Source: Streptomyces pristinaespiralis
GTDB taxonomy: Bacteria > Actinomycetota > Actinomycetes > Streptomycetales > Streptomycetaceae
Length of the DNA: 64,000 nucleotides
NCBI RefSeq assembly: GCF_001278075.1
Contig: NZ_CP011340.1
Location: 4,216,001-4,280,000 of the forward strand
Reading direction: 5' to 3'
Positions 1 to 64,000 of this stretch are shown here, one piece after another (positions within the stretch are counted from its first letter, which is position 1; each line of letters starts with the position of its first letter). Position numbers and translations under genes: made by a program. The notes below the pieces were generated by a model. The model had not been told where the DNA came from. It searched no databases and was given only the letters and a program-made list of their open reading frames with translations.

Positions 1-1090
1 TGTCGCCGAGCTCGGCGGGCACGGCGACCTCGACGGTCACCAGCAGGTCCCCGCGGGTGCCGTCCTTGCGGACCGCGCCCTTGCCGCGGGCACGCATGGT
101 GCGCCCGGCGGGCGTACCGGCCGGCAGCTTCAGCGTGACCGGCGGGCCGCCCAGCGTGGGCACCTTGATCTCGCCGCCGAGCGCCGCCTCCGTGAAGGAG
201 ACCGGCACCGTGACGGTGAGGTTGTCGCCCTTGCGGCCGAAGACCGGGTGCGCGTCGACGTGGACGACGACATACAGGTCGCCGGCCGGGCCACCGCGCT
301 CGCCGGGAGCTCCCTTGCCGCGCAACCGGATCCGCTGCCCGTCGGAGACCCCCGCCGGGATGCGGACCTGCATGGTGCGCGACGAGCGGGCCCGTCCGCT
401 GCCCTTGCAGACGTCGCACGGGTCCTGGGCGATCAGCCCGCGGCCCTTGCAGTCCACGCACGGGTCCGTCAGCGAGAAGGAACCGCTGCCGCCGCGGGAG
501 ACCTGGCCGGTGCCCACGCACGTCGGGCACACGCGCGGCGTGCCGTTCTTGTCGCCGGTGCCGGAACAGGCCTTGCACGCGGCCGAGCTGGACATCCGCA
601 ACGGGACCGTGGCCCCGTCCACCGCCTCGGTGAAGCTGAGCGTCACCTCGGACTCGATGTCCTGGCCGCGCCGCGGCTGGGTGCGCGTGCCCGGGCCGGC
701 GCCTCGGTTGAACAGGCCGCCGAACACGTCCCCGAGGCCGCCGCCGAAGCCGCCGGCCTGGCCGCCGCCCGGGGCGCCTCCGAAGAGGTCGCCCAGGTCG
801 AAGTTGAACGTGCCGCCGGGACCGCCGGCGCCCGGAGCACGGAAGCCGCCGTTGCCGAACAGGGCGCGGGCGTCGTCGTACTCCTTGCGCCGTTTCGGAT
901 CGCCGAGGATGTCGTTGGCCTCGGAGATCTCCTTGAAGCGCTCCTCGGCCTTCGCGTCACCCTTGTTGGCGTCCGGGTGGAACTCGCGGGCGAGCTTCCG
1001 GTACGCCTTCTTGATCTCGGCCTCTGTGGCGTCCTTGGGGACGCCGAGAACCTTGTAGTAGTCCTTCTCGACGAAGTCCTTCGTGCTCAT
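1..1090 (-). CDS. dnaJ: DnaJ co-chaperone (C-terminus beyond window)
   Basis: Hsp40 partner of DnaK: it delivers unfolded clients and stimulates DnaK ATPase in the cytoplasm. Visible in order are an N-terminal J domain with the HPD motif (EFHPDANKGD, about residue 37), a Gly/Phe-rich linker, and a zinc-binding region with four CxxCxGxG-type repeats (CKACSGTG, CPTCVGTG, CVDCKGRG, CDVCKGSG), so this is a type I DnaJ. The beta-sandwich client-binding domain follows and is cut by the window edge. The ATG at 1088-1090 is preceded on the minus strand by GGAGGGACGTCG. It lies 30 bp downstream of grpE, third gene of the dnaK operon. In Streptomyces hspR usually comes next, but that is outside the window. 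Confidence 0.97.
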   Translation of the reverse strand, partial: MSTKDFVEKDYYKVLGVPKDATEAEIKKAYRKLAREFHPDANKGDAKAEERFKEISEANDILGDPKRRKEYDDARALFGNGGFRAPGAGGPGGTFNFDLGDLFGGAPGGGQAGGFGGGLGDVFGGLFNRGAGPGTRTQPRRGQDIESEVTLSFTEAVDGATVPLRMSSSAACKACSGTGDKNGTPRVCPTCVGTGQVSRGGSGSFSLTDPCVDCKGRGLIAQDPCDVCKGSGRARSSRTMQVRIPAGVSDGQRIRLRGKGAPGERGGPAGDLYVVVHVDAHPVFGRKGDNLTVTVPVSFTEAALGGEIKVPTLGGPPVTLKLPAGTPAGRTMRARGKGAVRKDGTRGDLLVTVEVAVPAELGD

Positions 1091-1120
1091 CGACGTCCCT
1101 CCTTCCGGACGTTTCCTGCG

Positions 1121-3669
<2,549 letters not shown>

Positions 3670-3694
3670 TCACCCGTTGGACCGAGTCAACCAA

Positions 3695-3715
3695 CCTGAG
3701 TCTGAGCGGCTCAAG
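3695..3715. promoter_or_regulatory. HAIR element 2 (HspR operator) of dnaK
   Basis: CCTGAGT (3695-3701), 7 bp spacer, GCTCAAG (3709-3715): two mismatches to the HspR consensus with the same half-site spacing as element 1. The centres are 52 bp apart, about five helical turns, which suits cooperative binding. Streptomyces dnaK promoters typically carry several such repeats. Confidence 0.8.
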
Positions 3716-3878
3716 TTTTATCCCGCCCTTACGTGCAGCTCTTGGCCTGCGCGTGGCGCACCGTGCGACAGACGTCCGTCTGGGAGAGTCATATCCGAAA
3801 AAAGCGGTCAAGAACTCCTCAATGCGGTCAAGAGCCGCCAGGAAGGGACCGCCGGACACGGACGAGAGGGCGCTCCCC

Positions 3879-4430
3879 ATGCCGGCAAAGCGAGCCGTCG
3901 ATCTGACGGGCGCCGTGCTCCTGCTGCTGGTGCTGTCGCCGCTCCTGCTGTCCGCTTCGGCCGCCGTGGCTCTGACCTCGGCCGGCCAGGTGCTGGAGCG
4001 CCACGAGCGCGTGGGCCTCGGCGGCCGCACCTTCACGATGTTCACGTTCCGGACCAGGTACGCGGGCCGCGTCACCGCCGTGGGCAAGGCGCTGCGCCGC
4101 CACTTCACGGACCGGCTCCCCCAGCTGATCAACGTGGTGCGCGGCGAGATGTCCCTGGTCGGGCCGCTCCCGCTGGCTCCGGACGCCGTCCGCGACGGGC
4201 TCTGGCCCGAGCGCGCCCGGCTCGCCGTGCGGCCCGGAATGACGGGCCTCTGGCAGGTCGGCGGGCGCTCGGAGCTGCCCTGGGAGGAAATGACCGTCCT
4301 GGACCTGCATTATGTGGAGCAGCACTGGCTGGGACTCGACCTGGTGATCCTGGCCCGCACGGTGCCCGTGGCGGTCGCCGGACGACGCGTGGTCCATGCC
4401 GCCCCAGTGACCCCGGTCAGGGTTGCCTGA
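3879..4430 (+). CDS. Bacterial sugar-transferase-like membrane protein with altered catalytic dyad
   Basis: Resembles the monotopic phosphoglycosyl transferases (PglC/WbaP family) that attach sugar-1-phosphate to undecaprenyl phosphate. It is 183 residues: one hydrophobic N-terminal segment after KRAVDLTG, then the cytoplasmic catalytic core with LPQLINVVRGEMSLVGP and the RPGMTGLWQVGGR motif. The usual catalytic Asp-Glu of the DELPQ motif reads DRLPQ here, and VGPRP reads VGPLP, so activity is doubtful. The ATG at 3879 is chosen because the conserved core begins there and GAGAGGG lies 8 bp upstream; in-frame ATGs at 3822 and 3648 would add residues without family similarity. It is divergent from dnaK. 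Confidence 0.72.
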   Translation: MPAKRAVDLTGAVLLLLVLSPLLLSASAAVALTSAGQVLERHERVGLGGRTFTMFTFRTRYAGRVTAVGKALRRHFTDRLPQLINVVRGEMSLVGPLPLAPDAVRDGLWPERARLAVRPGMTGLWQVGGRSELPWEEMTVLDLHYVEQHWLGLDLVILARTVPVAVAGRRVVHAAPVTPVRVA

Positions 4431-4560
4431 GCGACACAGATCACCGCGCGCGTGGCTACAGTGCGGCGGAATAAGTGGGTACTCTCAGCACGGACTGAAT
4501 AAGTTACCGCTTAGTAGTAGTGCTGGACCACCCACCCTCGCAGGCCCGAGGAGCCCCGAA

Positions 4561-6846
4561 ATGCAACTCGCCGCGATCATCGTGTCGCTGACCCTGAGCG
4601 TGGTCGGCGTTGCGCTCATCTCCCGAGCGGTCGCGCAGATCTACCGGTTCGTGAAGCTCGGGCAGCCGGTGCCTGCGGGCAGCCGCACCGACGACCCGAA
4701 GGCCCGCACGGTCACCCTGGTCAAGGAGTTCCTCGGCCACACGCGGATGAACCGCTGGGGCATCGTCGGCTTCGCGCACTGGTTCGTCGCGATCGGCTTC
4801 CTGACGCTGCCGCCCACGCTGGCCCAGGCGTACGGACAGCTGTTCCAGGCCGACTGGACGCTCCCGGTCCTCGGCGGCTTCCTGCCGTTCGAGATGTACA
4901 TCGAGTTCATCGGCCTGATGACCGTCGTGGGCATCGTCGTCCTGATGGCGATCCGCCTGATGAACCTGCCCTCGCGGGCCGGCCGCAAGTCCCGCTTCGC
5001 GGGCTCCAAGGCGTGGCAGGCCTACTTCGTCGAGTACATCATCCTCACCATCGGACTCGCGATCCTCGCCCTGCGCGGGCTCGAGGGCGCGATCCACCAC
5101 GTCGACGGCTACGACGCCGCGTACTTCGTCTCGTACCCGCTGGTGCTCGCCTTCGACGGCCTGAGCGTGCCGACCCTGCAGACGCTGATCTACTTCGTCG
5201 CGATGATCAAGATCGGCACCTCGCTGATCTGGATGATCACCGTCGCGCTCAACACCAACATGGGTGTGGCCTGGCACCGCTTCCTCGCCTTCCCGAACAT
5301 CTGGTTCAAGCGCAACGCCACCGGCGAGTCGGCGCTCGGCGAGCTGAAGCCGATGACGTCCGGCGGCAAGGAGATCGACTGGGAGGACCCGGGCGAGGAC
5401 GACGTCTTCGGCGTCTCCCAGGTCGAGCAGTTCTCCTGGAAGGGCATCCTCGACTTCTCCACCTGCACCGAGTGCGGCCGCTGCCAGTCGCAGTGCCCCG
5501 CCTGGAACACCGGCAAGCCGCTCTCCCCCAAGCTCCTGATCATGTCGCTGCGCGACCACGCGCACGCCAAGGCCCCGTACCTGCTGGCCGGCGGCGGCAA
5601 GACCATGGAGGGCGAGGAGAAGGCCTCCGCGGAGCAGCTGAAGGACGTCCCCGCCTCCGCCCTGGCCGAGGCCGAGCGCCCCCTGATCGGGACGCTCGAG
5701 GAGAACGGCGTCATCGACCCCGACGTCCTGTGGTCCTGCACCACCTGCGGCGCCTGCGTCGAGCAGTGCCCGGTCGACATCGAGCACATCGACCACATCG
5801 TCGACATGCGCCGCTACCAGGTCATGATCGAGTCCTCGTTCCCGTCGGAGGCGGGCACGATGCTCAAGAACCTGGAGAAGAAGGGCAACCCCTGGGGTCT
5901 CGCCAAGAAGCAGCGCGTGGAGTGGACCAAAGAGGTCGACTTCGAGGTCCCGATCGTCGGCAAGGACGTCGAGGACCTCACCGAGGTCGACTACCTGTAC
6001 TGGGTCGGCTGCGCCGGCGCCCTCGAGGACCGCGCCAAGAAGACCACCAAGGCCTTCGCGGAGCTGCTGCACATGGCGGGCGTCAAGTTCGCGATCATGG
6101 GCGGCGAGGAGAAGTGCACCGGTGACTCGCCGCGGCGCCTGGGCAACGAGCCGCTGTTCCAGCAGCTCGGACAGGAGAACGTCGCGATGCTGAACATGGC
6201 GTTCGGTGAGTCCCTCGATGAGGACGGAGGGGTGGACGAGTCGACGAAGAAGCCGAAGTCGGCGAAGAAGATCGTCGCCACCTGCCCGCACTGCTTCAAC
6301 ACGATCGCCAACGAGTACCCGCAGCTCGGCGGCGAGTTCGAGGTCATCCACCACACGCAACTGCTGCAGCACCTGATCGACGAGGGCAAGCTCGTCCCCG
6401 TCACCCCGGTCGACGGTCTGATCACCTACCACGACCCGTGCTACCTGGGCCGTCACAACAAGGTCTACACGCCCCCGCGCGAGATCATGTCGGCCGTCCC
6501 GGGCCTGCGCCAGCAGGAGATGCACCGCCACAAGGAACGCGGCTTCTGCTGCGGCGCCGGCGGCGCCCGGATGTGGATGGAGGAGCGGATCGGCAAGCGC
6601 ATCAACACCGAGCGCGTCGACGAGGCACTGTCCCTCAACCCGGACATCGTCTCCACCGCCTGCCCGTTCTGCCTGGTCATGCTCACCGACTCGGTCAACG
6701 GCAAGAAGAACGACGGCAAGGCCAAGGAGTCCCTCCAGGTCGTCGACGTGGCCCAGCTGCTGCTCGACTCGGTGAAGACCCCGCCGTCCGACCCCGCGCC
6801 GGAGACGGAACCCGAGGACGCACCGGAACCGGAACCCGTGAAGTAG
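4561..6846 (+). CDS. Membrane Fe-S oxidoreductase of the EtfD/heterodisulfide-reductase family
   Basis: 761 residues. The N-terminal ~270 residues form several membrane helices, like nitrate-reductase gamma/HdrE subunits. Two ferredoxin-type 4Fe-4S motifs follow: CTECGRCQSQCP (about residue 302) and CTTCGACVEQCP (about 393). The C-terminal part has cysteine-rich CCG-type motifs (CPHCFNT, HDPCYLGRHN, GFCCGAGG). The homologous mycobacterial membrane protein EtfD passes electrons from electron-transfer flavoprotein, that is from acyl-CoA dehydrogenases, to the quinone pool, and that role is inferred here. The start ATG follows GAGGAG at 6-7 bp; an upstream in-frame ATG at 4423 is rejected because the helix begins at 4561. 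The C-terminal tail is Pro/Glu-rich. Confidence 0.85.
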   Translation: MQLAAIIVSLTLSVVGVALISRAVAQIYRFVKLGQPVPAGSRTDDPKARTVTLVKEFLGHTRMNRWGIVGFAHWFVAIGFLTLPPTLAQAYGQLFQADWTLPVLGGFLPFEMYIEFIGLMTVVGIVVLMAIRLMNLPSRAGRKSRFAGSKAWQAYFVEYIILTIGLAILALRGLEGAIHHVDGYDAAYFVSYPLVLAFDGLSVPTLQTLIYFVAMIKIGTSLIWMITVALNTNMGVAWHRFLAFPNIWFKRNATGESALGELKPMTSGGKEIDWEDPGEDDVFGVSQVEQFSWKGILDFSTCTECGRCQSQCPAWNTGKPLSPKLLIMSLRDHAHAKAPYLLAGGGKTMEGEEKASAEQLKDVPASALAEAERPLIGTLEENGVIDPDVLWSCTTCGACVEQCPVDIEHIDHIVDMRRYQVMIESSFPSEAGTMLKNLEKKGNPWGLAKKQRVEWTKEVDFEVPIVGKDVEDLTEVDYLYWVGCAGALEDRAKKTTKAFAELLHMAGVKFAIMGGEEKCTGDSPRRLGNEPLFQQLGQENVAMLNMAFGESLDEDGGVDESTKKPKSAKKIVATCPHCFNTIANEYPQLGGEFEVIHHTQLLQHLIDEGKLVPVTPVDGLITYHDPCYLGRHNKVYTPPREIMSAVPGLRQQEMHRHKERGFCCGAGGARMWMEERIGKRINTERVDEALSLNPDIVSTACPFCLVMLTDSVNGKKNDGKAKESLQVVDVAQLLLDSVKTPPSDPAPETEPEDAPEPEPVK

Positions 6847-6868
6847 CCGTCTCCTACCAGGAGAACGA

Positions 6869-6909
6869 CGAGCGGCCGGACCTGCCTCGGGGGCAGGACC
6901 GGCCGCTCG
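6869..6909 (+). terminator. Hairpin terminator after the Fe-S oxidoreductase
   Basis: An 11-bp perfect stem CGAGCGGCCGG/CCGGCCGCTCG, with a second internal stem CCTGCC/GGCAGG, 22 bp after the stop codon. There is no long T-run, as is usual in Streptomyces. Confidence 0.8.
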
Positions 6910-7067
6910 CGCGTTGTGGGCGCGGGCCGGCGGTCCGGTCCGGTGCCGCAGCGGCCGTCCGGCCTCCGCCCCCTCGACGCCTCATAACCTTTGCCCTTCG
7001 ATCAAGCGTCGTCCATTGCCCTCACCGGCCCCCTCGCACGACCATCGTGGGGCGAGGGGGACAGCGG

Positions 7068-8234
7068 ATGACGCGGGTGACAGCGATACGGGGGTGGGCC
7101 GTGCGGCGTGCACGAGCCGGCACGGCGACCGCACGGGGCGCGCTCTGCGTGTCCGTGGTGCTCATGGCAGCCCTCACCGGCTGCGACCGCGATCCCGCAC
7201 CGGCCGCCGGGAAGCCCGCCGCCAAGAACGGCGACGCCGCACCCCTGTCGGGCCCCGCCACCGCGCCCGCACGCCCCGTCCCGCGCGGCGACGGCAGCCG
7301 CGTCCCGGCCGACTTCAACGGCGACGGCCACCGCGACCTCGTGCTCGACGACCTGGTGAAGTCCGCAAAGGACAGCCACGGGGACGACGCGGGCATCGGC
7401 ATCGTCTACGGCACCGGGAGCGCCAAGCGCCTCGACCCGGCCGTACGGCAGCTCCTCACGCCCCGCACGCACGGCGCCGAGGTCCAGGGCGTCCTGCCGG
7501 CGGCGTTCGACGCGGAGACCTCCTGCGACCTCGACAAGGACGGCTACGCGGACCTCGTCGTGACCACCGACCCGCCGTACGACGGCACCGGCCGCCCGCC
7601 CGTGCCGCTCCAGCTGCTCTTCGGCTCCCCCACGGGCCTCACCGGCAAGGCCGTCGTCCTGGGGATCCCCGGCAAGGCCCGCTACGGCAACGACTGGCCC
7701 GGCCACCCCGTGTGCGGCGACTTCGACGGCGACGGCAGCGCCGACCTGGCCGTCACCGCCTCCGCCGGACGTGTCAGCTTCCTGCGCGGGCCGTTCTCCC
7801 GTACCGGCGCGCCCCGCGCCGCCGGAGCGCCCGTACCCGGCGGCGGACCCGCCCTCGCGGCACCGGACGGAAAGGCCGACACGAACGGCGACGGCGCCGA
7901 CGACCTGGTCGTCCTGCCCCGTACCCGTACGACGGGCACCGCCGCCAAGGGCACGCTCCTGCTCGGCGGACCCACCGGGCCCGGCCGCCCCGGCGGCGGA
8001 CACGTCTTCGACGCGGTCCCCGCGCCGCCCCCGCCCGAGCTCCCGGCCGGCGAGACGAAGCCGGTGACCGACGTGCTCGTGCACGCGGACTTCGACGGCG
8101 ACCGGCGCCCGGATGTGGTGACGCGTACGCACCACGGCGAACGGGCCGATGTTGTCGCGCTGTACCCGGCCGCTTCCGGCCGGGCCGGCAACCGCCCGCT
8201 GATCACCTTCAGCACGGCGGTCTTCCTGCCCTGA
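7068..8234 (+). CDS. Secreted lipoprotein with FG-GAP/VCBS (integrin-like) repeats
   Basis: 388 residues. Positively charged N-terminus and hydrophobic segment end in lipobox LTGC (Cys39), so it is a predicted lipoprotein anchored outside the membrane. At least four calcium-binding-type DxDxDGxxD loops recur: DFNGDGHRD (82), DLDKDGYAD (154), DFDGDGSAD (218) and DTNGDGADD (271), with a degenerate DFDGDRRPD (341). Repeat spacing of 55-75 residues fits beta-propeller blades. The start ATG follows GCGAGGGGG. The function of the propeller (adhesion, ligand binding) cannot be told from sequence. It is monocistronic between a terminator and the next gene. Confidence 0.85.
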   Translation: MTRVTAIRGWAVRRARAGTATARGALCVSVVLMAALTGCDRDPAPAAGKPAAKNGDAAPLSGPATAPARPVPRGDGSRVPADFNGDGHRDLVLDDLVKSAKDSHGDDAGIGIVYGTGSAKRLDPAVRQLLTPRTHGAEVQGVLPAAFDAETSCDLDKDGYADLVVTTDPPYDGTGRPPVPLQLLFGSPTGLTGKAVVLGIPGKARYGNDWPGHPVCGDFDGDGSADLAVTASAGRVSFLRGPFSRTGAPRAAGAPVPGGGPALAAPDGKADTNGDGADDLVVLPRTRTTGTAAKGTLLLGGPTGPGRPGGGHVFDAVPAPPPPELPAGETKPVTDVLVHADFDGDRRPDVVTRTHHGERADVVALYPAASGRAGNRPLITFSTAVFLP

Positions 8235-8374
8235 CCAGCAGTTGGGCGCCCGCCGGGCTTCCTGGGGAGGGCCCCCCGGGGTTCCCCTAGGGGATGTCAC
8301 AGCTCGGCCGCAAAGGCCCGCGTGTCCCCGGTCCGCCGCCACCTCGCGCTCGCGGACCGGGTACGTTCGATTAC

Positions 8375-9262
8375 GTGGCTGGATTCAGGATCGGACGCGG
8401 CCGGGACAACCGCACCCCGCAACGGCAGCAGGCGCCGCAGGCGCCGCCCTACCAGGGCGGTGGTCGGCCGGCACCGCCGCCGTACGGGCAACAGCAGCAG
8501 TGGCCGCCGGCGGGCGCGCCCCGGCAGGGCGCGACACCCCAAGGAGGCGGCGGGTACGGCGAGCCGGAGTACTTCGGCGATCCGCACCCCCACTACGCCC
8601 CGCCCCAGGACCCGTACGCGGCCAACAACCCCGGCCACACGCAGATGTTCAGCGTGAACGACGACCCCTACGGCGACGGCGGGACCTACCACGCCGGCGC
8701 CGTACCGGCGGCCCCGGCCGGCCCGCGCCTGCACTGGAAGCAACTGCTGAGCGGCATCGTGCTGCGGCCCGGCCCCACGTTCCTGCAGATGCGCGACTAC
8801 GCGGTCTGGGGCCCCGCGCTCGTCGTCACGTTCCTCTACGGCATGCTCGCGATCTTCGGATTCGACGAGCCGCGCCAGGAGGTCATCAACGCGACGCTGT
8901 CCAACGCGATCCCGTACGTGCTCATCACCGGCGTCGCGTTCGTGATCAGCGGCCTGGTGCTCGGCGCCGTGACGCACACCCTGGCCCGCCAGCTCGGCGG
9001 CGACGGCGCCTGGCAGCCCACGGTCGGCCTCTCCATGCTGATCATGTCGATCACCGACGCGCCGCGCCTCGTCTTCGCCATGTTCCTCGGCGGCGAGAAC
9101 TCCCTGGTGCAGGTGCTCGGTTGGGTGACCTGGCTGGCGGCGGGCGCGCTGTTCACCGCGATGGTGAGCAAGTCGCACGACCTGCCGTGGCCGAAGGCCC
9201 TGGGCGCGTCGGCGATCCAGCTGATCGCGCTGCTGTCGATCATCAAGCTCGGCACGATCTGA
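8375..9262 (+). CDS. Yip1-family membrane protein
   Basis: About 295 residues from the GTG at 8375. The N-terminal half is a Pro/Gln/Gly-rich cytoplasmic region (RNTPQ-like start, PYGQQQQWPP, HPHYAPPQDPYA); from about residue 120 the five-helix Yip1 domain follows (WKQLLSGIVLRPGPTFLQMRDY, then hydrophobic segments). Streptomyces members typically begin at the AGFRIGRGRDNRTPQ stretch, which is why the GTG is preferred; an in-frame ATG at 8294 has an AGGGG directly in front but no conserved residues after it. The function of bacterial Yip1 proteins is unknown. Confidence 0.8.
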   Translation: MAGFRIGRGRDNRTPQRQQAPQAPPYQGGGRPAPPPYGQQQQWPPAGAPRQGATPQGGGGYGEPEYFGDPHPHYAPPQDPYAANNPGHTQMFSVNDDPYGDGGTYHAGAVPAAPAGPRLHWKQLLSGIVLRPGPTFLQMRDYAVWGPALVVTFLYGMLAIFGFDEPRQEVINATLSNAIPYVLITGVAFVISGLVLGAVTHTLARQLGGDGAWQPTVGLSMLIMSITDAPRLVFAMFLGGENSLVQVLGWVTWLAAGALFTAMVSKSHDLPWPKALGASAIQLIALLSIIKLGTI

Positions 9263-9285
9263 GACCGGCGCCCGCGGGCGCGCAC

Positions 9286-9324
9286 GAGGAAGGGCCCCGC
9301 CGGCAGCCGGCGGGGCCCTTCCTC
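9286..9324. terminator. Strong bidirectional terminator
   Basis: An 18-bp perfect stem GAGGAAGGGCCCCGCCGG/CCGGCGGGGCCCTTCCTC with a 3-base loop, between the convergent Yip1-type gene and the phosphoribosyltransferase gene. The pattern works for both strands. Confidence 0.92.
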
Positions 9325-9398
9325 GCGATCACGGTCCTTGCCGGCCCTGCGGGCCCTGCCGTCCTCCGGTGACGGCCACCGGGCCCGTCCGTCCCGTT

Positions 9399-9896
9399 TC
9401 AGGCGTCCAGGACCTGGCCGCTGCGGCGCACGACGGGCTTCTCCACGCTCCAGGGGAAGTTGATCCAGTCGTCGGTCCGCTTCCAGACGTACTCGCACTT
9501 CACGAGGGAGTGCGACTTCTCGTAGATCACCGCGCTGCGCACCTCGGCGACATGGTCGAGGCAGAAGTCGTGGACGAGCTTGAGCGTCTTGCCGGTGTCG
9601 GCGACGTCGTCCGCGATGAGGACCTTCTTGTTGGAGAAGTCGATGACGTTGGGCACCGGCGCCAGCATGACCGGCATCTCCAGCGTCGTCCCCACACCGG
9701 TGTAGAACTCGACGTTCACCAGATGGATGTTCTTGCAGTCCAGCGCGTACGCCAGCCCGCCGGCCACGAAGACACCGCCGCGGGCGATGGACAGCACGAC
9801 GTCGGGCTCGTACCCGTCGTCGGCGATCGTCTGCGCCAGCTCGCGGATCGCCCCGCCGAACTTCTCGTAGGTCAGGTTCTCGCGTACGTCACTCAT
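9399..9896 (-). CDS. Phosphoribosyltransferase
   Basis: 165-residue type I PRTase. The PRPP-binding signature VLIADDVADTGKTL lies at about residues 92-105 and the SIARGGVFVAGGLA loop at about 37. Members of this group transfer phosphoribose to purine bases (xanthine/hypoxanthine type), but the base specificity cannot be read from the sequence. It starts 13 bp after the dcd stop, so it is probably co-transcribed with dcd in nucleotide metabolism. Confidence 0.85.
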   Translation of the reverse strand: MSDVRENLTYEKFGGAIRELAQTIADDGYEPDVVLSIARGGVFVAGGLAYALDCKNIHLVNVEFYTGVGTTLEMPVMLAPVPNVIDFSNKKVLIADDVADTGKTLKLVHDFCLDHVAEVRSAVIYEKSHSLVKCEYVWKRTDDWINFPWSVEKPVVRRSGQVLDA

Positions 9897-9909
9897 GCGC
9901 TGAAGGTCC

Positions 9910-10485
9910 TCACACCTGCGTCCGATGGAAATTCATGAACGACCGCGAGGCCGTCGGCCCGCGCTGCCCCTGGTAGCGCGAGCCGTAGCGCGCGCTGCCG
10001 TACGGCTCCTCCGCGGGGGAGCTGAGCCGGAACATGCACAGCTGCCCGATCTTCATGCCCGGCCAGAGCTTGATGGGCAGCGTGGCGAGGTTCGACAGCT
10101 CGAGCGTGACGTGCCCGGAGAAGCCCGGGTCGATGAAGCCGGCCGTCGAGTGCGTCACCAGACCGAGCCGCCCGAGACTGGACTTGCCCTCCAGCCTCGA
10201 CGCGAGGTCGTCGGGCAGCGAGATGACCTCGTAGGTCGACGCCAGCACGAACTCACCGGGGTGCAGGATGAACGCCTCGTCCCCCTCCGGTTCGACGAGC
10301 CGTGTCAGGTCGGCCTGCTCGACGGCGGGGTCGATGTGGGGGTAGCGGTGATTCTCGAACACCCGGAAGTAGCGGTCCAGCCGCACATCGATGCTCGAGG
10401 GCTGCACCATGGATTCGTCGTACGGATCGATGCGCACGCGCCCGGCGTCGATCTCGGCCCGGATGTCCTTGTCTGAGAGAAGCAC
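9910..10485 (-). CDS. dcd: dCTP deaminase
   Basis: Deaminates dCTP to dUTP (some actinobacterial forms are bifunctional and give dUMP). 191 residues, the usual length. It begins [15 protein letters not shown], and the core has [25 protein letters not shown], the catalytic [11 protein letters not shown] motif (Glu as general base) and [19 protein letters not shown]. The GTG start at 10483-10485 is chosen because the conserved N-terminus begins there; further upstream the in-frame translation is not conserved. Promoter-proximal gene of a pair with the PRTase. Confidence 0.96.
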
Positions 10486-10566
10486 GCCCCGAGGATACGC
10501 AGAGCGCGCGGGCCGTCCCCAATCGGACACCTGCCCGCGCGCCCCTGGCACCGTTGCTGCCTGCTC

Positions 10567-10785
10567 TTATCGCTCGCCGCGCGGCCCCTGGGGCCCGTGC
10601 GGCCCCTCCTGCCCCCGCTGTCCCTGCACCACGGGCACGGCGCTTCTCAGCCGGGCGCAGCGCGGACACCGGATCAGCCGCCCCGGCCCGATCCGGTCGG
10701 CCCCGAGCTGCTGCATCGGAAACGAAGCGGTACTGAACACATGCCCCTCGGCACAGCGGACGACCGTGCGCTCCATCAGGTCCAT
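10567..10785 (-). CDS. Small zinc-ribbon-like protein
   Basis: 72 residues. It has a C-A-E-G-H pair followed 25-30 residues later by CPRCARL, so a Zn-ribbon formed by Cys/His + CxxC is likely. The C-terminal tail is Gln/Gly/Pro-rich and collagen-like (GQEGPHGPQGPRGER). Start ATG at 10785 with GAAGGGG 7 bp upstream; a second ATG three codons later is possible. No known function. Confidence 0.65.
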   Translation of the reverse strand: MDLMERTVVRCAEGHVFSTASFPMQQLGADRIGPGRLIRCPRCARLRSAVPVVQGQRGQEGPHGPQGPRGER

Positions 10786-11004
10786 CAGGCCCCTTCCCCA
10801 ACGAATGCGGACGAACCTCACATTAGGGGATACCCGGGACACCGCCGCACGCGGCACTCCGCCCGCCACGGTACGCCTCAACTCCCGCGCCCCGCACCCG
10901 CGTCCACGGCCCGCGGAACACGAACGCCCCGCGGCGAAATACACCGTGGGGCGACCGATGGGGTAGAGTGTGCGACGATGCGGCACCGATCACCGGTGCG
11001 CTGT

Positions 11005-11078
11005 GCGGGTGTAGTTTAATGGTAGAACATGAGCTTCCCAAGCTCAGAGCGCGGGTTCGATTCCCGTCACCCGCTCCA
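11005..11078 (+). tRNA. tRNA-Gly(CCC)
   Basis: Acceptor stem GCGGGTG/CACCCGC, D-arm GTTTAATGGTAGAAC, anticodon arm TGAGC-TTCCCAA-GCTCA with anticodon CCC, T-arm GCGGG-TTCGATT-CCCGT, encoded CCA at 11076-11078. A -10-like TAGAGT lies at 10964-10969. Its 3' 44 bp are repeated at 14180-14223, marking it as an integration site. Confidence 0.96.
11035..11078 (+). repeat. attachment-site repeat copy 1 (in tRNA-Gly)
   Basis: 44 bp from the anticodon loop to the CCA end, identical to 14180-14223. This is the usual location of tyrosine-recombinase att cores in actinobacterial integrative elements. Confidence 0.85.
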
Positions 11079-11083
11079 TACAG

Positions 11084-11110
11084 AAGGCCCAGGTCATCGA
11101 CCCGGGCCTT
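11084..11110 (+). terminator. tRNA-Gly terminator
   Basis: AAGGCCC-A-GGTC / GACC-C-GGGCCTT hairpin with a central A-C mismatch, followed by GTTTGTT. The same architecture recurs after the second att copy (14229-14255). Confidence 0.8.
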
Positions 11111-11181
11111 GTTTGTTGACGAACGCCACCCCTGCCCCTGACCACGGAAACGCAGTCACACCCTCGGAAAGACAACAGCCT

Positions 11182-11985
11182 CTAACCCAGCACCAGCAGT
11201 ACCGCCAGGGCGACGAGGAGGGAGTCGATACGGTCCAGTAGACCACCGGAGCCGGGAAGCCAACGACCGGCGTCCTTCACCCGGGCGCCCCGCTTGACCA
11301 TCGACTCCAGCAGGTCCCCGAGCGGCCCGCCGATCGCCACGGCCACCGCCGTCTGCCACGTCAGGGACGACAGCACGGCGAGCGCTAGGACGCCGGCCGC
11401 CGCCCCGGCCAATGTGCCGCTCCATCGTTTGGCGGGCGAGAGCGCGGAGAGCCGGGGGCCGCCGAGATGGCGACCGGCCCCGTACGCAACGATGTCGGCG
11501 ATCGACACGGCCACGAACAGGACGAGGCCCACCGCACCCGACGGGACGAGACCGGCCAGGGCACCCAACCACACGAGCCCGAGCAGGCCCGCCCCCAGGC
11601 GGCGGAGCCCGTGCTCGGCGTCGCCCGACAGCAGGGGCACCCCGGCGATCGCGAGCGCCCCGACCGCCGCCGCTCGAAGCACCTCCCCGGGGGCCAACCA
11701 GGCGGTCAGGACGAGCCCGACGATCGCTACGCCGAGCACCGCCCGGTCCACCGGACCCAGCCGCAGCAGCCCGCCGAACTCCGCCACTGCGACCACCCCG
11801 ACCACGGCCGCGAGCACCGCGATCCCTGGCGGCCCGAGCCAGAACGCGCCCGTGACCACTGGTACGCCGACCGCCCACGCACACCAGCGGACCATCAGCT
11901 CACGCCGCCGGGTCGCCGCCACCGCGAGCCCGCCGACCGCCAGTGCCCCGCCCAGGTACGGCACGAGACCGGGGACCGTCGTCAC
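11182..11985 (-). CDS. CdsA-like phosphatidate cytidylyltransferase homologue
   Basis: 267 residues, about eight hydrophobic helices. The C-terminus carries the CDP-diglyceride synthase signature: GGPLGDLLESMVKRGARVKD then PGSGGLLDRIDS. The family normally reads PGHGG; here the His is Ser, so catalysis or substrate may differ. Known members make CDP-diacylglycerol from CTP and phosphatidate in the membrane. The GTG start at 11985 overlaps the stop of the GNAT-aminotransferase gene by 4 bp (GTGA), so the two are coupled. It lies between the two att repeats, hence probably imported cargo rather than the housekeeping cdsA. Confidence 0.75.
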   Translation of the reverse strand: MTTVPGLVPYLGGALAVGGLAVAATRRRELMVRWCAWAVGVPVVTGAFWLGPPGIAVLAAVVGVVAVAEFGGLLRLGPVDRAVLGVAIVGLVLTAWLAPGEVLRAAAVGALAIAGVPLLSGDAEHGLRRLGAGLLGLVWLGALAGLVPSGAVGLVLFVAVSIADIVAYGAGRHLGGPRLSALSPAKRWSGTLAGAAAGVLALAVLSSLTWQTAVAVAIGGPLGDLLESMVKRGARVKDAGRWLPGSGGLLDRIDSLLVALAVLLVLG

Positions 11986-13748
11986 CGGGAGACCCAGCCG
12001 CCCGGTACACCCGCCGCCACCGTCGCCCTCACGCACAGCGTGTCCAGGGCGCTACGGCATGCCGCCACGATCCGCGCGTTCTCCGCCGTGTCGCGGATGG
12101 CGACACGGACGGTCCTTCCCTCGTACACCGGGGACATCGGCGACAGGTCCCGCAGGTAGACGTCGTGGCGCCGGCACTCACGCACCAGCTGGGCCGCGCT
12201 CGGTCCACTCGGCGGCAGGGTCACGGTGAGGAAGTTGGCGACTCCCTCGTCGACCGAGAAGAACCCGTCGAGCTCCGAGAGTTCGGTGGCGAGCCCCCGT
12301 CGCAGCACCGCGGTACGCGCCCAGCGTTCCGCGTAGTACCCGGGGTCGCGCAGCGCCGTCACGGCGGCCAGCTGGGCCGGCAGGCTCACGGGCCACGGCG
12401 GCGTCCAGCGACGCAGCTCCCCGGCCGTGTCCGGGTCGGCCACCAGGTACGCGGCCCGCATTCCCGACAGCGCGTACATCTTCGAGAGCGACGTGCACAC
12501 CACGACCCGGCCATCGAGCGAAGCGAGCCCGGCCAACGACTCCGCAGGATCGACATAGCCCAGATACGCCTCGTCGATCCACCACCGGGTCCGCGCGGGA
12601 GAGGCTTCAATCACCGCGCGCAGCGTGTCGGCGGGAGCGTGGCGGCCGGTCGGATTGTTCGGATTGACCACCACCACGAGGTCGTACCGCCCGCTCTCGG
12701 TCGCGGCAGCGAGCCGGTCCGGATCGAGCAGCCAGCCGTCCTCCCGGCGTAGCCGGAGCCGGTCCACCTGGCAGCCGATAATCCGCTCGGTGACATGGGC
12801 GTACTCGCCATAGCCCGGATCCAGCAGCAGCACCCGGCTCCCCGGCGTCAACCAGCGGCCGAACGCCCGGAAGATGAGATCGGACGAACCCGCCCCGACC
12901 ACCAACGACTCCACCGGCAGCCCACGGACCCCGGCGATCTCCGTGAGCAGTCCTTCCGCACCCGTCGGCGGCGAGGTCCGCGCCGCCCACCCCAGGTCCT
13001 CCGACAGCACCTCGCCGACCTTCGGAGACGGAGGGAACCAGGCATCCAGCACATCCGCCGCGACCACCTCGTGCCGGCGGGCCAGCGTCCGGAAGTCCGT
13101 ACCGATGGCGGAAAAAAAGGCACCGCCGTGCTCGCAGCCGTTCGCGCGTGGCTCGAACTCCACGTCCAACCGCCAGTCGAGGCCCTCCCGCAGCCGCTCC
13201 AAGGTCCGGCCATGACGCTCCCGTACCGCGCTCGTCAACTCGGCCACGGACCCACTCAGCACCTCGAACGAGACCACGCCCGAGCGCACTGTCCGCCCCA
13301 GCGGGCGCAACCCGGCGGCGAGGTACATGTCCAGTAGCTCGGCGCGCCCCATTGCCACCACCTGGCGACCGCCCCGCGCCGCGACCCAGCGCAGCGCCGC
13401 GTACATGAGGAGCGACGCCGCCATGGTGGACCGCCAGCGCTCCTCGACGGTCAGGACGCGGATCTCGAACGGCGCCTCCTCCGACAGCACCGGCAACTCC
13501 TCCCGCGTCAGGTACTTGTCCAGCGCGTAGCGACCGACCCACGGCGGGGTGAGGCTGACGAAGCCGATCCGCGTCTCCCCACGGGAGGCCACGAGATATA
13601 CGTTGTCGCCGTCGAGCCCGTCGCTCAACCGCCCTGACGGATGCACCGGATGCTGGCCCAGCTCCTCCGCGTACACCCGATGCCGCAGCTCATGGATCCA
13701 GTCGTGATCATTGGTCGTGGCTGCGCGCAGCTGTACGGCGTGGTCCAT
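11982..13748 (-). CDS. GNAT acyltransferase / class I-II PLP aminotransferase fusion
   Basis: 588 residues with two domains. Residues ~1-185 look like a GNAT/autoinducer-synthase-like N-acyltransferase (VYLVASRGETRIGFVSLTPP, EERWRSTMAASLL). Residues ~225-588 are a histidinol-phosphate-aminotransferase-like fold-type I PLP enzyme: VVGAGSSDLIFRAF, DPGYGEY, VVVNPNNPTGR, WWIDEAYLGY, and SLSKMYALSGMR with the Schiff-base Lys at about 423. The ATG at 13748 has AGGGGG 8 bp upstream. Translationally coupled to the CdsA-like gene; an aminated, acylated or CDP-activated (lipid?) product is an inference only. Confidence 0.8.
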   Translation of the reverse strand: MDHAVQLRAATTNDHDWIHELRHRVYAEELGQHPVHPSGRLSDGLDGDNVYLVASRGETRIGFVSLTPPWVGRYALDKYLTREELPVLSEEAPFEIRVLTVEERWRSTMAASLLMYAALRWVAARGGRQVVAMGRAELLDMYLAAGLRPLGRTVRSGVVSFEVLSGSVAELTSAVRERHGRTLERLREGLDWRLDVEFEPRANGCEHGGAFFSAIGTDFRTLARRHEVVAADVLDAWFPPSPKVGEVLSEDLGWAARTSPPTGAEGLLTEIAGVRGLPVESLVVGAGSSDLIFRAFGRWLTPGSRVLLLDPGYGEYAHVTERIIGCQVDRLRLRREDGWLLDPDRLAAATESGRYDLVVVVNPNNPTGRHAPADTLRAVIEASPARTRWWIDEAYLGYVDPAESLAGLASLDGRVVVCTSLSKMYALSGMRAAYLVADPDTAGELRRWTPPWPVSLPAQLAAVTALRDPGYYAERWARTAVLRRGLATELSELDGFFSVDEGVANFLTVTLPPSGPSAAQLVRECRRHDVYLRDLSPMSPVYEGRTVRVAIRDTAENARIVAACRSALDTLCVRATVAAGVPGGWVSR

Positions 13749-14179
13749 GAGCGTCCCCCTGAGGCAATCCGGCGTTCGCTCCCCAGCATGGTGAAGCCCC
13801 ACGGGCGCCACCAGAGTACGCGTACTCACTTCGGTCCCCCTCGCCCTCGCCCAGTCAGGACGTGCAGGAGGTGGAACCGCGCGCTGAACCGATCCGGGAA
13901 GGTCTCGACGCCTTCGACACTCGCGCCTACACGGCCACGTAGTCGTCTCCCGCTTGCGGGCGCGAAGCGGGCCAAGACCACATCGGATGTCACCCCGAAG
14001 CTACGACCCGCGGGCCCCCGCGAGCCTCTCCTGTTCGCCCGCCGCCGCGCGCGTGCCCCATCCGTGCCCTTCAGGAGGGTGAACACCGGTCACCACGGGC
14101 ACATACAGGTCCTCGCGACAGGCGCGCCAAGAGGTGTACTCGCAGGTCAGCAGCCCTACCGGCGGCCCGAGCGGCTTGA
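13749..14179. other. Non-coding stretch between GNAT-aminotransferase and att copy 2
   Basis: It holds the presumed promoter of the minus-strand pair. I see no credible gene: open frames on both strands here lack start signals and family motifs. Confidence 0.5.
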
Positions 14180-14223
14180 TTCCCAAGCTCAGAGCGCGGG
14201 TTCGATTCCCGTCACCCGCTCCA
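14180..14223 (+). repeat. attachment-site repeat copy 2
   Basis: 44 bp identical to the 3' part of tRNA-Gly (11035-11078), without the 5' half of a tRNA. It ends in CCA and is followed by a tRNA-type terminator. Confidence 0.85.
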
Positions 14224-14228
14224 CGAGA

Positions 14229-14255
14229 AAGCCCCAGGCCGGCGGCCCGGGGCTT
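14229..14255 (+). terminator. tRNA-type terminator after att copy 2
   Basis: AAGCCCC-A-GGCC / GGCC-C-GGGGCTT then CTTTGTTG: same stem lengths and same A-C mismatch position as the terminator after tRNA-Gly, though the bases differ. Confidence 0.75.
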
Positions 14256-14274
14256 CTTTGTTGTCTGGACCGGA

Positions 14275-14668
14275 TCAGGCTTCGCGTGCCCGTTCCGTGG
14301 CCGATGCCTGATCATCTGCCTTGGCCGCAGCCTTCCGACGTTCGGCCTGCATCAGGGAGTCGAGCCCGGCAGCGACCTCACGTTGACGCTCGGTGTCCGA
14401 GTGCTGATAGATGAGCGCGGCCTTCTCCGTGGACTGGCCGACACGCACCATCGTGTCCTTGAGCGTCGCGCCCGATCGGATGGTCAGGGTGTGTCCGGTG
14501 TGACGAAGATCGTAGAACCGGAAATCGGCCGGCAGTCCGACCACGCTACGGGCCTTGCGCCACTCCCGGCCGAAGGTCGAGCGACGGAAAGGCTTGGCCC
14601 CGCTCGCCCACGAACAACAACCCGCCCGGGGTCTTCTCCGCGTACCAAGCGAGCCAGGCGTGGATCAA
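14275..14668 (-). pseudogene. Tyrosine-recombinase (integrase) remnant, truncated and frameshifted
   Basis: The C-terminal part (about 14275-14595) reads FRFYDLRHTGHTL (Arg-His box) ... VRVGQSTEKAALIYQH with the nucleophile Tyr; the usual GH of box II is GQ. Just upstream the expected integrase sequence continues in another frame (HAWLAWYAEKTPGG, LLFVGERGQAF) and then should read RRSTFGREWRKARS in the first frame, which places a single-base frameshift near 14598. The N-terminal catalytic-core and arm-binding parts are missing beyond about 14668. It sits 52 bp from att copy 2, the normal place for an integrase gene. Confidence 0.8.
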
Positions 14669-14714
14669 CATGAGTCGATTGTGAATGGTGGCTCCCTCCC
14701 GTACCTTCTGGAAC

Positions 14715-15143
14715 ATGGGAGAGGGGCGGGACGTCACCAACAACGTAAGTAACGGCGTTAGCGGCCATGTCAACGGGCCCGTGGTCCAGGCTGGATCCAT
14801 CAACGGCAATGTGATCCTGCCTGCTACTCCGAGCCCAGAGGAGGCAGAGTTACGGGCTCGCTGGGCGGCACGCACGAAACGAATCCTGGACGCCGAAGAT
14901 GCAGAACGTGCAGCACGCTACGCCCAATCTCAGTTTCAGAGACAGAGATTCCTCAAGAAGGCACGTCGTGGAATCTACGGGTCTGTCGTATGGATCCTTT
15001 TCGGCCTGTTCCTCGTTGTCGGTGGTCACGGATCCGGGGGCGACAGCACGCGAGTGATGTGGGCGTCGATTGGGTGGTTCGACGTGGTGATCGGTTTCGG
15101 ATTCCTGGCGAAGCACTGGTTGGCTCTTCGACGCTACCGCTGA
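14715..15143 (+). CDS. Small two-helix membrane protein with N-terminal amyloid-like Q-A-G motif (copy A)
   Basis: 142 residues. The N-terminus (after the ATG at 14715) has NNVSNGVSGHVNGPVVQAG followed by SINGNVIL, a G-x-V-x-G-x-V-V-Q-A-G-x-I-x-G-x-V pattern like the RHIM-like/BASS amyloid-signalling motifs reported in multicellular actinobacteria. A charged helix (RARWAARTKRILDAEDAERAA) follows, then two hydrophobic segments (IYGSVVWILFGLFLVV; WASIGWFDVVIGFGFLA). Clearly homologous to the gene at 16866. An in-frame ATG at 14685 has no better signal. Function unknown; membrane effector or sensor is inferred. Confidence 0.65.
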   Translation: MGEGRDVTNNVSNGVSGHVNGPVVQAGSINGNVILPATPSPEEAELRARWAARTKRILDAEDAERAARYAQSQFQRQRFLKKARRGIYGSVVWILFGLFLVVGGHGSGGDSTRVMWASIGWFDVVIGFGFLAKHWLALRRYR

Positions 15144-15163
15144 GTCCCGGATTGAGCAGCTGA

Positions 15164-16030
15164 TCAACCGCTGTCCTTCAATACGTCTGACACTTGGCGC
15201 CACACGTGCGCAGTCGAGTGGATCACGTACCGCAGCCCGTCGCAGGAGTGGTCGTGGCACCTGATCGGCTTGTACTCGCCGAGTGCTGTGGCCTCTTCTG
15301 GCCAGGCGTAACCGGGCAGCTCGTCGAGGAGCCCCCGGCATGAGTGATGTACGCGCAACAGTCCCGAGCCGAGCGCGGTCGACACGCTGTGGATGCCGTC
15401 GAGCACCTCGTTGTTCGCAAGGGCGACGACGGGATGCCTGTCTGTCCACAACTGAGTGGAAAAGCTCGTCGCGGACGGGTCAATAAACGTCCACTCGGGA
15501 ACGACCTGCTGCTCGTCGAGCCATGCGCTCACGGCGCGGCTGAGCTGCGCGTCGGTCATCTGTCGGTGTGTGGCCCACGAGTTGGGGCGCCACTCGTTGA
15601 CCGCGTACAGCCTGTCGTTGGCGCCGAGGCCGTACAGGATCGCCGAGAACTGGTTCGCGGTTCCGTAGTCGATGGCGACCCAGTACCGGCGCATCGGCGG
15701 CAGTTCGTCGACGACGTGCCGCTGCTCGTCGAACATGTCGTAGACCGCGCCCTCGGCGATCACCCAGGTGCCCCCGATCATCCGGCGGCGCCAGAGTCCG
15801 ACGTACTCGGCCCGCAGCGCGTCGATGTAGGCCGCGGAGAGGCTCGGGTTGTCGTCGAGCCGGATGCGCCACGAACGCAGGTCGACGCGGTGCACAACCA
15901 GCCGGTTCCCGCCGAGCAGTGCAGCGACGTGCGCCTGCTCCTACCCGGTCACAGCGAGGTACCACTGCGTTTTCGGCGTCGGCCCGTCCGGCACACCGGC
16001 GAGCCACTCATCGAGCTGGTACGCGCTGCA
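15164..16030 (-). pseudogene. Phage terminase large-subunit remnant 1 (C-terminal nuclease half, in-frame stop)
   Basis: About 243 codons from 15895 down read as the terminase nuclease domain: WVIAEGAVYDMFDE, YWVAIDYGTAN (metal-binding Asp), WTFIDPSATSF, NNEVLDGIHSVSTAL, and the tail CHDHSCDGLRYVIHSTA. Upstream in the same frame LDEWLAGVPDGPTPKTQWYLAVTG is interrupted by a TAG at 15941-15943, and the ATPase half is absent. Convergent with copy A of the amyloid-motif gene (20 bp between stops). Confidence 0.8.
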
Positions 16031-16152
16031 GTTTTGATCTCCAGCAGGCTGGACGGTCGAACCACGAGCGCTTTCGAGAGGGGTTGTACGAACGGTTGCC
16101 GAGGTTCTGGGACGAAATCAGGAAAGTACGAGAGGCCAATCCTGCATAGCTG

Positions 16153-16266
16153 ATGGGCGAGCAGATGGAGCCAATCGTGTGCCGTGGCATGGACGGCGTA
16201 GCACAGGGCGTCGACGCTGTGGTCGTCGAGTGTCAGGGGGTACGGTGGCTGCCTCAGATGCTGCAA
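16153..16266 (-). pseudogene. Phage terminase large-subunit remnant 2 (C-terminal tail only)
   Basis: A short stretch reads LDDHSVDALCYAVHATAHDW, the typical terminal DDHSxDALRYAVHxT motif of terminase large subunits, parallel to the tails of remnants 1 and 3. No other part of the protein remains. Confidence 0.6.
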
Positions 16267-16276
16267 AGGTGGTTCG

Positions 16277-16714
16277 ATGGAAGCGGAGTTGGTGGCACTT
16301 GCTGCCGCAGGCGCTACGACATTGGTTCAGCAGATGGCGGTGGACTCCTGGGCACAGGCTCGTGACCGGATGGTGTCGTTCTTCTCGCGTCGCGGTGGTG
16401 GTGAGGAAGACGTGATCGAGGGGGAGCTGGAGACCTCGCGCGGAGAACTGGCGGCGGCGATGGAGGCCAGCGACGAACAGACCGCCTTGGATGTCCAGGC
16501 GGAGTGGCGTACACGATTGCGGCGCACTTTGCTGGCCAATCCGGCTGCGGCGGCCGAACTGCGGTCGATGATTGATGACTTGGCGCTCCCAAAGGGTGAT
16601 CAACAGGTCGCGGATGTCCATAACACGATCAGCGGGGGCGTGCAGCACGGCCCAGTGATTCAGGCTGGCAACGTGGGCTCGCTGAGCTTCGGGCCACCTT
16701 TCGGTCAGACCTGA
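16277..16714 (+). CDS. Small protein with C-terminal amyloid-like Q-A-G motif (copy B)
   Basis: 145 residues. The helical N-terminal region (ELVALAAAGATTLVQQMAVDSWAQ, then a charged ELxxSRGELAAAMEA stretch and WRTRLRRTLLANPAAAAELRSMIDD) is a layout common in Streptomyces hypothetical proteins of conflict loci. The C-terminus has HNTISGGVQHGPVIQAG then NVGSLSFG, the same glycine/Q-A-G repeat found at the N-termini of copies A and C. ATG start at 16277; the ribosome site is weak. No enzymatic motif. It could act as an adaptor or sensor that nucleates a partner, which is an inference. Confidence 0.6.
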   Translation: MEAELVALAAAGATTLVQQMAVDSWAQARDRMVSFFSRRGGGEEDVIEGELETSRGELAAAMEASDEQTALDVQAEWRTRLRRTLLANPAAAAELRSMIDDLALPKGDQQVADVHNTISGGVQHGPVIQAGNVGSLSFGPPFGQT

Positions 16715-16787
16715 GCCTGGCGGCAGTACGGGGCCCACGCCGGCGACGGCCACGGTACGCCGCTCTCCGGGAAGGCGAAGGGGGCGG

Positions 16788-16853
16788 TCACCAAGTGTGT
16801 TCGCGGGCATTGGCATCGGCCGCTTCGATGGTGATCTTGTGCGTCAAGCGCAT
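16788..16853 (-). CDS. 21-residue ORF, probably the truncated start of a gene
   Basis: ATG at 16853 with a good ribosome site (AGGCGGAAGAT). It reads MRLTHKITIEAADAN and stops after 21 codons. The same 14-base start region (AGGCGGAAGATATG) precedes the secreted protein at 19908. I read it as the 5' stub of a gene cut by recombination. Confidence 0.35.
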   Translation of the reverse strand: MRLTHKITIEAADANAREHTW

Positions 16854-16865
16854 ATCTTCCGCCTC

Positions 16866-17319
16866 ATGAGCGAACAGCCGTCTATACGCAACGAGTTGAG
16901 TGGAAGCGTCCGGGGCCACGTCGTGGCAGTCCGGTGCTATTCACGGCGACGTTGTGTTCACTTCGCCTGCTGCGCCGGTGGACCCGGAGGCAGTGGAGAC
17001 GCAACGACGTTGGAGCGAACGTCAGCGGCGCATCCTCGATGAAGAGACCGCCAAAGAGGCGGCAGAGCAGCGCAGGTTTGAAGGCTACGTTAGGGCCATT
17101 CACAGGAAGCGACGTTGGAACTTGTGGTTGCTGTTGGTTGAGGGTCTGGCCGTGGCGCTGGGGTATCTGCGCGTGTTCCCCTCGGCTGCGCTCGTTGCCG
17201 CCTTGGGTATTCTGTTTGGGCTGATCTCCCTGTTCGGCTGGGTCCATTGCTCCGTGCTCTTGTGGAGGGCCCGGACGGGACGGACTATCCCAGTTCCCCG
17301 GCATCGGTGGATGTGGTGA
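16866..17319 (+). pseudogene. Two-helix membrane protein with amyloid-like Q-S-G motif (copy C), frameshifted
   Basis: The frame from ATG 16866 reads MSEQPSIRNELSGSVRGHVV and then leaves the homology. One frame over, it continues QSGAIHGDVVF, a charged helix (RRWSERQRRILDEETAKEAAE) and two membrane helices, parallel to copy A. One extra base at about 16922-16928 explains it. Either a decayed gene or a base-calling error; if corrected, the protein would be about 150 residues. It converges with terminase remnant 3 (10 bp between stops), as copy A does with remnant 1. Confidence 0.6.
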
Positions 17320-17329
17320 GCCGGTGGCG

Positions 17330-17595
17330 TCACTCGTGCGCATTGGAGTGCACGACGTAGCGCAGCGCGTCGGCGCCGTGGTCGTCACGCCTGATCGGCT
17401 GGTCCTCGCCGCGGTCGGATGCTGCGGGGTCCCATGCGTAGCCCGGTAGCTCGTCGAGCAGCCCGGTGCATGGGCGGTGGATACGCATCAGCCCGGAGTC
17501 GAGGGCGGTCGACACGGATCGGATGCCGTCGAGGACGTCGTTGCGAGCCGGGGCGGTGCCGGGGTCCCTGTCATCGTCCCGCTCAATTGCGGGGC
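17330..17595 (-). pseudogene. Phage terminase large-subunit remnant 3 (C-terminal piece)
   Basis: Reads NDVLDGIRSVSTALDSGLM, LLDELPGYAWDP and the tail RRDDHGADALRYVVHSNA: the last ~75 residues of a terminase large subunit, close to remnant 1. Further upstream the same frame is open but not terminase-like. Confidence 0.7.
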
Positions 17596-17666
17596 GCCGA
17601 CGGAGCGGCGCCCGGTGGTGCTTCTAGGGGCCCTGGCGATGTGTCCCGTGCTTGCTGTGGGGCGCG

Positions 17667-17777
17667 TTACTGCTTCAAGGCGGCCTTGAAGATCTCGGCG
17701 ACCTCGTGTTTGACGGCGTAGACCCACAGCGGATCGGTGTCGGCGATCCGCATGGAGGCGGGAAAGTCCCTAGCCAT
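17667..17777 (-). CDS. 36-residue ORF, possibly phage-derived
   Basis: ATG at 17777, GGAAGG 11 bp upstream. It reads MARDFPASMRIADTDPLWVY followed by AVKHEVAEIFKAALKQ: compact, amphipathic and with natural coding composition. It lies between a terminase remnant and a gene-poor stretch. I do not recognise the family; a small phage or element protein is the likeliest source. Confidence 0.45.
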   Translation of the reverse strand: MARDFPASMRIADTDPLWVYAVKHEVAEIFKAALKQ

Positions 17778-18587
17778 GGGTCGTCCGACCTTCCTGTCTC
17801 GGCAGCACTGGCAGGGAGCGCGAGAAGTGAGGTCGGCCGCCAAGCATGGGCGGGGCCGGCTGCCTTGGCGCGACCCCCGTTCCGGCGCGGGACAGTTCCG
17901 GAGCCGGTTGGGAACGGGCTGCCCCGGGCCAGCTCCGGCGAACTGGAGCTCGCCGCGCTACAGGAAGCGCGAGCAGGCGGATGCGCTCTCACAGGAGGGG
18001 CGGACGGCGGCCCGGGGCCGTGCCACATCCGTGCCGGATCGTACGGAGAAACACGGGGAACGAAGGGCGGTGATGGGGCCCAGCCGTGGTCACGCTCTCC
18101 GCTCGCCGGCACAGGTCGGAAGTGGGTCCGACCTCCCGCCGTCCTCAAGCGATGATCGCTCGACCCACCGCTGTAGGCGGGCGCAGGCCACCGCTGCGCT
18201 GCCTCTTCGGTGAAGTAGAACAGGAAGGTCCACTTCTGATCGGCAACAGACACCTCGTCGTCACCGGCCAACAGCCGTTCCAGCAAACGCTGTTCCATGG
18301 TCACCCCCGCCGGGATCCTGCGGTACAGCAGCCAGCAGCCAGGCACCGCAACCTCAGCCCGTTGCGGTGGGGCAACGCACATTGATGCACACACCCCAGT
18401 CGACACCGACTTGCCTACCGGGCCACGGAACCCACCGGAAGCCACACGCTCGCACCCGTGCGGATCGCGGCATCGCGAAGTCCGCTGTACGGCGTCCGGA
18501 CACGTGAGCGCCAAATCATTGCCGGAGACCGGCATCGACAGGGGCCTGCAGCGCCTCTAGCGTCCCTATCCGACGACAGGAGCCGCT
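17778..18587. other. Gene-poor stretch
   Basis: No confident gene. On the minus strand an ATG at 18298 (GGCGGGGGTGACC in front) opens a frame that looks coding for ~50 residues (EQRLLERLLAGDDEVSVADQ, then KWTFLFYFTEEAAQRW) and then loses protein-like character while staying open to 17675; it may be the surviving N-terminus of a decayed gene. Confidence 0.4.
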
Positions 18588-18914
18588 GTGACCCTCTACC
18601 TCTGGTGCTGGATAGCGCTGTGCACTGTGACCGCGCTGCCCTTCGGCATCGCCGCGCTCTGCGGCTGGGCTCCCCAGCGGACACGTCGCCGCAGTTCACA
18701 GGCGTGTACCCGAGTTCGGGGCCTTTCGCTGCTGATCCTGTACGTCGCGGCCATGCTCCACCCGGTGCTGCGGCTGTCAGAGGCATCGCCCGAGGACGCC
18801 GACTTCCTTCTGAGCGCCCCTGTCCCGGCCCTGATCTTCCTGGCCCTCGGCCTGCAAGGCGGTGCCGGTCTCCACGACTGGTTCAGCCGCAGGCAGGCCG
18901 CCCGCCCTCACTAA
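18588..18914 (+). CDS. Small three-helix membrane protein
   Basis: 108 residues from a GTG start with ACAGGAG 6 bp upstream. Three hydrophobic segments (LYLWCWIALCTVTALPFG; LSLLILYVAAML; PVPALIFLALGLQG) with Arg-rich loops that predict orientation. No family recognised. Isolated in the accessory region. Confidence 0.6.
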   Translation: MTLYLWCWIALCTVTALPFGIAALCGWAPQRTRRRSSQACTRVRGLSLLILYVAAMLHPVLRLSEASPEDADFLLSAPVPALIFLALGLQGGAGLHDWFSRRQAARPH

Positions 18915-19410
18915 TCGGCTCCATACCGGCATCTTCGTCGGCGACTCCACTGAATGACGGCCACCCCGGTCGCACGGACCGTGTTTCCGGGCTCATCCCC
19001 CGCCGGGCTGATGTGGGCCCTTGGCCGTCGAAGAGGCGGAAGCAGCGGATCGCCGTGGTGTCCGGACCGAGGTGGGGCTCACCACCGGTTGCCCCCTCGG
19101 CCCAGGACAGCGCGGGGCGTTCCCCACCGACCATGCCTTGCTCGGGGTCACCGACGAGGCAGTCCGCCAGGAGGATGTGCATCTGGCTGTTGTCCCCTAC
19201 ACCGCTCATCGACAGGGCGTGTCCCCGGAGCGCGCGGGAGTCGAGACGACCAGCGGCTCGTCGTCCAGGACGGCAGCCGGCGCCCCGACCCGAGCAGCTC
19301 GCTGGGACCGGTGGGCGACGGCGGCGGCTCCGCCGGCCCTGTCACGTAGCGCGCTTGGCCTGCCCACGTGAAGGGCGTCTCGCCTCGCCCTCTATTGCGC
19401 GCGGTATTTG
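18915..19410. other. Gene-poor stretch
   Basis: Open frames exist on both strands, but none has a ribosome site, conserved motif or convincing composition. No repeat or RNA structure stands out. Confidence 0.4.
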
Positions 19411-19908
19411 CTAGTTGCCGACATCCGCGCAAATGGCGTAGACGGTGACGGTGAACGTGGAGTTCCCGGTGTTGAAGAACCTCGCCACCCACCCGGTATT
19501 GTCCTCGTTCGGGCCGTTGTCGTGCGAACCGACCTCCGTGCTGCTCCCGTTCCAGCGGATGCCTCCGCCCGTCACGTTCTTACCGGCCGGGCAAGACGCC
19601 TCGACCGGGACGCCGAGGGAGTTGGGCAGGAGTTCGTAGCTCTCCGACACCACTTCGTAGCCTGTGAAGCCCTGCTGGTCCGGTGGGGTCGACGCCTGCT
19701 CGGCGCTCTGGCTGCAGTTGATGTTCTGCGTCCCGGTGAAGGTGTTCCCTTGCCCCACTTGTCCCGCCGGGAAGCAGGCGAGCGTGATCGAGGGCCCATC
19801 GATCAGCGAGAGAAGTCCGCCGTCCTGCGCCTGGGCGCTACTCGCGCTGAGGAGCATTGTTGCCACGGCGGAAACACCGGTGGCCACGAATCTCTGGTAG
19901 AGCTTCAT
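19411..19908 (-). CDS. Secreted protein of unknown function
   Basis: 165 residues. Sec signal peptide: KLYQR basic start, hydrophobic core, cleavage after SSAQA (about residue 27). The mature part has Cys pairs (ITLACFPAG, INCSQSA, ASCPAGKNVTGGG, YAICADVGN) likely forming disulfides. The CPAGKNVTGGGIRW stretch and the TFTVTVYAIC end resemble a widespread Streptomyces extracellular beta-sandwich family of unknown role. ATG at 19908 with GGCGGAAG 4 bp upstream. Alone, no operon partner. Confidence 0.7.
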   Translation of the reverse strand: MKLYQRFVATGVSAVATMLLSASSAQAQDGGLLSLIDGPSITLACFPAGQVGQGNTFTGTQNINCSQSAEQASTPPDQQGFTGYEVVSESYELLPNSLGVPVEASCPAGKNVTGGGIRWNGSSTEVGSHDNGPNEDNTGWVARFFNTGNSTFTVTVYAICADVGN

Positions 19909-20522
19909 ATCTTCCGCCTTTACTGGTGCAGTTTCACTTGCGCTCCCACATGATGTGATCCAGTCCGCACATGTCATATGAGGCGCACCGGATGAGGCGA
20001 CCGAAGAGTTGTGTTTCATCCTTTACCGCCTTGGCGCCGAAACCCTCCGCGCTCGTGCGCCTTTACGCACGCGTGCGGTTCGTGGGGAGCGGAGAGCCCG
20101 TACGTAGAAGTCCCGGGGCGATCGGAGTGGGGCGCCGCTACGATCGGCCCTCATGACGTCACATCAGGCGGATGCCGCGTAGACCCCCGCGCGCGCTGAG
20201 GGCCGCCGTGCCCGCACGGCAGAGCGACGGTGCGGTGAGCACGCTGCTCATCAGCGCGTGTCCCGGGCCGTCGGCATGTGGTGCCGTGCACACGTACCTT
20301 TTCGTCGACGGCCTCGAGGTGGTGGCGCGCAGCGACAACAGGATGGCCGGCCTCGCTCCGGGGCAACTGCTCCGCCCCGGCGGACCGCTGTATCCGACGG
20401 ATACGCCGCGCCATGTGGAGGTGGCGGCCCAGCAGCAGCCTGAACCGGGGCTGGACAGACACCTCAGGCCCATAAATCCTCAAGCCAGGCCGGTCATCGT
20501 CCGAACGGACGTCGATAGCATC
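19909..20522. other. Intergenic region with an uncertain open frame
   Basis: A plus-strand frame from GTG 20235 runs in phase into the PH-domain gene and contains protein-like sequence (HTYLFVDGLEVVARSDNRMA; PGGPLYPTDTPRH). It could be a real N-terminal extension of the next gene or the remains of a separate small gene. Nothing else recognised. Confidence 0.35.
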
Positions 20523-20987
20523 ATGGACATGCCTGATGTGCGGATCGGCTTCAATTCTGATGATCGCCGAAGGTCCTGGTGGCGGAACGGCCTTGTGACG
20601 CTGGCGCTTGCCGGTGTGATGGTGGCGATGATCCTGTCCACGCATGAGCCGAGCAAGTGGTGGTTTGTGGGTGGCCTTGGAATCCTTGCTGTGGTCGCTT
20701 TTGTCGGCACGGTCAACCTGATCTATGGCCGGGTCCTCTTGACCGCGAGGGGCCTGGAGTTCCGCACCTTTGTCAGCAGGCGGATCATCCCCTGGAACGA
20801 GGTCGCCGACATCGAGACGCGGCGGCGGGCTGTCCGGAGCAGAGTCTTGTGTGATCTGCGGGTCGTCAGGGTTCGCGGGCGGTCGCTCACGATTCCGGGA
20901 ACGGCCACCAGCCGGGTGATGGATGCCGAGCTTGAGCGGAAGCAGCTAGCCATCCGGGAGGGCTGGTCCCGCGCAGTCGGCGGCTGA
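20523..20987 (+). CDS. Membrane protein with bacterial PH-like domain
   Basis: 154 residues from ATG 20523. Two adjacent hydrophobic helices (GLVTLALAGVMVAMIL; WFVGGLGILAVVAFVGTVNLIY) are followed by a PH-like beta region (LLTARGLEFRTFVSRRIIPWNEVADIETRR), where the WNEVADI motif is typical of actinobacterial bPH proteins. Function unknown; such domains are usually membrane-associated. The start is uncertain because the frame is open to 20235 and 20172 and no strong ribosome site is present. Confidence 0.6.
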   Translation: MDMPDVRIGFNSDDRRRSWWRNGLVTLALAGVMVAMILSTHEPSKWWFVGGLGILAVVAFVGTVNLIYGRVLLTARGLEFRTFVSRRIIPWNEVADIETRRRAVRSRVLCDLRVVRVRGRSLTIPGTATSRVMDAELERKQLAIREGWSRAVGG

Positions 20988-21397
20988 TGGAGCTCATGCG
21001 GCGAGGGCCTCGGCTGCGGCGGGGAAGGCGACGGCCTCGTCGAAGAGCTGCAGCCAGACGTACACCTGGCGCCGGCAAGTCCAACCTCCATGCCGTGGCG
21101 GTGGCCGACGAGTGCCATGACGTGCCCCGTCTGTCCGAAGGCCTCATGGGCCAAGCCGACCGTATGCATCCACCGGCACCTGCACGGCCACCACCACTCG
21201 AACGGCCTGCCGGACTACTCGTCCTGCCGAGCCGGAGGCGGCCGCCTGCCCGGCTCGTGGGAGACGGACGCCTGCCCCGTCGTCGGAGGCGGCCGCATGC
21301 CCGGCTCGTCGGAGGACGGCGCCGCCCCGGCGCGCGGGCGTCCGGCAGCGGACGGCCTCTGCGGGCGGCGCGCCCACAGAGGCCGGTACTCCTGCGC
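20988..21397. other. Gene-poor stretch with a possible gene end
   Basis: On the minus strand, about 25 codons ending at 20994 read RQVYVWLQLFDEAVAFPAAA and look like the C-terminus of a lost gene; no start or remainder is visible. The rest holds short direct repeats (GGAGGCGGCCGC-type, 21233-21300) and no supported gene. Confidence 0.35.
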
Positions 21398-21676
21398 CTA
21401 GCCCATGTAGTTGTAGATCGGCCAGAACTGCGGCGTCGGGGGCGGGCCCCCCGCTCCGACGGCCTGGAAAGCAGGGACGAGACGTTCCTTGAGGAATCGC
21501 TTCGCGTCGTCCTCCGACTCCCAGATCTCGATGACCCGCCATCCACCGTCCGGGCCCGGACCGGCGGCGTGGAAGATGCCGCCCGCGGGCTTCTCCTCTA
21601 TGCCCAGATGATCCCTGATCCTGTCGTAGATCTCCTGTGTACCGTGTGGGTTGTCCACCAGCATGGCGACCGCCAT
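21398..21676 (-). CDS. ABM-type dimeric alpha/beta-barrel protein
   Basis: 92 residues, antibiotic-biosynthesis-monooxygenase-like (ferredoxin-fold dimer). Motifs: AVAMLVDNPHGTQEIYDRI, PAGGIFHAAGPGPDGGWRVI, EIWESEDDAKRFLKERL. Members may be monooxygenases without cofactor or simple sensors. ATG at 21676 with GAGGAGG 6 bp upstream. Its start shares a base with the stop of the upstream hydrolase remnant (TGATG), so the two were once an operon. Confidence 0.75.
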   Translation of the reverse strand: MAVAMLVDNPHGTQEIYDRIRDHLGIEEKPAGGIFHAAGPGPDGGWRVIEIWESEDDAKRFLKERLVPAFQAVGAGGPPPTPQFWPIYNYMG

Positions 21677-22044
21677 CACTGCCTCCTCGTGATCGGTTGT
21701 CCGTTCCCCGAGTGGTCGTACGGCGTGCGGTGAAGTGGTGTGCCGATCTCCGTCCGCAGTGGGTGCGGGAAGGCTTCGGGCCGTTCGAAGGCGGGGTCGT
21801 CCGCGGCGTTCTCGAGCACGTGCGGCGGGCATCCGTACCGGGCGCTCGCGGCCTGCGTGCCCCACAGCCGCACCTGAGGGTCGTGCCTCCCGCAGATCAA
21901 GGTGGCGGGTACGGCGATCCGTGCCAGGCCGGCCGGGACCGGGGTCGTCGCGAACTCCGGCACGAGGCGTCGGCCGGGAACCCGGTGAGCAGCCGGTCGC
22001 TGATCGCCGCCTGCGTGGCACGTGTTCATCGTTGCCACCTCCAT
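21676..22044 (-). pseudogene. Alpha/beta hydrolase remnant (C-terminal, frameshifted)
   Basis: Reads IAVPATLICGRHDPQVRLWG and RYGCPPHVLENAADDPAFER, the Asp- and His-loop side of an alpha/beta hydrolase. Upstream, the expected AAISDRLLTGFP sequence is in another frame, so one base was lost or gained near 21975. The nucleophile half is absent; LuxR-type regulator and a short intergenic region follow. Confidence 0.6.
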
Positions 22045-22154
22045 CCGCTCTCAGCCTCCTCTCAGGGACCGCGGCCGGCATCGCCCGGATCCACCAACCC
22101 GGCGCCGGAGTGGGGCGTGGTCCTTTCTGACCACACGGGGCGGCCGGGCGGAGG

Positions 22155-23828
22155 TCATACGAGATGGTGCTCGTACGCGAAGACGCTCGCGGCGGTCCGC
22201 GACGACACGTCGAGCTTGGCGAAGATGTTCTGGATGTGCCGGGCGACGGTGTGTTCACTGATGACCAATTCGGACGCGATCTCCCTGTTGTGCTTCCCCG
22301 CGGCGACGAGGCGCAGCACGGCCTGCTCCCGCGGTGTCAGTCGCAGGACGCCCCCGGGTCCGTGTGCCGGTGCGTGTCGGGGTGCCTGCTCGGCTGCGGC
22401 GTCCCGGGGGAACGGGTCGAGCCGTGCGAGGTCCGGCGCGGCCCGGAGTCGCTCGAACCCGACCCGGGCCGCCTCCAGTTCGATGCCGGCCGTCTCGTCG
22501 TCGCCCAGGGCGCGGCATGCCCGGCCGATGAGCATGCGCACGTGTGCCGTCTCGTACGGTGCGTCGAGTTCCCGCCATCCCAGCTCCGCCCTACGGAGTG
22601 CGATCAGGGCCGACCGTGCGTCGCCGGCCGCCAGATCGACCGAGCCACGGGCGGCCGCCGCCATCACGCTCAGGACGCCGCCCCGGTAGGTCGCGGCGAT
22701 CGCGCCGAGCTCGTCGCATGCCGTCCGCGCGGCACCGGTGTCCCCCACGGCCAGCATGATGTCCACGCAGGCGGGCAGCAGCCGCGCCCGCTCCAAGGGC
22801 TCGGTGGTTTCCGCGACGACCCGGCGGATCGCGGCGACGGCGGCGCCCTCGTTCCCCTGGGCCAGCCGCAGCAGGGCCAGCCCCGGCTGCGGATCCCCTC
22901 CGCAGCGGCCGGCGTCCCGGTACGCCTCCTCGGCCTCCTTGAGCTCCCCTTGCAGGCGGTGGATCTCCGCCTGCCGGTAGTAGGACCGAGCGGCTGCCCC
23001 CTGGTTCATCTCCTGCCGGAAGCGCTCGCCCGCCCGTTCCGCCTCTGCCAGCGCGTCCGGCCACGCGCCGTGCAGTTGCATGATCTCGGCGCGGTGCACG
23101 AGGCACTGGCCGCTGAAGGCCACCATGTCGGGCTGCTGCCGGCACCACGCCGTCAGCGCCTCGGTCCACTCCTGTGCGCGGCGGAACTCGTACACCGCCC
23201 GGCAGGCGGCGATCACGGCGCAGTAGATCAGCCCGGTGACGAGGGGGGAGAGGTCGTCCGCGGTGACGGACACCATGGCCTCGTCGAGCAGCCGGAGCCC
23301 TTCCTGGACCCGCCCGTCCCTCACCAGACAGTGCCCCTGCTCGTGCAGGGCGAGGGCGAGCAGGTCGGCGTCCCCGAAGCGTTCCGCGACCGCCACCGCC
23401 CGGGCCGCGGTGGCGCAGGCGCCGGCGAGGTCGCCGCCGGCCCGCTGGGCCATGACGGCCGGCATGAGCAGATAGCCCTCTTCGGCGCAGGCGCCCTCTT
23501 CCGCATCGACCAGCCGGTGCGCCCGCCCGAACCATCCACCCGCGCGGCCCGTCTCCCCTCTGAGCGCCAGGTCGACGCCCGCCCAGAAGGCGCAGCGCAC
23601 CGCGCTCAGCGGCCGGGCCGCCTCCAGATGGGAGCCGTACGCCCGCTCCATCCCGCTGACCATGTCCTCGTGGCGACCGGTCATATAGGCGCAGGTGGCG
23701 AGGAGTTCGAGGTCGTCCGCTCCCAGGGGACCCGCCCGGTCCGCGAGTTCCAGAGCTTTGTAGGCCTCGGCCCACGCCCGTGCGGCGCAGGCTGCCCGGC
23801 CACGCTCAAGATCTCCGGTCATGGCCAT
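22155..23828 (-). CDS. LuxR-type transcriptional regulator with TPR-like repeats
   Basis: 557 residues. The N-terminal ~470 residues are all-helical tetratricopeptide-like repeats (WAEAYKALELADRAGPLG; GCCAT..ARAVAVAERFGDADLLALALHEQGHCL; QGELKEAEEAYRDAG), lacking the ATPase of the LAL type. The C-terminus has a full LuxR helix-turn-helix: LTPREQAVLRLVAAGKHNRE, IASELVISEHTVARHIQNIF, AKLDVSSRTAA. ATG 23828 is chosen (a second is two codons later); the frame is open upstream without similarity. Probably a stand-alone regulator in this accessory zone, perhaps once of the adjacent hydrolase gene. Confidence 0.8.
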   Translation of the reverse strand: MAMTGDLERGRAACAARAWAEAYKALELADRAGPLGADDLELLATCAYMTGRHEDMVSGMERAYGSHLEAARPLSAVRCAFWAGVDLALRGETGRAGGWFGRAHRLVDAEEGACAEEGYLLMPAVMAQRAGGDLAGACATAARAVAVAERFGDADLLALALHEQGHCLVRDGRVQEGLRLLDEAMVSVTADDLSPLVTGLIYCAVIAACRAVYEFRRAQEWTEALTAWCRQQPDMVAFSGQCLVHRAEIMQLHGAWPDALAEAERAGERFRQEMNQGAAARSYYRQAEIHRLQGELKEAEEAYRDAGRCGGDPQPGLALLRLAQGNEGAAVAAIRRVVAETTEPLERARLLPACVDIMLAVGDTGAARTACDELGAIAATYRGGVLSVMAAAARGSVDLAAGDARSALIALRRAELGWRELDAPYETAHVRMLIGRACRALGDDETAGIELEAARVGFERLRAAPDLARLDPFPRDAAAEQAPRHAPAHGPGGVLRLTPREQAVLRLVAAGKHNREIASELVISEHTVARHIQNIFAKLDVSSRTAASVFAYEHHLV

Positions 23829-23972
23829 GACGACCGCCTGTCCAGCTCTGCTTCCTGGTGCCTCCGAGAAGCACCTCAATTTTATGGGAACGCCCTGTAT
23901 GGATCCATTTGTCACTGTGAGCGAGCGGCCGGATCGCGCAGCAGGCCGACGGCCGGAGCGGACGGCCGGGGG

Positions 23973-24383
23973 CTACGCGGTGGACCCGCCCCGCGATCCG
24001 TCCCGCTTCACGGCGGCGATCACGGCGGAAAGGCCGGCGGTCACGGCGAGGCTCCCCAGCAGGACCAGGCCCACGCCGATCACGAAGAGGCCGCTGGCGT
24101 CGTCCGACCAGTCGTAGGCGGCGGCAACGGTCAGGCCCAGCGGGACGCCGGCCAGGGCGCCCACGAAGTACCGCCGGGACGCCGCCCAGTACACGGGCGG
24201 CAGCAGGGTCAGCACCAGGCCGATCACCTGCCACGCCTCGTACGGGCCGGTCGTCGAGCCGTCGGGGTGCACGTCACGGTGCTGGTCCCAGCCCAGCCAG
24301 GCGGCCCACAGCCCTGCCGCCAGCACAGCCGGCACGAGGACGGCCGAGAGCTGGGGGACGAAGGTCAGAAGTCTCTGTCGCAT
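23973..24383 (-). CDS. Four-helix membrane protein
   Basis: 136 residues, four hydrophobic segments (FVPQLSAVLVPAVLAAGLWAAWLG; AWQVIGLVLTLLPPVYW; YFVGALAGVPLGLTVAAA; GLFVIGVGLVLLGSLAVTAG). The ATG at 24383 follows a GGGG patch; an upstream ATG would add a Pro/Arg-rich tail with no similarity. No family recognised. Confidence 0.55.
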   Translation of the reverse strand: MRQRLLTFVPQLSAVLVPAVLAAGLWAAWLGWDQHRDVHPDGSTTGPYEAWQVIGLVLTLLPPVYWAASRRYFVGALAGVPLGLTVAAAYDWSDDASGLFVIGVGLVLLGSLAVTAGLSAVIAAVKRDGSRGGSTA

Positions 24384-24475
24384 GGCCCCAGCGTCCCGGC
24401 CCGCCGGACGGCCGGCCAGGGTGCACATACTCACTTCTGCCCTGGGTATTCGGTGCGCCGGGTACGGGCGGGGGC

Positions 24476-24575
24476 GTGGTGGCACGTCGCGCCCGGACGC
24501 ATGGTGAGCCGCCTCGGTCCGGCCCCGGGTCCGTCCGGGCCACCACGGGATCGCCGAGCGGGGGGCGCGACGTGC
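24476..24575. terminator. Inverted repeats downstream of the AmCP cluster
   Basis: A 13-bp perfect inverted repeat GCACGTCGCGCCC (24482-24494) / 24563-24575, plus GTGGTGGC (24476-24483) / 24539-24546 and GCCCGGACG (24491-24499) / 24532-24540. These can fold in alternative ways just after the last cluster gene, so a terminator is plausible, but the loops are long. Confidence 0.4.
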
Positions 24576-24597
24576 GCCCCGGGCTCGCGACGGGTGA

Positions 24598-25848
24598 CTA
24601 CGCGGGGGCCGCCTCCGTCTCCGGGACGGCCTCTTCCGCCGGTTGCGCCTCGGCCGCTCCGTCCCGGCTGATCAGGCAGATGACCGCGCACACCGCCGCC
24701 ACCGCGGCGGCGGCGTACCAGTTGGCGCCCGGGACACCCAGGGACAGCGACAGGTCGAACAGGACGCCGGCAAGGAGCGAGCCGACCATGTTGCCCGCGC
24801 TGCGGAAGAAGTGCATGGCGCCCATGGCCTTGGCGAGCCGCTGCTCGGGGACCTTGCGGGCGACCCAGATGTCGAAGGACGGCACGAAGAGGACCTCACC
24901 GAGGACGACCACGAGGCAGCCGACGATCACCCAGGCGGCACTGCGGCCGGCTCCGAAGGCGAGGAAGGCGGCGGTCATGCCGGCCAGGCCGACCGCCATG
25001 ACCGCGCCGGGACGCAGGTGCTTGATCAGGAACTTGAAGAGGGGGTACTGGAGCACCAGGACGCTCAGGCCGGTGATCCAGAACGGGGCGGACGGCGCCC
25101 ACTGCGGCGCGTACTCCTCCATGTGCAGCGGAATGCCGACGAGGAAGCCGATCGACAGGAACCAGAACACGGCCGAGAGCAGGAAGTAGCGCGTGGCTCC
25201 CCGCACGTCGATGCCCTTGAACACGGTCAGGCTGAACAGCGGCTTGCGTGCCTGCGCCGCCTCGGCCGCCCGGGCGTCGGCAGCCTCCCGCGTCTCGAAC
25301 CCGTCCCGGGGGATGAAGGCCGAGGACGCGAGGCAGAAGCCGATGAAGATGGCGAACACCACGCTGAAGAGGGTGCGCAGATCCACGTCGGCGAGCAGAC
25401 CGCCCAGCAGCGCACCGCCGAACAGGCCCACCTGCGCGGACATCTGGAAGGTGGAGAACGCCTTGGGCCGCTCGTCGTCCGGGTAGGAGACGAGGATGTT
25501 CTTCAGGCCGGGGAACGCGGTTCCGGAACCGAAGCCGATGAAGAACGCGAGCACGCTGTAGACGAGCACGCCGCCGCTGAAGCCCATGGCGCCCAGCGCC
25601 ACCGCCTCCATGGCGGTGCCGAAGAACACCGCCCCGCGGATGCCGATGCGTGCCGCGGTCCCCTCGTAGAAGAACGTGGCGAGCAGGCGGCCCACGTACG
25701 TCATACACATGACCACGCCGGCCCAGAAGCCGCTGTCGGTGCCGCCGAGCGAGGCGAGGAGTACGGGGAACCAGATGAAGTTCCCGATGTGGGCGAGGAA
25801 GATGCCGGCGTTGACGCCGATGAGCGCCCGCCTGCGTTCGATGGTCAT
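24598..25848 (-). CDS. MFS transporter (product exporter of the AmCP cluster)
   Basis: 416 residues, about 12 membrane helices, with the MFS loop between helices 2 and 3 as FFYEGTAARIGIRGA and a cytoplasmic middle loop (FIPRDGFETREAADARAAEA). The C-terminus is Ala/Glu/Pro-rich. The start ATG overlaps the amidohydrolase stop (ATGA), so it is the last gene of the biosynthetic operon and most likely exports the product or gives self-resistance. Confidence 0.85.
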   Translation of the reverse strand: MTIERRRALIGVNAGIFLAHIGNFIWFPVLLASLGGTDSGFWAGVVMCMTYVGRLLATFFYEGTAARIGIRGAVFFGTAMEAVALGAMGFSGGVLVYSVLAFFIGFGSGTAFPGLKNILVSYPDDERPKAFSTFQMSAQVGLFGGALLGGLLADVDLRTLFSVVFAIFIGFCLASSAFIPRDGFETREAADARAAEAAQARKPLFSLTVFKGIDVRGATRYFLLSAVFWFLSIGFLVGIPLHMEEYAPQWAPSAPFWITGLSVLVLQYPLFKFLIKHLRPGAVMAVGLAGMTAAFLAFGAGRSAAWVIVGCLVVVLGEVLFVPSFDIWVARKVPEQRLAKAMGAMHFFRSAGNMVGSLLAGVLFDLSLSLGVPGANWYAAAAVAAVCAVICLISRDGAAEAQPAEEAVPETEAAPA

Positions 25849-27170
25849 AGCGCGACCTTTCCCTTGGACTCGGTGGCGCGGAGGTCCGCGATGGCGCGCG
25901 CGACGGCGGGCCGGTCGACCGGCACGCCCTGGACGACGGTGGACAGCGGCAGTGCCGTGAGCGGCCTGCCGGGTGCGTGCAGGTTGTAGGTGGCCTGCGC
26001 CCCGGGGCGCAGGGGCCCGGCCCCGGAGGTGTCGCCGCGCAGTTCGTCGAAGTAGCGGCGGCCGCCGACGGTGGCCTGCCGGCGCAGCGCCTCGGTGACC
26101 GAGGCGTCGTCGCCGCGCAGCAGTTCGAGCTCACTGAGGAGGGAGTAGCCGTGGTAGGCACCGGTGTTGCCGGAGTCGGTGCCGACGAGCAGATTGCCGT
26201 GGCGCAGTGCGGTGAGGGCGTTGCGCCGCATGTCGGCCAGTGCGGCGGTACGGGTCTCCTGGCAGCCGTACTCGATCCCGAAGGGCTTCTCGATGCCCTC
26301 GACGAAGTCCAGGTTGCCGCGGTCCTGGGTCTCGGCGAATCCCTCGCGGCCGTAGTCGGCGAGGAACTCCTCCCGGGTCATGACCATGGGGCTCAGCCCG
26401 GCCAGGGTGGAGACGAACCGGGCTCCCTCGAGCCGCTTCCAGTCGGCCGCGTCCAGGGTCCGGTCCCGCACGGAGTGGGCGAAGAGCCGGAACCCGCAGT
26501 CGTACGCCCAGAGGGTCTCCTGCAGGGTGTTGCAGTCGATGACCGCGGTGATCCCACGCTCGGCGGCGATCCGGGCGGTGAACTTGAGGACCCGCTCGGA
26601 CAGGCGGGAGAAGCGCACGGGGGTGCCCGGCTGCTCCGTGCCGTCGGTGAACATGACCTTGAGGAAGGTGCCGCCCCGCTCGGAGTTGGTGCGCAGCGCG
26701 TGGTCCAGGTCGGCCTCGACGGCGAGCATGTGCACGGGCGCCGGGAACTCGACGCCGTGCCCCCGGAGCCCGGCCGCGTTCGTCATCGCCGTCACCGCGT
26801 AGCCGCAGTGGGCGATCTCGGGATACGGCCAGGGCGAGGTGCGGCTCCCGGCTTCCCAGGCGTCGGACACCAGGGGGAACCCGAACATGTCCACCACGTG
26901 GGTGACCCCGTGGTAGAGGTACTGGAGGGCGACGATCCGCGGGTCGTCGACGGTGTCGTCCCAGTTGGCCGGCAGCGACACGTGAGCGTGGGTCTCGGTG
27001 TAGCCGGGCCACAGCTCCGTCTCACCTCCGTGGCGGGTGCCCGACGGTTCGATGCGGGTGAAGACGCCGTCCTCGGTGGTCACGTCGAACAGCGCCTCGT
27101 CGTCGAGGGCGGGCACGGCCACGCCCCGGAGGGTCGCGGGCGGCGCCTGGCGGTAGACGGTCGCGCTCAT
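25845..27170 (-). CDS. Amidohydrolase-superfamily protein
   Basis: 441 residues. The metallo-hydrolase barrel begins with LWPGYTETHAHVSLP (HxH metal motif, about residue 60), has GTFLKVMFTDG (candidate carbamylated Lys) and LLVGTDSGNTG (metal Asp). The first lone His of the family is not obvious: the strand reads VIDCNTLQE, while the second is present in LFAHSVRD. So it may bind one metal or act on an unusual substrate. Start overlaps the ATP-grasp stop by 4 bp. In the cluster it could cyclise, trim or deprotect the amino-acid or peptide product (inference). Confidence 0.75.
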   Translation of the reverse strand: MSATVYRQAPPATLRGVAVPALDDEALFDVTTEDGVFTRIEPSGTRHGGETELWPGYTETHAHVSLPANWDDTVDDPRIVALQYLYHGVTHVVDMFGFPLVSDAWEAGSRTSPWPYPEIAHCGYAVTAMTNAAGLRGHGVEFPAPVHMLAVEADLDHALRTNSERGGTFLKVMFTDGTEQPGTPVRFSRLSERVLKFTARIAAERGITAVIDCNTLQETLWAYDCGFRLFAHSVRDRTLDAADWKRLEGARFVSTLAGLSPMVMTREEFLADYGREGFAETQDRGNLDFVEGIEKPFGIEYGCQETRTAALADMRRNALTALRHGNLLVGTDSGNTGAYHGYSLLSELELLRGDDASVTEALRRQATVGGRRYFDELRGDTSGAGPLRPGAQATYNLHAPGRPLTALPLSTVVQGVPVDRPAVARAIADLRATESKGKVAL

Positions 27171-28420
27171 CGGGCCACGTCGACCTTCATCCGCAGGTCG
27201 ATGCCGTCGAGGGCCGCCTCGCACCGCTTGTTGACCTCGGCGCGGTCGGCGCCGGTGAAGATGATGTGCCCGATCCAGTCGAAGTTGGAGCGGGAGAGCC
27301 GGGTGACCGGGGTGCCCGGCTTCTTGTAGGCCAGGGCGCTGTGGAAGCCGGGAAGCTCCTCGATGGCGTCGAAGCCGATGGCGTCGACCGTGCCGGCGAC
27401 GGGGGCGCCGAACCAGTGGCCGCCCGCGGTGGTCTCACCGGGGAAGGGGAGTTCGGGCCGCTCGCCGAGAGCCTGCCGGATGACCTCCAGGTAGGGGTCG
27501 ACGCCGGAGGTGATCTGCATGAGGCTCGGCACGATCCCGCCGATGAGACGGCCGTTGACCTCGCACAGCACCGGGCCGTCCGCGCTGAGCAGGTACTCGG
27601 TGTGGATGAAGCCGAAGTCGACGCCGAGTTCGTTCAGTACGCGGGTGGTGGTGGCGAACAGCTCGTCCTGGAGCGGGTGTCCGCTGAAGTAGGTGGCACC
27701 CATCTCGATGAAGTGCGGGAAGCCGCTCAGCGGCCGGTCGGTGAGGCCGAGGTTGACGACCTCGCCGTTGCCGAGGACGCAGGACTCCACCGAGATCAGC
27801 TCTCCGGTGACGAACTCCTCGATGAGGATGTCCGGGATGCGTACGACGCCGCGGCCGTAGTCGACCACGTCCGCCAGCTCGGCCAGGTAGTCACGCAGGT
27901 CCTGCTCGTCCTTGAGGTGCAGGACGTGCAGGCTGGCCGTGCCGTCGGAGGGCTTGACCACGCACGGGAAGCCGATCTCCCGGACGGCGGCCTCGACCTC
28001 GGCCGGGTCCGCGACGTGGGCGAAGCGCGGCTGCCGTACGCCGGTGCCGTCCAGGGTGGTTCGGGTCAGGTGCTTGTGCCGGGCGTTGCGGGCGCCCTCG
28101 ACGCTCATGCCCGGCAGGCCGAGCGCCTCGGCGACCGCCGCGGTGTGCACGGTGTGGTACTCGCTGTAGGTGGTGACGCCGTGGACCGGCTTCTCGGCGT
28201 GCAGGTTGCGCGCGAGGGCCGTCAGGTCCTCGATGGAGAAGGCCTGCTCGCTCTTGATCACCTGGCACTTGGGGTGCGCGTAGGCCGCCTCGGCGAGGGG
28301 CGAGACACCGAGGTAGAAGTCGGGGTCGACCGACACGAGGGTGACGTCGTGCCCCAGTTCCAGGGCGTTGGCGATGCCGGCGATCCCGTTGGGGTTGCAT
28401 TCGATCATGAGGATATGCAC
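27167..28420 (-). CDS. ATP-grasp ligase
   Basis: 417 residues, biotin-carboxylase-like ATP-grasp fold: preATP-grasp domain ILMIECNPNGIAGIANALELG, then FPCVVKPSDGTASLHVL (P-loop-like Lys), LIEEFVTGELISVE, and the metal loop VLCEVNGRLIGG. Such enzymes form amide or peptide bonds through acyl phosphates, e.g. L-amino acid ligases. GTG start at 28420 with AGGAG 9 bp upstream. It is separated from the transketolase gene by a 127-bp repeat-rich gap, then coupled by ATGA to the amidohydrolase. Likely joins the AmCP-made amino acid to a partner. Confidence 0.8.
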   Translation of the reverse strand: MHILMIECNPNGIAGIANALELGHDVTLVSVDPDFYLGVSPLAEAAYAHPKCQVIKSEQAFSIEDLTALARNLHAEKPVHGVTTYSEYHTVHTAAVAEALGLPGMSVEGARNARHKHLTRTTLDGTGVRQPRFAHVADPAEVEAAVREIGFPCVVKPSDGTASLHVLHLKDEQDLRDYLAELADVVDYGRGVVRIPDILIEEFVTGELISVESCVLGNGEVVNLGLTDRPLSGFPHFIEMGATYFSGHPLQDELFATTTRVLNELGVDFGFIHTEYLLSADGPVLCEVNGRLIGGIVPSLMQITSGVDPYLEVIRQALGERPELPFPGETTAGGHWFGAPVAGTVDAIGFDAIEELPGFHSALAYKKPGTPVTRLSRSNFDWIGHIIFTGADRAEVNKRCEAALDGIDLRMKVDVAR

Positions 28421-28465
28421 GGTGCGTACTCCTGAAGTCTCGTGGTCAATGCGCAGGGCGTTCGT

Positions 28466-28506
28466 ACGTGGTGCGTGTCGTGCGTGGTGCGTGGTGCGTG
28501 TCGTGC
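28466..28506 (+). repeat. Short direct repeat between transketolase and ATP-grasp genes
   Basis: An 18-bp unit GTGGTGCGTGTCGTGC-type occurs at 28466-28483 and 28489-28506 with one mismatch. It fills the only sizeable gap in the otherwise overlapping operon and may be a processing or attenuation site, or mere slippage. Confidence 0.6.
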
Positions 28507-28547
28507 ATGGTCGGGTACGGGCGGCTCCCGGCGCCCGGGGCGGCGGC

Positions 28548-29495
28548 TCAGCCGGCGGCGGCCCCCGCGAAGGCCGCCGGCGCCCCGGAGGACGCCCTGT
28601 CCACGGCCGCGAGCACCGCGGGCAGGTCGAGGCCGAGTGAGGCCATGACCTCCTCGTGGTCGCCGCCCTGGAAGGGCCAGCTCTGGTCCGCGCTCACCGA
28701 CGTGACCTCGCAGCGAGGCATCAGCAGCGCGAGCCCCTCGGCGACCCCGCCCTGACCCCGGTGCTCCTCGACGACGACGAACCGGGTGTGGTGGCGGGCA
28801 AGTTCGGCCGCGGCCGCGCTCAGGTGCGCGTGGTCGAGGCGGAGCAGGTGCGCGTGTGCGGTGCCGGGCGCCGCCCGCCGGGCCTCCATGGCCAGACGGG
28901 TGCCCTCCTCCCCCACCGACACCAGGCAGACCGCCTCGGGTCCGGCGCGGAACTCCCAGTTGACGAGGGGCGGTTGCTCTCCCGGCCAGTCGATCGAGTC
29001 GTACGCGGCGTTGCGTCCGGTCCGGATGTAGTGCGGGGTGCCGGAGCGCACCGCGGCCCGGACCACCGCGCGCATCTCGGCCTCGCCGTACGGGGCCGCG
29101 ATGGTCACGCCGGGGACGCTGCGCAGGATCGCCAGGTCCTCCAGGCAGTGGTGGGTGGTGCCGAACCACGCTCCGGAGACACCCGCGTAGGGCGCCATGA
29201 CGGTGACCCCGGCGGAGAGGTAACCGAGGGTCAGCTTCAGGCTCTCCGCCGCCCGCAGGGCCGCGAACGGCGCGAAGGTGCTGGCGAACGGCTTGTAGCC
29301 GCCCGCGGCGAGGCCCGCCGCCATGTCGACCATGGCGCCTTCCGCGATGCCGAGGTTGAAGAACCGTTCGGGATGGGCGGCCTGGAAGGGGTGGCCCTTG
29401 CCTCCCAGGTCCGCCTCCAGGCACACGATGGACCCGTCGTCGGCGGCGAGCCTGGTGAGCTCGTCCCGGTAGGCGTCCCGGCCGGAGAGAGTCAT
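28548..29495 (-). CDS. Transketolase, C-terminal subunit
   Basis: 315 residues: pyrimidine-binding and C-terminal domains of a split transketolase. The catalytic Glu is in FFNLGIAEGAMVDMAAGLA, with the phenylalanine-rich FASTFAPFAALR loop and HRGQGGVAEGLALL in the third domain. Start ATG overlaps the N-subunit stop (ATGA). With the N-subunit it moves a C2 ketol unit onto an aldehyde; in this cluster the expected acceptor is LysW-bound glutamate semialdehyde. Confidence 0.88.
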   Translation of the reverse strand: MTLSGRDAYRDELTRLAADDGSIVCLEADLGGKGHPFQAAHPERFFNLGIAEGAMVDMAAGLAAGGYKPFASTFAPFAALRAAESLKLTLGYLSAGVTVMAPYAGVSGAWFGTTHHCLEDLAILRSVPGVTIAAPYGEAEMRAVVRAAVRSGTPHYIRTGRNAAYDSIDWPGEQPPLVNWEFRAGPEAVCLVSVGEEGTRLAMEARRAAPGTAHAHLLRLDHAHLSAAAAELARHHTRFVVVEEHRGQGGVAEGLALLMPRCEVTSVSADQSWPFQGGDHEEVMASLGLDLPAVLAAVDRASSGAPAAFAGAAAG

Positions 29496-30307
29496 CGGAC
29501 GGCTCGCTTCCACTTGGCGGCGCGCGCGGCGTCGATGGTCACGTAATGGGAGGCGGCCTTGCCCTCGACGGCGGGTACGCCCTTCCCCTTGACGGTTTCG
29601 GCGACGACGGCCAGCGGCCGGCGGGCCGTCGAACGGTCCCCGGCGAACAGGTCCGTGAGAGCCGCCAGGTCGTGCCCGTCGGTCTCCGCCACCTCGAACC
29701 CGAAGGCGGCGAACCGCTCGGCGAGGCGGGGCAGCGGCGAGATGTCGGCCACCGGCCCGTCGTTCTGTCCCCCGTTGCGGTCCACGACGAGCACGAAGTT
29801 GCCCAGCTCCTGGGCGGCGGCGACCTGGCAGGTCTCCCAGACCAGGCCCTCCTGGAGCTCGCCGTCACCCGCGACGGCGATACCGAGCCCCGGCCTGCCC
29901 GCGATCCGGCGGGCCAGCGCCCACCCGGCCGCGTACGGCACCCCGTGGCCGAGGCTCCCGGTGGGGAAGCGGACGCCGGGCACCTTGGGGCCGGGGTGGC
30001 CGGTGTAGGGCCCGCCCGCCTGCCCGTAGAGCGGGGCCGGGTTCTCCGGCAGGACGCCGCTGACGTGCAGGGCGGCGTAGAGGCCGGCGGCCGCGTGGCC
30101 CTTGCTCAGCACGACCTCGGTGCCGTCGCCTGCCGAGACCCGGTGCAGCGCCGCGATCAGGATGTCGAGCACGGACAGGCTGCCGCCGAGGTGGCAGCCG
30201 CGCGGGCTCGCGGCCATGTCGACGACCAGCCGCCTGGCCTCCACCGCGCGTGCGGCGAGGGTGGCAAGGACCGGCACCGTCCGTGGCGCGTCGAGTACGG
30301 CGGTCAT
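29492..30307 (-). CDS. Transketolase, N-terminal (TPP-binding) subunit
   Basis: 271 residues: the thiamine-diphosphate domain of a split transketolase. HLGGSLSVLDILIAAL, SKGHAAAGLYAAL, and the TPP-Mg motif starting AVAGDGELQEGLVWE and ending about 25 residues later near VVDRNGGQNDG. Start shares one base with the stop of the kinase-hydrolase gene (TGATG). Split transketolases are typical of archaea and of secondary-metabolite clusters, such as those of the AmCP type. Confidence 0.9.
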   Translation of the reverse strand: MTAVLDAPRTVPVLATLAARAVEARRLVVDMAASPRGCHLGGSLSVLDILIAALHRVSAGDGTEVVLSKGHAAAGLYAALHVSGVLPENPAPLYGQAGGPYTGHPGPKVPGVRFPTGSLGHGVPYAAGWALARRIAGRPGLGIAVAGDGELQEGLVWETCQVAAAQELGNFVLVVDRNGGQNDGPVADISPLPRLAERFAAFGFEVAETDGHDLAALTDLFAGDRSTARRPLAVVAETVKGKGVPAVEGKAASHYVTIDAARAAKWKRAVR

Positions 30308-32157
30308 CAGCGGCTCCCTTCGGGCAGGGCGAACCATCGGTTGACGGCGTCGGCGAGCAGCGAGCGGGCGGTCCGGTACTCCATGCCGCCGATGCGCTCC
30401 TCGTCGGTGTGGTCGAGGGAGGAGTCGCCGGGCCCGTACGCCACCATCGGCACGTCGTGCCAGGTGGTGGCCAGCGTGTTCATGTCGGAGGTCCCCTTCT
30501 TCACCACGAAGCGGGGCCTGATCCCGGCATCGGCGAAGGCCCGGGTGAAGACCTTGACCAGCGGGCCGGAACGACCGCCGGCGTAGCCGGGGGTGGCGCG
30601 CAGCACCTCGATCCCGACGCCTTCGCGGACATGGCCGAGCGCGGCGGCACGCAGCGCTTCGAGGTCGGCCGAGGGCGGCACCCGGAAGTTGAGGATCCCG
30701 GTGGCGCGGTGCTGTTCCCGCCCGGTCGCGCAGCTGATGTCGATGACCGCGCTCAGGGCGTCGGGCGCCTGCTCGAGGACCGAGGCACGGATCTCGGCGA
30801 GGGCCGCGGTCAGGTGGTCCGGGGCGGACACCGCGTCCATGCCGGCCGAGTGCCCGCTGGGTACGGACGCGGTCACCTGGAGCTTGAACAGCCCGTAGTA
30901 GCCGAGGGTCAGGGTCCGCGCGCCGCTGGGCTCACCGATGACGACGGCGTCGGCCGGATAGTGGTCGCGGACGTGGAAGGCGCCCTTGGACGAGGAGATC
31001 TCCTCCTCGACCGCGCCGATCGCGCACAGCTGGCCGTCCTCCGGGATGTCCGCGTGCGCGAGCACCTCCAGGAAGGTCGCCAGGCTGCCCTTGGCGTCGA
31101 CGCTGCCGCGGCCCCACAGCTCGTCCTCGCGCCACTCGGCGGGCCAGTGGTGCGGCACCGTGTCGAGGTGGCCGAGGAGCAGCAGCCGCCGGGGGCCGTC
31201 GCCGCGGGTCGCGACCAGGTTCCCCGCCTCGTCGATCCTGGCCCGCATGCCGCGCTCCTGGCACCACTCGGCCAGGAAGGAGGCGAGCTCCGCCTCGTCG
31301 CCGGAGACCGACGGCACGGAGACGAGCCGGGTGAGCAGGCTGAGGTCGGCGGCGGGTTCCCTGGTGCGCCAGAAGCGGGTCCAGCCCGCCGGCTCGGTCA
31401 TGGTGTGCGGACCGGTGACGGCCACGTCCGCGCTGCCCTCCAGGGCGATCTCGGCGGCGCGGACCTTCTGGCGCATCCTGCCGCCCGCGTACTGCGCGCC
31501 GTCGCCCGGATAGGCGTTGCACAGCGTGGAGCGGGGGTCGTCGGGGTCGGTCAGCAGTCCGGGCGTGCCGGTGACCAGCCGCAGGTGGTCGGCGTGCAGG
31601 GCGTTGGAGAGGACCGCGGCGAGAACGTCGGCGTCGACGTTCAGCGGCGGCTCGCCGGCCCGGCCCGCCACCGGCGGCGACAGGCAGACCACGTCGTACG
31701 CGTCGAGCAGGGCGTTCAGCCGTACGGTGTCGACGTCGGCGGGCACACCGGCGCGGTGGTCGCGGACCACGAGGGGGCGGCCTTCGGCGGAGAGCGCCTT
31801 CAACGGCCGGTTGGCCCGGCCGGTCACCAGGCCGCCGCGGGCGGCCACGGCGGTGAACACGCTCAGCCCGAGCGTCCGCAGGGCCTGCTCGACGGCGGGC
31901 AGGGTGACCCGCTCGTAGGCGTCGACCAGGTGCGCCATCTCCTCGGGCGGGCAGTAGCGGACCGAGTCGCCGTTCGCCAGCCGCAGTTGCGGAATCGGTC
32001 GGCCGATCGCCGCGTAGTGCCGTTCGATGCCGGTGGCGCCGCCGGTGACCAGGAGCACCCGGGCACCGCGGGCCACGATGTCGGCGATCTCCTTGTGGAT
32101 GGTCTCGCGGTCGAGCGTCGCGCTGCCGACCTTGATCACGTAGAGGGGCCGGGTCAT
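30307..32157 (-). CDS. LysZ-type amino-acid kinase fused to LysK-type M20 hydrolase
   Basis: 616 residues with two enzymes. Residues ~1-265: ArgB/LysZ kinase (VIKVGSATLDR, LLVTGGATGIERHYAA, NVDADVLAAVLSNAL, GGRMRQKVRAAEIA), expected to phosphorylate the gamma-carboxyl of LysW-glutamate. Residues ~272-616: M20/ArgE-LysK metallopeptidase (LLLGHLDTVP metal site, GRGSVDAKGS bridging Asp, VEEEISSSKG general base, VVIGEPSG metal Glu), expected to release the finished amino acid from LysW. Start ATG overlaps the reductase stop (ATGA). Step 2 and the last step of the carrier pathway are thus in one chain; in the known pathways they are normally separate proteins. Confidence 0.88.
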   Translation of the reverse strand: MTRPLYVIKVGSATLDRETIHKEIADIVARGARVLLVTGGATGIERHYAAIGRPIPQLRLANGDSVRYCPPEEMAHLVDAYERVTLPAVEQALRTLGLSVFTAVAARGGLVTGRANRPLKALSAEGRPLVVRDHRAGVPADVDTVRLNALLDAYDVVCLSPPVAGRAGEPPLNVDADVLAAVLSNALHADHLRLVTGTPGLLTDPDDPRSTLCNAYPGDGAQYAGGRMRQKVRAAEIALEGSADVAVTGPHTMTEPAGWTRFWRTREPAADLSLLTRLVSVPSVSGDEAELASFLAEWCQERGMRARIDEAGNLVATRGDGPRRLLLLGHLDTVPHHWPAEWREDELWGRGSVDAKGSLATFLEVLAHADIPEDGQLCAIGAVEEEISSSKGAFHVRDHYPADAVVIGEPSGARTLTLGYYGLFKLQVTASVPSGHSAGMDAVSAPDHLTAALAEIRASVLEQAPDALSAVIDISCATGREQHRATGILNFRVPPSADLEALRAAALGHVREGVGIEVLRATPGYAGGRSGPLVKVFTRAFADAGIRPRFVVKKGTSDMNTLATTWHDVPMVAYGPGDSSLDHTDEERIGGMEYRTARSLLADAVNRWFALPEGSR

Positions 32158-33215
32158 GGCGACACCGCCGTGGTGGGCAGTCCGGCCGTCTCGTCGAAGC
32201 CGAAGATCAGGTTCATGGCCTGGACGGCCTGGCCGGCAGCGCCCTTGATCAGGTTGTCGAGGGCGGCCACGGCGACGCACTGGCCGTCGCGGACCGCGAT
32301 CGCGACCTCGGCGACGTTGGAGCCGACGACGGCCTTGAGCATGGGGAAGTCCTGCGGCACCTTGGGCGCCGGGCGGACCCGCACGAACGGCTTGCCGACG
32401 TACGCCTTGGCGTAGGCGCGCTTGACGTCCAGCGCCGAGACACCGGGCCGCAGTTCGGTGTACGCGGTGACCATGATGCCGCGGGCCACGTCGAGGCTGT
32501 GGGTGGCGAACCGCAGGTCCATGGCGGCGCCGGTGTAGTCGGCGATGGCCTGCTGGACCTCCGGCGCGTGCCGGTGCCCGTACAGCTTGTGGACCCGGAA
32601 GTTGCCGCTGCGCTCCGCGGGCGGCTCGTTGCCGCCGCGGCCGCCGCCCGTGGAGCCGGTCTTGGCGTCGACGACCACACGGTCGGCCACGAGCGACCGG
32701 GCGAACAGCGGGAACAGGGCGTAGACGCTGGTGACGGCCATGCAGCCGGGCAGGCTGATGAACCGGCTCTCCGGGACGCCGTCGCTCAACTCCGGTATGT
32801 AGTAGGCGAAGTCCTCCGAGGGCGGGTTCGCCGCGGTCCTCGGATAGTGCGTCAGGATCTCCGCGCCGTCCCGCAGGCGGAAGTCGCCGCCCAGGTTCAC
32901 GACCCGCTTGGCGTGCTCGGCGATCAGCGGCAGTTGCTCCGGCAGAGCGCCGGTGGGCAGGCAGCCGAAGGCGATGTCGACGGTCCCGCTGTCCGCCAGC
33001 TGCGCCAGGGGACGGAACTTGAGGCCGGCCGCCTTGGGATGGTTGCGCAGCCAGGGGTGGACGCTGCCGATGGTGGCGCCCGCGCTGCGCTCCGCGGAGA
33101 GGAAGGCGAGCTCGACGTGCGGGTGCTCCAGCAGGAGCCGGATCATCTCGCCGCCGGTGTAACCGCTGGCGCCGATGACGGCGACGCGGATCGTCTCGTG
33201 AGAGGTCTCAGCCAA
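32154..33215 (-). CDS. LysY/ArgC-type semialdehyde dehydrogenase
   Basis: 353 residues. NADPH Rossmann motif VAVIGASGYTGGEMIRLLL at the start; catalytic Cys in FISLPGCMAVTSVYALFP; later GSTGGGRGGNEPPAERSGNF and HRHAPEVQQAI. It reduces the LysW-glutamyl phosphate to the semialdehyde. No ATG/GTG lies near the conserved start; a TTG at 33213-33215 inside the DegT stop region, with GAAGG 10 bp upstream, is the best start. Overlaps the upstream aminotransferase gene by 8 bp. Confidence 0.88.
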   Translation of the reverse strand: MAETSHETIRVAVIGASGYTGGEMIRLLLEHPHVELAFLSAERSAGATIGSVHPWLRNHPKAAGLKFRPLAQLADSGTVDIAFGCLPTGALPEQLPLIAEHAKRVVNLGGDFRLRDGAEILTHYPRTAANPPSEDFAYYIPELSDGVPESRFISLPGCMAVTSVYALFPLFARSLVADRVVVDAKTGSTGGGRGGNEPPAERSGNFRVHKLYGHRHAPEVQQAIADYTGAAMDLRFATHSLDVARGIMVTAYTELRPGVSALDVKRAYAKAYVGKPFVRVRPAPKVPQDFPMLKAVVGSNVAEVAIAVRDGQCVAVAALDNLIKGAAGQAVQAMNLIFGFDETAGLPTTAVSP

Positions 33216-34527
33216 GACGGGCCGCCTTCTCGTACGGGCGGCGGTGGTCGCCCTCTTCGACGAGCTTCCTGATGGCGTCCGGGCGCCGGGCGACCTTCCG
33301 GAAGGCGTCGGCGTAGCGCAGGATGCGCTCGTACTCGACGGGGGAGCGCAGCTCACGGCAGAGGACCAGGGTGCTGTCCAGCATCCCCAGGGTGACCGGG
33401 AAGTCCTCCGGCCGGTGGTCGCGCACGGCTCCCGGGTTGAGGGAGAACGGGTAGCCGCCCCCGAAGCCGTCCCGGTGCCGGAAGGGCAGGTGGCACGGGA
33501 TCGGGGTGTTCTGCCACTCACGGGCGGGGACGCCCTCGGCGACGAGCAGTTCGTGCACCGCTTCCTTGACCGCGTGCACCGGGAGGTCGCCCAGGCCAAC
33601 GGCGTCCGGGTGCAGGGTCATCCGGTACATGTTGTAGGCGTGCACGTGCCCGTCCGGTACGTGCGGCGGGGTGAACAGGCCGGTCTCGCTCAGGGCCTCG
33701 CCGATCAGTGCGGCGTTACGGGCCCGGATCTCGTCGTAGTAGGGCAGGCGTGCCAGCTGGCTGGTGCCGAAGGCCGCGGCCACCCACGACATGCCGTAGT
33801 CGATGCCGTGCCGTTCGAGATAGGCGACGGCCCGGTCGTACGCCTCCTCCGTGGCGAAGAAGGCGATGCCGCCCTCGCCGCCGAGCGGGAAGTTCTTGTC
33901 GGCCATCAGGCTCTGGCCCGCGGCGTCGCCGAAGGAGCCGGCCAGCCGGTCGCCGATCTTCGCGGAGTGGGCGTGGGAGGCGTCCTCGACGAGCGCGATG
34001 CCGTGGCTGTCGGCCAGGGCGCGCAGCGCGGGAACGTCCGCGGGCAGACCGTGGACATGCACCGGCATGAGCGCGCGGGTCCGGTCCGTGATCGCGGCTG
34101 CGGCGGCCTGCGGGTCCATGCAGTACGTGACCGGGTCGATGTCGACGAACACCGGGATCGCGTGGGCGGCGACGACGGCCTGGGCGGTGGCGATGAAGGT
34201 GAACGCCGGGACGATGACCTCGTCGCCCGGCTGCACACCGGCGCCGACCAGGGCCATGTGCAGGCTGGAGGTGCCGCTCGCGGTGGGCAGGGCGTACCGG
34301 GCGCCGACGTAGGAGCGGTAGGCCTCCGCGAAGCCGGTGACGACCTTCTCGGGCGTCTGCCGCTGGGCGAGCATCAGGTTGAAGACGTCTTCCTTGGTGA
34401 TGACCGGGAAGAGCGTGCGGCGCATGGCCTTGGGGATCATCGCCCCGCCGCCGAGTGCGGCGAGTTCGGCCTCGAGGTCCGCGGCGTCGGGGAGCGGCAG
34501 CGGTGCCGCCGGGAAGTCAGTGATCAT
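33208..34527 (-). CDS. DegT/DnrJ/EryC1 aminotransferase
   Basis: 439 residues, fold-type I PLP enzyme. ALPTASGTSSLHMALVGAGV, GDEVIVPAFTFIATAQAV, LVEDASHAHSAKIGDR, and the Schiff-base Lys in SLMADKNFPLGGEGG (about Lys211). In the carrier pathway it would transaminate the keto group made by transketolase, giving the second amino group. Start ATG shares one base with the stop of the smaller DegT-like gene (TGATG). Confidence 0.85.
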   Translation of the reverse strand: MITDFPAAPLPLPDAADLEAELAALGGGAMIPKAMRRTLFPVITKEDVFNLMLAQRQTPEKVVTGFAEAYRSYVGARYALPTASGTSSLHMALVGAGVQPGDEVIVPAFTFIATAQAVVAAHAIPVFVDIDPVTYCMDPQAAAAAITDRTRALMPVHVHGLPADVPALRALADSHGIALVEDASHAHSAKIGDRLAGSFGDAAGQSLMADKNFPLGGEGGIAFFATEEAYDRAVAYLERHGIDYGMSWVAAAFGTSQLARLPYYDEIRARNAALIGEALSETGLFTPPHVPDGHVHAYNMYRMTLHPDAVGLGDLPVHAVKEAVHELLVAEGVPAREWQNTPIPCHLPFRHRDGFGGGYPFSLNPGAVRDHRPEDFPVTLGMLDSTLVLCRELRSPVEYERILRYADAFRKVARRPDAIRKLVEEGDHRRPYEKAARLG

Positions 34528-35171
34528 CAGCGTGCTCCGGAAGTGGCGGCGGGACGCGCCGCTCGGGTCAGGGCCATCCGTGCGCAGGCGGCCACGAGGG
34601 GGCTCAGCCGGTAGTTGAACTGGACGCCGGGCACCAGCGAGGCGTCGGCCTCCTCCTGCGTCCACATCGTGCGCAGGTCGTAGGCGCCGAAGATCTTCAG
34701 CCGCTCGGCGCGGGCCCAGAGCCCGGCGTCGTCGGTCAGCACGGCCGCCGCCGGCCCGAAGCCGAGTCCGGTCAGGTCCACGACCAGCGCGGGGGCACTC
34801 GCTCCGGCGGCCAGTTCGGCGAGCCGGTCGGCGTTGGTCGCGTCCAGTGCCACATGGTCGTAGGCGATGGGGCGCGGGCCGTCCTCTGTTCCGGCCCGCT
34901 CCACGGTGACGCCGAGCCAGTTCAGGAACGCCTCGGTGGCCGCGTCCGGCTCGGGCAGCGACACGGTGTCGCCGTGGCCGATGCCCTGGCCGGCGAGGGC
35001 CGCGTGGACGGCACCCGTACGGCTGTTGAGGAGGACCGCCTTCGCGCGGCCGGTCTGCTTGGTCAGCAGCCTTTCCAGACCGGGCAGTTCCCGGTCGCTC
35101 TTCTCGATGCTCATGACCACGCCCGAGGTGAGGACGCGGGTGAGCACCGTCGCTGTGTCGAACAGTTCCAT
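34527..35171 (-). CDS. Truncated DegT-like protein
   Basis: 214 residues, half the usual length. The segments ERLLTKQTGRAKAVLLNSRTGAVHAALAGQG (SGT-type cofactor loop reads SRT), GDTVSLPEPDAATEAFLNWLG and RLKIFGAYDLRTMWTQEEAD align in order with the large domain of DegT aminotransferases; the whole C-terminal domain is missing. A Lys is present (LKIFG) where the PLP Lys region would be. ATG 35171 is preferred (ACGGAG 8 bp upstream); a GTG at 35189 overlapping the ligase stop is possible. Its position beside the full DegT gene suggests a heterodimer or regulatory subunit. Confidence 0.7.
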   Translation of the reverse strand: MELFDTATVLTRVLTSGVVMSIEKSDRELPGLERLLTKQTGRAKAVLLNSRTGAVHAALAGQGIGHGDTVSLPEPDAATEAFLNWLGVTVERAGTEDGPRPIAYDHVALDATNADRLAELAAGASAPALVVDLTGLGFGPAAAVLTDDAGLWARAERLKIFGAYDLRTMWTQEEADASLVPGVQFNYRLSPLVAACARMALTRAARPAATSGAR

Positions 35172-35185
35172 GGGTCGTCTCCGTG

Positions 35186-36055
35186 TCACGCGGCAACGGC
35201 CGCCAGCTGCTCCGCGACGTAGGCGGCGAGGTGGCCGGCCACGTTGACGCCGTGCTGGGCGGAGGAGCGGGCGAATTCGGGGTTGGCATTCACTTCGAGC
35301 ACGAGCAGCTCACCGGTGGTCCGGTCCTCGACCAGGTCCACTCCGTAGAAACCGGGGCCGAGGATGTCGACGACGTTGCCGCAGAGCTTCTCGATCTCCG
35401 CGGTGACCTCGATCCGCCGGACCTCCGCCCCGAGGTGGGTGTTGGTGCGCCAGTCGGTCGAGACGCGCTGGATCGCCACCACGGGGGTGCGTCCGACGAC
35501 CACCACGCGCAGGTCGTGACCGGGCTTGTCGATGTACTCCTGCACGACGACGGGGAAGAGCTTCCCCGCGGCGTCGGCGGACTCGCGGCCGCCGGCCCAG
35601 GCCTCCACACACTCCGCGTTGGCCATCTTGGTGACGCCGCGCCCCCAGGACCCGCTCACGGGCTTCACCACGGCGGGCAGGCCCAGTTCGGCGACGCTCG
35701 CGTGCACCTGCTCGTAGCTGAAGGCGTGCCGGGTGACGGGGTGCGGGACGCCGTGGCGCTCGAAGAGCAGCGCCTGGAGCCCCTTGTCGTTGCAGGTCTC
35801 GATGGTCGAAGAGCGGTTGAGGGTGGTGGCTCCGGCGTGCTCGAGCCGGCGGGAGACGCTGATCGCCTCGCGGTGGGAGAGGTTCCTGATGAGGACGAGA
35901 CCGGGCGGGCCCGTGCGGCCCGCCACGACCTCGGCCAGATCCTTCACGAGCAACGGCCTTGCCGTCAGACCCTCGTCACGCAGTGCGCCGAGAAGGAGCT
36001 TCTCGTCCGGGCGCAGCATCGTGACCGAGAGCAGGACCTGGTCGGCGGATGTCAC
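35186..36055 (-). CDS. LysX/RimK-type ATP-grasp ligase (loads the carrier protein)
   Basis: 289 residues. RimK-like fold: HREAISVSRRLEHAGATTLN, LPAVVKPVSGSWGRGVTKM (ATP loop), VVQEYIDKPGHDLRVVVVG, and the C-terminal metal/product loop LVLEVNANPEFA. In lysine/arginine AmCP pathways this enzyme joins the alpha-amino group of glutamate or aminoadipate to the C-terminal Glu of LysW. The GTG start overlaps the LysW stop by 4 bp (GTGA), which ties it firmly to its carrier. Confidence 0.9.
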   Translation of the reverse strand: MTSADQVLLSVTMLRPDEKLLLGALRDEGLTARPLLVKDLAEVVAGRTGPPGLVLIRNLSHREAISVSRRLEHAGATTLNRSSTIETCNDKGLQALLFERHGVPHPVTRHAFSYEQVHASVAELGLPAVVKPVSGSWGRGVTKMANAECVEAWAGGRESADAAGKLFPVVVQEYIDKPGHDLRVVVVGRTPVVAIQRVSTDWRTNTHLGAEVRRIEVTAEIEKLCGNVVDILGPGFYGVDLVEDRTTGELLVLEVNANPEFARSSAQHGVNVAGHLAAYVAEQLAAVAA

Positions 36056-36240
36056 TCGCCCCAGTCCTCTTCCACCTCGGGGGCGAGGTCCAGCCGCGCG
36101 CCGGCGGCGGACTTCTCGACGACCTCGTGCTCCTGGCCACAGGCCGCGCACTCGGTGATCTCGCCCTTTTCCCAGGCTTCCTGAACCTCGAATTCCGTGT
36201 CGCACACGAGGCATTTCGGAGCCGCAATGGCGGTGGTCAT
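36052..36240 (-). CDS. LysW-type amino-group carrier protein (AmCP)
   Basis: 62 residues. N-terminal zinc ribbon (KCLVCDTEFEV ... ECAACGQEHEVV), acidic C-terminal half, and the hallmark C-terminus EDWGE, whose final Glu gamma-carboxyl carries the substrate in known AmCP systems. ATG at 36240 with AGGAG 9 bp upstream. First gene of the cluster operon. Because LysX, kinase, reductase and hydrolase genes follow, this is an AmCP pathway rather than an orphan; presence of transketolase indicates secondary metabolism, not lysine/arginine synthesis. Confidence 0.95.
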   Translation of the reverse strand: MTTAIAAPKCLVCDTEFEVQEAWEKGEITECAACGQEHEVVEKSAAGARLDLAPEVEEDWGE

Positions 36241-36414
36241 TATTCGATACTCCTTTTTCTGATCGTCATGCTGATACGGCCGGCGGCATGGCGGTCCCGC
36301 GGAGCGGGGGTCCGTGGTCGCGGCCCTGCTCCGCCGCACGGCGGTACGGGTGATGAAGGCGGGTGAAGGTGTCCGGTAAAGGCGTGCCTGGTGGGGCAGG
36401 TGTGCCTGGTGGGA

Positions 36415-36567
36415 TCAGACCCAGCCCGGGTCCTGCGGACCCGAGGTTCCGCTTCCGGCGACCGCGGCCCGGTCGGCGTCGGCCGGCGCGACGGAGAAGG
36501 CGATCAACGCGGCGGCGGCGATCATGCACGCCGCGACGTATTTGCGTGAGCGCGAGATGTACTTCAT
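36415..36567 (-). CDS. 50-residue secreted peptide precursor at the head of the AmCP cluster
   Basis: Sequence begins MKYISRSRKYVAACMIAAAA, then LIAFSVAPADADRAAVAG and ends SGTSGPQDPGWV. Basic n-region, hydrophobic core and an AxA-like cleavage site (about residue 31) give a classical Sec signal; the mature part would be ~19 residues ending DPGWV. The ATG at 36567 has GGGGGG 9 bp upstream. It lies between LysW and the divergent regulator, same strand as the cluster, 174 bp before LysW. No family known to me; signalling peptide is a hypothesis. Confidence 0.6.
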   Translation of the reverse strand: MKYISRSRKYVAACMIAAAALIAFSVAPADADRAAVAGSGTSGPQDPGWV

Positions 36568-36707
36568 TCCGTGTCCCCCCTGGACGGTTTAGTGGTCAGC
36601 CGTTCGGTGCCGCTGTCCACATGAAGAGACTGCCCCGAGAAGGACATTGCCGGAAGGAGTGACAGGGGTCATGATCATGCAGTGCAGAAAGTCGAAGGGG
36701 GCGGCAG

Positions 36708-37739
36708 ATGTGCAGCAAACGGGATATAGGCGACGACAACACACATGTGGAGATCTGTGGTGACGGAGTGGCGGTCTACCGGACCGCCCTCGTGGACGGC
36801 AGGGTGGCGCGGACCGCGACCCCCTCGTGCCTTCCCGCGCTCGGTCTGCTGGTACCGGCGGTCGACGATCCCGAGGCCATGGTGCCCGTACCGCCGGCCG
36901 TCGCGGAGACGACGCTGGTGCGTCCCCTGGAGCGGCGCGTCCGTGAGCAGCAGCAGACGGTGGCCGCTCTCCGCGCGTCCATGTCCCAGGTCGAGGGCGT
37001 CTACCGGAGCCTGCGGGAGGGGAGCCACGCCGTCCAGCGGCTCACGGGAGCGGCGATGATCGCCGCCGCGGTGGAGGCGGAGGCGCAGTCCGCCACACGG
37101 GAGACGCTCACCGCGCATCCCGGCGGCGGCCGTCCGGAAGAGGTCCTCGCCAAGTCCCTGTCGTACACGCTGGAGGCCAAGAAGCGGGGCGTACGGCAGC
37201 GCACGCTGTACCAGCACACGGTGCGCACGCACGGCCCGACGCTCGACTACATCAAGGCGGCCACCAGCGCCGGCGCCGAGGTGCGCACCGTCGACGAGGT
37301 CTTCGACCGGCTGCTGATCTGGGACCGCTCCGTCGCCTTCATCCCCGACATGGGCAAGGAGCATCACAACCACGCCCTGAGAGTCACCGACCCGGGCATC
37401 GTGCACTTCCTCGTCTCCGTCTTCGAACACGCCTGGGACCGGGCGGAACCGGTCGTCTACGAGCCCGACCAGCAGCGCCCCAAGATCCTCACCGACGAGA
37501 CCCGCCGGCGCGTGCTGCGGCTGATGGTCGACGGTTACACCGACGCCGCCATCGCCGCCCGGCTCGGCATGAGCGTCCGTACCGTGGCGACCCATCTGAA
37601 GAAGGTGTCGGACGCGCTGGGCAGCAAGAGCCGGGCGCAGCTCGCGTATCTGACCGCCCAGAGCGGTCTGCTGGACGGATCCCCGGGCCCGGACTGCCGC
37701 TGCGGCGGCACGGACCAGCACGACTCCGTGCACGACTGA
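36708..37739 (+). CDS. LuxR-type regulator divergent from the AmCP cluster
   Basis: 343 residues. The first ~70 residues are a small beta domain, residues ~75-260 include a helical TrmB/PLD-like region (RRVREQQQTVAALRASMSQVEGVYRSL; YQHTVRTHGPTLDYIKAATSAGAEVRTV; FIPDMGKEHHNHALRV), and residues ~270-330 a LuxR helix-turn-helix (LTDETRRRVLRLMVDGYTDA; AIAARLGMSVRTVATHLKKVSDAL). ATG at 36708 with GAAGGGGGCGG 5 bp upstream. This architecture is common next to Streptomyces biosynthetic clusters, so it is the likely pathway-specific regulator. Confidence 0.82.
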   Translation: MCSKRDIGDDNTHVEICGDGVAVYRTALVDGRVARTATPSCLPALGLLVPAVDDPEAMVPVPPAVAETTLVRPLERRVREQQQTVAALRASMSQVEGVYRSLREGSHAVQRLTGAAMIAAAVEAEAQSATRETLTAHPGGGRPEEVLAKSLSYTLEAKKRGVRQRTLYQHTVRTHGPTLDYIKAATSAGAEVRTVDEVFDRLLIWDRSVAFIPDMGKEHHNHALRVTDPGIVHFLVSVFEHAWDRAEPVVYEPDQQRPKILTDETRRRVLRLMVDGYTDAAIAARLGMSVRTVATHLKKVSDALGSKSRAQLAYLTAQSGLLDGSPGPDCRCGGTDQHDSVHD

Positions 37740-37798
37740 TCACGTCGGACACGCGGTGGCGCGCCGCCGCAGAAAGCACGCCGGTGCGGGGAACGGCC

Positions 37799-37840
37799 AA
37801 GGGCCCGTACGCACCGGATGCTCGGTGTGTACGGGCCCTT
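37799..37840. terminator. Bidirectional terminator
   Basis: 17-bp stem AAGGGCCCGTACGCACC / GGTGTGTACGGGCCCTT (one G-T/A mismatch) between the convergent regulator and symporter genes. It marks the right edge of the AmCP cluster. Confidence 0.9.
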
Positions 37841-37886
37841 GCCCGACCCGGTCCCGCGCGGGCGGGAGCGGTGCGGTGTCGCGCGG

Positions 37887-39422
37887 TCAGACCGTGGTCT
37901 TCGCCGACTCCGCCTCGTCGTCCTCCTCAGGGCTCTCTCCGGCCTTGCGGGCCCGGACGAACTCCAGGAACGAGTTGAGCTCCCGCTTGACGACGGGCGC
38001 CAGCAGGTAGAGGCCGATGATGTTGATGACGGCGAGCATGAACAGCACCGCGTCGGCCATGTCGATCAGCGTCTGCAGCGTCAGCAGCGAACCGGCCACG
38101 GCGAACAGGGTGTACAGGGCCTTGTAGATCGTCTCGCTGGCCTTGCTGCGGCCGAAGAGGTACGTCCACGCCTTGAGGCCGTAGTAGCCCCAGGTGAGCA
38201 CGGTCGAGATGGCGAACAGCATGACCGCGATCGTGAGGATGTACGGGAACCACGGCATGACCGTGCCGAACGCGTCCGACGTGATGGTCACGCCGCCGAT
38301 GGAGTTGTCGGTGCGGGCCTCGGCCCAGCTGGCGGGGTTGGCCACGACGATGGTCAGCGCGGTCATGGTGCAGATGACCACGGTGTCGATGAAGGGCTCG
38401 AGCAGGGCGACCAGGCCCTCGCTGGCAGGGTGCTTGGTCTTCACCGCGGAGTGGGCGATCGGCGCGGAACCGAGACCGGCCTCGTTGGAGAACGCGGCCC
38501 GCTTGAAGCCGACGATCAGCGCACCGAGCACACCACCCGCGACACCCTCGGGGTTGAAGGCGCCCTCGATGATCGTGCCGATGGCGGACGGCAGGGCGGA
38601 GACGTTGACCAGGATGACGACCAGGCAGGCCACGATGTAGATGCCGGCCATGGCGGGCACGAGGCGGCTGGTGACGGAGGCGATGGAGCGGATGCCGCCG
38701 AGCAGCACGATGCCGACGAGCGCGGCGATCAGGATGCCGAAGAACAGGGCGCCGGCCGAGGAGCCCACCATGCCGCTCTCGCCGCCGGTGACGGAGACGA
38801 GCTGGGCGTAGGACTGGTTGACCTGGAAGAGGTTTCCGCCGAAGAGGCCGAAGAAGAGGACCATGACGGAGGCGAGCACGGCGAGGATCTTGCCGAAGGT
38901 CTTGCCGTTCTTGCCGAAGCGATCGGCCAGACCCTTGGGCAGGTAGTGCATGGGCCCGCCCGAGACGGTGCCGTCGGCGTGCACCTCTCGGTACTTCACG
39001 CCCAGGGTGACCTCGACGAACTTGGTGGCCATGCCCAGCAGACCGCAGAGGATCATCCAGAAGGTGGCGCCGGGGCCGCCGATGGAGACGGCGACGGCGA
39101 CACCGGCGATGTTGCCGAGTCCGACGGTGCCGGAGACAGCCGCGGTCAGCGCCTGGAAGTGGTTGACCTCACCGGCCGAACCCTTCTCGTCGTACTTCCC
39201 TCTGACCACGTCGATGGCGAGCCGGAACTTGCGGAGCTGGACGAAGCCGAACCATCCGGTGAAGACCAGACCGGCCACCACCAGCCAGGCGACGATGAGC
39301 GGCAGGTCGGTGCCGCCCACGGGGACGGCGTAGAAGACCACGTCCACCAGCCATGTGGCGATGGGCTCGAAGAATCCGCTGACGGCTTCGTCGACGGATT
39401 TGGTCATGGAGTCGAGTGACAC
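37887..39422 (-). CDS. AGCS-family sodium:alanine (amino acid) symporter
   Basis: About 511 residues and 10-11 helices. The AGCS signature region reads AAVSGTVGLGNIAGVAVAVSIGGPGATFWM; also FGGNLFQVNQSYAQL and GFKRAAFSNEAGLGSAPIAHS. It imports alanine or glycine with sodium. GTG 39422 follows GAGG at 9 bp; an ATG five codons later is the alternative. The acidic C-terminal tail (SPEEDDEAESA) is cytoplasmic. A CRP-like palindrome is 230 bp upstream. Confidence 0.9.
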   Translation of the reverse strand: MSLDSMTKSVDEAVSGFFEPIATWLVDVVFYAVPVGGTDLPLIVAWLVVAGLVFTGWFGFVQLRKFRLAIDVVRGKYDEKGSAGEVNHFQALTAAVSGTVGLGNIAGVAVAVSIGGPGATFWMILCGLLGMATKFVEVTLGVKYREVHADGTVSGGPMHYLPKGLADRFGKNGKTFGKILAVLASVMVLFFGLFGGNLFQVNQSYAQLVSVTGGESGMVGSSAGALFFGILIAALVGIVLLGGIRSIASVTSRLVPAMAGIYIVACLVVILVNVSALPSAIGTIIEGAFNPEGVAGGVLGALIVGFKRAAFSNEAGLGSAPIAHSAVKTKHPASEGLVALLEPFIDTVVICTMTALTIVVANPASWAEARTDNSIGGVTITSDAFGTVMPWFPYILTIAVMLFAISTVLTWGYYGLKAWTYLFGRSKASETIYKALYTLFAVAGSLLTLQTLIDMADAVLFMLAVINIIGLYLLAPVVKRELNSFLEFVRARKAGESPEEDDEAESAKTTV

Positions 39423-40022
39423 GTTGGCTACCTCGATGGCGCAGGACCGGCGCGGAGGGGTGTGCGCCGGTCGATGTGCGGGCTTTGAGCGAACGCCGTT
39501 GTCCGATCGGCGACCCGGGGCGGGCGGTCCGCGGACTCGGACCGTGATCACCCTGGTCTTGCTGCCGGCCCGGAGCCGGCACTCCGCGCCGCGGCCGAGC
39601 GGGGCCGCCGACGGAGTTGCGCATGTCTACCACGCCCGTCACGGGATCATGAGTGACCTGGATCACATGACGGTAGGTAACCTGTAAAGCCGCAGGCATG
39701 GTGACGGGATCGTTATCCGGAAACGAAGAACCGTGTAACGGACACGTACAAAAGAGGAAGTGGCGCCGTCCGAGGACGGGGCAGCCGTCCCGTCGCACCG
39801 GACCGGTCAGGACCTGCGGGACTCCTACCACGCGATATGCCGGGGGGATACCCGGTCAGGTGGCACTGAAGAGGTGCGAAGACTGCCGGAACCCGGCAAT
39901 GAAAGGCCATCCCGTCGGCTGGGAGCATGCGTTGCGACGTCCGGCCCGAACCGGTCACGGCCTGGCCGTACAAGTGAACGATGATCACACTGCGTGGCGG
40001 CGCCCGCCTCCACGCCGGTCGT
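39423..40022. other. 600-bp intergenic region
   Basis: Upstream region of the symporter gene. It contains a CRP-like site (39653-39666). I see no RNA structure that fits a known riboswitch and no supported gene. Confidence 0.4.
39653..39666. promoter_or_regulatory. CRP-like palindrome
   Basis: GTGA-CCTGGA-TCAC, the core half-sites of CRP-type operators with the right 6-bp spacer; Streptomyces Crp sites follow GTG-N6-GNCAC, so this is one base off. It may control the symporter gene, but the promoter is not located. Confidence 0.35.
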
Positions 40023-40631
40023 TCAGGGCCGCAGGGATCCGCCGCGCACGCCCTCCAGCCGAGTGCCGCTCATGACCGCCCCGTCCGTCTTCGCCCCGAC
40101 GAGCACGGCGGAGGACAGGTCCGCGTCCGTGAGGTCGGCGTCCGTGAGGTCGGCCGCCATCAGCCTGGCCCGGCGCAGCGACGCGCCGCGCAGCGTGGCG
40201 CGGACCAGACGGGCGCGCGCCAGCACCGCGTCGTCGGCCCGGACGTCACCGAGCTCGGCGCCGGTGAGGTCGCAGAGACCGGCGTTCACCCCGGTCAGCG
40301 TCGCGCCGGTGAGGACCGCGCCGCTCAGGTCCGCGCCGGTCAGTGACGCGTCGGAGAGGTCGCAGCCGCTCAGCGAGCATTCCCGCAGGTCCGCGTAGGC
40401 GAGGTAGACGCCCTTCAGGTCCTTGCCCGTGAGGTCGGTCCCGGCGAGCGGGATGCCCCCGAGGTCGTTGTCGGTGCCCCACGGCTGCGACCACTCACGC
40501 AGCAGGCCGCGCCAGTCGCCGCCGCCCACCAGCGCTTCCCGCAGAGCGGCGAGGACGTCGGCGTTCTCCGGCCGACTCCACCGGTCGCGCAGCTCGGTCT
40601 CGTGCCCGGTGTCGTCCGGTGGTGTGCTCAT
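40023..40631 (-). CDS. Pentapeptide-repeat protein (candidate immunity protein)
   Basis: 202 residues. After a 50-residue helical N-terminus (LAALREALVGGGDWRGLLREW), A(D/N)LXX repeats run from about residue 64 to 190: DLTGKDLKG, ADLRE, CDLSDASLTGADLSG, ADLTDADLTDADLS. Such proteins form right-handed quadrilateral beta-helices. It starts 27 bp after the RHS toxin gene and is on the same strand, exactly where an immunity gene is expected. Its role as immunity is inferred from position only. Confidence 0.85.
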   Translation of the reverse strand: MSTPPDDTGHETELRDRWSRPENADVLAALREALVGGGDWRGLLREWSQPWGTDNDLGGIPLAGTDLTGKDLKGVYLAYADLRECSLSGCDLSDASLTGADLSGAVLTGATLTGVNAGLCDLTGAELGDVRADDAVLARARLVRATLRGASLRRARLMAADLTDADLTDADLSSAVLVGAKTDGAVMSGTRLEGVRGGSLRP

Positions 40632-40658
40632 GGCCTGGCGCTCCCGGGGGCGGCTCGG

Positions 40659-43600
40659 TCACCGTTGGATCTGGTGGAGGAACCCCTTCACACGGTCCAG
40701 GTGGTAGACGGTCTCGTCGTGCTTCTTGAGGAGGACTTCCAGGCCCCGTTCGGTCATACCGTCAGGCAGCCGTTCCATCTCCTTCCACAGTATCCGACGG
40801 ACGTTCTCCAGCCCTTGCTGTGCCTGCGTCAGGTCCTTGACGTGGTCGTACGGCGTTCCGTCGGGCCTGCGGGCCACGACCTCGCCCGCCGCCTCGCGCC
40901 GGGCCGCCGAGTAATGGTTGTGGTTCGGCTCCGAGTTGATACGGCCGATCGGGTCGGCCTTGATGTTCTCCAGCTTGTTGATGGCGTTCATCGCCTCGTC
41001 GCTCAGGCCCAGACCCCGGTAGGGCGAAAGGCCCATCGGGTCGGACCAGGTGAACGGGTTGTGGACGTAGGCGGCCGGGTTGGGTGCCGGGGACAGGCCG
41101 AGCGGGTCGGGTGTGAGGTAGCGGGCCGTCTCCGGGTCGTACTGCCGGAAGTAGTTCTGGTGGAGGCCGGTCTCCGGGTCGTAGTACTGGCCGGGGAAGC
41201 GCAGCGGGGTGTAGGCGGTGGCGGACCTGGTCCAGGTCGTGGTGCCCCAGAGCGTGGCGCGGGTGTGCCAGGCCACGTCGCCCGCTTCGTCGACGAGTTC
41301 GGTGGGCGTGCCGACGATGTCCGTGACGATGGCGAAGAAGCGTTCGTCGACCTCCTCCCGGGTCGCGTCCGCGCCGAGCATGCGCTCGGTCTGGGCGAGC
41401 GGCTGCGCACCGTGGTGGTCCCAGGTCAGCACGACGGGACGCGGCAGTCCGGGGGCGGTGGTGGTCTGTTCGCACAGCGTCGCGCCGTCCCAGGTGAACA
41501 GCACCTCCTCGACCACGCTCTCGCCGTCGTCGGCCAGGCGCTGTTTGGCGGTGCGGCGGCCCAGCGGGTCGTAGCGGTAGCGCCAGCGTGTCCCGTCGGG
41601 CGTGGTGACGGCCGTGAGGCGGTCCTCCGCGTCCCAGAAGTAGTGCCAGGTGTCGGCCTTGCGGGACAGCCGCGTCTTCCTGCGCAGGGTGATGCGGCCG
41701 GCGCCGTCGTGTTCGTAACGCACCGACCCGGCACGGGTGATGGTGGTGCCGGTGTAGTCGCGGGAACCGGTCGCCTCCCGGCCCGGGTGAGCGGCGGGCC
41801 AGGTGGCGGAGGTCTGGTTGCCGGCCGCGTCGTAGGCGTACGTCTCCGACCAGCCGGCGGCCGTCACCGCCGTGACCCGGCCGGCCGGGTCGAGGTCGAA
41901 GCGGAAGGAGCCGCGGAGGGTGTCGTCGAGGGCGGTGAGGTGACCGTCGGCGCGGTAGGTGTAGGCCCGGCGGTTGATCGTGCGGGCGCCGGTGGTGAGG
42001 TGCTGGCCGGCCAGGCGGCCGGTCTCGTCCCAGACCGATGCCAGGGCGAGGGAGTCGCCGAAGACGCGGCGCAGCTCGCGTCCCGCCGCGTCGTGGGTGA
42101 AGGAGACGCGGTGCGTGCCGCTGGTGAGGTGGGTGGGCCGGCCGGCGGCGTCGTAGCCGTAGGTGGTGACCCGGCCGGTGGGCGTGATGCGGCGGACGCG
42201 GCGCCCCACGGAGTCGTAGGAGTACGTGGTGGGGCGGCCGTCGACGAGTTCGGCCTTGAGGTCGCCCCGGCGGTCGTACTGCTGGATCAGTTCGCTGTCC
42301 GGGCCGGTGGCCCGGACCATCCGCCCGGCGCGGTCGTAGGCGTAGGTGGTGACCGCTCCCGCCGCGTCCTTCCTGACGACCCGGTCGAGCTGGTCGCGCT
42401 CGTAGGAGACCCGCTGGCCGAGAGGGTTCGTGCGGGCCGCGACCTGGCCGACGGCGTCGAGCGCGTAGCTGACGGTACGCCCGTCGAAGTCGGTCTCACG
42501 GACCATCCGGCCGGCCGCGTCGTAGCTGTACGACCAGGTCAGGCCGTGCGGGTCGGTGACCTTGGAGAGCCGCAGCGAGGCATCGTGCTCGAATTCGTGG
42601 CGCACGCCGTCGGGGCCTGTGCGGGCGGCCGGCAGGTCGAAGTGGGTGTACTCGAAGCGGGTCGTCCGCCCGGTCGCGTCGGTGTGGGTGGTGCAGTTCC
42701 CCTCCCCGTCGTACGTCCACGACTCGCTGCTGCCGTCCGGGCGGGTGCGCCGGGCCAGTTCGCCGTCGGCGGTCCACTCGAGGGTCGTCACCGCGCCGAG
42801 CGGGTCGGTGATGCGGACGAGCCGGCCGAAGGCGTCGCGTTCGCACCGCGTGGTGCCACCGAGCGGGTCGGTGACCTCCAGCGGCATACCGGCCGCGTCG
42901 CAGCGGAAGGTGGTGACGGCGCCGAGCGCGTCGGTGGAGGAGACGAGATGCCCGAGGGAGTCGTACGCGTACCGGGTGGTGCGGCCGGAGGGGTCCGTGA
43001 CGGCGACGCGGTTGCCCCGCTCGTCGAACTCCTGGTGCCAGCACGTCCCGTCGGCCTCGGTGAACTCGACGGGGAGGCCCCGTTCGTCGCGGACGGTGCT
43101 GATCGTGGTGCCGTCGGGGCGCACGACGGCGCACAGCCTGCCCGCCTCGTCGTACGTGTAGGACGTGGTCCGGCCGAGGGCGTCGGTGCGGGTCAGCCGG
43201 TTCCCGCGCGCGTCATAGGTGAAGCGGGTGGTGTGGCCGAGCGGATCGGTGGTGGCCACGACCCGGCAGGCGCTGTCGATCACATGGCGGGTGGTTCGGC
43301 CGTCGGCGGTGGTCAGTTCGGTCACCCGGTGCCCGGTGGCCGGGTCGGGAAGTCCGTAGGACAGGGTGAGCTGTACGTGGCCGGCCTGGCCGCCCTCGCC
43401 GATCACGCGGTCCAGGTCGTCGTAGGCGTAGTCGTACCGGCTGCCGTTGGAGTCGATCCAGGCGATCACCCGCCGGCGTTCGTCGTACTCGAACGTGAGC
43501 GTGGCGCCGGAGGGTTTGGTGACGGCCGTGAGGTCGCCGTCCGTGTAGCCGTAGCCGGCGACCGGCTGCTCGGTGCCGTCGGGGAGCGCCAGGGACAGGC

Positions 43601-45365
43601 CGGTCACCCGGCCGTCCTCCGTGGCCACCGCGAGCCGGCTGCCCGCCGAGTGGACGAGCGCCAGCGGCGTGCCGTCGTCGGCGCGGTCGTAGGTGACGGT
43701 GTGGCCGTTGCGGTCGCTGATCCGCTCGAGCCAGGCGTCGCCGTCGTCACCCGGTTCGGCTCCGAAGGGGGCGGCGAAGTGGCGGGTCAGGCCGCTCTCC
43801 GGGTCGGTGACCGTGTAGTCGCCGCTCTCCTCGCGGGTGAGCAGCCGGCGCCCGGTACCGGTCTCCGGAAGGGTGGGGACCCCGGGCACGGGGTGGGGGT
43901 AGGTGAGCAGGAGGCCGTCGTCGGTGACGTGGACGACGCCCTTGGCGTCGATCTCCAGGCGTTCGTCGACGGTGGAGGACCAGGACGGTCCGAAGAAGCG
44001 CCCGACGGTGTAACCGGACTCGACGCGGCGGGTGAAGGCGAGCGGCAGCGTGCCCGGGACGACGGCGTCGGTCTGCGGCAGGAACATCCGGCCGGAGGCG
44101 AGGTCGACGGGGTCGGTCTCGTCGATCAGACGCTGCCCGTCGGGGCGGTTGTGGGTGCCGTTCGGGACGTCGTCGATCAGCCTGCGGGCACGGTTGGCGT
44201 CGCCGGCCAGGTCCGCCGCCTCCGCGGCGACCCGTACTCCCTTGACGCCGGCCCCGGCTCCGCCGGTGGCCGCGGTGAGCAGCAGGTCTGGGACGAGCCG
44301 GCCGAAGCCCTCCGCGGGGTCCTTCATGAAGTTGTCGAGCATCTGCTTGCCCGCGCCCCACGGGTCGTTGGCGACCAGCACCAGCCCGGAGGCCAGGTTG
44401 TTCAGGTTGGTGAGGTACTCGGCGGGGTGCGTGATGTTGTACGGGTCGGTGGGGTTGATGCCGCGTACGAAGGTGACGAGACCGGCCGTCCCCTTGACGA
44501 TGCCCGCGCCGAAGTGGGTCTGCATCACCTGCAGTTCCTCCAGGCCGTCCATGGCCTGTTCGGCGTACGACGGCTTGGGGGGCGCCGCGTCCCTGGCCGC
44601 CTGCACGGCGGTGCGCGCGGTCTCCGCCGCCGCGTTCCGCTGCTTGCGGGCCTCGGCCAGGATCTCCTGGGCCTCCTCCATCTGCGCCTTGCCCGGATCG
44701 CTGAACGCACCCGGTTTCGGCGGCACGGAGGAAGGGTCCCGCTGGTCCTCCGGCTGGGCGTTGTAGCGGTCGGCCGCGCTGTTGTAGTCGTCGACCTTCT
44801 TGTTGTACGCCTCCAGCGCCTCCGACGACGCCTTCGTGCCGGCCTTCCACTTGTCGATGGCGGTCTGCGCCTGCCGCTGCGCCCACTCGACCGTCAGGCC
44901 GAAGCTCGCCAGCGCGTCGGCGGCCTTGCCGAAGGCGTCCGCGCCCTTGAACCACTTCGGCGGCTCGATCGACACCGTCTCACGGAACGCGTCCGCCGCC
45001 TCACCCTTGATCGCGGAGGAGTCCAGGCCCTTCAGCCCCTCGCCCACCAGGTCGAACGATTTCTGCAGGTCCCGCAGGTGCGACGCCGTCGTGCGCAGTT
45101 TGTCGGGGCTGCCGTAGATGAGCTTGGTCTTGTCCTCGGTCTGCCCGAGGTCCATCTCGTCGACCTCTGCGCCCATCCGGTTGGCCAGCGAACGGGACTG
45201 CTCGCGCACCCAGTCCGCGCCCGACTCCCAGCCCACGTCCTCGAGCCGGTCGGCGGTCCAGTCACCGGCGTCCTCGACGCGGTTGCCGAGCCACTCTGTG
45301 CCGTCCTCGACCGCGTCCTCGACGACGTCCGGCGTGATGTCGCTGACGAAATCCCCGATGCCCAC
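40659..45365 (-). CDS. RHS-repeat polymorphic toxin
   Basis: 1568 residues. The N-terminal ~330 residues are WXG100/T7SS-type helices (IYGSPDKLRTTASHLRDLQ; GEAADAFRETVS). A DUF6531-like domain starts near 415 (DPVDLASGRMFLPQTD), about 25 RHS/YD repeats (YDxxGR-type) follow to about 1320, and the RHS core ends with YDPETGLHQNYFRQYDPETARY, LTPDPLGL and DPMGL. The last 122 residues are the variable toxin tail: EPNHNHYSAARREAAG, DGTPYDHVKDLTQAQQGL. This DGxPxDHV-AQxGL pattern resembles polymorphic toxin type 28 (nuclease-like), not proven. No TM. ESX-type secretion is likely. Confidence 0.88.
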   Translation of the reverse strand: MGIGDFVSDITPDVVEDAVEDGTEWLGNRVEDAGDWTADRLEDVGWESGADWVREQSRSLANRMGAEVDEMDLGQTEDKTKLIYGSPDKLRTTASHLRDLQKSFDLVGEGLKGLDSSAIKGEAADAFRETVSIEPPKWFKGADAFGKAADALASFGLTVEWAQRQAQTAIDKWKAGTKASSEALEAYNKKVDDYNSAADRYNAQPEDQRDPSSVPPKPGAFSDPGKAQMEEAQEILAEARKQRNAAAETARTAVQAARDAAPPKPSYAEQAMDGLEELQVMQTHFGAGIVKGTAGLVTFVRGINPTDPYNITHPAEYLTNLNNLASGLVLVANDPWGAGKQMLDNFMKDPAEGFGRLVPDLLLTAATGGAGAGVKGVRVAAEAADLAGDANRARRLIDDVPNGTHNRPDGQRLIDETDPVDLASGRMFLPQTDAVVPGTLPLAFTRRVESGYTVGRFFGPSWSSTVDERLEIDAKGVVHVTDDGLLLTYPHPVPGVPTLPETGTGRRLLTREESGDYTVTDPESGLTRHFAAPFGAEPGDDGDAWLERISDRNGHTVTYDRADDGTPLALVHSAGSRLAVATEDGRVTGLSLALPDGTEQPVAGYGYTDGDLTAVTKPSGATLTFEYDERRRVIAWIDSNGSRYDYAYDDLDRVIGEGGQAGHVQLTLSYGLPDPATGHRVTELTTADGRTTRHVIDSACRVVATTDPLGHTTRFTYDARGNRLTRTDALGRTTSYTYDEAGRLCAVVRPDGTTISTVRDERGLPVEFTEADGTCWHQEFDERGNRVAVTDPSGRTTRYAYDSLGHLVSSTDALGAVTTFRCDAAGMPLEVTDPLGGTTRCERDAFGRLVRITDPLGAVTTLEWTADGELARRTRPDGSSESWTYDGEGNCTTHTDATGRTTRFEYTHFDLPAARTGPDGVRHEFEHDASLRLSKVTDPHGLTWSYSYDAAGRMVRETDFDGRTVSYALDAVGQVAARTNPLGQRVSYERDQLDRVVRKDAAGAVTTYAYDRAGRMVRATGPDSELIQQYDRRGDLKAELVDGRPTTYSYDSVGRRVRRITPTGRVTTYGYDAAGRPTHLTSGTHRVSFTHDAAGRELRRVFGDSLALASVWDETGRLAGQHLTTGARTINRRAYTYRADGHLTALDDTLRGSFRFDLDPAGRVTAVTAAGWSETYAYDAAGNQTSATWPAAHPGREATGSRDYTGTTITRAGSVRYEHDGAGRITLRRKTRLSRKADTWHYFWDAEDRLTAVTTPDGTRWRYRYDPLGRRTAKQRLADDGESVVEEVLFTWDGATLCEQTTTAPGLPRPVVLTWDHHGAQPLAQTERMLGADATREEVDERFFAIVTDIVGTPTELVDEAGDVAWHTRATLWGTTTWTRSATAYTPLRFPGQYYDPETGLHQNYFRQYDPETARYLTPDPLGLSPAPNPAAYVHNPFTWSDPMGLSPYRGLGLSDEAMNAINKLENIKADPIGRINSEPNHNHYSAARREAAGEVVARRPDGTPYDHVKDLTQAQQGLENVRRILWKEMERLPDGMTERGLEVLLKKHDETVYHLDRVKGFLHQIQR

Positions 45366-45368
45366 GGC

Positions 45369-46019
45369 TCAGTTCCCCCCGGTACCCGGCTGCTGCTGCT
45401 GGGCGGCCCGCTCCTCGGGAGACGGACCGAACGTGTCGTCCACGGCCCGGTCGAACGCCTCCTGGTCCACGCCCAGCATCTCGTTCAGGATCTGCGACTG
45501 ACGCCCGCCGTTGCCCTCCGTCAGCACCGCCCGGCCGGTGTCCTTCCAGGTCTGCGCTGCGTCCTCCCCGGCGCGCTGGAAGGATTCGGGGCTCCAGTCG
45601 GGGTTCAGGTGGTCCGGGGTGAGCACATCGCCCCAGCCCTGCTTGACGATGTCCTCCTCCGAGGCGTGCGGGTTGCCGACGGCGGCGTTCACCGCGATCT
45701 TGAACGTGCCCTCGATGTACTGCTCCTCCTCCCAGACCATGCCGGCGGCGAGCCCGAGCGTCGCGGCGATCGTGTTGGCGTCCTGTATCAACGCCCGCAC
45801 GCCCCACTCCCAGCGCTCGCAGTAGTCCTCGAAGTCCACCGACAGGCCGTGGTGTCCGGCCTCCATCCCGGTCATCGCCAGGTCCGAGAATCCCTTGCCG
45901 AGGACGGCCCCGGTCCCGGTGCCCATCTCCCGCAGCTCGGCGATCGCCGACCGCAGGCCCTCGGTGATCCGCTGGACGCTCTCGGGGCTTACCTTCAGGT
46001 CCTCCGCGCCGTCGCCCAT
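45369..46019 (-). CDS. WXG-like helper protein of the RHS toxin operon
   Basis: 216 residues, all-helical N-terminus (VSPESVQRITEGLRSAIAEL; EDYCERWEWGVRALIQDAN) with WExG-like spacing, then DVLTPDHLNPDWSPESFQRAGED. Ends Gln-rich. Start shares a base with the SseB-like stop (TGATG) and its stop is 3 bp from the toxin start, so it is coupled to both. Likely chaperone or co-secreted partner of the toxin; the family is not otherwise known to me. Confidence 0.7.
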   Translation of the reverse strand: MGDGAEDLKVSPESVQRITEGLRSAIAELREMGTGTGAVLGKGFSDLAMTGMEAGHHGLSVDFEDYCERWEWGVRALIQDANTIAATLGLAAGMVWEEEQYIEGTFKIAVNAAVGNPHASEEDIVKQGWGDVLTPDHLNPDWSPESFQRAGEDAAQTWKDTGRAVLTEGNGGRQSQILNEMLGVDQEAFDRAVDDTFGPSPEERAAQQQQPGTGGN

Positions 46020-46441
46020 CAGGCGGCCCCTTCCTCGGCCGGCGCGTCGACGGCGACGGCGTCGGGCACGATGCCCCGGGCCGGCGGGAAGAGCATCGCC
46101 CCGTCCGGGTCGGCGACGTCGACCGCCACCCCGGCCGGCACGCCCATGGCCGGGATGATCTCGTCGAGCAGCCGTGCGCCGCGTACCTCCGCGAACTCCC
46201 AGGTGCGGCCGGTCTCCTGGCCGTCCCCCGTGTCCCTGGCACGCGCGAACCGGGCGAGGGACTCCTCGCCCGTGAAGGCGCAGATCCAGCGCACCCCGCC
46301 GAGCTGCGCGGTCCACAGGCCGCCCGCGTCGACAGGGACGAGGACCAGGGCCCGCCGCAATTCGCCCACCATGGCCATCGGATCGCCGGAGCCGTCCCGC
46401 CGCTCGGCGATCCGCTCCGCGAGTGCCGTGCCGTCGCCCAT
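46019..46441 (-). CDS. SseB-like N-terminal-domain protein
   Basis: 140 residues; ELRRALVLVPVDAGGLWTAQ, GVRWICAFTGEESLARFA, DVADPDGAMLFPPARGIVPD match the SseB N-terminal-domain pattern. First gene of the toxin operon. In Streptomyces it is often found beside WXG/RHS toxins; its biochemical role is unknown. Confidence 0.75.
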   Translation of the reverse strand: MGDGTALAERIAERRDGSGDPMAMVGELRRALVLVPVDAGGLWTAQLGGVRWICAFTGEESLARFARARDTGDGQETGRTWEFAEVRGARLLDEIIPAMGVPAGVAVDVADPDGAMLFPPARGIVPDAVAVDAPAEEGAA

Positions 46442-46536
46442 CCGAAGCTCCTTCCAGCCGCCAAGGGTCTTCCCGTCCGGTGTACGCAGGACACCACGCA
46501 GTCCTGAGGCCGGGCGGTTCCCCGGGAGCGTAGGAC

Positions 46537-46567
46537 CGGGCCCCGGGGCGCGATCGCCCGGGGCCCG
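46537..46567. terminator. Terminator between SGNH hydrolase and toxin operon
   Basis: 11-bp perfect stem CGGGCCCCGGG / CCCGGGGCCCG with a 9-base loop, 9 bp after the stop codon of the minus-strand SGNH gene. Confidence 0.8.
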
Positions 46568-46575
46568 TCCCCCGG

Positions 46576-47925
46576 TCAGCGCAGGAGGTGGAGCGGTACC
46601 GCCGCGGCCATCGCCTCGGCCCCGGCGTCGCCCGGGTGCAGGTGGTCGCCGCTGTCGTAGCGGGCGAGGAGGCGTTGCGGGTCGGCCGGGTCACGCAGGG
46701 CCTTGTCGAAGTCGATGACCCCGTCGTACTCGCCGCTGGTGCGGATCCAGTGGTTGACGGCCTGGCGGGCGGCCTCGTTGCGGGGGCTGTAGAAGCCGAA
46801 GGTGTCGTTCTTGAACGGCAGGATGGTGCCTCCGTGGACCTTCAGGCCGCGTTCGTGCGCGCGGGCGATGATCTGGCGGTGACCGTCGATGATGTCCGCC
46901 GCGGACACCGTCTCCGACACGGGCGCGACCGTGCCCGGGTGTCCCAGGTCGTTCACCCCGAGCAGCACGATGACGTGCCGGGCACCGGGCTGCGCGGCGA
47001 CGTCGCGGTCGAAACGCCGCAGCGCGCTCTGCCCGAAGTACGCCGCGAAGTTCTCCGCGTCGGACCCGGCGGGCGGGTTCGGGTCGTGGAGGAGACGGTT
47101 GCCGCTGATGCCCTGGTTGAGCACGCCGACGGTGTACGGCCCGGGAGCGGCGTCCAGGCGCCGGGCCAGGAAGTCGGGCCAGCGGTGGTTGGCGTTCACG
47201 TCGGTGTCGGAGCCGTCGGTGATGGAGTCGCCGAACGCGACGACGGCCGAGGAGCGCTCCGGCCGGCCGCTGCTCACACTCACACCGGTCAGGAAGTACC
47301 AGCGGTCCAGGGTGGCGGTGGCGACGATGTCGGTCCGCCCGGTGACGTTGCCGGCGGCGACGTGGTTGTGCTGGAAGGCGAACGCGTGGACGGTCGAGCC
47401 GGGGGTCCGCTCCGGCAGGTAGATGCTCACCACGAGATCGGAGCCGGCGGGCACCCGCATCGGGAGCGGGTCGCTGACCGCCGGCGCGCCGGCGGGGATC
47501 GTCACGGACGTCCGGCCGCCGAAGGTGAGCGGACGGTCGGTGCGCGGGTCGATACGGGTGGGCGGTCCGCTGCCGGCCGGGCGGGCGATCCGTGCCTCGC
47601 CGATCACCAGCGGCCGGTCACCGAACTCGTTGGACAGCCTGACGCGGACCCGGTCGCCGCCGATGCTGGTGCGGACGGTCTGCCGGATCGTCCGGTTCTC
47701 GAACTCGGTGGTGTCAGAGGCCGGCACCGCTGTGGGTGTGGTCGCCCAGGTGCCCGTCCAGGCCCCGCCGGCTCCGCGCCCGTCCGGCGCCGCCGGCGCA
47801 CCGGCGGCGGCGGAGGGGGCCGGGGCCAAGGTCAGGAGCAGGGCTCCGGTGAGCAGGCCCACCAGGTGACGGCCGGCTCTTCGTACACGGCCCCGGTCGG
47901 GGGACCACTTCGGATGTGCGGTCAT
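46576..47925 (-). CDS. Secreted SGNH/GDSL hydrolase
   Basis: 449 residues. Arg-rich signal peptide (RRAGRHLVGLLTGALLLTL, cleavage near APSAAAG). An N-terminal jelly-roll-like domain (GGDRVRVRLSNEFGDRPL) precedes the SGNH core: block I VVAFGDSITDGSD (nucleophile Ser), block II GISGNRLL (Gly), block III LLGVNDLGHPG (Asn), block V SGDHLHPGDAG (Asp-His). Likely acts on esters of extracellular carbohydrates or lipids. Confidence 0.9.
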   Translation of the reverse strand: MTAHPKWSPDRGRVRRAGRHLVGLLTGALLLTLAPAPSAAAGAPAAPDGRGAGGAWTGTWATTPTAVPASDTTEFENRTIRQTVRTSIGGDRVRVRLSNEFGDRPLVIGEARIARPAGSGPPTRIDPRTDRPLTFGGRTSVTIPAGAPAVSDPLPMRVPAGSDLVVSIYLPERTPGSTVHAFAFQHNHVAAGNVTGRTDIVATATLDRWYFLTGVSVSSGRPERSSAVVAFGDSITDGSDTDVNANHRWPDFLARRLDAAPGPYTVGVLNQGISGNRLLHDPNPPAGSDAENFAAYFGQSALRRFDRDVAAQPGARHVIVLLGVNDLGHPGTVAPVSETVSAADIIDGHRQIIARAHERGLKVHGGTILPFKNDTFGFYSPRNEAARQAVNHWIRTSGEYDGVIDFDKALRDPADPQRLLARYDSGDHLHPGDAGAEAMAAAVPLHLLR

Positions 47926-47958
47926 ACGGGGCCTCCAGGAGCGTCGTTTGTGAGCGGG

Positions 47959-48702
47959 TCAGCCTCGGCGGGCGGGTTTGTCGAAACGCCAGCCGTCGGC
48001 CCTGAGCAGGGGAATGATCCGGTCGACGGCCGCCACGGTCCGGCTGCGGTCGCCGCCACCGTCGTGCAGCAGCACGACCGCCCCCGGCGTGACGCCTTCC
48101 TGGATCCGGCGGACCAACTCGTCGGTGCCCGGCGGTTCCCAGTCGCCGATCGCCAGCCGCCATCCCAGCGGCTGCATGCCGAGACCGGCCGCCACCTCCG
48201 GACTCTTGCCCCAACTGCCGTAGGGGGCGCGGAAGTACGGGATGCGCACGCCGGGCGCGGCCCGGCGGATCTCGGCATTGGTGCGTTCCAGGTCCGCGCG
48301 GATCTCCTCCGGCGACCGGCCGGCCAGGTCGTCGTGGTGCATGGAGTGGTTGCACAGGGTGTGGCCGCCGGCGACGATCTCGCGCACGAGTTCCGGATGT
48401 TCCCGGACGTGGTCGCCCCAGAGGCAGAACACCGCTTTGACGTGGTGCTTGCGCAGCACTTGGAGAAGGCGGGCGGTGTCGTCGGGGTCGGGGCCGTCGT
48501 CGAAGGTGAGGGCGACGGTCTTCCCGCCGTGCCGGGTGGAGTCCACGATCCCGGCGTCCGCCCGTGCGGCCTGGGCGGGCGCCGTCACCAGGGCGCCCAG
48601 GCACACTCCGCCCGCGAGCAGCAGGGGCGCGAGCCGGGGGCGGCGCGGGAGGCGCGTCCGCGGCGGGACGGAGCCCGGGGCGGTGTTCGGTGATGTGGTC
48701 AC
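47959..48702 (-). CDS. Secreted polysaccharide deacetylase (NodB domain)
   Basis: 247 residues. Signal peptide ending TAPAQAARA. NodB motifs: VALTFDDGPDPDDT (metal Asp), HTLCNHSMHHDD (metal His pair), RIPYFRAPYGSWG, and VVLLHDGGGDRSRTV. Deacetylates chitin-like or peptidoglycan sugars. GTG start with AGAGAGGG upstream; ATG further up would add a repeat-encoded tail. It is 33 bp upstream of the SGNH gene on the same strand, so the pair may be an operon. Confidence 0.88.
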   Translation of the reverse strand: MTTSPNTAPGSVPPRTRLPRRPRLAPLLLAGGVCLGALVTAPAQAARADAGIVDSTRHGGKTVALTFDDGPDPDDTARLLQVLRKHHVKAVFCLWGDHVREHPELVREIVAGGHTLCNHSMHHDDLAGRSPEEIRADLERTNAEIRRAAPGVRIPYFRAPYGSWGKSPEVAAGLGMQPLGWRLAIGDWEPPGTDELVRRIQEGVTPGAVVLLHDGGGDRSRTVAAVDRIIPLLRADGWRFDKPARRG

Positions 48703-49201
48703 GGTGGTCCCTCTCTGGTGCCGGACGTCCGTACGCCGGGCGGTACCGGGTGTCGTACGCCGGGCGGTGCCGGGTGTCGTGCCGGGGCGGGTGTCAGGTT
48801 CCGTACGCCGGCGGTGCCCGCGGGTCGTCCCCTGCGTCGGGTGGTGCACACGGCAGGTCCGTGCGTCACATCGCGGTCCGTGGAAGAGCGCTGCGGTCCG
48901 GCGACCGGTGGCCCCGGTGGGCGAGAAGGTAGGGAGCCCGCCGAGTGGGCGTCAAGAGCGGCCCATTCCGCTGCGCCGCGCGCAAGTGCGCAGGTGGGAG
49001 GGGCTCTACAGGGCCGTGGAAGGCCGCCGACGACCCGAAGTGCGCCCGAAAAACGGACGGCTGTCGGTCCGGAGCACCCGTTGTCCCGACACACGTCTGA
49101 TGACCTGGGAGAACGTGCGGGACACCGTCTCAGCACGAGGCCACGAAGCCACACAGCCACACTGCCGGCGCCGCGGCGTCACCGAGGACCGGAGGAGGGC
49201 C
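48703..49201. other. Divergent promoter region
   Basis: Between the deacetylase and the HSL-type esterase. It holds the tandem repeat at 48730-48794 and no supported gene. Confidence 0.5.
48730..48794 (+). repeat. 24-bp tandem repeat
   Basis: Two units of CGTACGCCGGGCGGT(A/G)CCGGGTGT (48730-48753, 48754-48777, one mismatch) and a shortened third (48778-48794). GC-rich, upstream of the deacetylase start. Confidence 0.75.
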
Positions 49202-50161
49202 ATGCTCTCGCGCCACCGTTTCGATCCCGAGCTCGCCGCCGCGCTGCCGATGATGCCCGAGGTCGACATCACCGACATCGGCCGCGCCCGCGCCGCCCAG
49301 GCCGAGCAACTGGCGGTGGCCGTCGCGGCGACGGACACGAAGGGGGTGGAGATCGACGAGGTCCTCGCCCCGGGCGTGGACGGCGCACCGGCCGTGAGAC
49401 TGCGGACCTACCGGCCGCAGAAGTCCGGGGCCGGGCCGCTGCCCGCCGTCTACAGCATCCACGGCGGCGGTTTCGTCCTCGGCTCCCCGGACGTCGACCA
49501 CGACTGGAACGTGCTGCTGTGCCGGGAGCTCGAGGCCCTGGTGGTCTCCGTCGACTACCGCCTCGCCCCCGAGCACCCGTTCCCCGCGCCGCTGGACGAC
49601 TGCTACGCCGGCCTGTGCCGGCTGGCGGGGCACGCCGGCCGGCTCGGCGTCCGTCCCGACCGGATCGCCCTGTGGGGCGACAGCGCCGGGGCCGGGCTGG
49701 CCGCCGCGCTGACGCTGCTCGCCCGCGACCGCGGCGGGCCCGCGGTGTGCTTCCAGCATCTGTGCAGCCCCGCGCTGGACGACCGGCTGGAGACGGCGAG
49801 CGCCCGTATGTTCACCGACACGCCCGTGTGGAACCGGCGCAACGCCGTCCGGAGCTGGGAGGCGTATCTCGGGGACGGCGTGCGCGGGACCGCCGGGGTC
49901 TCCCCGTACGCGGCTCCCGCCCGCGCCGCGGTCCCGGCTCTTACCGGGCTGCCGCCCGCGTACGTCTCCGTGATGGAGTTCGATCCGCTGCGGGACGAGG
50001 GCGTCGCCTACGCCCGCGCCCTGGCGGCCGCGGCGGTGCCCACGGAGCTGCGGCTGATCCCGGGCACCTTCCACGGCGCGTGGGCCGTGGAGCACGCCGG
50101 TGTCATCCAGGGCGCGACCGCGGAGGCGGTCGCCGTGCTGCGACGCGCGCTCGGCCGGTGA
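49202..50161 (+). CDS. HSL-family alpha/beta hydrolase (esterase/lipase)
   Basis: 319 residues. Oxyanion motif YSIHGGGFVLGSPD, VVSVDYRLAPEHPFPAPLDD, nucleophile GDSAGAGLA, catalytic Asp near VMEFDPLRDEGV and His near PGTFHGAW. Cytoplasmic, no signal peptide. ATG 49202 with GGAGGAGGG 5 bp upstream. Convergent with the PucR/CdaR-like regulator. Confidence 0.9.
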   Translation: MLSRHRFDPELAAALPMMPEVDITDIGRARAAQAEQLAVAVAATDTKGVEIDEVLAPGVDGAPAVRLRTYRPQKSGAGPLPAVYSIHGGGFVLGSPDVDHDWNVLLCRELEALVVSVDYRLAPEHPFPAPLDDCYAGLCRLAGHAGRLGVRPDRIALWGDSAGAGLAAALTLLARDRGGPAVCFQHLCSPALDDRLETASARMFTDTPVWNRRNAVRSWEAYLGDGVRGTAGVSPYAAPARAAVPALTGLPPAYVSVMEFDPLRDEGVAYARALAAAAVPTELRLIPGTFHGAWAVEHAGVIQGATAEAVAVLRRALGR

Positions 50162-50182
50162 GCTCGGTGAACCGGTGAGTGG

Positions 50183-51430
50183 CTATCCGCCGCCGAGGTC
50201 TTCACCGCCGTCCGCCAGCCGCAGGGCGTACAGCGCCAGTTGGGCACGGAACCGGTCCTGCGGGTCGCGCAGCCGCCATCCGAGTTCCTTCTCGACGTGG
50301 GTGAGGCGCGCGGCCACCGAGCTGTGGTGCAGGTGGAGTTCACCGGCGGCCTGCCGCAGCGAGCCCGTGCGGCAGAAGGCGGCCAGGGCCGCCAGGAGTT
50401 CGCCCCCGTGCCCGGCCCGCTCCCCCCGCTCGCCGCGCGCCAGTCTCCCCAGCCGCCGCACGTCCTCCTGGGCGCGCAGCCGCTCCACCGGGATGTCCGC
50501 CAGCAGCGCGACCGGGCCGAGTTCGTCGTGGTCGGCGACCGCATCCCGCGGGCTGCCCGCCGCGGCGAAGCGCAGCGCGGCACGCGCCTGTGACCAGGAA
50601 GTACGTGCCTCCAGCGGGTCGAAGGCGCCGCCGACGCCCACCCGGATCCCCTGCGCGGTCCCGTGGGCCGTGCCCCGCTCACGGACGCGTTCGCGCAGTG
50701 CCGCTCGCAGCTCGCAGGCCGTCGACGCCGGCCTGTCCGAGGAGTTGCCGCCGCCCGCGCCGTCGTCCGGGGAACCACCGCCCGCGGCGTCGCCCTTACG
50801 GCCCGGGCCTTCCGGGCGCTGCACCAGTACCGCCCCCAGCGAACCGGCCCGCGCCACCCTGACCGTGCCCCGCAGACCGCCGCGCCCGAGCAGCGCCACG
50901 GCCTCCATCCCCACGTCCGTCCCCGGCCGCCCGGCCACGGCGATCACGCGCAGCGGCGCCTCGGGCGACAGGCCCAGCAGACGGAGCGCCCTGACACGGT
51001 CCGGCGCGTCCTCCCGGCCGGAGAGCACCAGCTCCACCAGCGCCGGATCGGCCGCCTGGGGCACCCGCGACTGCCAGGGCCGGCCGGCCAGCACCCGGGC
51101 GGTGATGGCCATCCACTCCAGGACCAGTTCGTCGAACGGACCGGGCGCCCCTGCCCGTTCCAGCCAGACCCCGCCCGCGGGCTCCAGTTCCACCCGGCCG
51201 GAGACATGCCCGGGCGCGCCCGGGAGTGCGACGCCGTCCGGCCCGGACCGTGCGGAGCGGCCGTCGGGCAGCCGGAGTCCGGCCGGGCATCCGGCGAGTC
51301 CGGCGGTGGACCGGGCCAGGGACGCCGGATCGAGACCACCGCCGAGCAGCGCCTCGAAGTGCGCGATCACGCGTACGGCGGTGGCGGCGTCCGCGTCCAG
51401 CGCGGAAAGCCGCAGCAGCAGTCCCTTCAC
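50183..51430 (-). CDS. PucR/CdaR-family transcriptional regulator
   Basis: 415 residues. A GGDEF-like middle domain (VGVGGAFDPLEARTSWSQAR, ALRFAA) and the C-terminal helix-turn-helix typical of the family (FCRTGSLRQAAGELHLHHSS, VAARLTHVEKELGWRLRDPQ). The middle has a Gly-rich insert (GDAAGGGSPDDGAGGG). Target unknown; it lies between two hydrolase genes and may control the divergent secreted esterase. Confidence 0.82.
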   Translation of the reverse strand: MKGLLLRLSALDADAATAVRVIAHFEALLGGGLDPASLARSTAGLAGCPAGLRLPDGRSARSGPDGVALPGAPGHVSGRVELEPAGGVWLERAGAPGPFDELVLEWMAITARVLAGRPWQSRVPQAADPALVELVLSGREDAPDRVRALRLLGLSPEAPLRVIAVAGRPGTDVGMEAVALLGRGGLRGTVRVARAGSLGAVLVQRPEGPGRKGDAAGGGSPDDGAGGGNSSDRPASTACELRAALRERVRERGTAHGTAQGIRVGVGGAFDPLEARTSWSQARAALRFAAAGSPRDAVADHDELGPVALLADIPVERLRAQEDVRRLGRLARGERGERAGHGGELLAALAAFCRTGSLRQAAGELHLHHSSVAARLTHVEKELGWRLRDPQDRFRAQLALYALRLADGGEDLGGG

Positions 51431-51457
51431 GGCAGGCAGTCTAGGAAGGACAGGTAC

Positions 51458-52786
51458 ATGACCAACAGATCCCCGCAGGTGCCGACCGCGGCGAGGCGGT
51501 CCGCGAGATCACTGTTCACAGTGCTTCTGGCCGCCGTCCTGCCCTTGCTGTCGGCGCTGCTCGTCGCCGTCGCGGCGCCCCCGGCGTCGGCCGCCTCACT
51601 GACGGAGGTGACGGCCTTCGGCAGCAACCCGAGCAATCTGCGGATGCATCTGTACGTGCCGGACAGCGTCCGCGAGCGGCCGGCCGTGCTGGTGGCCGTG
51701 CACAACTGCACCGGTTCCGGCCCGGCCTTCCACTCGGGCACCCAGTTCGCCTCACTGGCCGACCGGTACGGGTTCATCGTCGTCTACCCGTCGGCGACCA
51801 GGAGCGGCAACTGCTTCGACGTCTCCTCGCCCCAGGCGCTGCGGCGCGACGGGGGCAGCGACCCGGTGGGGATCAGGTCCATGGTCGCCCACGTCCAGCA
51901 GCGGTACGGCGCCGATCCGGGCCGGATCTTCGTGACCGGCGCCTCGTCCGGCGCCATGATGACCAACGTCCTGCTCGGCAACTACCCCGACGTCTTCGCG
52001 GCGGGCGCGGCCTTCATGGGCGTTCCGCACTCGTGCTTCGCCACCACCGACGGCTCCGGCTGGAACAGCGCCTGCGCGAACGGGACCGTCGACCGCACGC
52101 CGCAGGAGTGGGGCGCTCTCGTCCGTGCCGCGTACCCCGGTCACACCGGGCCGCGGCCCAGGATGCAGATCTGGCACGGCACCGAGGACAGCACCCTGCG
52201 CCATCCCAACCTCGTCGAGCAGATCGACCAGTGGACCGACGTCCACGGCGTGAGCCGGACGCCCGCGTACACCGACCGTCCGCAGCCCGACCGGACGCGC
52301 ACCCGTTATGGCGCCACCGGCAGCCGGGCGCCCGTGGAGGCCATCAGCGTCCAGGGCGCCGGCCACACCCTGCCGACCAGTGGTATGGCGGCCGACGCGG
52401 TCGCGTTCTTCGGGCTGGACGACACCACCCCGCCGCCGGACCCCGGCCCCGGCCCCGGCCCCGGCCCGGGAGCGTGCCGGATCGGCTGGACCACCAGTGC
52501 GTGGAACACCGGGCTGACGGCGACCGTGACCATCACCAACACGGGTACCGCGCCGGTCAACGGCTGGGCGCTGGCCTTCACCCTGCCCGCCGGGCAGACC
52601 ATCACCTCCGGCTGGGGGGCGGGATACAGCCCGGCCGGCGGCGCGGTGACCGCGAGGAACGTGGCGTACAACGGGACGCTCGCCGCCGGGGCGAGTACGC
52701 AGATCGGCTTCCAGGCGACCCACACCGGGAACACGGCGAGGCCGGCCTCCTTCACGCTGAACGGAGGTCCCTGCTCCACCGCTTGA
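51458..52786 (+). CDS. Secreted PHB-depolymerase-like (CE1) esterase with CBM2
   Basis: 442 residues. Signal peptide (SLFTVLLAAVLPLLSALLVAV, cleavage near ASA). Catalytic domain: VAVHNCTGSGPAFHSGTQF (oxyanion), FVTGASSGAMMTNVLLGNY (Ser in GASSG), a late His in GAGHTLPTSG. A Pro-Gly linker of repeated PGPG leads to a ~100-residue cellulose-binding module 2: CRIGWTTSAWNTGLTATVTI, WALAFTLPAGQTITSGWGAG. Such enzymes cut acetyl-xylan, feruloyl or polyhydroxybutyrate esters bound to plant fibre. GGAAGGA ribosome site 8 bp upstream. Confidence 0.9.
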   Translation: MTNRSPQVPTAARRSARSLFTVLLAAVLPLLSALLVAVAAPPASAASLTEVTAFGSNPSNLRMHLYVPDSVRERPAVLVAVHNCTGSGPAFHSGTQFASLADRYGFIVVYPSATRSGNCFDVSSPQALRRDGGSDPVGIRSMVAHVQQRYGADPGRIFVTGASSGAMMTNVLLGNYPDVFAAGAAFMGVPHSCFATTDGSGWNSACANGTVDRTPQEWGALVRAAYPGHTGPRPRMQIWHGTEDSTLRHPNLVEQIDQWTDVHGVSRTPAYTDRPQPDRTRTRYGATGSRAPVEAISVQGAGHTLPTSGMAADAVAFFGLDDTTPPPDPGPGPGPGPGACRIGWTTSAWNTGLTATVTITNTGTAPVNGWALAFTLPAGQTITSGWGAGYSPAGGAVTARNVAYNGTLAAGASTQIGFQATHTGNTARPASFTLNGGPCSTA

Positions 52787-52832
52787 CGGCACCCCGTCCC
52801 GGCGGGCGCGACCCGTCTGCGTCCCGCTCCGG

Positions 52833-54542
52833 TCAGCGGCCGGCGGTCCACCGCTGGTCGCTGTCCCCGTCGGCCGGATCGAAGTCGAGGGTGCCGCCGC
52901 CCGGGTCCCCCAGTGGTTCGAGGGCGAAGCCGGGGGCGATCCTGGGGCGGACGACTCCGGCGGCGTCGACGACGAACAGGAGGTTGAGACCGTTCCTGCC
53001 GTCGACGGAGGAGCAGGACCAGATGCCCACGCCCCGGTCCGTGGCACCGCGCGAGTCCAGGCAGTAGTCGGCGTCGGCGCCACTGCGCAGCAGCCCTACG
53101 GACTCCAGCTTCCACCGCTGGCTCGGCGTGCCGTCGCACGGGGCGGTGACGACGTCGGTGCGGTCCTCCATGACACCGCCCGCGATGTCCAGGCACAGCC
53201 CGGAGGCCGCGTTGACCACCGGGGTGTATCCGCTGCCGGCGGCGATGGGCACCGGCAGCGGCGGCGTGCTCTTCGAAGGTGCGGGCGGCGGCGGCTCGGG
53301 AGCCGGGGCCGCGCTCGTCGGCGCCGCGGTGGTGCGGCTCGGTGACGCCGAGGGCTTCTTCGACGGCGACGGCGCGGCGCTCACCGAGGGCGCGGCGGTG
53401 GGCAGGACCGCCGGGGGCCTGGCCTCCCAGCGCGAGGGCTCCTCCGCGCGGGCACGGTCGCGGTCCCCACCGGGAGCAGGGTCCCCTGCCCCGGTCGCCA
53501 CCAGCGTCCCGACGACGACGGCCACCACCGCCACCGCGACGAGGACCGTGAGCCGGGACGGCCGCCCGTCATCATTGCCCGCCGTCCCGCCACGCGGTCG
53601 CCGACGGCCGGCGAAGGCGTGCGGTGCGGGCAGCGCCGCCGTCCGGGCCTCCCACCGTCCGGCCGTGGCGGGCGCGTCGGCGAGCCGGGCCCGTACGGGA
53701 CCGCCGGAGGCGTAGGCCGCGCCGCACCACCGGAGCAGGCCGTCGGCGAGTACGGCCCGCGGGCCCGCCGCCATTCGCGTCAGCTCCCCGGTCAGCCGGG
53801 CGCAGCCGGAGCACTCCGCGAGATGAACGGCCAGGTCGTCGCTGCGCCGCCCGTCCCCCGGCTGCGAGGCCGCCTCGATGATGCGGCGGAAGCCCTGGCA
53901 CTTCCTGCTGCCGCTGCTCTCCAGAGACGCCTTGATGTAGGCGCGGCGCATCGCGTCCAGTGCCTTGGCCCGCAGCTCGGTGACCATGGCCGGGCTCACC
54001 CCGACGAACGTCGCGACCGTGGCGTCCGGCTCCTCGTCGACCACCGCGTACCAGAGGATGCCCCTGGTCTGCTCGGGCAGACGCCGGAAGGCGGTCGGCA
54101 TGGGGGACGCCGCCCGGAGCCGCGGCCGCGGGGACTCGGGCGGAAAGGGCGGAGCGACATCGGTGTTGTCGTCGAGCCACGCGGCGAAGCCGGGCTCGAG
54201 CCGGGCGCGGCGGCTGCCCCTGGCCCAGGTGAGTCCGATGCGCTGAAGCACCGTCAGCAGGTGTCCGCCCCAGCATTCTTCGGGTCCGATGCCCCTGCAC
54301 GCCTCCTGGGTGGCGAGGTCGAAGGCCTGCACCGCCAGCTGGTTCCCGGCGAGGGTGTTGCGCCCGCAGAGCATGGCGTAGCCGCGGAGCGCCGGCATGT
54401 GGCGGCGCCTGAGCTCCTGCACGGCGGGAGACGCGGACGGGGCGCCGGCGCGGATGCGTTCGGTCAGTTCCCCGTCGGGCAGGCCGGTGCAGTCGTTGTC
54501 CTCGTCCGCCGTGTCAGGAACGACCTTCCGGAGCTTCGACAC
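52833..54542 (-). CDS. Sigma-like / zinc-finger / transmembrane / ricin-B-lectin fusion
   Basis: 569 residues. Residues ~10-235 are helical and sigma-like (LPDGELTERIRAGAPSASPA; FRRLPEQTRGILWYAVVDEE; VATFVGVSPAMVTELRAKAL). Residues ~255-285 carry an anti-sigma-type zinc motif (HLAECSGC). One membrane helix (LTVLVAVAVVAVVVGTLVAT, ~350) and a Pro/Ser/Ala linker lead to an extracellular ricin-type beta-trefoil (CLDIAGGVMEDRTDVVTAPC; QRWKLE). GTG 54542 is preferred, with GAGGAG 9 bp upstream. A one-chain sigma/anti-sigma sensor of sugars is an inference. Confidence 0.78.
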   Translation of the reverse strand: MSKLRKVVPDTADEDNDCTGLPDGELTERIRAGAPSASPAVQELRRRHMPALRGYAMLCGRNTLAGNQLAVQAFDLATQEACRGIGPEECWGGHLLTVLQRIGLTWARGSRRARLEPGFAAWLDDNTDVAPPFPPESPRPRLRAASPMPTAFRRLPEQTRGILWYAVVDEEPDATVATFVGVSPAMVTELRAKALDAMRRAYIKASLESSGSRKCQGFRRIIEAASQPGDGRRSDDLAVHLAECSGCARLTGELTRMAAGPRAVLADGLLRWCGAAYASGGPVRARLADAPATAGRWEARTAALPAPHAFAGRRRPRGGTAGNDDGRPSRLTVLVAVAVVAVVVGTLVATGAGDPAPGGDRDRARAEEPSRWEARPPAVLPTAAPSVSAAPSPSKKPSASPSRTTAAPTSAAPAPEPPPPAPSKSTPPLPVPIAAGSGYTPVVNAASGLCLDIAGGVMEDRTDVVTAPCDGTPSQRWKLESVGLLRSGADADYCLDSRGATDRGVGIWSCSSVDGRNGLNLLFVVDAAGVVRPRIAPGFALEPLGDPGGGTLDFDPADGDSDQRWTAGR

Positions 54543-54868
54543 CCTCTTGACTCCTCGTTCAGTTACGACGCGACAGAACCGCCCGTCCGCGCGCGGAGGA
54601 GCTCGCCTGTTACTGGCCGGAAACAGGACCCCATAGTGGAGCAGGGCCACCCGCCTGGAAAGTGTTCCCGCAGGTAACAACAGAGCTGATACGGGCCTTT
54701 CTTCGGCCCTTCTTCGACTCTCCCCCCGGCCCTTCTCCGGCCCCGGCGGATGAGCCCGTGACGAGCGGCGGACCTGCCGCCTTGACCTGCCGACGGCCCC
54801 CGGCGGCACGTCCGGGGCACCCCCGTGGCGGCGATAGACCGGCGCGCGGCACGGGCAGGCATCTGCCC
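54543..54868. other. Divergent promoter region
   Basis: Between the sigma-ricin fusion and the DUF72 gene. A plus-strand frame from 54662 is open but unlike the family. No repeat or RNA noticed. Confidence 0.45.
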
Positions 54869-55651
54869 ATGCCCATGTTGGTCGGAACCTCCGGATGGCA
54901 GTACAAGGACTGGCGCGGTGTTCTCTATCCGCCCGGTCTGCCGCAACGGCTGTGGCTCGAGGAGTACGCCGCGCGATTCGCCACCGTGGAGAACAACAAC
55001 GCCTTCTACCGGCTGCCCACCACCGAGGTCTTCAGGTCGTGGCGTGAGCGGACGCCGGACGGGTTCGTCATGGCGGTCAAGGCGAGCCGCTTCCTGACCC
55101 ACCTGAAGCGGCTCCGGGAACCCGAGGAGCCGGTGCACCGGCTGCTGGACCGGACAGCGGGCCTCGGCGACCGGATGGGTCCGGTCCTGCTCCAGCTCCC
55201 CGCGACCTTCCACGAGGACGTGGACGCTCTCGACGCCTGCCTGCGGTGCTTTCCCGCCACGGTCCGCGTGGCCGTGGAGCTCCGGCACATCTCCTGGTGG
55301 CAGGCGGAGACCCGGCTCCGGGCGCTGCTGGAGCGCCACGGCAGCGCCCTGTGCTGGGCGGACCGCGGTTCGCGCCCGGTCACCCCGCTGTGGCGCACGG
55401 CGTCCTGGGGCTACGTACGGTTCCACGCCGGCCTCGCCCAGCCGCCGCCGCGCTACGGCCACGCCGCGCTGAAGTCCTGGGTCGGCCGCATCACCGGCGC
55501 CTGGCCCGACGAGGACGACGTGTACGTGTACTTCAACAACGACACGGGCGGCGCAGCGGTCGTGGACGCCGCCCGGTTCGCCCGGTCGGCGACGGCCGCG
55601 GGCCGGACGGTGAGCCGCACACCTCGCTCCCCCGGCGGGACCCGGCCATGA
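54869..55651 (+). CDS. DUF72 (YecE-type) protein
   Basis: 260 residues. Typical opening VGTSGWQYKDWRGVLYPPGL, then FATVENNNAFYRLPT, FVMAVKASRFLTHLKRL, LLQLPATFHED, VAVELRHISWW and DVYVYFNNDTGG. TIM-barrel-like, function unknown in general. Start ATG at 54869 (a second ATG two codons later). Coupled by ATGA to the potassium-channel gene. Confidence 0.9.
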   Translation: MPMLVGTSGWQYKDWRGVLYPPGLPQRLWLEEYAARFATVENNNAFYRLPTTEVFRSWRERTPDGFVMAVKASRFLTHLKRLREPEEPVHRLLDRTAGLGDRMGPVLLQLPATFHEDVDALDACLRCFPATVRVAVELRHISWWQAETRLRALLERHGSALCWADRGSRPVTPLWRTASWGYVRFHAGLAQPPPRYGHAALKSWVGRITGAWPDEDDVYVYFNNDTGGAAVVDAARFARSATAAGRTVSRTPRSPGGTRP

Positions 55652-56241
55652 CGGGGCCGGCCGGTGAAGGGGGTCGGGGGCACGCGCCGCGGGCGGGACG
55701 GACCAGGCTGCGGCTGGCCGGCGGCTGTGCGGGGGTCCTCATGACGGTGATGTACTTCCTGCTCCCGCTGGAGGCCCTCGGGCCCGAGCGTCCGGGCATC
55801 AGCTGGGCGCTGTTCGGGCTGGCCCTGGTGTCGATCGCCCTGCTGCTGCTCTTCCAGGTCAGGGACGTGCTCACCGAGCGGCCCGGTACCCGCCCGGGCA
55901 TCGCCATCCCGCTGCTGATGTGTCTGTCCGTGCTCGTCTTCTCCGGCGCCTACCACGCGCTGGCGAAGGACACGGGCGAGTTCACCGGCCTGGACACCAG
56001 GATCGACGCGCTGTACTTCACCATCGTCACCCTGGCGACGGTCGGCTACGGCGACATCACGCCGAGGGGCCAGAGCGCCCGCCTGGTGACGGTGCTGCAG
56101 ATCCTCTACAGCTTCGTCTTCCTCACCGCGGCGGCGACGGCGCTGTCCAGCTGGCTGCGCGGCCGGCTGACCGACCGCCGCAGGGCGGACGAGGAGGAAG
56201 AGGGCGGCCGCCGTCCTCCCACCGGGCGGCCCGGCGGCTGA
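55648..56241 (+). CDS. Two-pore-helix potassium channel
   Basis: 197 residues. Four hydrophobic segments: two at the N-terminus (GVLMTVMYFLLPL; ISWALFGLALVSIALLLL), then the pore module with IPLLMCLSVLVFSGAYHAL, the selectivity filter LATVGYGDITP (T131VGYGD) and the inner helix LQILYSFVFLTAAATAL. The C-terminus is acidic/basic with no RCK domain. Conducts K+ as a tetramer. Confidence 0.9.
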   Translation: MTGPAGEGGRGHAPRAGRTRLRLAGGCAGVLMTVMYFLLPLEALGPERPGISWALFGLALVSIALLLLFQVRDVLTERPGTRPGIAIPLLMCLSVLVFSGAYHALAKDTGEFTGLDTRIDALYFTIVTLATVGYGDITPRGQSARLVTVLQILYSFVFLTAAATALSSWLRGRLTDRRRADEEEEGGRRPPTGRPGG

Positions 56242-56253
56242 GAGCGGTGCCCC

Positions 56254-56436
56254 TCAGGTCAGCGTGATGAACAGTCCCAGCGTCAGTACGGCGATCCCGC
56301 AGCCGTACAACGCCGTCGTCACGGAGCGGGCCTCCGCGGACGGGTCGGCGCCGCCCGCACGCGCGAGGCCGACAGCGGATTTGAGCAACAGGGCGAGAGC
56401 GGCCACGCAGAAGGCGGCCATCAAGGAGTCCGTCAC
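56254..56436 (-). CDS. 60-residue two-helix membrane protein
   Basis: Segments LMAAFCVAALALLLKSAVGL and VTTALYGCGIAVLTLGLFIT flank a charged loop. Convergent with the channel gene; 12 bp after the PadR-type gene on the same strand, so perhaps co-transcribed with it. No family recognised. Confidence 0.55.
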   Translation of the reverse strand: MTDSLMAAFCVAALALLLKSAVGLARAGGADPSAEARSVTTALYGCGIAVLTLGLFITLT

Positions 56437-56448
56437 GCGGCGACGATC

Positions 56449-57024
56449 TCACGGCCCGTCAGGTGCCGCATGTCGGGTTGGTCCGTCCTCGGGATCCCTG
56501 AGCTCGGCCAGGGTGTCCGTCAGCCACTTGGTCCAGAACGTCTCCAGCTCGATGCCGCCCCGCAGCACCACATGGCGCAGCCGGTCCTGCCTGGTGATCC
56601 GTCGCCCGGGCGGGAAGTCGCGCTGCTCGAAGGCCAGGTAGTCCTCCAACTGGGCGCGGTGCAGCTCCAGATGGCGTACGAGCTCCGCCTCCATGTCCGG
56701 GCCGCCCACCACCGCCGCCGCGCGCAGCCGCAGCAGCAGCGGGTCGCGGATCTGCCGCGGGTCCTCGGGGCGGGTCACCCAGGACGTCAGCTCCTGAAGC
56801 CCGGCGGGCAGCACCTCGTAGTCCTTCTTCTGCCCGCGGGCCGGCTGGTCGGACGGCAGTGCCCGGATGTGTCCGGCCTGCTCGAGCTTGCCCAGCTCCC
56901 GGTAGATCTGCTGGTGGGTCGCCGACCAGAAGTAGCCGATCGACCGGTCGAACCGGCGGGTCAGCTCCAGACCGGAGGAGGGCTTCTCCAGCAGGGCGGT
57001 GAGGATGGCGTGCGGCAGGGACAT
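56449..57024 (-). CDS. PadR-family transcriptional regulator
   Basis: 191 residues. N-terminal winged helix ILTALLEKPSSGLELTRRFD, FWSATHQQIYRELGKLEQAG and a C-terminal dimerisation coil (EAELVRHLELHRAQLEDYLAFEQ). PadR repressors sense aromatic or drug-like ligands. No obvious neighbour under its control except the small membrane protein. Confidence 0.88.
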   Translation of the reverse strand: MSLPHAILTALLEKPSSGLELTRRFDRSIGYFWSATHQQIYRELGKLEQAGHIRALPSDQPARGQKKDYEVLPAGLQELTSWVTRPEDPRQIRDPLLLRLRAAAVVGGPDMEAELVRHLELHRAQLEDYLAFEQRDFPPGRRITRQDRLRHVVLRGGIELETFWTKWLTDTLAELRDPEDGPTRHAAPDGP

Positions 57025-57156
57025 GGCCGCATCGTAGGACTCGCCCCGCCGGTGCCGGTCACGCGCCCGGACGGCGTGCGGTCCGGGCGTGCGTGCGCAC
57101 CCGGCGTGGCGGGCGGGCCGGGACGCGGGACCGGCGACTGACCGGCGCGGCCCGGG

Positions 57157-57188
57157 CGGGGCCCGCGTCCCGGCCGACGCGGGCCCCG
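57157..57188. terminator. Terminator of the septum-formation lipoprotein gene
   Basis: 13-bp perfect stem CGGGGCCCGCGTC / GACGCGGGCCCCG, 12 bp after the stop codon. Confidence 0.85.
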
Positions 57189-57199
57189 TCCGGCGGGCG

Positions 57200-58084
57200 T
57201 CAGCCCGCCCAGACCTCGGCGTCGTCGGCCGGGACCGTGGTGGCCAGGCCGAGCTCCTTGCGCGCGGCGACCGTCGCTTTCGGGTCGAGGCCGGTGAAGG
57301 CCGGGTCGTACGCGACGTAGAACGCGTCGGAGTCGGCGGCGTTCGCGGCCTTCTTCCAGTGTCCGGCGGTCTTCTCCAGCTTCGCGCGCAGCTTGCCGGT
57401 CTCCACGCCCTCGATGTCCTTCATGCCTTCGAGGTGCGCGTCGAGGGCGGCGGCGACGGCCTTGGCCTGGGCCTTGTAGCCGTCGAGGTCGTCCTCTACG
57501 TTCTCCGCCTCGGGCTGGGTCGTCCACAGCGCCTCGTAGACGGCGTTGGCGCCCTTGAGGTACGCGGTCTGCTCCGGCTTCGAGGCCTCGGGGCCGGCCT
57601 TCAGCGAGCCGGTGATCGTGCCCGTCTCCTTGGTGTAGCTGCAGCTCACGGCGCGGTCACCCGTCGCCCAGCTCTCGGTGGTCGGCGTGTAGTAGAAGAT
57701 CTCCACGCCCTTGGGCAGGGCCCAGGTGTCGGGCGAGAACTTCTGCGCCTCGGCCGGGCACCGCTCGTCGGCGATCGCCCAGATCGCGTCGTTGCCGGGG
57801 AACGCCTTGCCCTCGTCGAGCGTGAACTCGCCGACGACCTCGGCCTGGTGCGGCTCGGCGCAGGGCACGATCTCGATGGCGACCGCTTCGCCCTCGGTGG
57901 CCTTGCCGTTCGGGTTGTAGCAGTCTCCCGGGTTGAGCGAGAAGACCGACCGCTGCCGGGCCACCTTCTTCGCGCCGTCCTTGGCGTCTTCGACGACTTC
58001 CGAGCACCCCACCGCGCCGACCGCGAGCAGGGCGACGAGGGCGGATATACCGCGCAGGGAACGGGACAGGGAGCGGACTGCCAT
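57200..58084 (-). CDS. Septum-formation-family lipoprotein
   Basis: 294 residues. Signal peptide with lipobox VGAVGC (Cys27). The mature protein opens SVFSLNPGDCYNPNG and has PCAEPHQAEVVGEF, AIADERCPAEAQ, and YTPTTESWATGDRAVSC, the Cys- and Trp-pattern of the actinobacterial Septum_form domain (about residues 50-160). The rest is helical. Extracytoplasmic, role in cell-wall or septum biology is inferred from the family name only. Confidence 0.85.
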   Translation of the reverse strand: MAVRSLSRSLRGISALVALLAVGAVGCSEVVEDAKDGAKKVARQRSVFSLNPGDCYNPNGKATEGEAVAIEIVPCAEPHQAEVVGEFTLDEGKAFPGNDAIWAIADERCPAEAQKFSPDTWALPKGVEIFYYTPTTESWATGDRAVSCSYTKETGTITGSLKAGPEASKPEQTAYLKGANAVYEALWTTQPEAENVEDDLDGYKAQAKAVAAALDAHLEGMKDIEGVETGKLRAKLEKTAGHWKKAANAADSDAFYVAYDPAFTGLDPKATVAARKELGLATTVPADDAEVWAG

Positions 58085-58169
58085 GACGCGTACATCCTCT
58101 TACGAAAGTCTTATGAGTCGTGCGCATGCTATGCCACCCCTGTGACAGCACGGTGGGCGCGCCTCAGGT

Positions 58170-58204
58170 GGCCGGGAGGCTCGCGAGCGGGTCGCCTCCC
58201 GGCC
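58170..58204. terminator. Terminator of fadH
   Basis: 11-bp perfect stem GGCCGGGAGGC / GCCTCCCGGCC, 59 bp after the stop of the dienoyl-CoA reductase gene. Confidence 0.75.
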
Positions 58205-58262
58205 GGCCGCCGAAGTCAGGGCAGCGCGTCGATCTGCCGCCGCCCCGCGCGGGGACGCGCGG

Positions 58263-60455
<2,193 letters not shown>

Positions 60456-60491
60456 TCATACCACCCCTTCCCGGACCTCTACCGTGGCGTC

Positions 60492-61163
60492 GTGGCGGGA
60501 TGGCAGCACGTGAGTGCGGTGGGGGTTGCGGCGATTCTCGGAACACACGGGGTGGGGGTCGTCGCCGCCACGGCCGGGGATGCCGGGGGATCGGGGCGTG
60601 CCGAGATGTCGGTGAGCGCACCCGATCATGGACCGATGACGGAGCACGGCCCAAAGGATCCGATCATCTCGGTGTCGGTGGCGGTACCGGGGCTCGCCCT
60701 CGGACTGTCGGTGACCATCGGCCTGGACTGTCCGCCCGAGCCCACTCCGACGCCGCCCGCACCACCCGCACCGGTGCCGCCGTCACCCGAGCCTCCAAAA
60801 ACGCCCGCCCCTTCGCCGTCGGCGCCTGCGCCCTCGCCGCCCCCGTCCCCCGCGCCGTCGCCGTCCGCCGAACCGCCGGCCCCGCCCGTCGTGCGGACCG
60901 AGGCCCCGGCCGCGCCGGCCCCCGCGCCACCGGCGCCCACCGGACCGGCGGCGCCCGCCCCGCCCGCCGCGGCTCCGGCTCCGCCGGCGCGCGCTGAAGC
61001 CGTCGCCATCCGCACGTACCGGCCGTCGACCGGCGGGCTCGAGCCCGCCGACGGGACGCCCCTGACGATTCTGATGCTGGTCACCACCACTCCGGCCGTG
61101 CTCGCCGCGGCCCTGCTGCGCCCCCGCTCGCAGTCCGCCGCCAACCGGCACGGCCGGGCCTGA
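60492..61163 (+). CDS. Proline-rich cell-surface protein
   Basis: 223 residues from GTG 60492. Short hydrophobic N-terminus (SAVGVAAILGTHGVGVVAAT), then a PASPAP/PPAP-rich stalk of ~110 residues (PTPPAPPAPVPPSPEPP) and a C-terminal hydrophobic helix (ILMLVTTTPAVLAAALL) with an Arg-rich end. The layout is that of a wall-spanning surface anchor. No catalytic domain. The start lacks a clear ribosome site. Confidence 0.6.
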   Translation: MAGWQHVSAVGVAAILGTHGVGVVAATAGDAGGSGRAEMSVSAPDHGPMTEHGPKDPIISVSVAVPGLALGLSVTIGLDCPPEPTPTPPAPPAPVPPSPEPPKTPAPSPSAPAPSPPPSPAPSPSAEPPAPPVVRTEAPAAPAPAPPAPTGPAAPAPPAAAPAPPARAEAVAIRTYRPSTGGLEPADGTPLTILMLVTTTPAVLAAALLRPRSQSAANRHGRA

Positions 61164-61210
61164 ACCTCAGCACCCACCTCCCACGTCTCACCTCACCACC
61201 GGAGACCCCC

Positions 61211-62002
61211 ATGTCCGAATGGCTGGTCCTGGCCATCGTGATGGCCGCCGCCTGCGCCGTCGTCCTCGTCGTCACCCTCCTCAGCCAGCGCACGCGCGGC
61301 GCCGCGGCACAGGCGGACATCGAGGAGCGGGAGGCCCCGGAGACACCCGATGTGCTCGAGTACATGGTGATGATGGTCGGCGTCGTGTACGCGATCGTGC
61401 TCGGTCTCGCCATCGCCGGTGTCTGGGAGGCGCGCGGCGCGGCGCAGGACGCCGTCCGCACGGAGGCGCAGGCGCTGCACGAGGTCACCCAGCGGGCCCA
61501 GGTCTATCCGGCCGACTTCCGCGACCGGCTCCGGGCGGACATCGACGTCTACGTCTCGGAGGTCGTGGAGAGCGAGTGGCCCCGGATGATCGAGCGCAAG
61601 GAGCTGTCGCCGCGCGGCACCGAGTTGCTGGCGGCCGTGCGCACCGACGTGGCGGAGCGGGAGCCGAAGAACGAGCTGGAGGCCCAGGCCTACCAGCCGA
61701 TGCTGGACCAGGTGGCGGCCGCGGAGGACGCGCGCAACGCCCGCGCGGCGGGTGCCGGGGAGACGCTGCCGGGCATCGTATGGTTCGGCCTGATCAGTGG
61801 GGCCGCCGTCACGATCGGGCTGATCTTCACCATGCAGATCGGCCGGTCGTTCCGGGAGCTGCTGCTCGCCGGTCTCTTCAGTGCGCTGATCGCGTTCCTC
61901 CTCTTCCTGGTGTGGGACTTCGACGCGCCCTTCGGCCGGTCGGGCTCCGAGTCGGCGGACGCCTTCCGCCAGCTCTTCCCGGGGGCCGTCGGCGGGAGCT
62001 GA
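61211..62002 (+). CDS. DUF4239 membrane protein
   Basis: 263 residues. Four membrane helices: WLVLAIVMAAACAVVLVVTL, YMVMMVGVVYAIVLGLAIAG, WFGLISGAAVTIGLIFTM, LLAGLFSALIAFLLFLVWD. The DUF4239 pattern reads EARGAAQDAVRTEAQALHEV in the charged periplasmic/cytosolic middle. ATG with GGAGA 6 bp upstream. Function unknown. Confidence 0.85.
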   Translation: MSEWLVLAIVMAAACAVVLVVTLLSQRTRGAAAQADIEEREAPETPDVLEYMVMMVGVVYAIVLGLAIAGVWEARGAAQDAVRTEAQALHEVTQRAQVYPADFRDRLRADIDVYVSEVVESEWPRMIERKELSPRGTELLAAVRTDVAEREPKNELEAQAYQPMLDQVAAAEDARNARAAGAGETLPGIVWFGLISGAAVTIGLIFTMQIGRSFRELLLAGLFSALIAFLLFLVWDFDAPFGRSGSESADAFRQLFPGAVGGS

Positions 62003-62126
62003 CGGCCCTGAGGGCGGGGGCGGCAGGGCGGCCCGGGCGACGGCGGCGGGCCGGCGGCAGGCGGGTCCGGCGACGGCGGACCCACCGGGCCGGAATAGCC
62101 GCCGGAGTGGCACGGTTGAGCGGTAT

Positions 62127-62146
62127 GGTTAGTTCAACGTTCAACC
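62127..62146. promoter_or_regulatory. Repeat cluster upstream of the LLM monooxygenase gene
   Basis: Two adjacent direct copies of GTTCAAC (62132-62138, 62139-62145) flanked by GGTT/AACC, 22-41 bp before the start codon. A likely operator for the LLM-FMN-reductase pair; the regulator is not identified. Confidence 0.4.
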
Positions 62147-62167
62147 AGTCTCGAGAGGTGAGCCGTC

Positions 62168-63256
62168 ATGCAGTTCGGCATCTTCACGGTCGGCGACGTC
62201 ACGCCGGACCCGACCACCGGCCGTACGCCGAGCGAGCACGAGCGGATCAAGGCGACGGTCGCCATCGCCCGCAAGGCGGAGGAGGTCGGTCTCGACGTCT
62301 TCGCGACCGGCGAGCACCACAACCCGCCGTTCGTCCCCTCGTCCCCGACCACCCTGCTCGGGCACGTCGCCGCCCTGACCGAGCGGATCACGCTCTCCAC
62401 GTCGACCACGCTGATCACCACCAACGACCCGGTGAAGATCGCCGAGGACTACGCGTACCTCCAGCACATCGCGGACGGCCGCGTCGACCTGATGATGGGC
62501 CGCGGCAACACCGGCCCGGTCTATCCGTGGTTCGGCAAGGACATCCGCCACGGCATCGCCCTGGCCGTGGAGAACTACGCGCTCCTCCACAGGCTGTGGA
62601 GGGAGGACGTCGTCGACTGGGAGGGCAAGTTCCGTACGCCTCTCCAGGGCTTCACCGCGACCCCGCGCCCGCTCGACGGTGTCCCGCCGTTCGTGTGGCA
62701 CGGCTCGATCCGGTCCCCCGAGATCGCCGAGCAGGCCGCGTACTACGGCGACGGCTTCTTCCACAACAACATCTTCTGGCCCATGTCCCACACCAAGCAG
62801 ATGGTCGGGCTGTACCGGCAGCGGTTCGCCCACCACGGCCACGGCACTCCCGAGCAGGCCATCGTCGGGCTGGGCGGCCAGGTGTTCATGCGCAAGAACT
62901 CGCAGGACGCGGTGCGCGAGTTCCGTCCGTACTTCGACAACGCGCCCGTCTACGGCCACGGCCCGTCCCTGGAGGACTTCACCGAGCAGACACCGCTGAC
63001 CGTCGGCTCCCCGCAGCAGGTGATCGAGCGCACGCTCGGCTTCCGCGACGCGGTCGGCGACTACCAGCGCCAGCTGTTCCTGATGGACCACGCGGGGCTG
63101 CCGCTGAAGACCGTCCTCGAGCAGCTGGACATCCTCGGCGAGGAGGTCGTGCCGGTGCTGCGCGAGGAGTTCGCCAAGCTGCGGCCGGCCGGGGTCCCCG
63201 CGACCGCCCCGCTGCACCCCGCCGTCCTCGGCCGGAACACGAAGGAGACGTCATGA
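62168..63256 (+). CDS. LLM-class flavin-dependent oxidoreductase
   Basis: 362 residues, luciferase-like FMN monooxygenase of the CE1758 subgroup. GIFTVGDVTPDPTTGRTPSE, FATGEHHNPPFVPSSPTTLL, DLMMGRGNTGPVYPWF, and PPFVWHGSIRSPEIAE. ATG with GAGAGGTGAG upstream. Its stop overlaps the start of the partner reductase (ATGA). Together they form the two-gene LLM duo that oxidises an unknown substrate with FMNH2 supplied by the reductase. Confidence 0.9.
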   Translation: MQFGIFTVGDVTPDPTTGRTPSEHERIKATVAIARKAEEVGLDVFATGEHHNPPFVPSSPTTLLGHVAALTERITLSTSTTLITTNDPVKIAEDYAYLQHIADGRVDLMMGRGNTGPVYPWFGKDIRHGIALAVENYALLHRLWREDVVDWEGKFRTPLQGFTATPRPLDGVPPFVWHGSIRSPEIAEQAAYYGDGFFHNNIFWPMSHTKQMVGLYRQRFAHHGHGTPEQAIVGLGGQVFMRKNSQDAVREFRPYFDNAPVYGHGPSLEDFTEQTPLTVGSPQQVIERTLGFRDAVGDYQRQLFLMDHAGLPLKTVLEQLDILGEEVVPVLREEFAKLRPAGVPATAPLHPAVLGRNTKETS

Positions 63257-63864
63257 CGCAGACAGCACGGCCCGTGAACCTCGTCGTCGTATCGGCCGGG
63301 CTGGGGGTCCCCTCCTCCAGCCGGCTGCTGGCCGACCGGATCACCGAGTCCGTACGCCGGGAACTCGCGGGCGGGCGTGAGGTGCGGGTGACGGTCGTCG
63401 AGCTGCGCGACCTCGCCGTGCCCATCGCCAACAACCTGGTGACCGGCTTCCCCGCGAAGCCGCTGGCCGACGCGATCGACACGGTGACCGGCGCCGACGG
63501 GCTGATAGCCGTGACGCCCGTGTTCACCGCCTCGTACAGCGGACTGTTCAAGTCGTTCTTCGACCTGATCGAGCCCGACGCGCTCACCGGGAAGCCGGTG
63601 CTGATCGCGGCGACCGGCGGGACCGCACGGCACTCCCTGGTGCTGGAGCACGCGCTGCGGCCACTGTTCGCCTACCTGCGGGCCTTCGTCGTACCGACCG
63701 CCGTGTACGCGGCGTCCGAGGACTGGGGCGGTTCCGGTGATCCGCTGACCGACACCCTGCCCGACCGCATCGCCCGCGCGGGGCGCGAGCTCGCCACTCT
63801 TATGGCCTCGCGAACCGCCGGAGAACCGGACCACGCACCGGCAACTGCCGACCTGTTTGCGTAG
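63253..63864 (+). CDS. NAD(P)H-dependent FMN reductase (CE1759 type)
   Basis: 203 residues, flavodoxin-like. LVVVSAGLGVPSSSRLLADR at the phosphate loop, DGLIAVTPVFTASYSGLFKSFFD and LIAATGGTARHSLVLEHALR. Partner of the preceding LLM enzyme. C-terminal tail Ala/Pro/Asp-rich. Confidence 0.9.
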   Translation: MTQTARPVNLVVVSAGLGVPSSSRLLADRITESVRRELAGGREVRVTVVELRDLAVPIANNLVTGFPAKPLADAIDTVTGADGLIAVTPVFTASYSGLFKSFFDLIEPDALTGKPVLIAATGGTARHSLVLEHALRPLFAYLRAFVVPTAVYAASEDWGGSGDPLTDTLPDRIARAGRELATLMASRTAGEPDHAPATADLFA

Positions 63865-63932
63865 ATTTACGTAGGCTTGCATCGGCTACGGCCGGACCGG
63901 GCCAAGAGCCAGGCGGCTACGGAGGTGGCGAC

Positions 63933-64000
63933 ATGACGGACACGACCGGCACGGCGGCAGGCAAGATCGTCGTGGGCGTCGACGGCTCGGAGCCGTCGGT
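63933..64000 (+). CDS. Universal stress protein, first 22 residues
   Basis: ATG at 63933 with GGAGGTGG 7 bp upstream. The reading frame gives a short tail followed by GKIVVGVDGSEPSV, the N-terminal UspA motif. Cut by the window edge. Confidence 0.75.
   Translation, partial: MTDTTGTAAGKIVVGVDGSEPS

Follow-up and report, generated by a model that had tools for sequence, protein, structure and literature searches.

An 11-gene operon on the minus strand of Streptomyces pristinaespiralis, running from 36240 to 24598 in a window of 64,000 nucleotides, is best explained as a whole as a complete pathway built on an amino-group carrier protein (AmCP), with export of the final metabolite (probability about 0.65). 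Its core genes resemble known AmCP systems in enzyme families, and its two DegT genes encode chains that sequence comparison identifies as complementary halves.

Operon layout

Every gene named in the initial annotation was found, including a LysW of 62 residues with the C-terminus EDWGE (Table 1). Most genes had been described as joined by overlaps of 1–8 bp, and 8 of the 10 junctions do overlap (4, 1, 8, 4, 1, 4, 4 and 4 bp); gaps of 14 bp and 127 bp separate LysX from the small DegT and TKC from the ATP-grasp ligase. Synteny guided the choice of start codon for argC (TTG) and for the small DegT gene (ATG). Two labels were refined. The 'DegT proteins' come from two genes that are not equivalent: in the first, of 214 aa, the PLP lysine is missing. 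The 'amidohydrolase' gene is present, but its protein is placed only by motif and a low-confidence fold; searches of Pfam at E 0.001 and of NCBIfam up to E 10 both came back without a match. In profile searches with Pfam and NCBIfam, none of the 11 genes matched a sulfotransferase or an NRPS, in agreement with the earlier statement that no sulfotransferase gene was visible.

Table 1 Genes of the operon and its upstream region (window positions)
Feature	Position	Strand	Evidence
LysW-type AmCP, 62 aa	36052..36240	-	PF21344; C-terminus EDWGE
LysX/RimK-type ligase, 289 aa, GTG start	35186..36055	-	rimK_fam over cut-off; nearest PDB 3vpd, 1uc8
DegT small subunit, 214 aa	34527..35171	-	8y96 chain C homologue; no PLP lysine, NYR segment kept
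DegT large subunit, 439 aa	33208..34527	-	8y96 chain A homologue; K211 as PLP lysine, hairpin shortened, D243 in place of the Asn
ArgC-type reductase, 353 aa, TTG start	32154..33215	-	TIGR01850
Fused amino-acid kinase and M20 hydrolase, 616 aa	30307..32157	-	PF00696 and PF01546, both over cut-off
Transketolase N-terminal (ThDP) subunit (TKN), 271 aa	29492..30307	-	PF00456; GDG...N motif
Transketolase pyrimidine-binding subunit (TKC), 315 aa	28548..29495	-	PF02779
ATP-grasp ligase, L-amino-acid-ligase type, 417 aa	27167..28420	-	LAL_C2 and ATP-grasp_4; nearest PDB BL00235
Amidohydrolase-like protein, 441 aa	25845..27170	-	Motif and low-confidence fold; no Pfam match
MFS transporter, putative exporter, 416 aa	24598..25848	-	PF07690, 107.6 bits
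50-aa secreted-peptide-like ORF ending DPGWV, possible accessory	36415..36567	-	Similar ORFs before lysW in other loci
Divergent LuxR-type regulator, probable pathway regulator	36708..37739	+	PF00196

Carrier protein and core enzymes

LysW has the hallmarks of an AmCP, being a small, acidic zinc-ribbon carrier with an EDWGE-type tail. It scores 38.1 bits against Zn_ribbon_LysW (PF21344, cut-off 27) and contains four cysteines, at positions 10, 13, 31 and 34; a C-terminal W/F-G-E is present in every LysW row found. The AmCP enzyme set is encoded alongside, comprising a LysX ligase, a LysZ-type kinase, an ArgC/LysY reductase and a LysK-type M20 hydrolase. LysX, the sole strong copy in its genome, scores above the cut-off of rimK_fam (200.9 bits, 143.4) and below that of LysX_arch (224.5 bits, 275.6); its nearest PDB entries, 3vpd and 1uc8, are titled 'lysine biosynthesis enzyme'. 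The reductase reaches 288 bits with TIGR01850 (cut-off 233.6). The kinase–M20 protein exceeds the cut-off of TIGR01902 and scores 298.5 bits with the [LysW]-lysine hydrolase model, under its cut-off of 363; the nearest PDB entries are 4q7a, 5xoy and 3u6u. All NCBIfam matches of LysW lie under their cut-offs, and the equivalog models of LysX, kinase and hydrolase are likewise matched below theirs. We counted the sub-threshold NCBIfam equivalog scores of LysW and LysX against the overall explanation.

Beside these genes stand a two-subunit transketolase, whose TKN is closest in the PDB to the split-chain transketolase 6yak, and a DegT aminotransferase, a combination expected of AmCP systems for 2,6-diamino-5,7-dihydroxyheptanoic acid (DADH). 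The ArgC, AA_kinase and M20 families would also fit a duplicate of the housekeeping arginine or lysine AmCP pathway. Against this, a separate argC (396 bits, higher than the operon copy) and argB (249.5 bits) lie ~2.7 Mb away, and the transketolase, DegT and ligase genes have no place in such a pathway. Moreover, a genus survey that scored 6 candidates per genome found LysX of at least 66% identity in only 15 of 392 congeners, its own genome included, as a lower bound. With argC and argB elsewhere in the genome, we rejected the housekeeping reading as extremely improbable, and the assignment to a secondary-metabolite type of cluster made in the initial annotation is supported.

A probable split DegT aminotransferase

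The large DegT subunit keeps the PLP lysine and has lost ~15 residues and an Asn, both retained in type B (Fic25-type) chains. The small subunit is the reverse, lacking the lysine and keeping both the segment and the Asn, N186 in this protein. These complementary losses occur in 26/26 large rows and 27/27 small rows, whereas type B rows are intact (6/6); six further loci agree with the motif pattern. The large DegT of locus L038, broken in frame in its record, was excluded from the count.

Such a split has a precedent in the crystal structure of a 'heterooligomeric aminotransferase from Serratia sp. ATCC 39006' (title of entry 8y96). The large subunit is homologous to 8y96 chain A (603.4 bits to the profile, the Serratia chain being 58% identical to the window protein) and the small subunit to chain C (215.6 bits); for either chain type, the three entries (8y96–8y98) list 6 chains. 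In the Serratia enzyme, too, a large and a small chain divide the parts of the active site between them. Its large chain has a K-to-D spacing of 32 and its small chain is lysine-less and Asn-bearing, whereas the single chain of Fic25 carries the lysine, the full spacing (48) and the Asn. Serratia belongs to another phylum. An AlphaFold model of the large subunit by itself was poor (pLDDT 45.6), and its fold search served for entry titles only.

The two subunits would thus very probably share a composite active site, and homology to 8y96 suggests assembly as a hetero-oligomer. A sequencing truncation of the small DegT was rejected, because all 27 rows, from two phyla, share the short form and a homologue of it has been solved. 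The complementary pair and its solved homologue had been missed in the earlier reading of the cluster, which had otherwise recognised its AmCP secondary-metabolite type.

Relation to known AmCP clusters

The DADH route through an AmCP is described in the available text of two papers (PMC9303977; PMC9570651). The second also reports an N-acetyl-glutamate route to the azinomycin azabicycle, so the carrier is not the sole route to such amino acids in print. In these sources, the vazabitide A, s56-p1 and azinomycin pathways lead by way of an AmCP or N-acetyl group, kinase, reductase, transketolase and aminotransferase to DADH, and the operon encodes these enzyme types together with a carrier. The ficellomycin aminotransferase Fic25 (8gyh–8gyj), of the same DegT family, was solved with a DADH adduct according to the title of 8gyj.

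The operon could be an ordinary vazabitide/ficellomycin-type cluster, supplying DADH for an azabicyclic (aziridine) compound, and its LysW, LysX, ArgC, kinase, M20, TKN, TKC and DegT families are indeed common to type B. However, the TKN, ArgC and LysX trees each split the window lineage from type B clusters at 100/100. The kinase and M20 domains form one open frame in 26/26 window-type loci but lie in different frames in 6/6 type B loci checked, and the small DegT found no match in 7 type B loci. The operon has neither a single-chain DegT with a complete site nor separate kinase and hydrolase genes, and its 11 genes are without a sulfotransferase or NRPS match; s56-p1 and vazabitide A are NRP products in the text available from PMC9303977, whereas here an ATP-grasp ligase is encoded. 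We rejected the plain vazabitide/ficellomycin type on trees and gene structure and consider it quite improbable; by these comparisons the operon is of a lineage apart. The C7 product proposed in the initial annotation, probably DADH or a stereoisomer, is a sound proposal; the separation from Fic25-type clusters had not been noticed.

LysW and RimK genes also occur in the iso-Maleimycin cluster BGC23a of Streptomyces sp. QL37, where their joint deletion abolishes the product, as stated in the accessible part of PMC12022981. That part names a 2-isopropylmalate synthase and an AMP ligase for BGC23a, neither of which was matched among the 11 genes here.

Ligation, tailoring and export

The ATP-grasp enzyme combines an ATP-grasp domain (ATP-grasp_4, PF13535, over cut-off) with the C-terminal domain of L-amino acid ligases (LAL_C2, PF18603, 45.3 bits versus 29.4). 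Its nearest solved relative is the L-amino acid ligase BL00235 (3vot, E 1e-22), a dipeptide-forming enzyme. The earlier proposal that it joins the product to something is thereby narrowed towards a dipeptide, to which we give even odds as the end product.

The amidohydrolase-like protein has 75 homologues at E ≤ 1e-10 among word-sharing candidates, one of them a 299-aa partial, and all are at least 53% identical. H61, H63, K171, D212, H232 and D332 are invariant in 10 rows, and a weak alignment (E 0.03) places an Asp at the beta-5 His position. As a hint only, a low-confidence model (pLDDT 54) comes closest to prolidase and Arg-carboxypeptidase folds.

Tailoring genes vary around the core. The ATP-grasp, amidohydrolase-like and MFS genes found here are replaced in two genomes by an amino-acid permease, with no ligase or amidohydrolase match and, in one, an SDR gene behind. 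These two clusters suggest a free amino acid as the product of the core by itself. The permease could also act as an importer. ATP-grasp enzymes of Bacillota loci are only 23–28% identical to the window enzyme, so different couplings are possible.

The product might instead be a free DADH-like or cyclic (pipecolate-type) metabolite or antimetabolite, with the ATP-grasp enzyme forming an intramolecular amide or protecting an amine and the amidohydrolase reversing this for self-protection. We regard this as doubtful: the ligase-free permease clusters, the 4-bp overlap of the ligase and amidohydrolase genes in the window and the likeness of the amidohydrolase model to dipeptidases/prolidases are consistent with it, whereas the similarity of the ligase to BL00235 and the MFS gene behind argue for ligation and export.

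Distribution and upstream genes

By best tblastn match, the eight-gene core is present on one strand and in the same order in 31 of 32 fetched related loci, and all 11 genes in 23. L062, where the contig stops after lysX, and further copies of a contig already included are not part of this set; 20 of the 32 loci were fetched by an amidohydrolase query and therefore contain that gene by construction. The loci with the core include plasmids of Staphylococcus epidermidis, a human skin bacterium, and of Pseudalkalibacillus, a presence in Bacillota that the initial annotation had missed. The ATP-grasp and amidohydrolase genes follow the core in 11 of the 15 genomes with LysX of at least 66% identity (own included). 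A phylum survey of 396 genomes for the small DegT, with 7 candidates scored per genome, matched at least, and here only, the own genome. No title or abstract on this cluster type was found in the openly licensed literature, which is weak evidence of absence.

A peptide ORF of the 50-aa type also precedes lysW elsewhere, in 17 of the other fetched loci, which come from 15 contigs. LuxR matches lie upstream of lysW in 10 of the loci L031–L050, which have short upstream DNA, and in 8/9 of L066–L074. L041 and L066 have a LuxR match, yet no such peptide was found, which speaks against a pairing of the two. The DPGW-type pattern (TGA stop only) recurs four times elsewhere in the own genome, each time without a signal-peptide ORF by our filter.

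Proposed pathway

LysX would join the amino group of glutamate to the Glu at the C-terminus of LysW; transketolase logic points to glutamate rather than aminoadipate as the substrate. Judging by their families, the fused protein would phosphorylate the side chain with its kinase domain and ArgC would reduce it to the semialdehyde. The two-subunit transketolase would add a two-carbon ketol unit to give a C7 ketone, and the DegT pair would aminate C6, with PLP on K211 of the large subunit and the small subunit providing the hairpin and Asn, as each subunit of a homodimer would for its partner. The M20 domain would then free DADH or a stereoisomer; that the core product is a C7 diamino acid is likely. 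The ATP-grasp ligase may couple the freed amino acid to a second one, the amidohydrolase-like enzyme may trim, cyclise or detoxify the amide, and the MFS protein would export the product, which we infer to be a DADH-containing dipeptide.

A broader picture is speculative. A mobile eight-gene core with an obligate two-subunit aminotransferase may be the source of a C7 diamino acid across Actinomycetota, Bacillota and Proteobacteria, with lineage-specific ligases and exporters turning it into different small peptide antimetabolites; the actinobacterial version would add an undescribed amidohydrolase family and be switched by an exported D-x-G-W-x peptide signalling to the divergent LuxR regulator.

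In the operon, a DADH-type pathway stands next to peptide ligation without an NRPS, and we know of no products of such a combination. At the sequence level, it illustrates how two complementary chains can arise from a homodimeric aminotransferase. The fused kinase–hydrolase and the lysine-less DegT partner give this AmCP operon lineage a signature that can be mined beyond Streptomyces, for example on the plasmid of a skin staphylococcus.

Operon organization and proposed pathway

The window spans positions 4216001–4280000 of a single-contig, 8.53-Mb genome and carries eleven consecutive genes of an amino-group carrier protein (AmCP, LysW) operon, with families called from Pfam, NCBIfam and the nearest solved relatives. 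Eight of the ten junctions are overlaps of 1–8 bp and the remaining two are gaps of 14 and 127 bp; gene set and overlaps are as the initial annotation had described them. A genome search returned a single strong LysX copy. An additional argC and argB adjoin each other near 6.94 Mb and score higher than the operon copies, which rules out the arginine pathway as the identity of the operon.

Features of the window and of other loci
Feature	Location	Strand	Length	Context
AmCP operon	36240 to 24598	minus	11 genes	
lysW		minus	62 aa	gene 1
lysX		minus	289 aa	gene 2
small DegT		minus	214 aa	gene 3
large DegT		minus	439 aa	gene 4
argC		minus	353 aa	gene 5
fused kinase-M20		minus	616 aa	gene 6
transketolase N subunit (TKN)		minus	271 aa	gene 7
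transketolase C subunit (TKC)		minus	315 aa	gene 8
ATP-grasp ligase		minus	417 aa	gene 9
amidohydrolase-like protein		minus	441 aa	gene 10
MFS transporter		minus	416 aa	gene 11
secreted-peptide-like ORF	36415–36567	minus	50 aa	between LuxR gene and lysW; signal-like N-terminus, ends DPGWV
LuxR-type gene	36708–37739			upstream of lysW, divergent
tRNA-Arg (ccg)	39522–39609	minus		near the AmCP cluster
pentapeptide-repeat protein	40023–40631		202 aa	next after the 1568-aa protein
T7SS_signal/RHS/Ntox28 protein	40659–45365	minus	1568 aa	Ntox28 at C-terminus
ORF-poor region	14000–22000			few ORFs with typical third-position GC
L051, S. epidermidis plasmid (NZ_CP043848.1)	10285–19005			AmCP core
L054, type B locus	14579–14935		119 aa	between lysX and single DegT
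L083, LuxR paralogue locus	2659–2856			small ORF containing DDKW

Two articles (PMC9303977, PMC9570651) describe an AmCP route to 2,6-diamino-5,7-dihydroxyheptanoic acid (DADH), and we assign a pathway here by analogy. Glu would be loaded by LysX, the semialdehyde formed by the kinase domain and ArgC, two carbons added by the transketolase, the intermediate aminated by the DegT pair, and the product released by the M20 domain. With the kinase and the releasing hydrolase fused, a single carrier-binding protein would hold both functions. The earlier proposal of an AmCP secondary-metabolite cluster was right in kind but incomplete.

A predicted divided aminotransferase active site

We aligned the small and large DegT proteins with the DegTs of a second cluster type (type B, loci L054–L060). 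The pyridoxal phosphate (PLP) lysine is present in all 26 large-subunit rows (the L038 chain, with a broken frame, was excluded), but only 32 residues separate it from the next conserved motif, compared with 47–48 elsewhere, and Asp replaces the Asn of that motif. In the small subunit the lysine position falls in a gap (27/27 rows); a spacing of 47 residues and the Asn (QFNYR) are retained. The type B chains combine all three features, lysine, full-length spacing and Asn (6/6), and six further loci outside the alignment show the same large and small motifs. In homodimeric DegT enzymes, the hairpin and its Asn extend into the active site of the partner subunit. Because one subunit bears the lysine and the other, lysine-less, keeps the full spacing and the Asn, the two proteins are predicted to carry complementary halves of one active site.

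A hetero-oligomeric DegT aminotransferase is already known structurally, from Serratia, since PDB entries 8y96–8y98 include homologues of both chains (the title of 8y96 reads ‘heterooligomeric aminotransferase from Serratia sp. ATCC 39006’). As in the window type, its large chain has a spacing of 32 and its small chain aligns as lysine-less and Asn-bearing. A search of openly licensed papers found none on this enzyme.

Comparison with ficellomycin-like clusters

No small DegT match was found in any of the seven type B loci, and the DegT is a single chain in the six where one was found. Where a type B locus shows both, kinase and M20 occupy separate reading frames (6/6; L059, with the M20 part alone in view, falls outside this count), whereas one open match covers both in 26/26 window-type loci. 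The six type B DegTs are 50–53% identical to the Fic25 stretch, compared with 33–39% for the window type, and the title of PDB 8gyj names Fic25 bound to a PLP-(5S,6S)-N2-acetyl-DADH adduct; judged by these matches, the second type consists of ficellomycin-like clusters. In type B locus L054, the gene between lysX and the single DegT is unmatched.

Conservation and possible products

A search with the amidohydrolase returned 20 loci, in named genomes of Streptomyces, Kitasatospora, Glycomyces, Actinorhabdospora and Sphaerimonospora and a record labelled Microtetraspora. By best tblastn hit, the eight core genes (lysW to TKC) lie ordered on one strand in 31 of 32 loci and all eleven genes are present in 23, a count that omits same-contig repeats (L053, L068, L073, L074) and L062, whose contig stops after lysX. 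The sole core exception, L033, begins inside the cluster at a contig end.

At E ≤ 1e-40, at least 21 of 392 congeneric genomes gave a LysX match, with 66–100% identity in 15 (own genome included) and 36–40% in six. The core is followed by the ATP-grasp and amidohydrolase genes in 11 of the 15, some of these fetched stretches stopping short of the MFS gene. An amino-acid permease replaces ligase and amidohydrolase downstream of the core in two: the S. camelliae plasmid record, which has an SDR gene next, and genome G359, where the ORF behind the core is similar to the S. camelliae permease. In one further genome the ATP-grasp gene is a different one and lies upstream, and the contig terminates within TKC; in the last, the contig terminates after lysX.

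The ATP-grasp enzyme carries a LAL C-terminal domain (Pfam). Because L-amino acid ligase BL00235 is its nearest solved relative, followed by BacD, a dipeptide would be the simplest product of the window operon. The clusters with a permease behind the core suggest that the pathway may also end with the free amino acid.

A LuxR-type gene and a candidate small peptide upstream of lysW

A LuxR match lies upstream of lysW in 8 of 9 loci L066–L074 and in 10 of 20 loci L031–L050, a set with little upstream DNA. An ORF similar to the 50-aa peptide, mostly with a D-x-G-W-[PGAV] end, precedes lysW in 17 of 33 other loci searched (15 different contigs). It was not found in the other 16, among them L034, with just 57 bp upstream; L041 and L066 showed a LuxR match and no such ORF. 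The motif was defined after the first sequences had been inspected; across these regions, 0 of 391 reverse-strand frames had such an end. Across 30 pairs of related ORF rows, differences number 242 at third codon positions versus 175 at first and 153 at second. The peptide had no credible NCBIfam match, and a search of openly licensed papers on its motif found nothing relevant. It is a possible exported signal. At L083, the DDKW-containing ORF is signal-peptide-like and lies near a LuxR paralogue (35% identity) in the same genome, perhaps a second peptide/LuxR pair.

Elsewhere in the window, the 1568-aa protein, with its RHS repeats, looks like a polymorphic toxin. In the ORF-poor region, a Pfam scan of the seven ORFs from 15164 to 20019 gave no match.

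Spread beyond actinobacteria

With the small DegT as query, tblastn against plasmids gave three records, from S. camelliae, Pseudalkalibacillus hwajinpoensis and Staphylococcus epidermidis NCCP 16828. On each of the two Bacillota plasmids, lysW, lysX, both DegT genes (small and large), argC, M20, both transketolase genes and an ATP-grasp gene come in the order seen in the window, and the M20 gene matches the fused kinase-M20 protein over its length. The S. epidermidis plasmid (L051), from a blood isolate, holds the eight-gene core and an ATP-grasp gene, with an MFS gene nearby. By sequence match alone, the Serratia large chain has relatives at 59–80% named Kosakonia, Paenibacillus, Lactiplantibacillus plantarum and Chromobacterium subtsugae.

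In unrooted trees of TKN (24 rows), ArgC (23) and LysX (24), covering type B and 17 of the window-type loci, the window type together with its Bacillota members splits from the second type, at 100/100 in each tree. The S. epidermidis row forms a long branch in all three. With a defined signature, the DegT pair and the fused kinase-M20, and a wide spread, the window operon adds a new variant to AmCP secondary metabolism.
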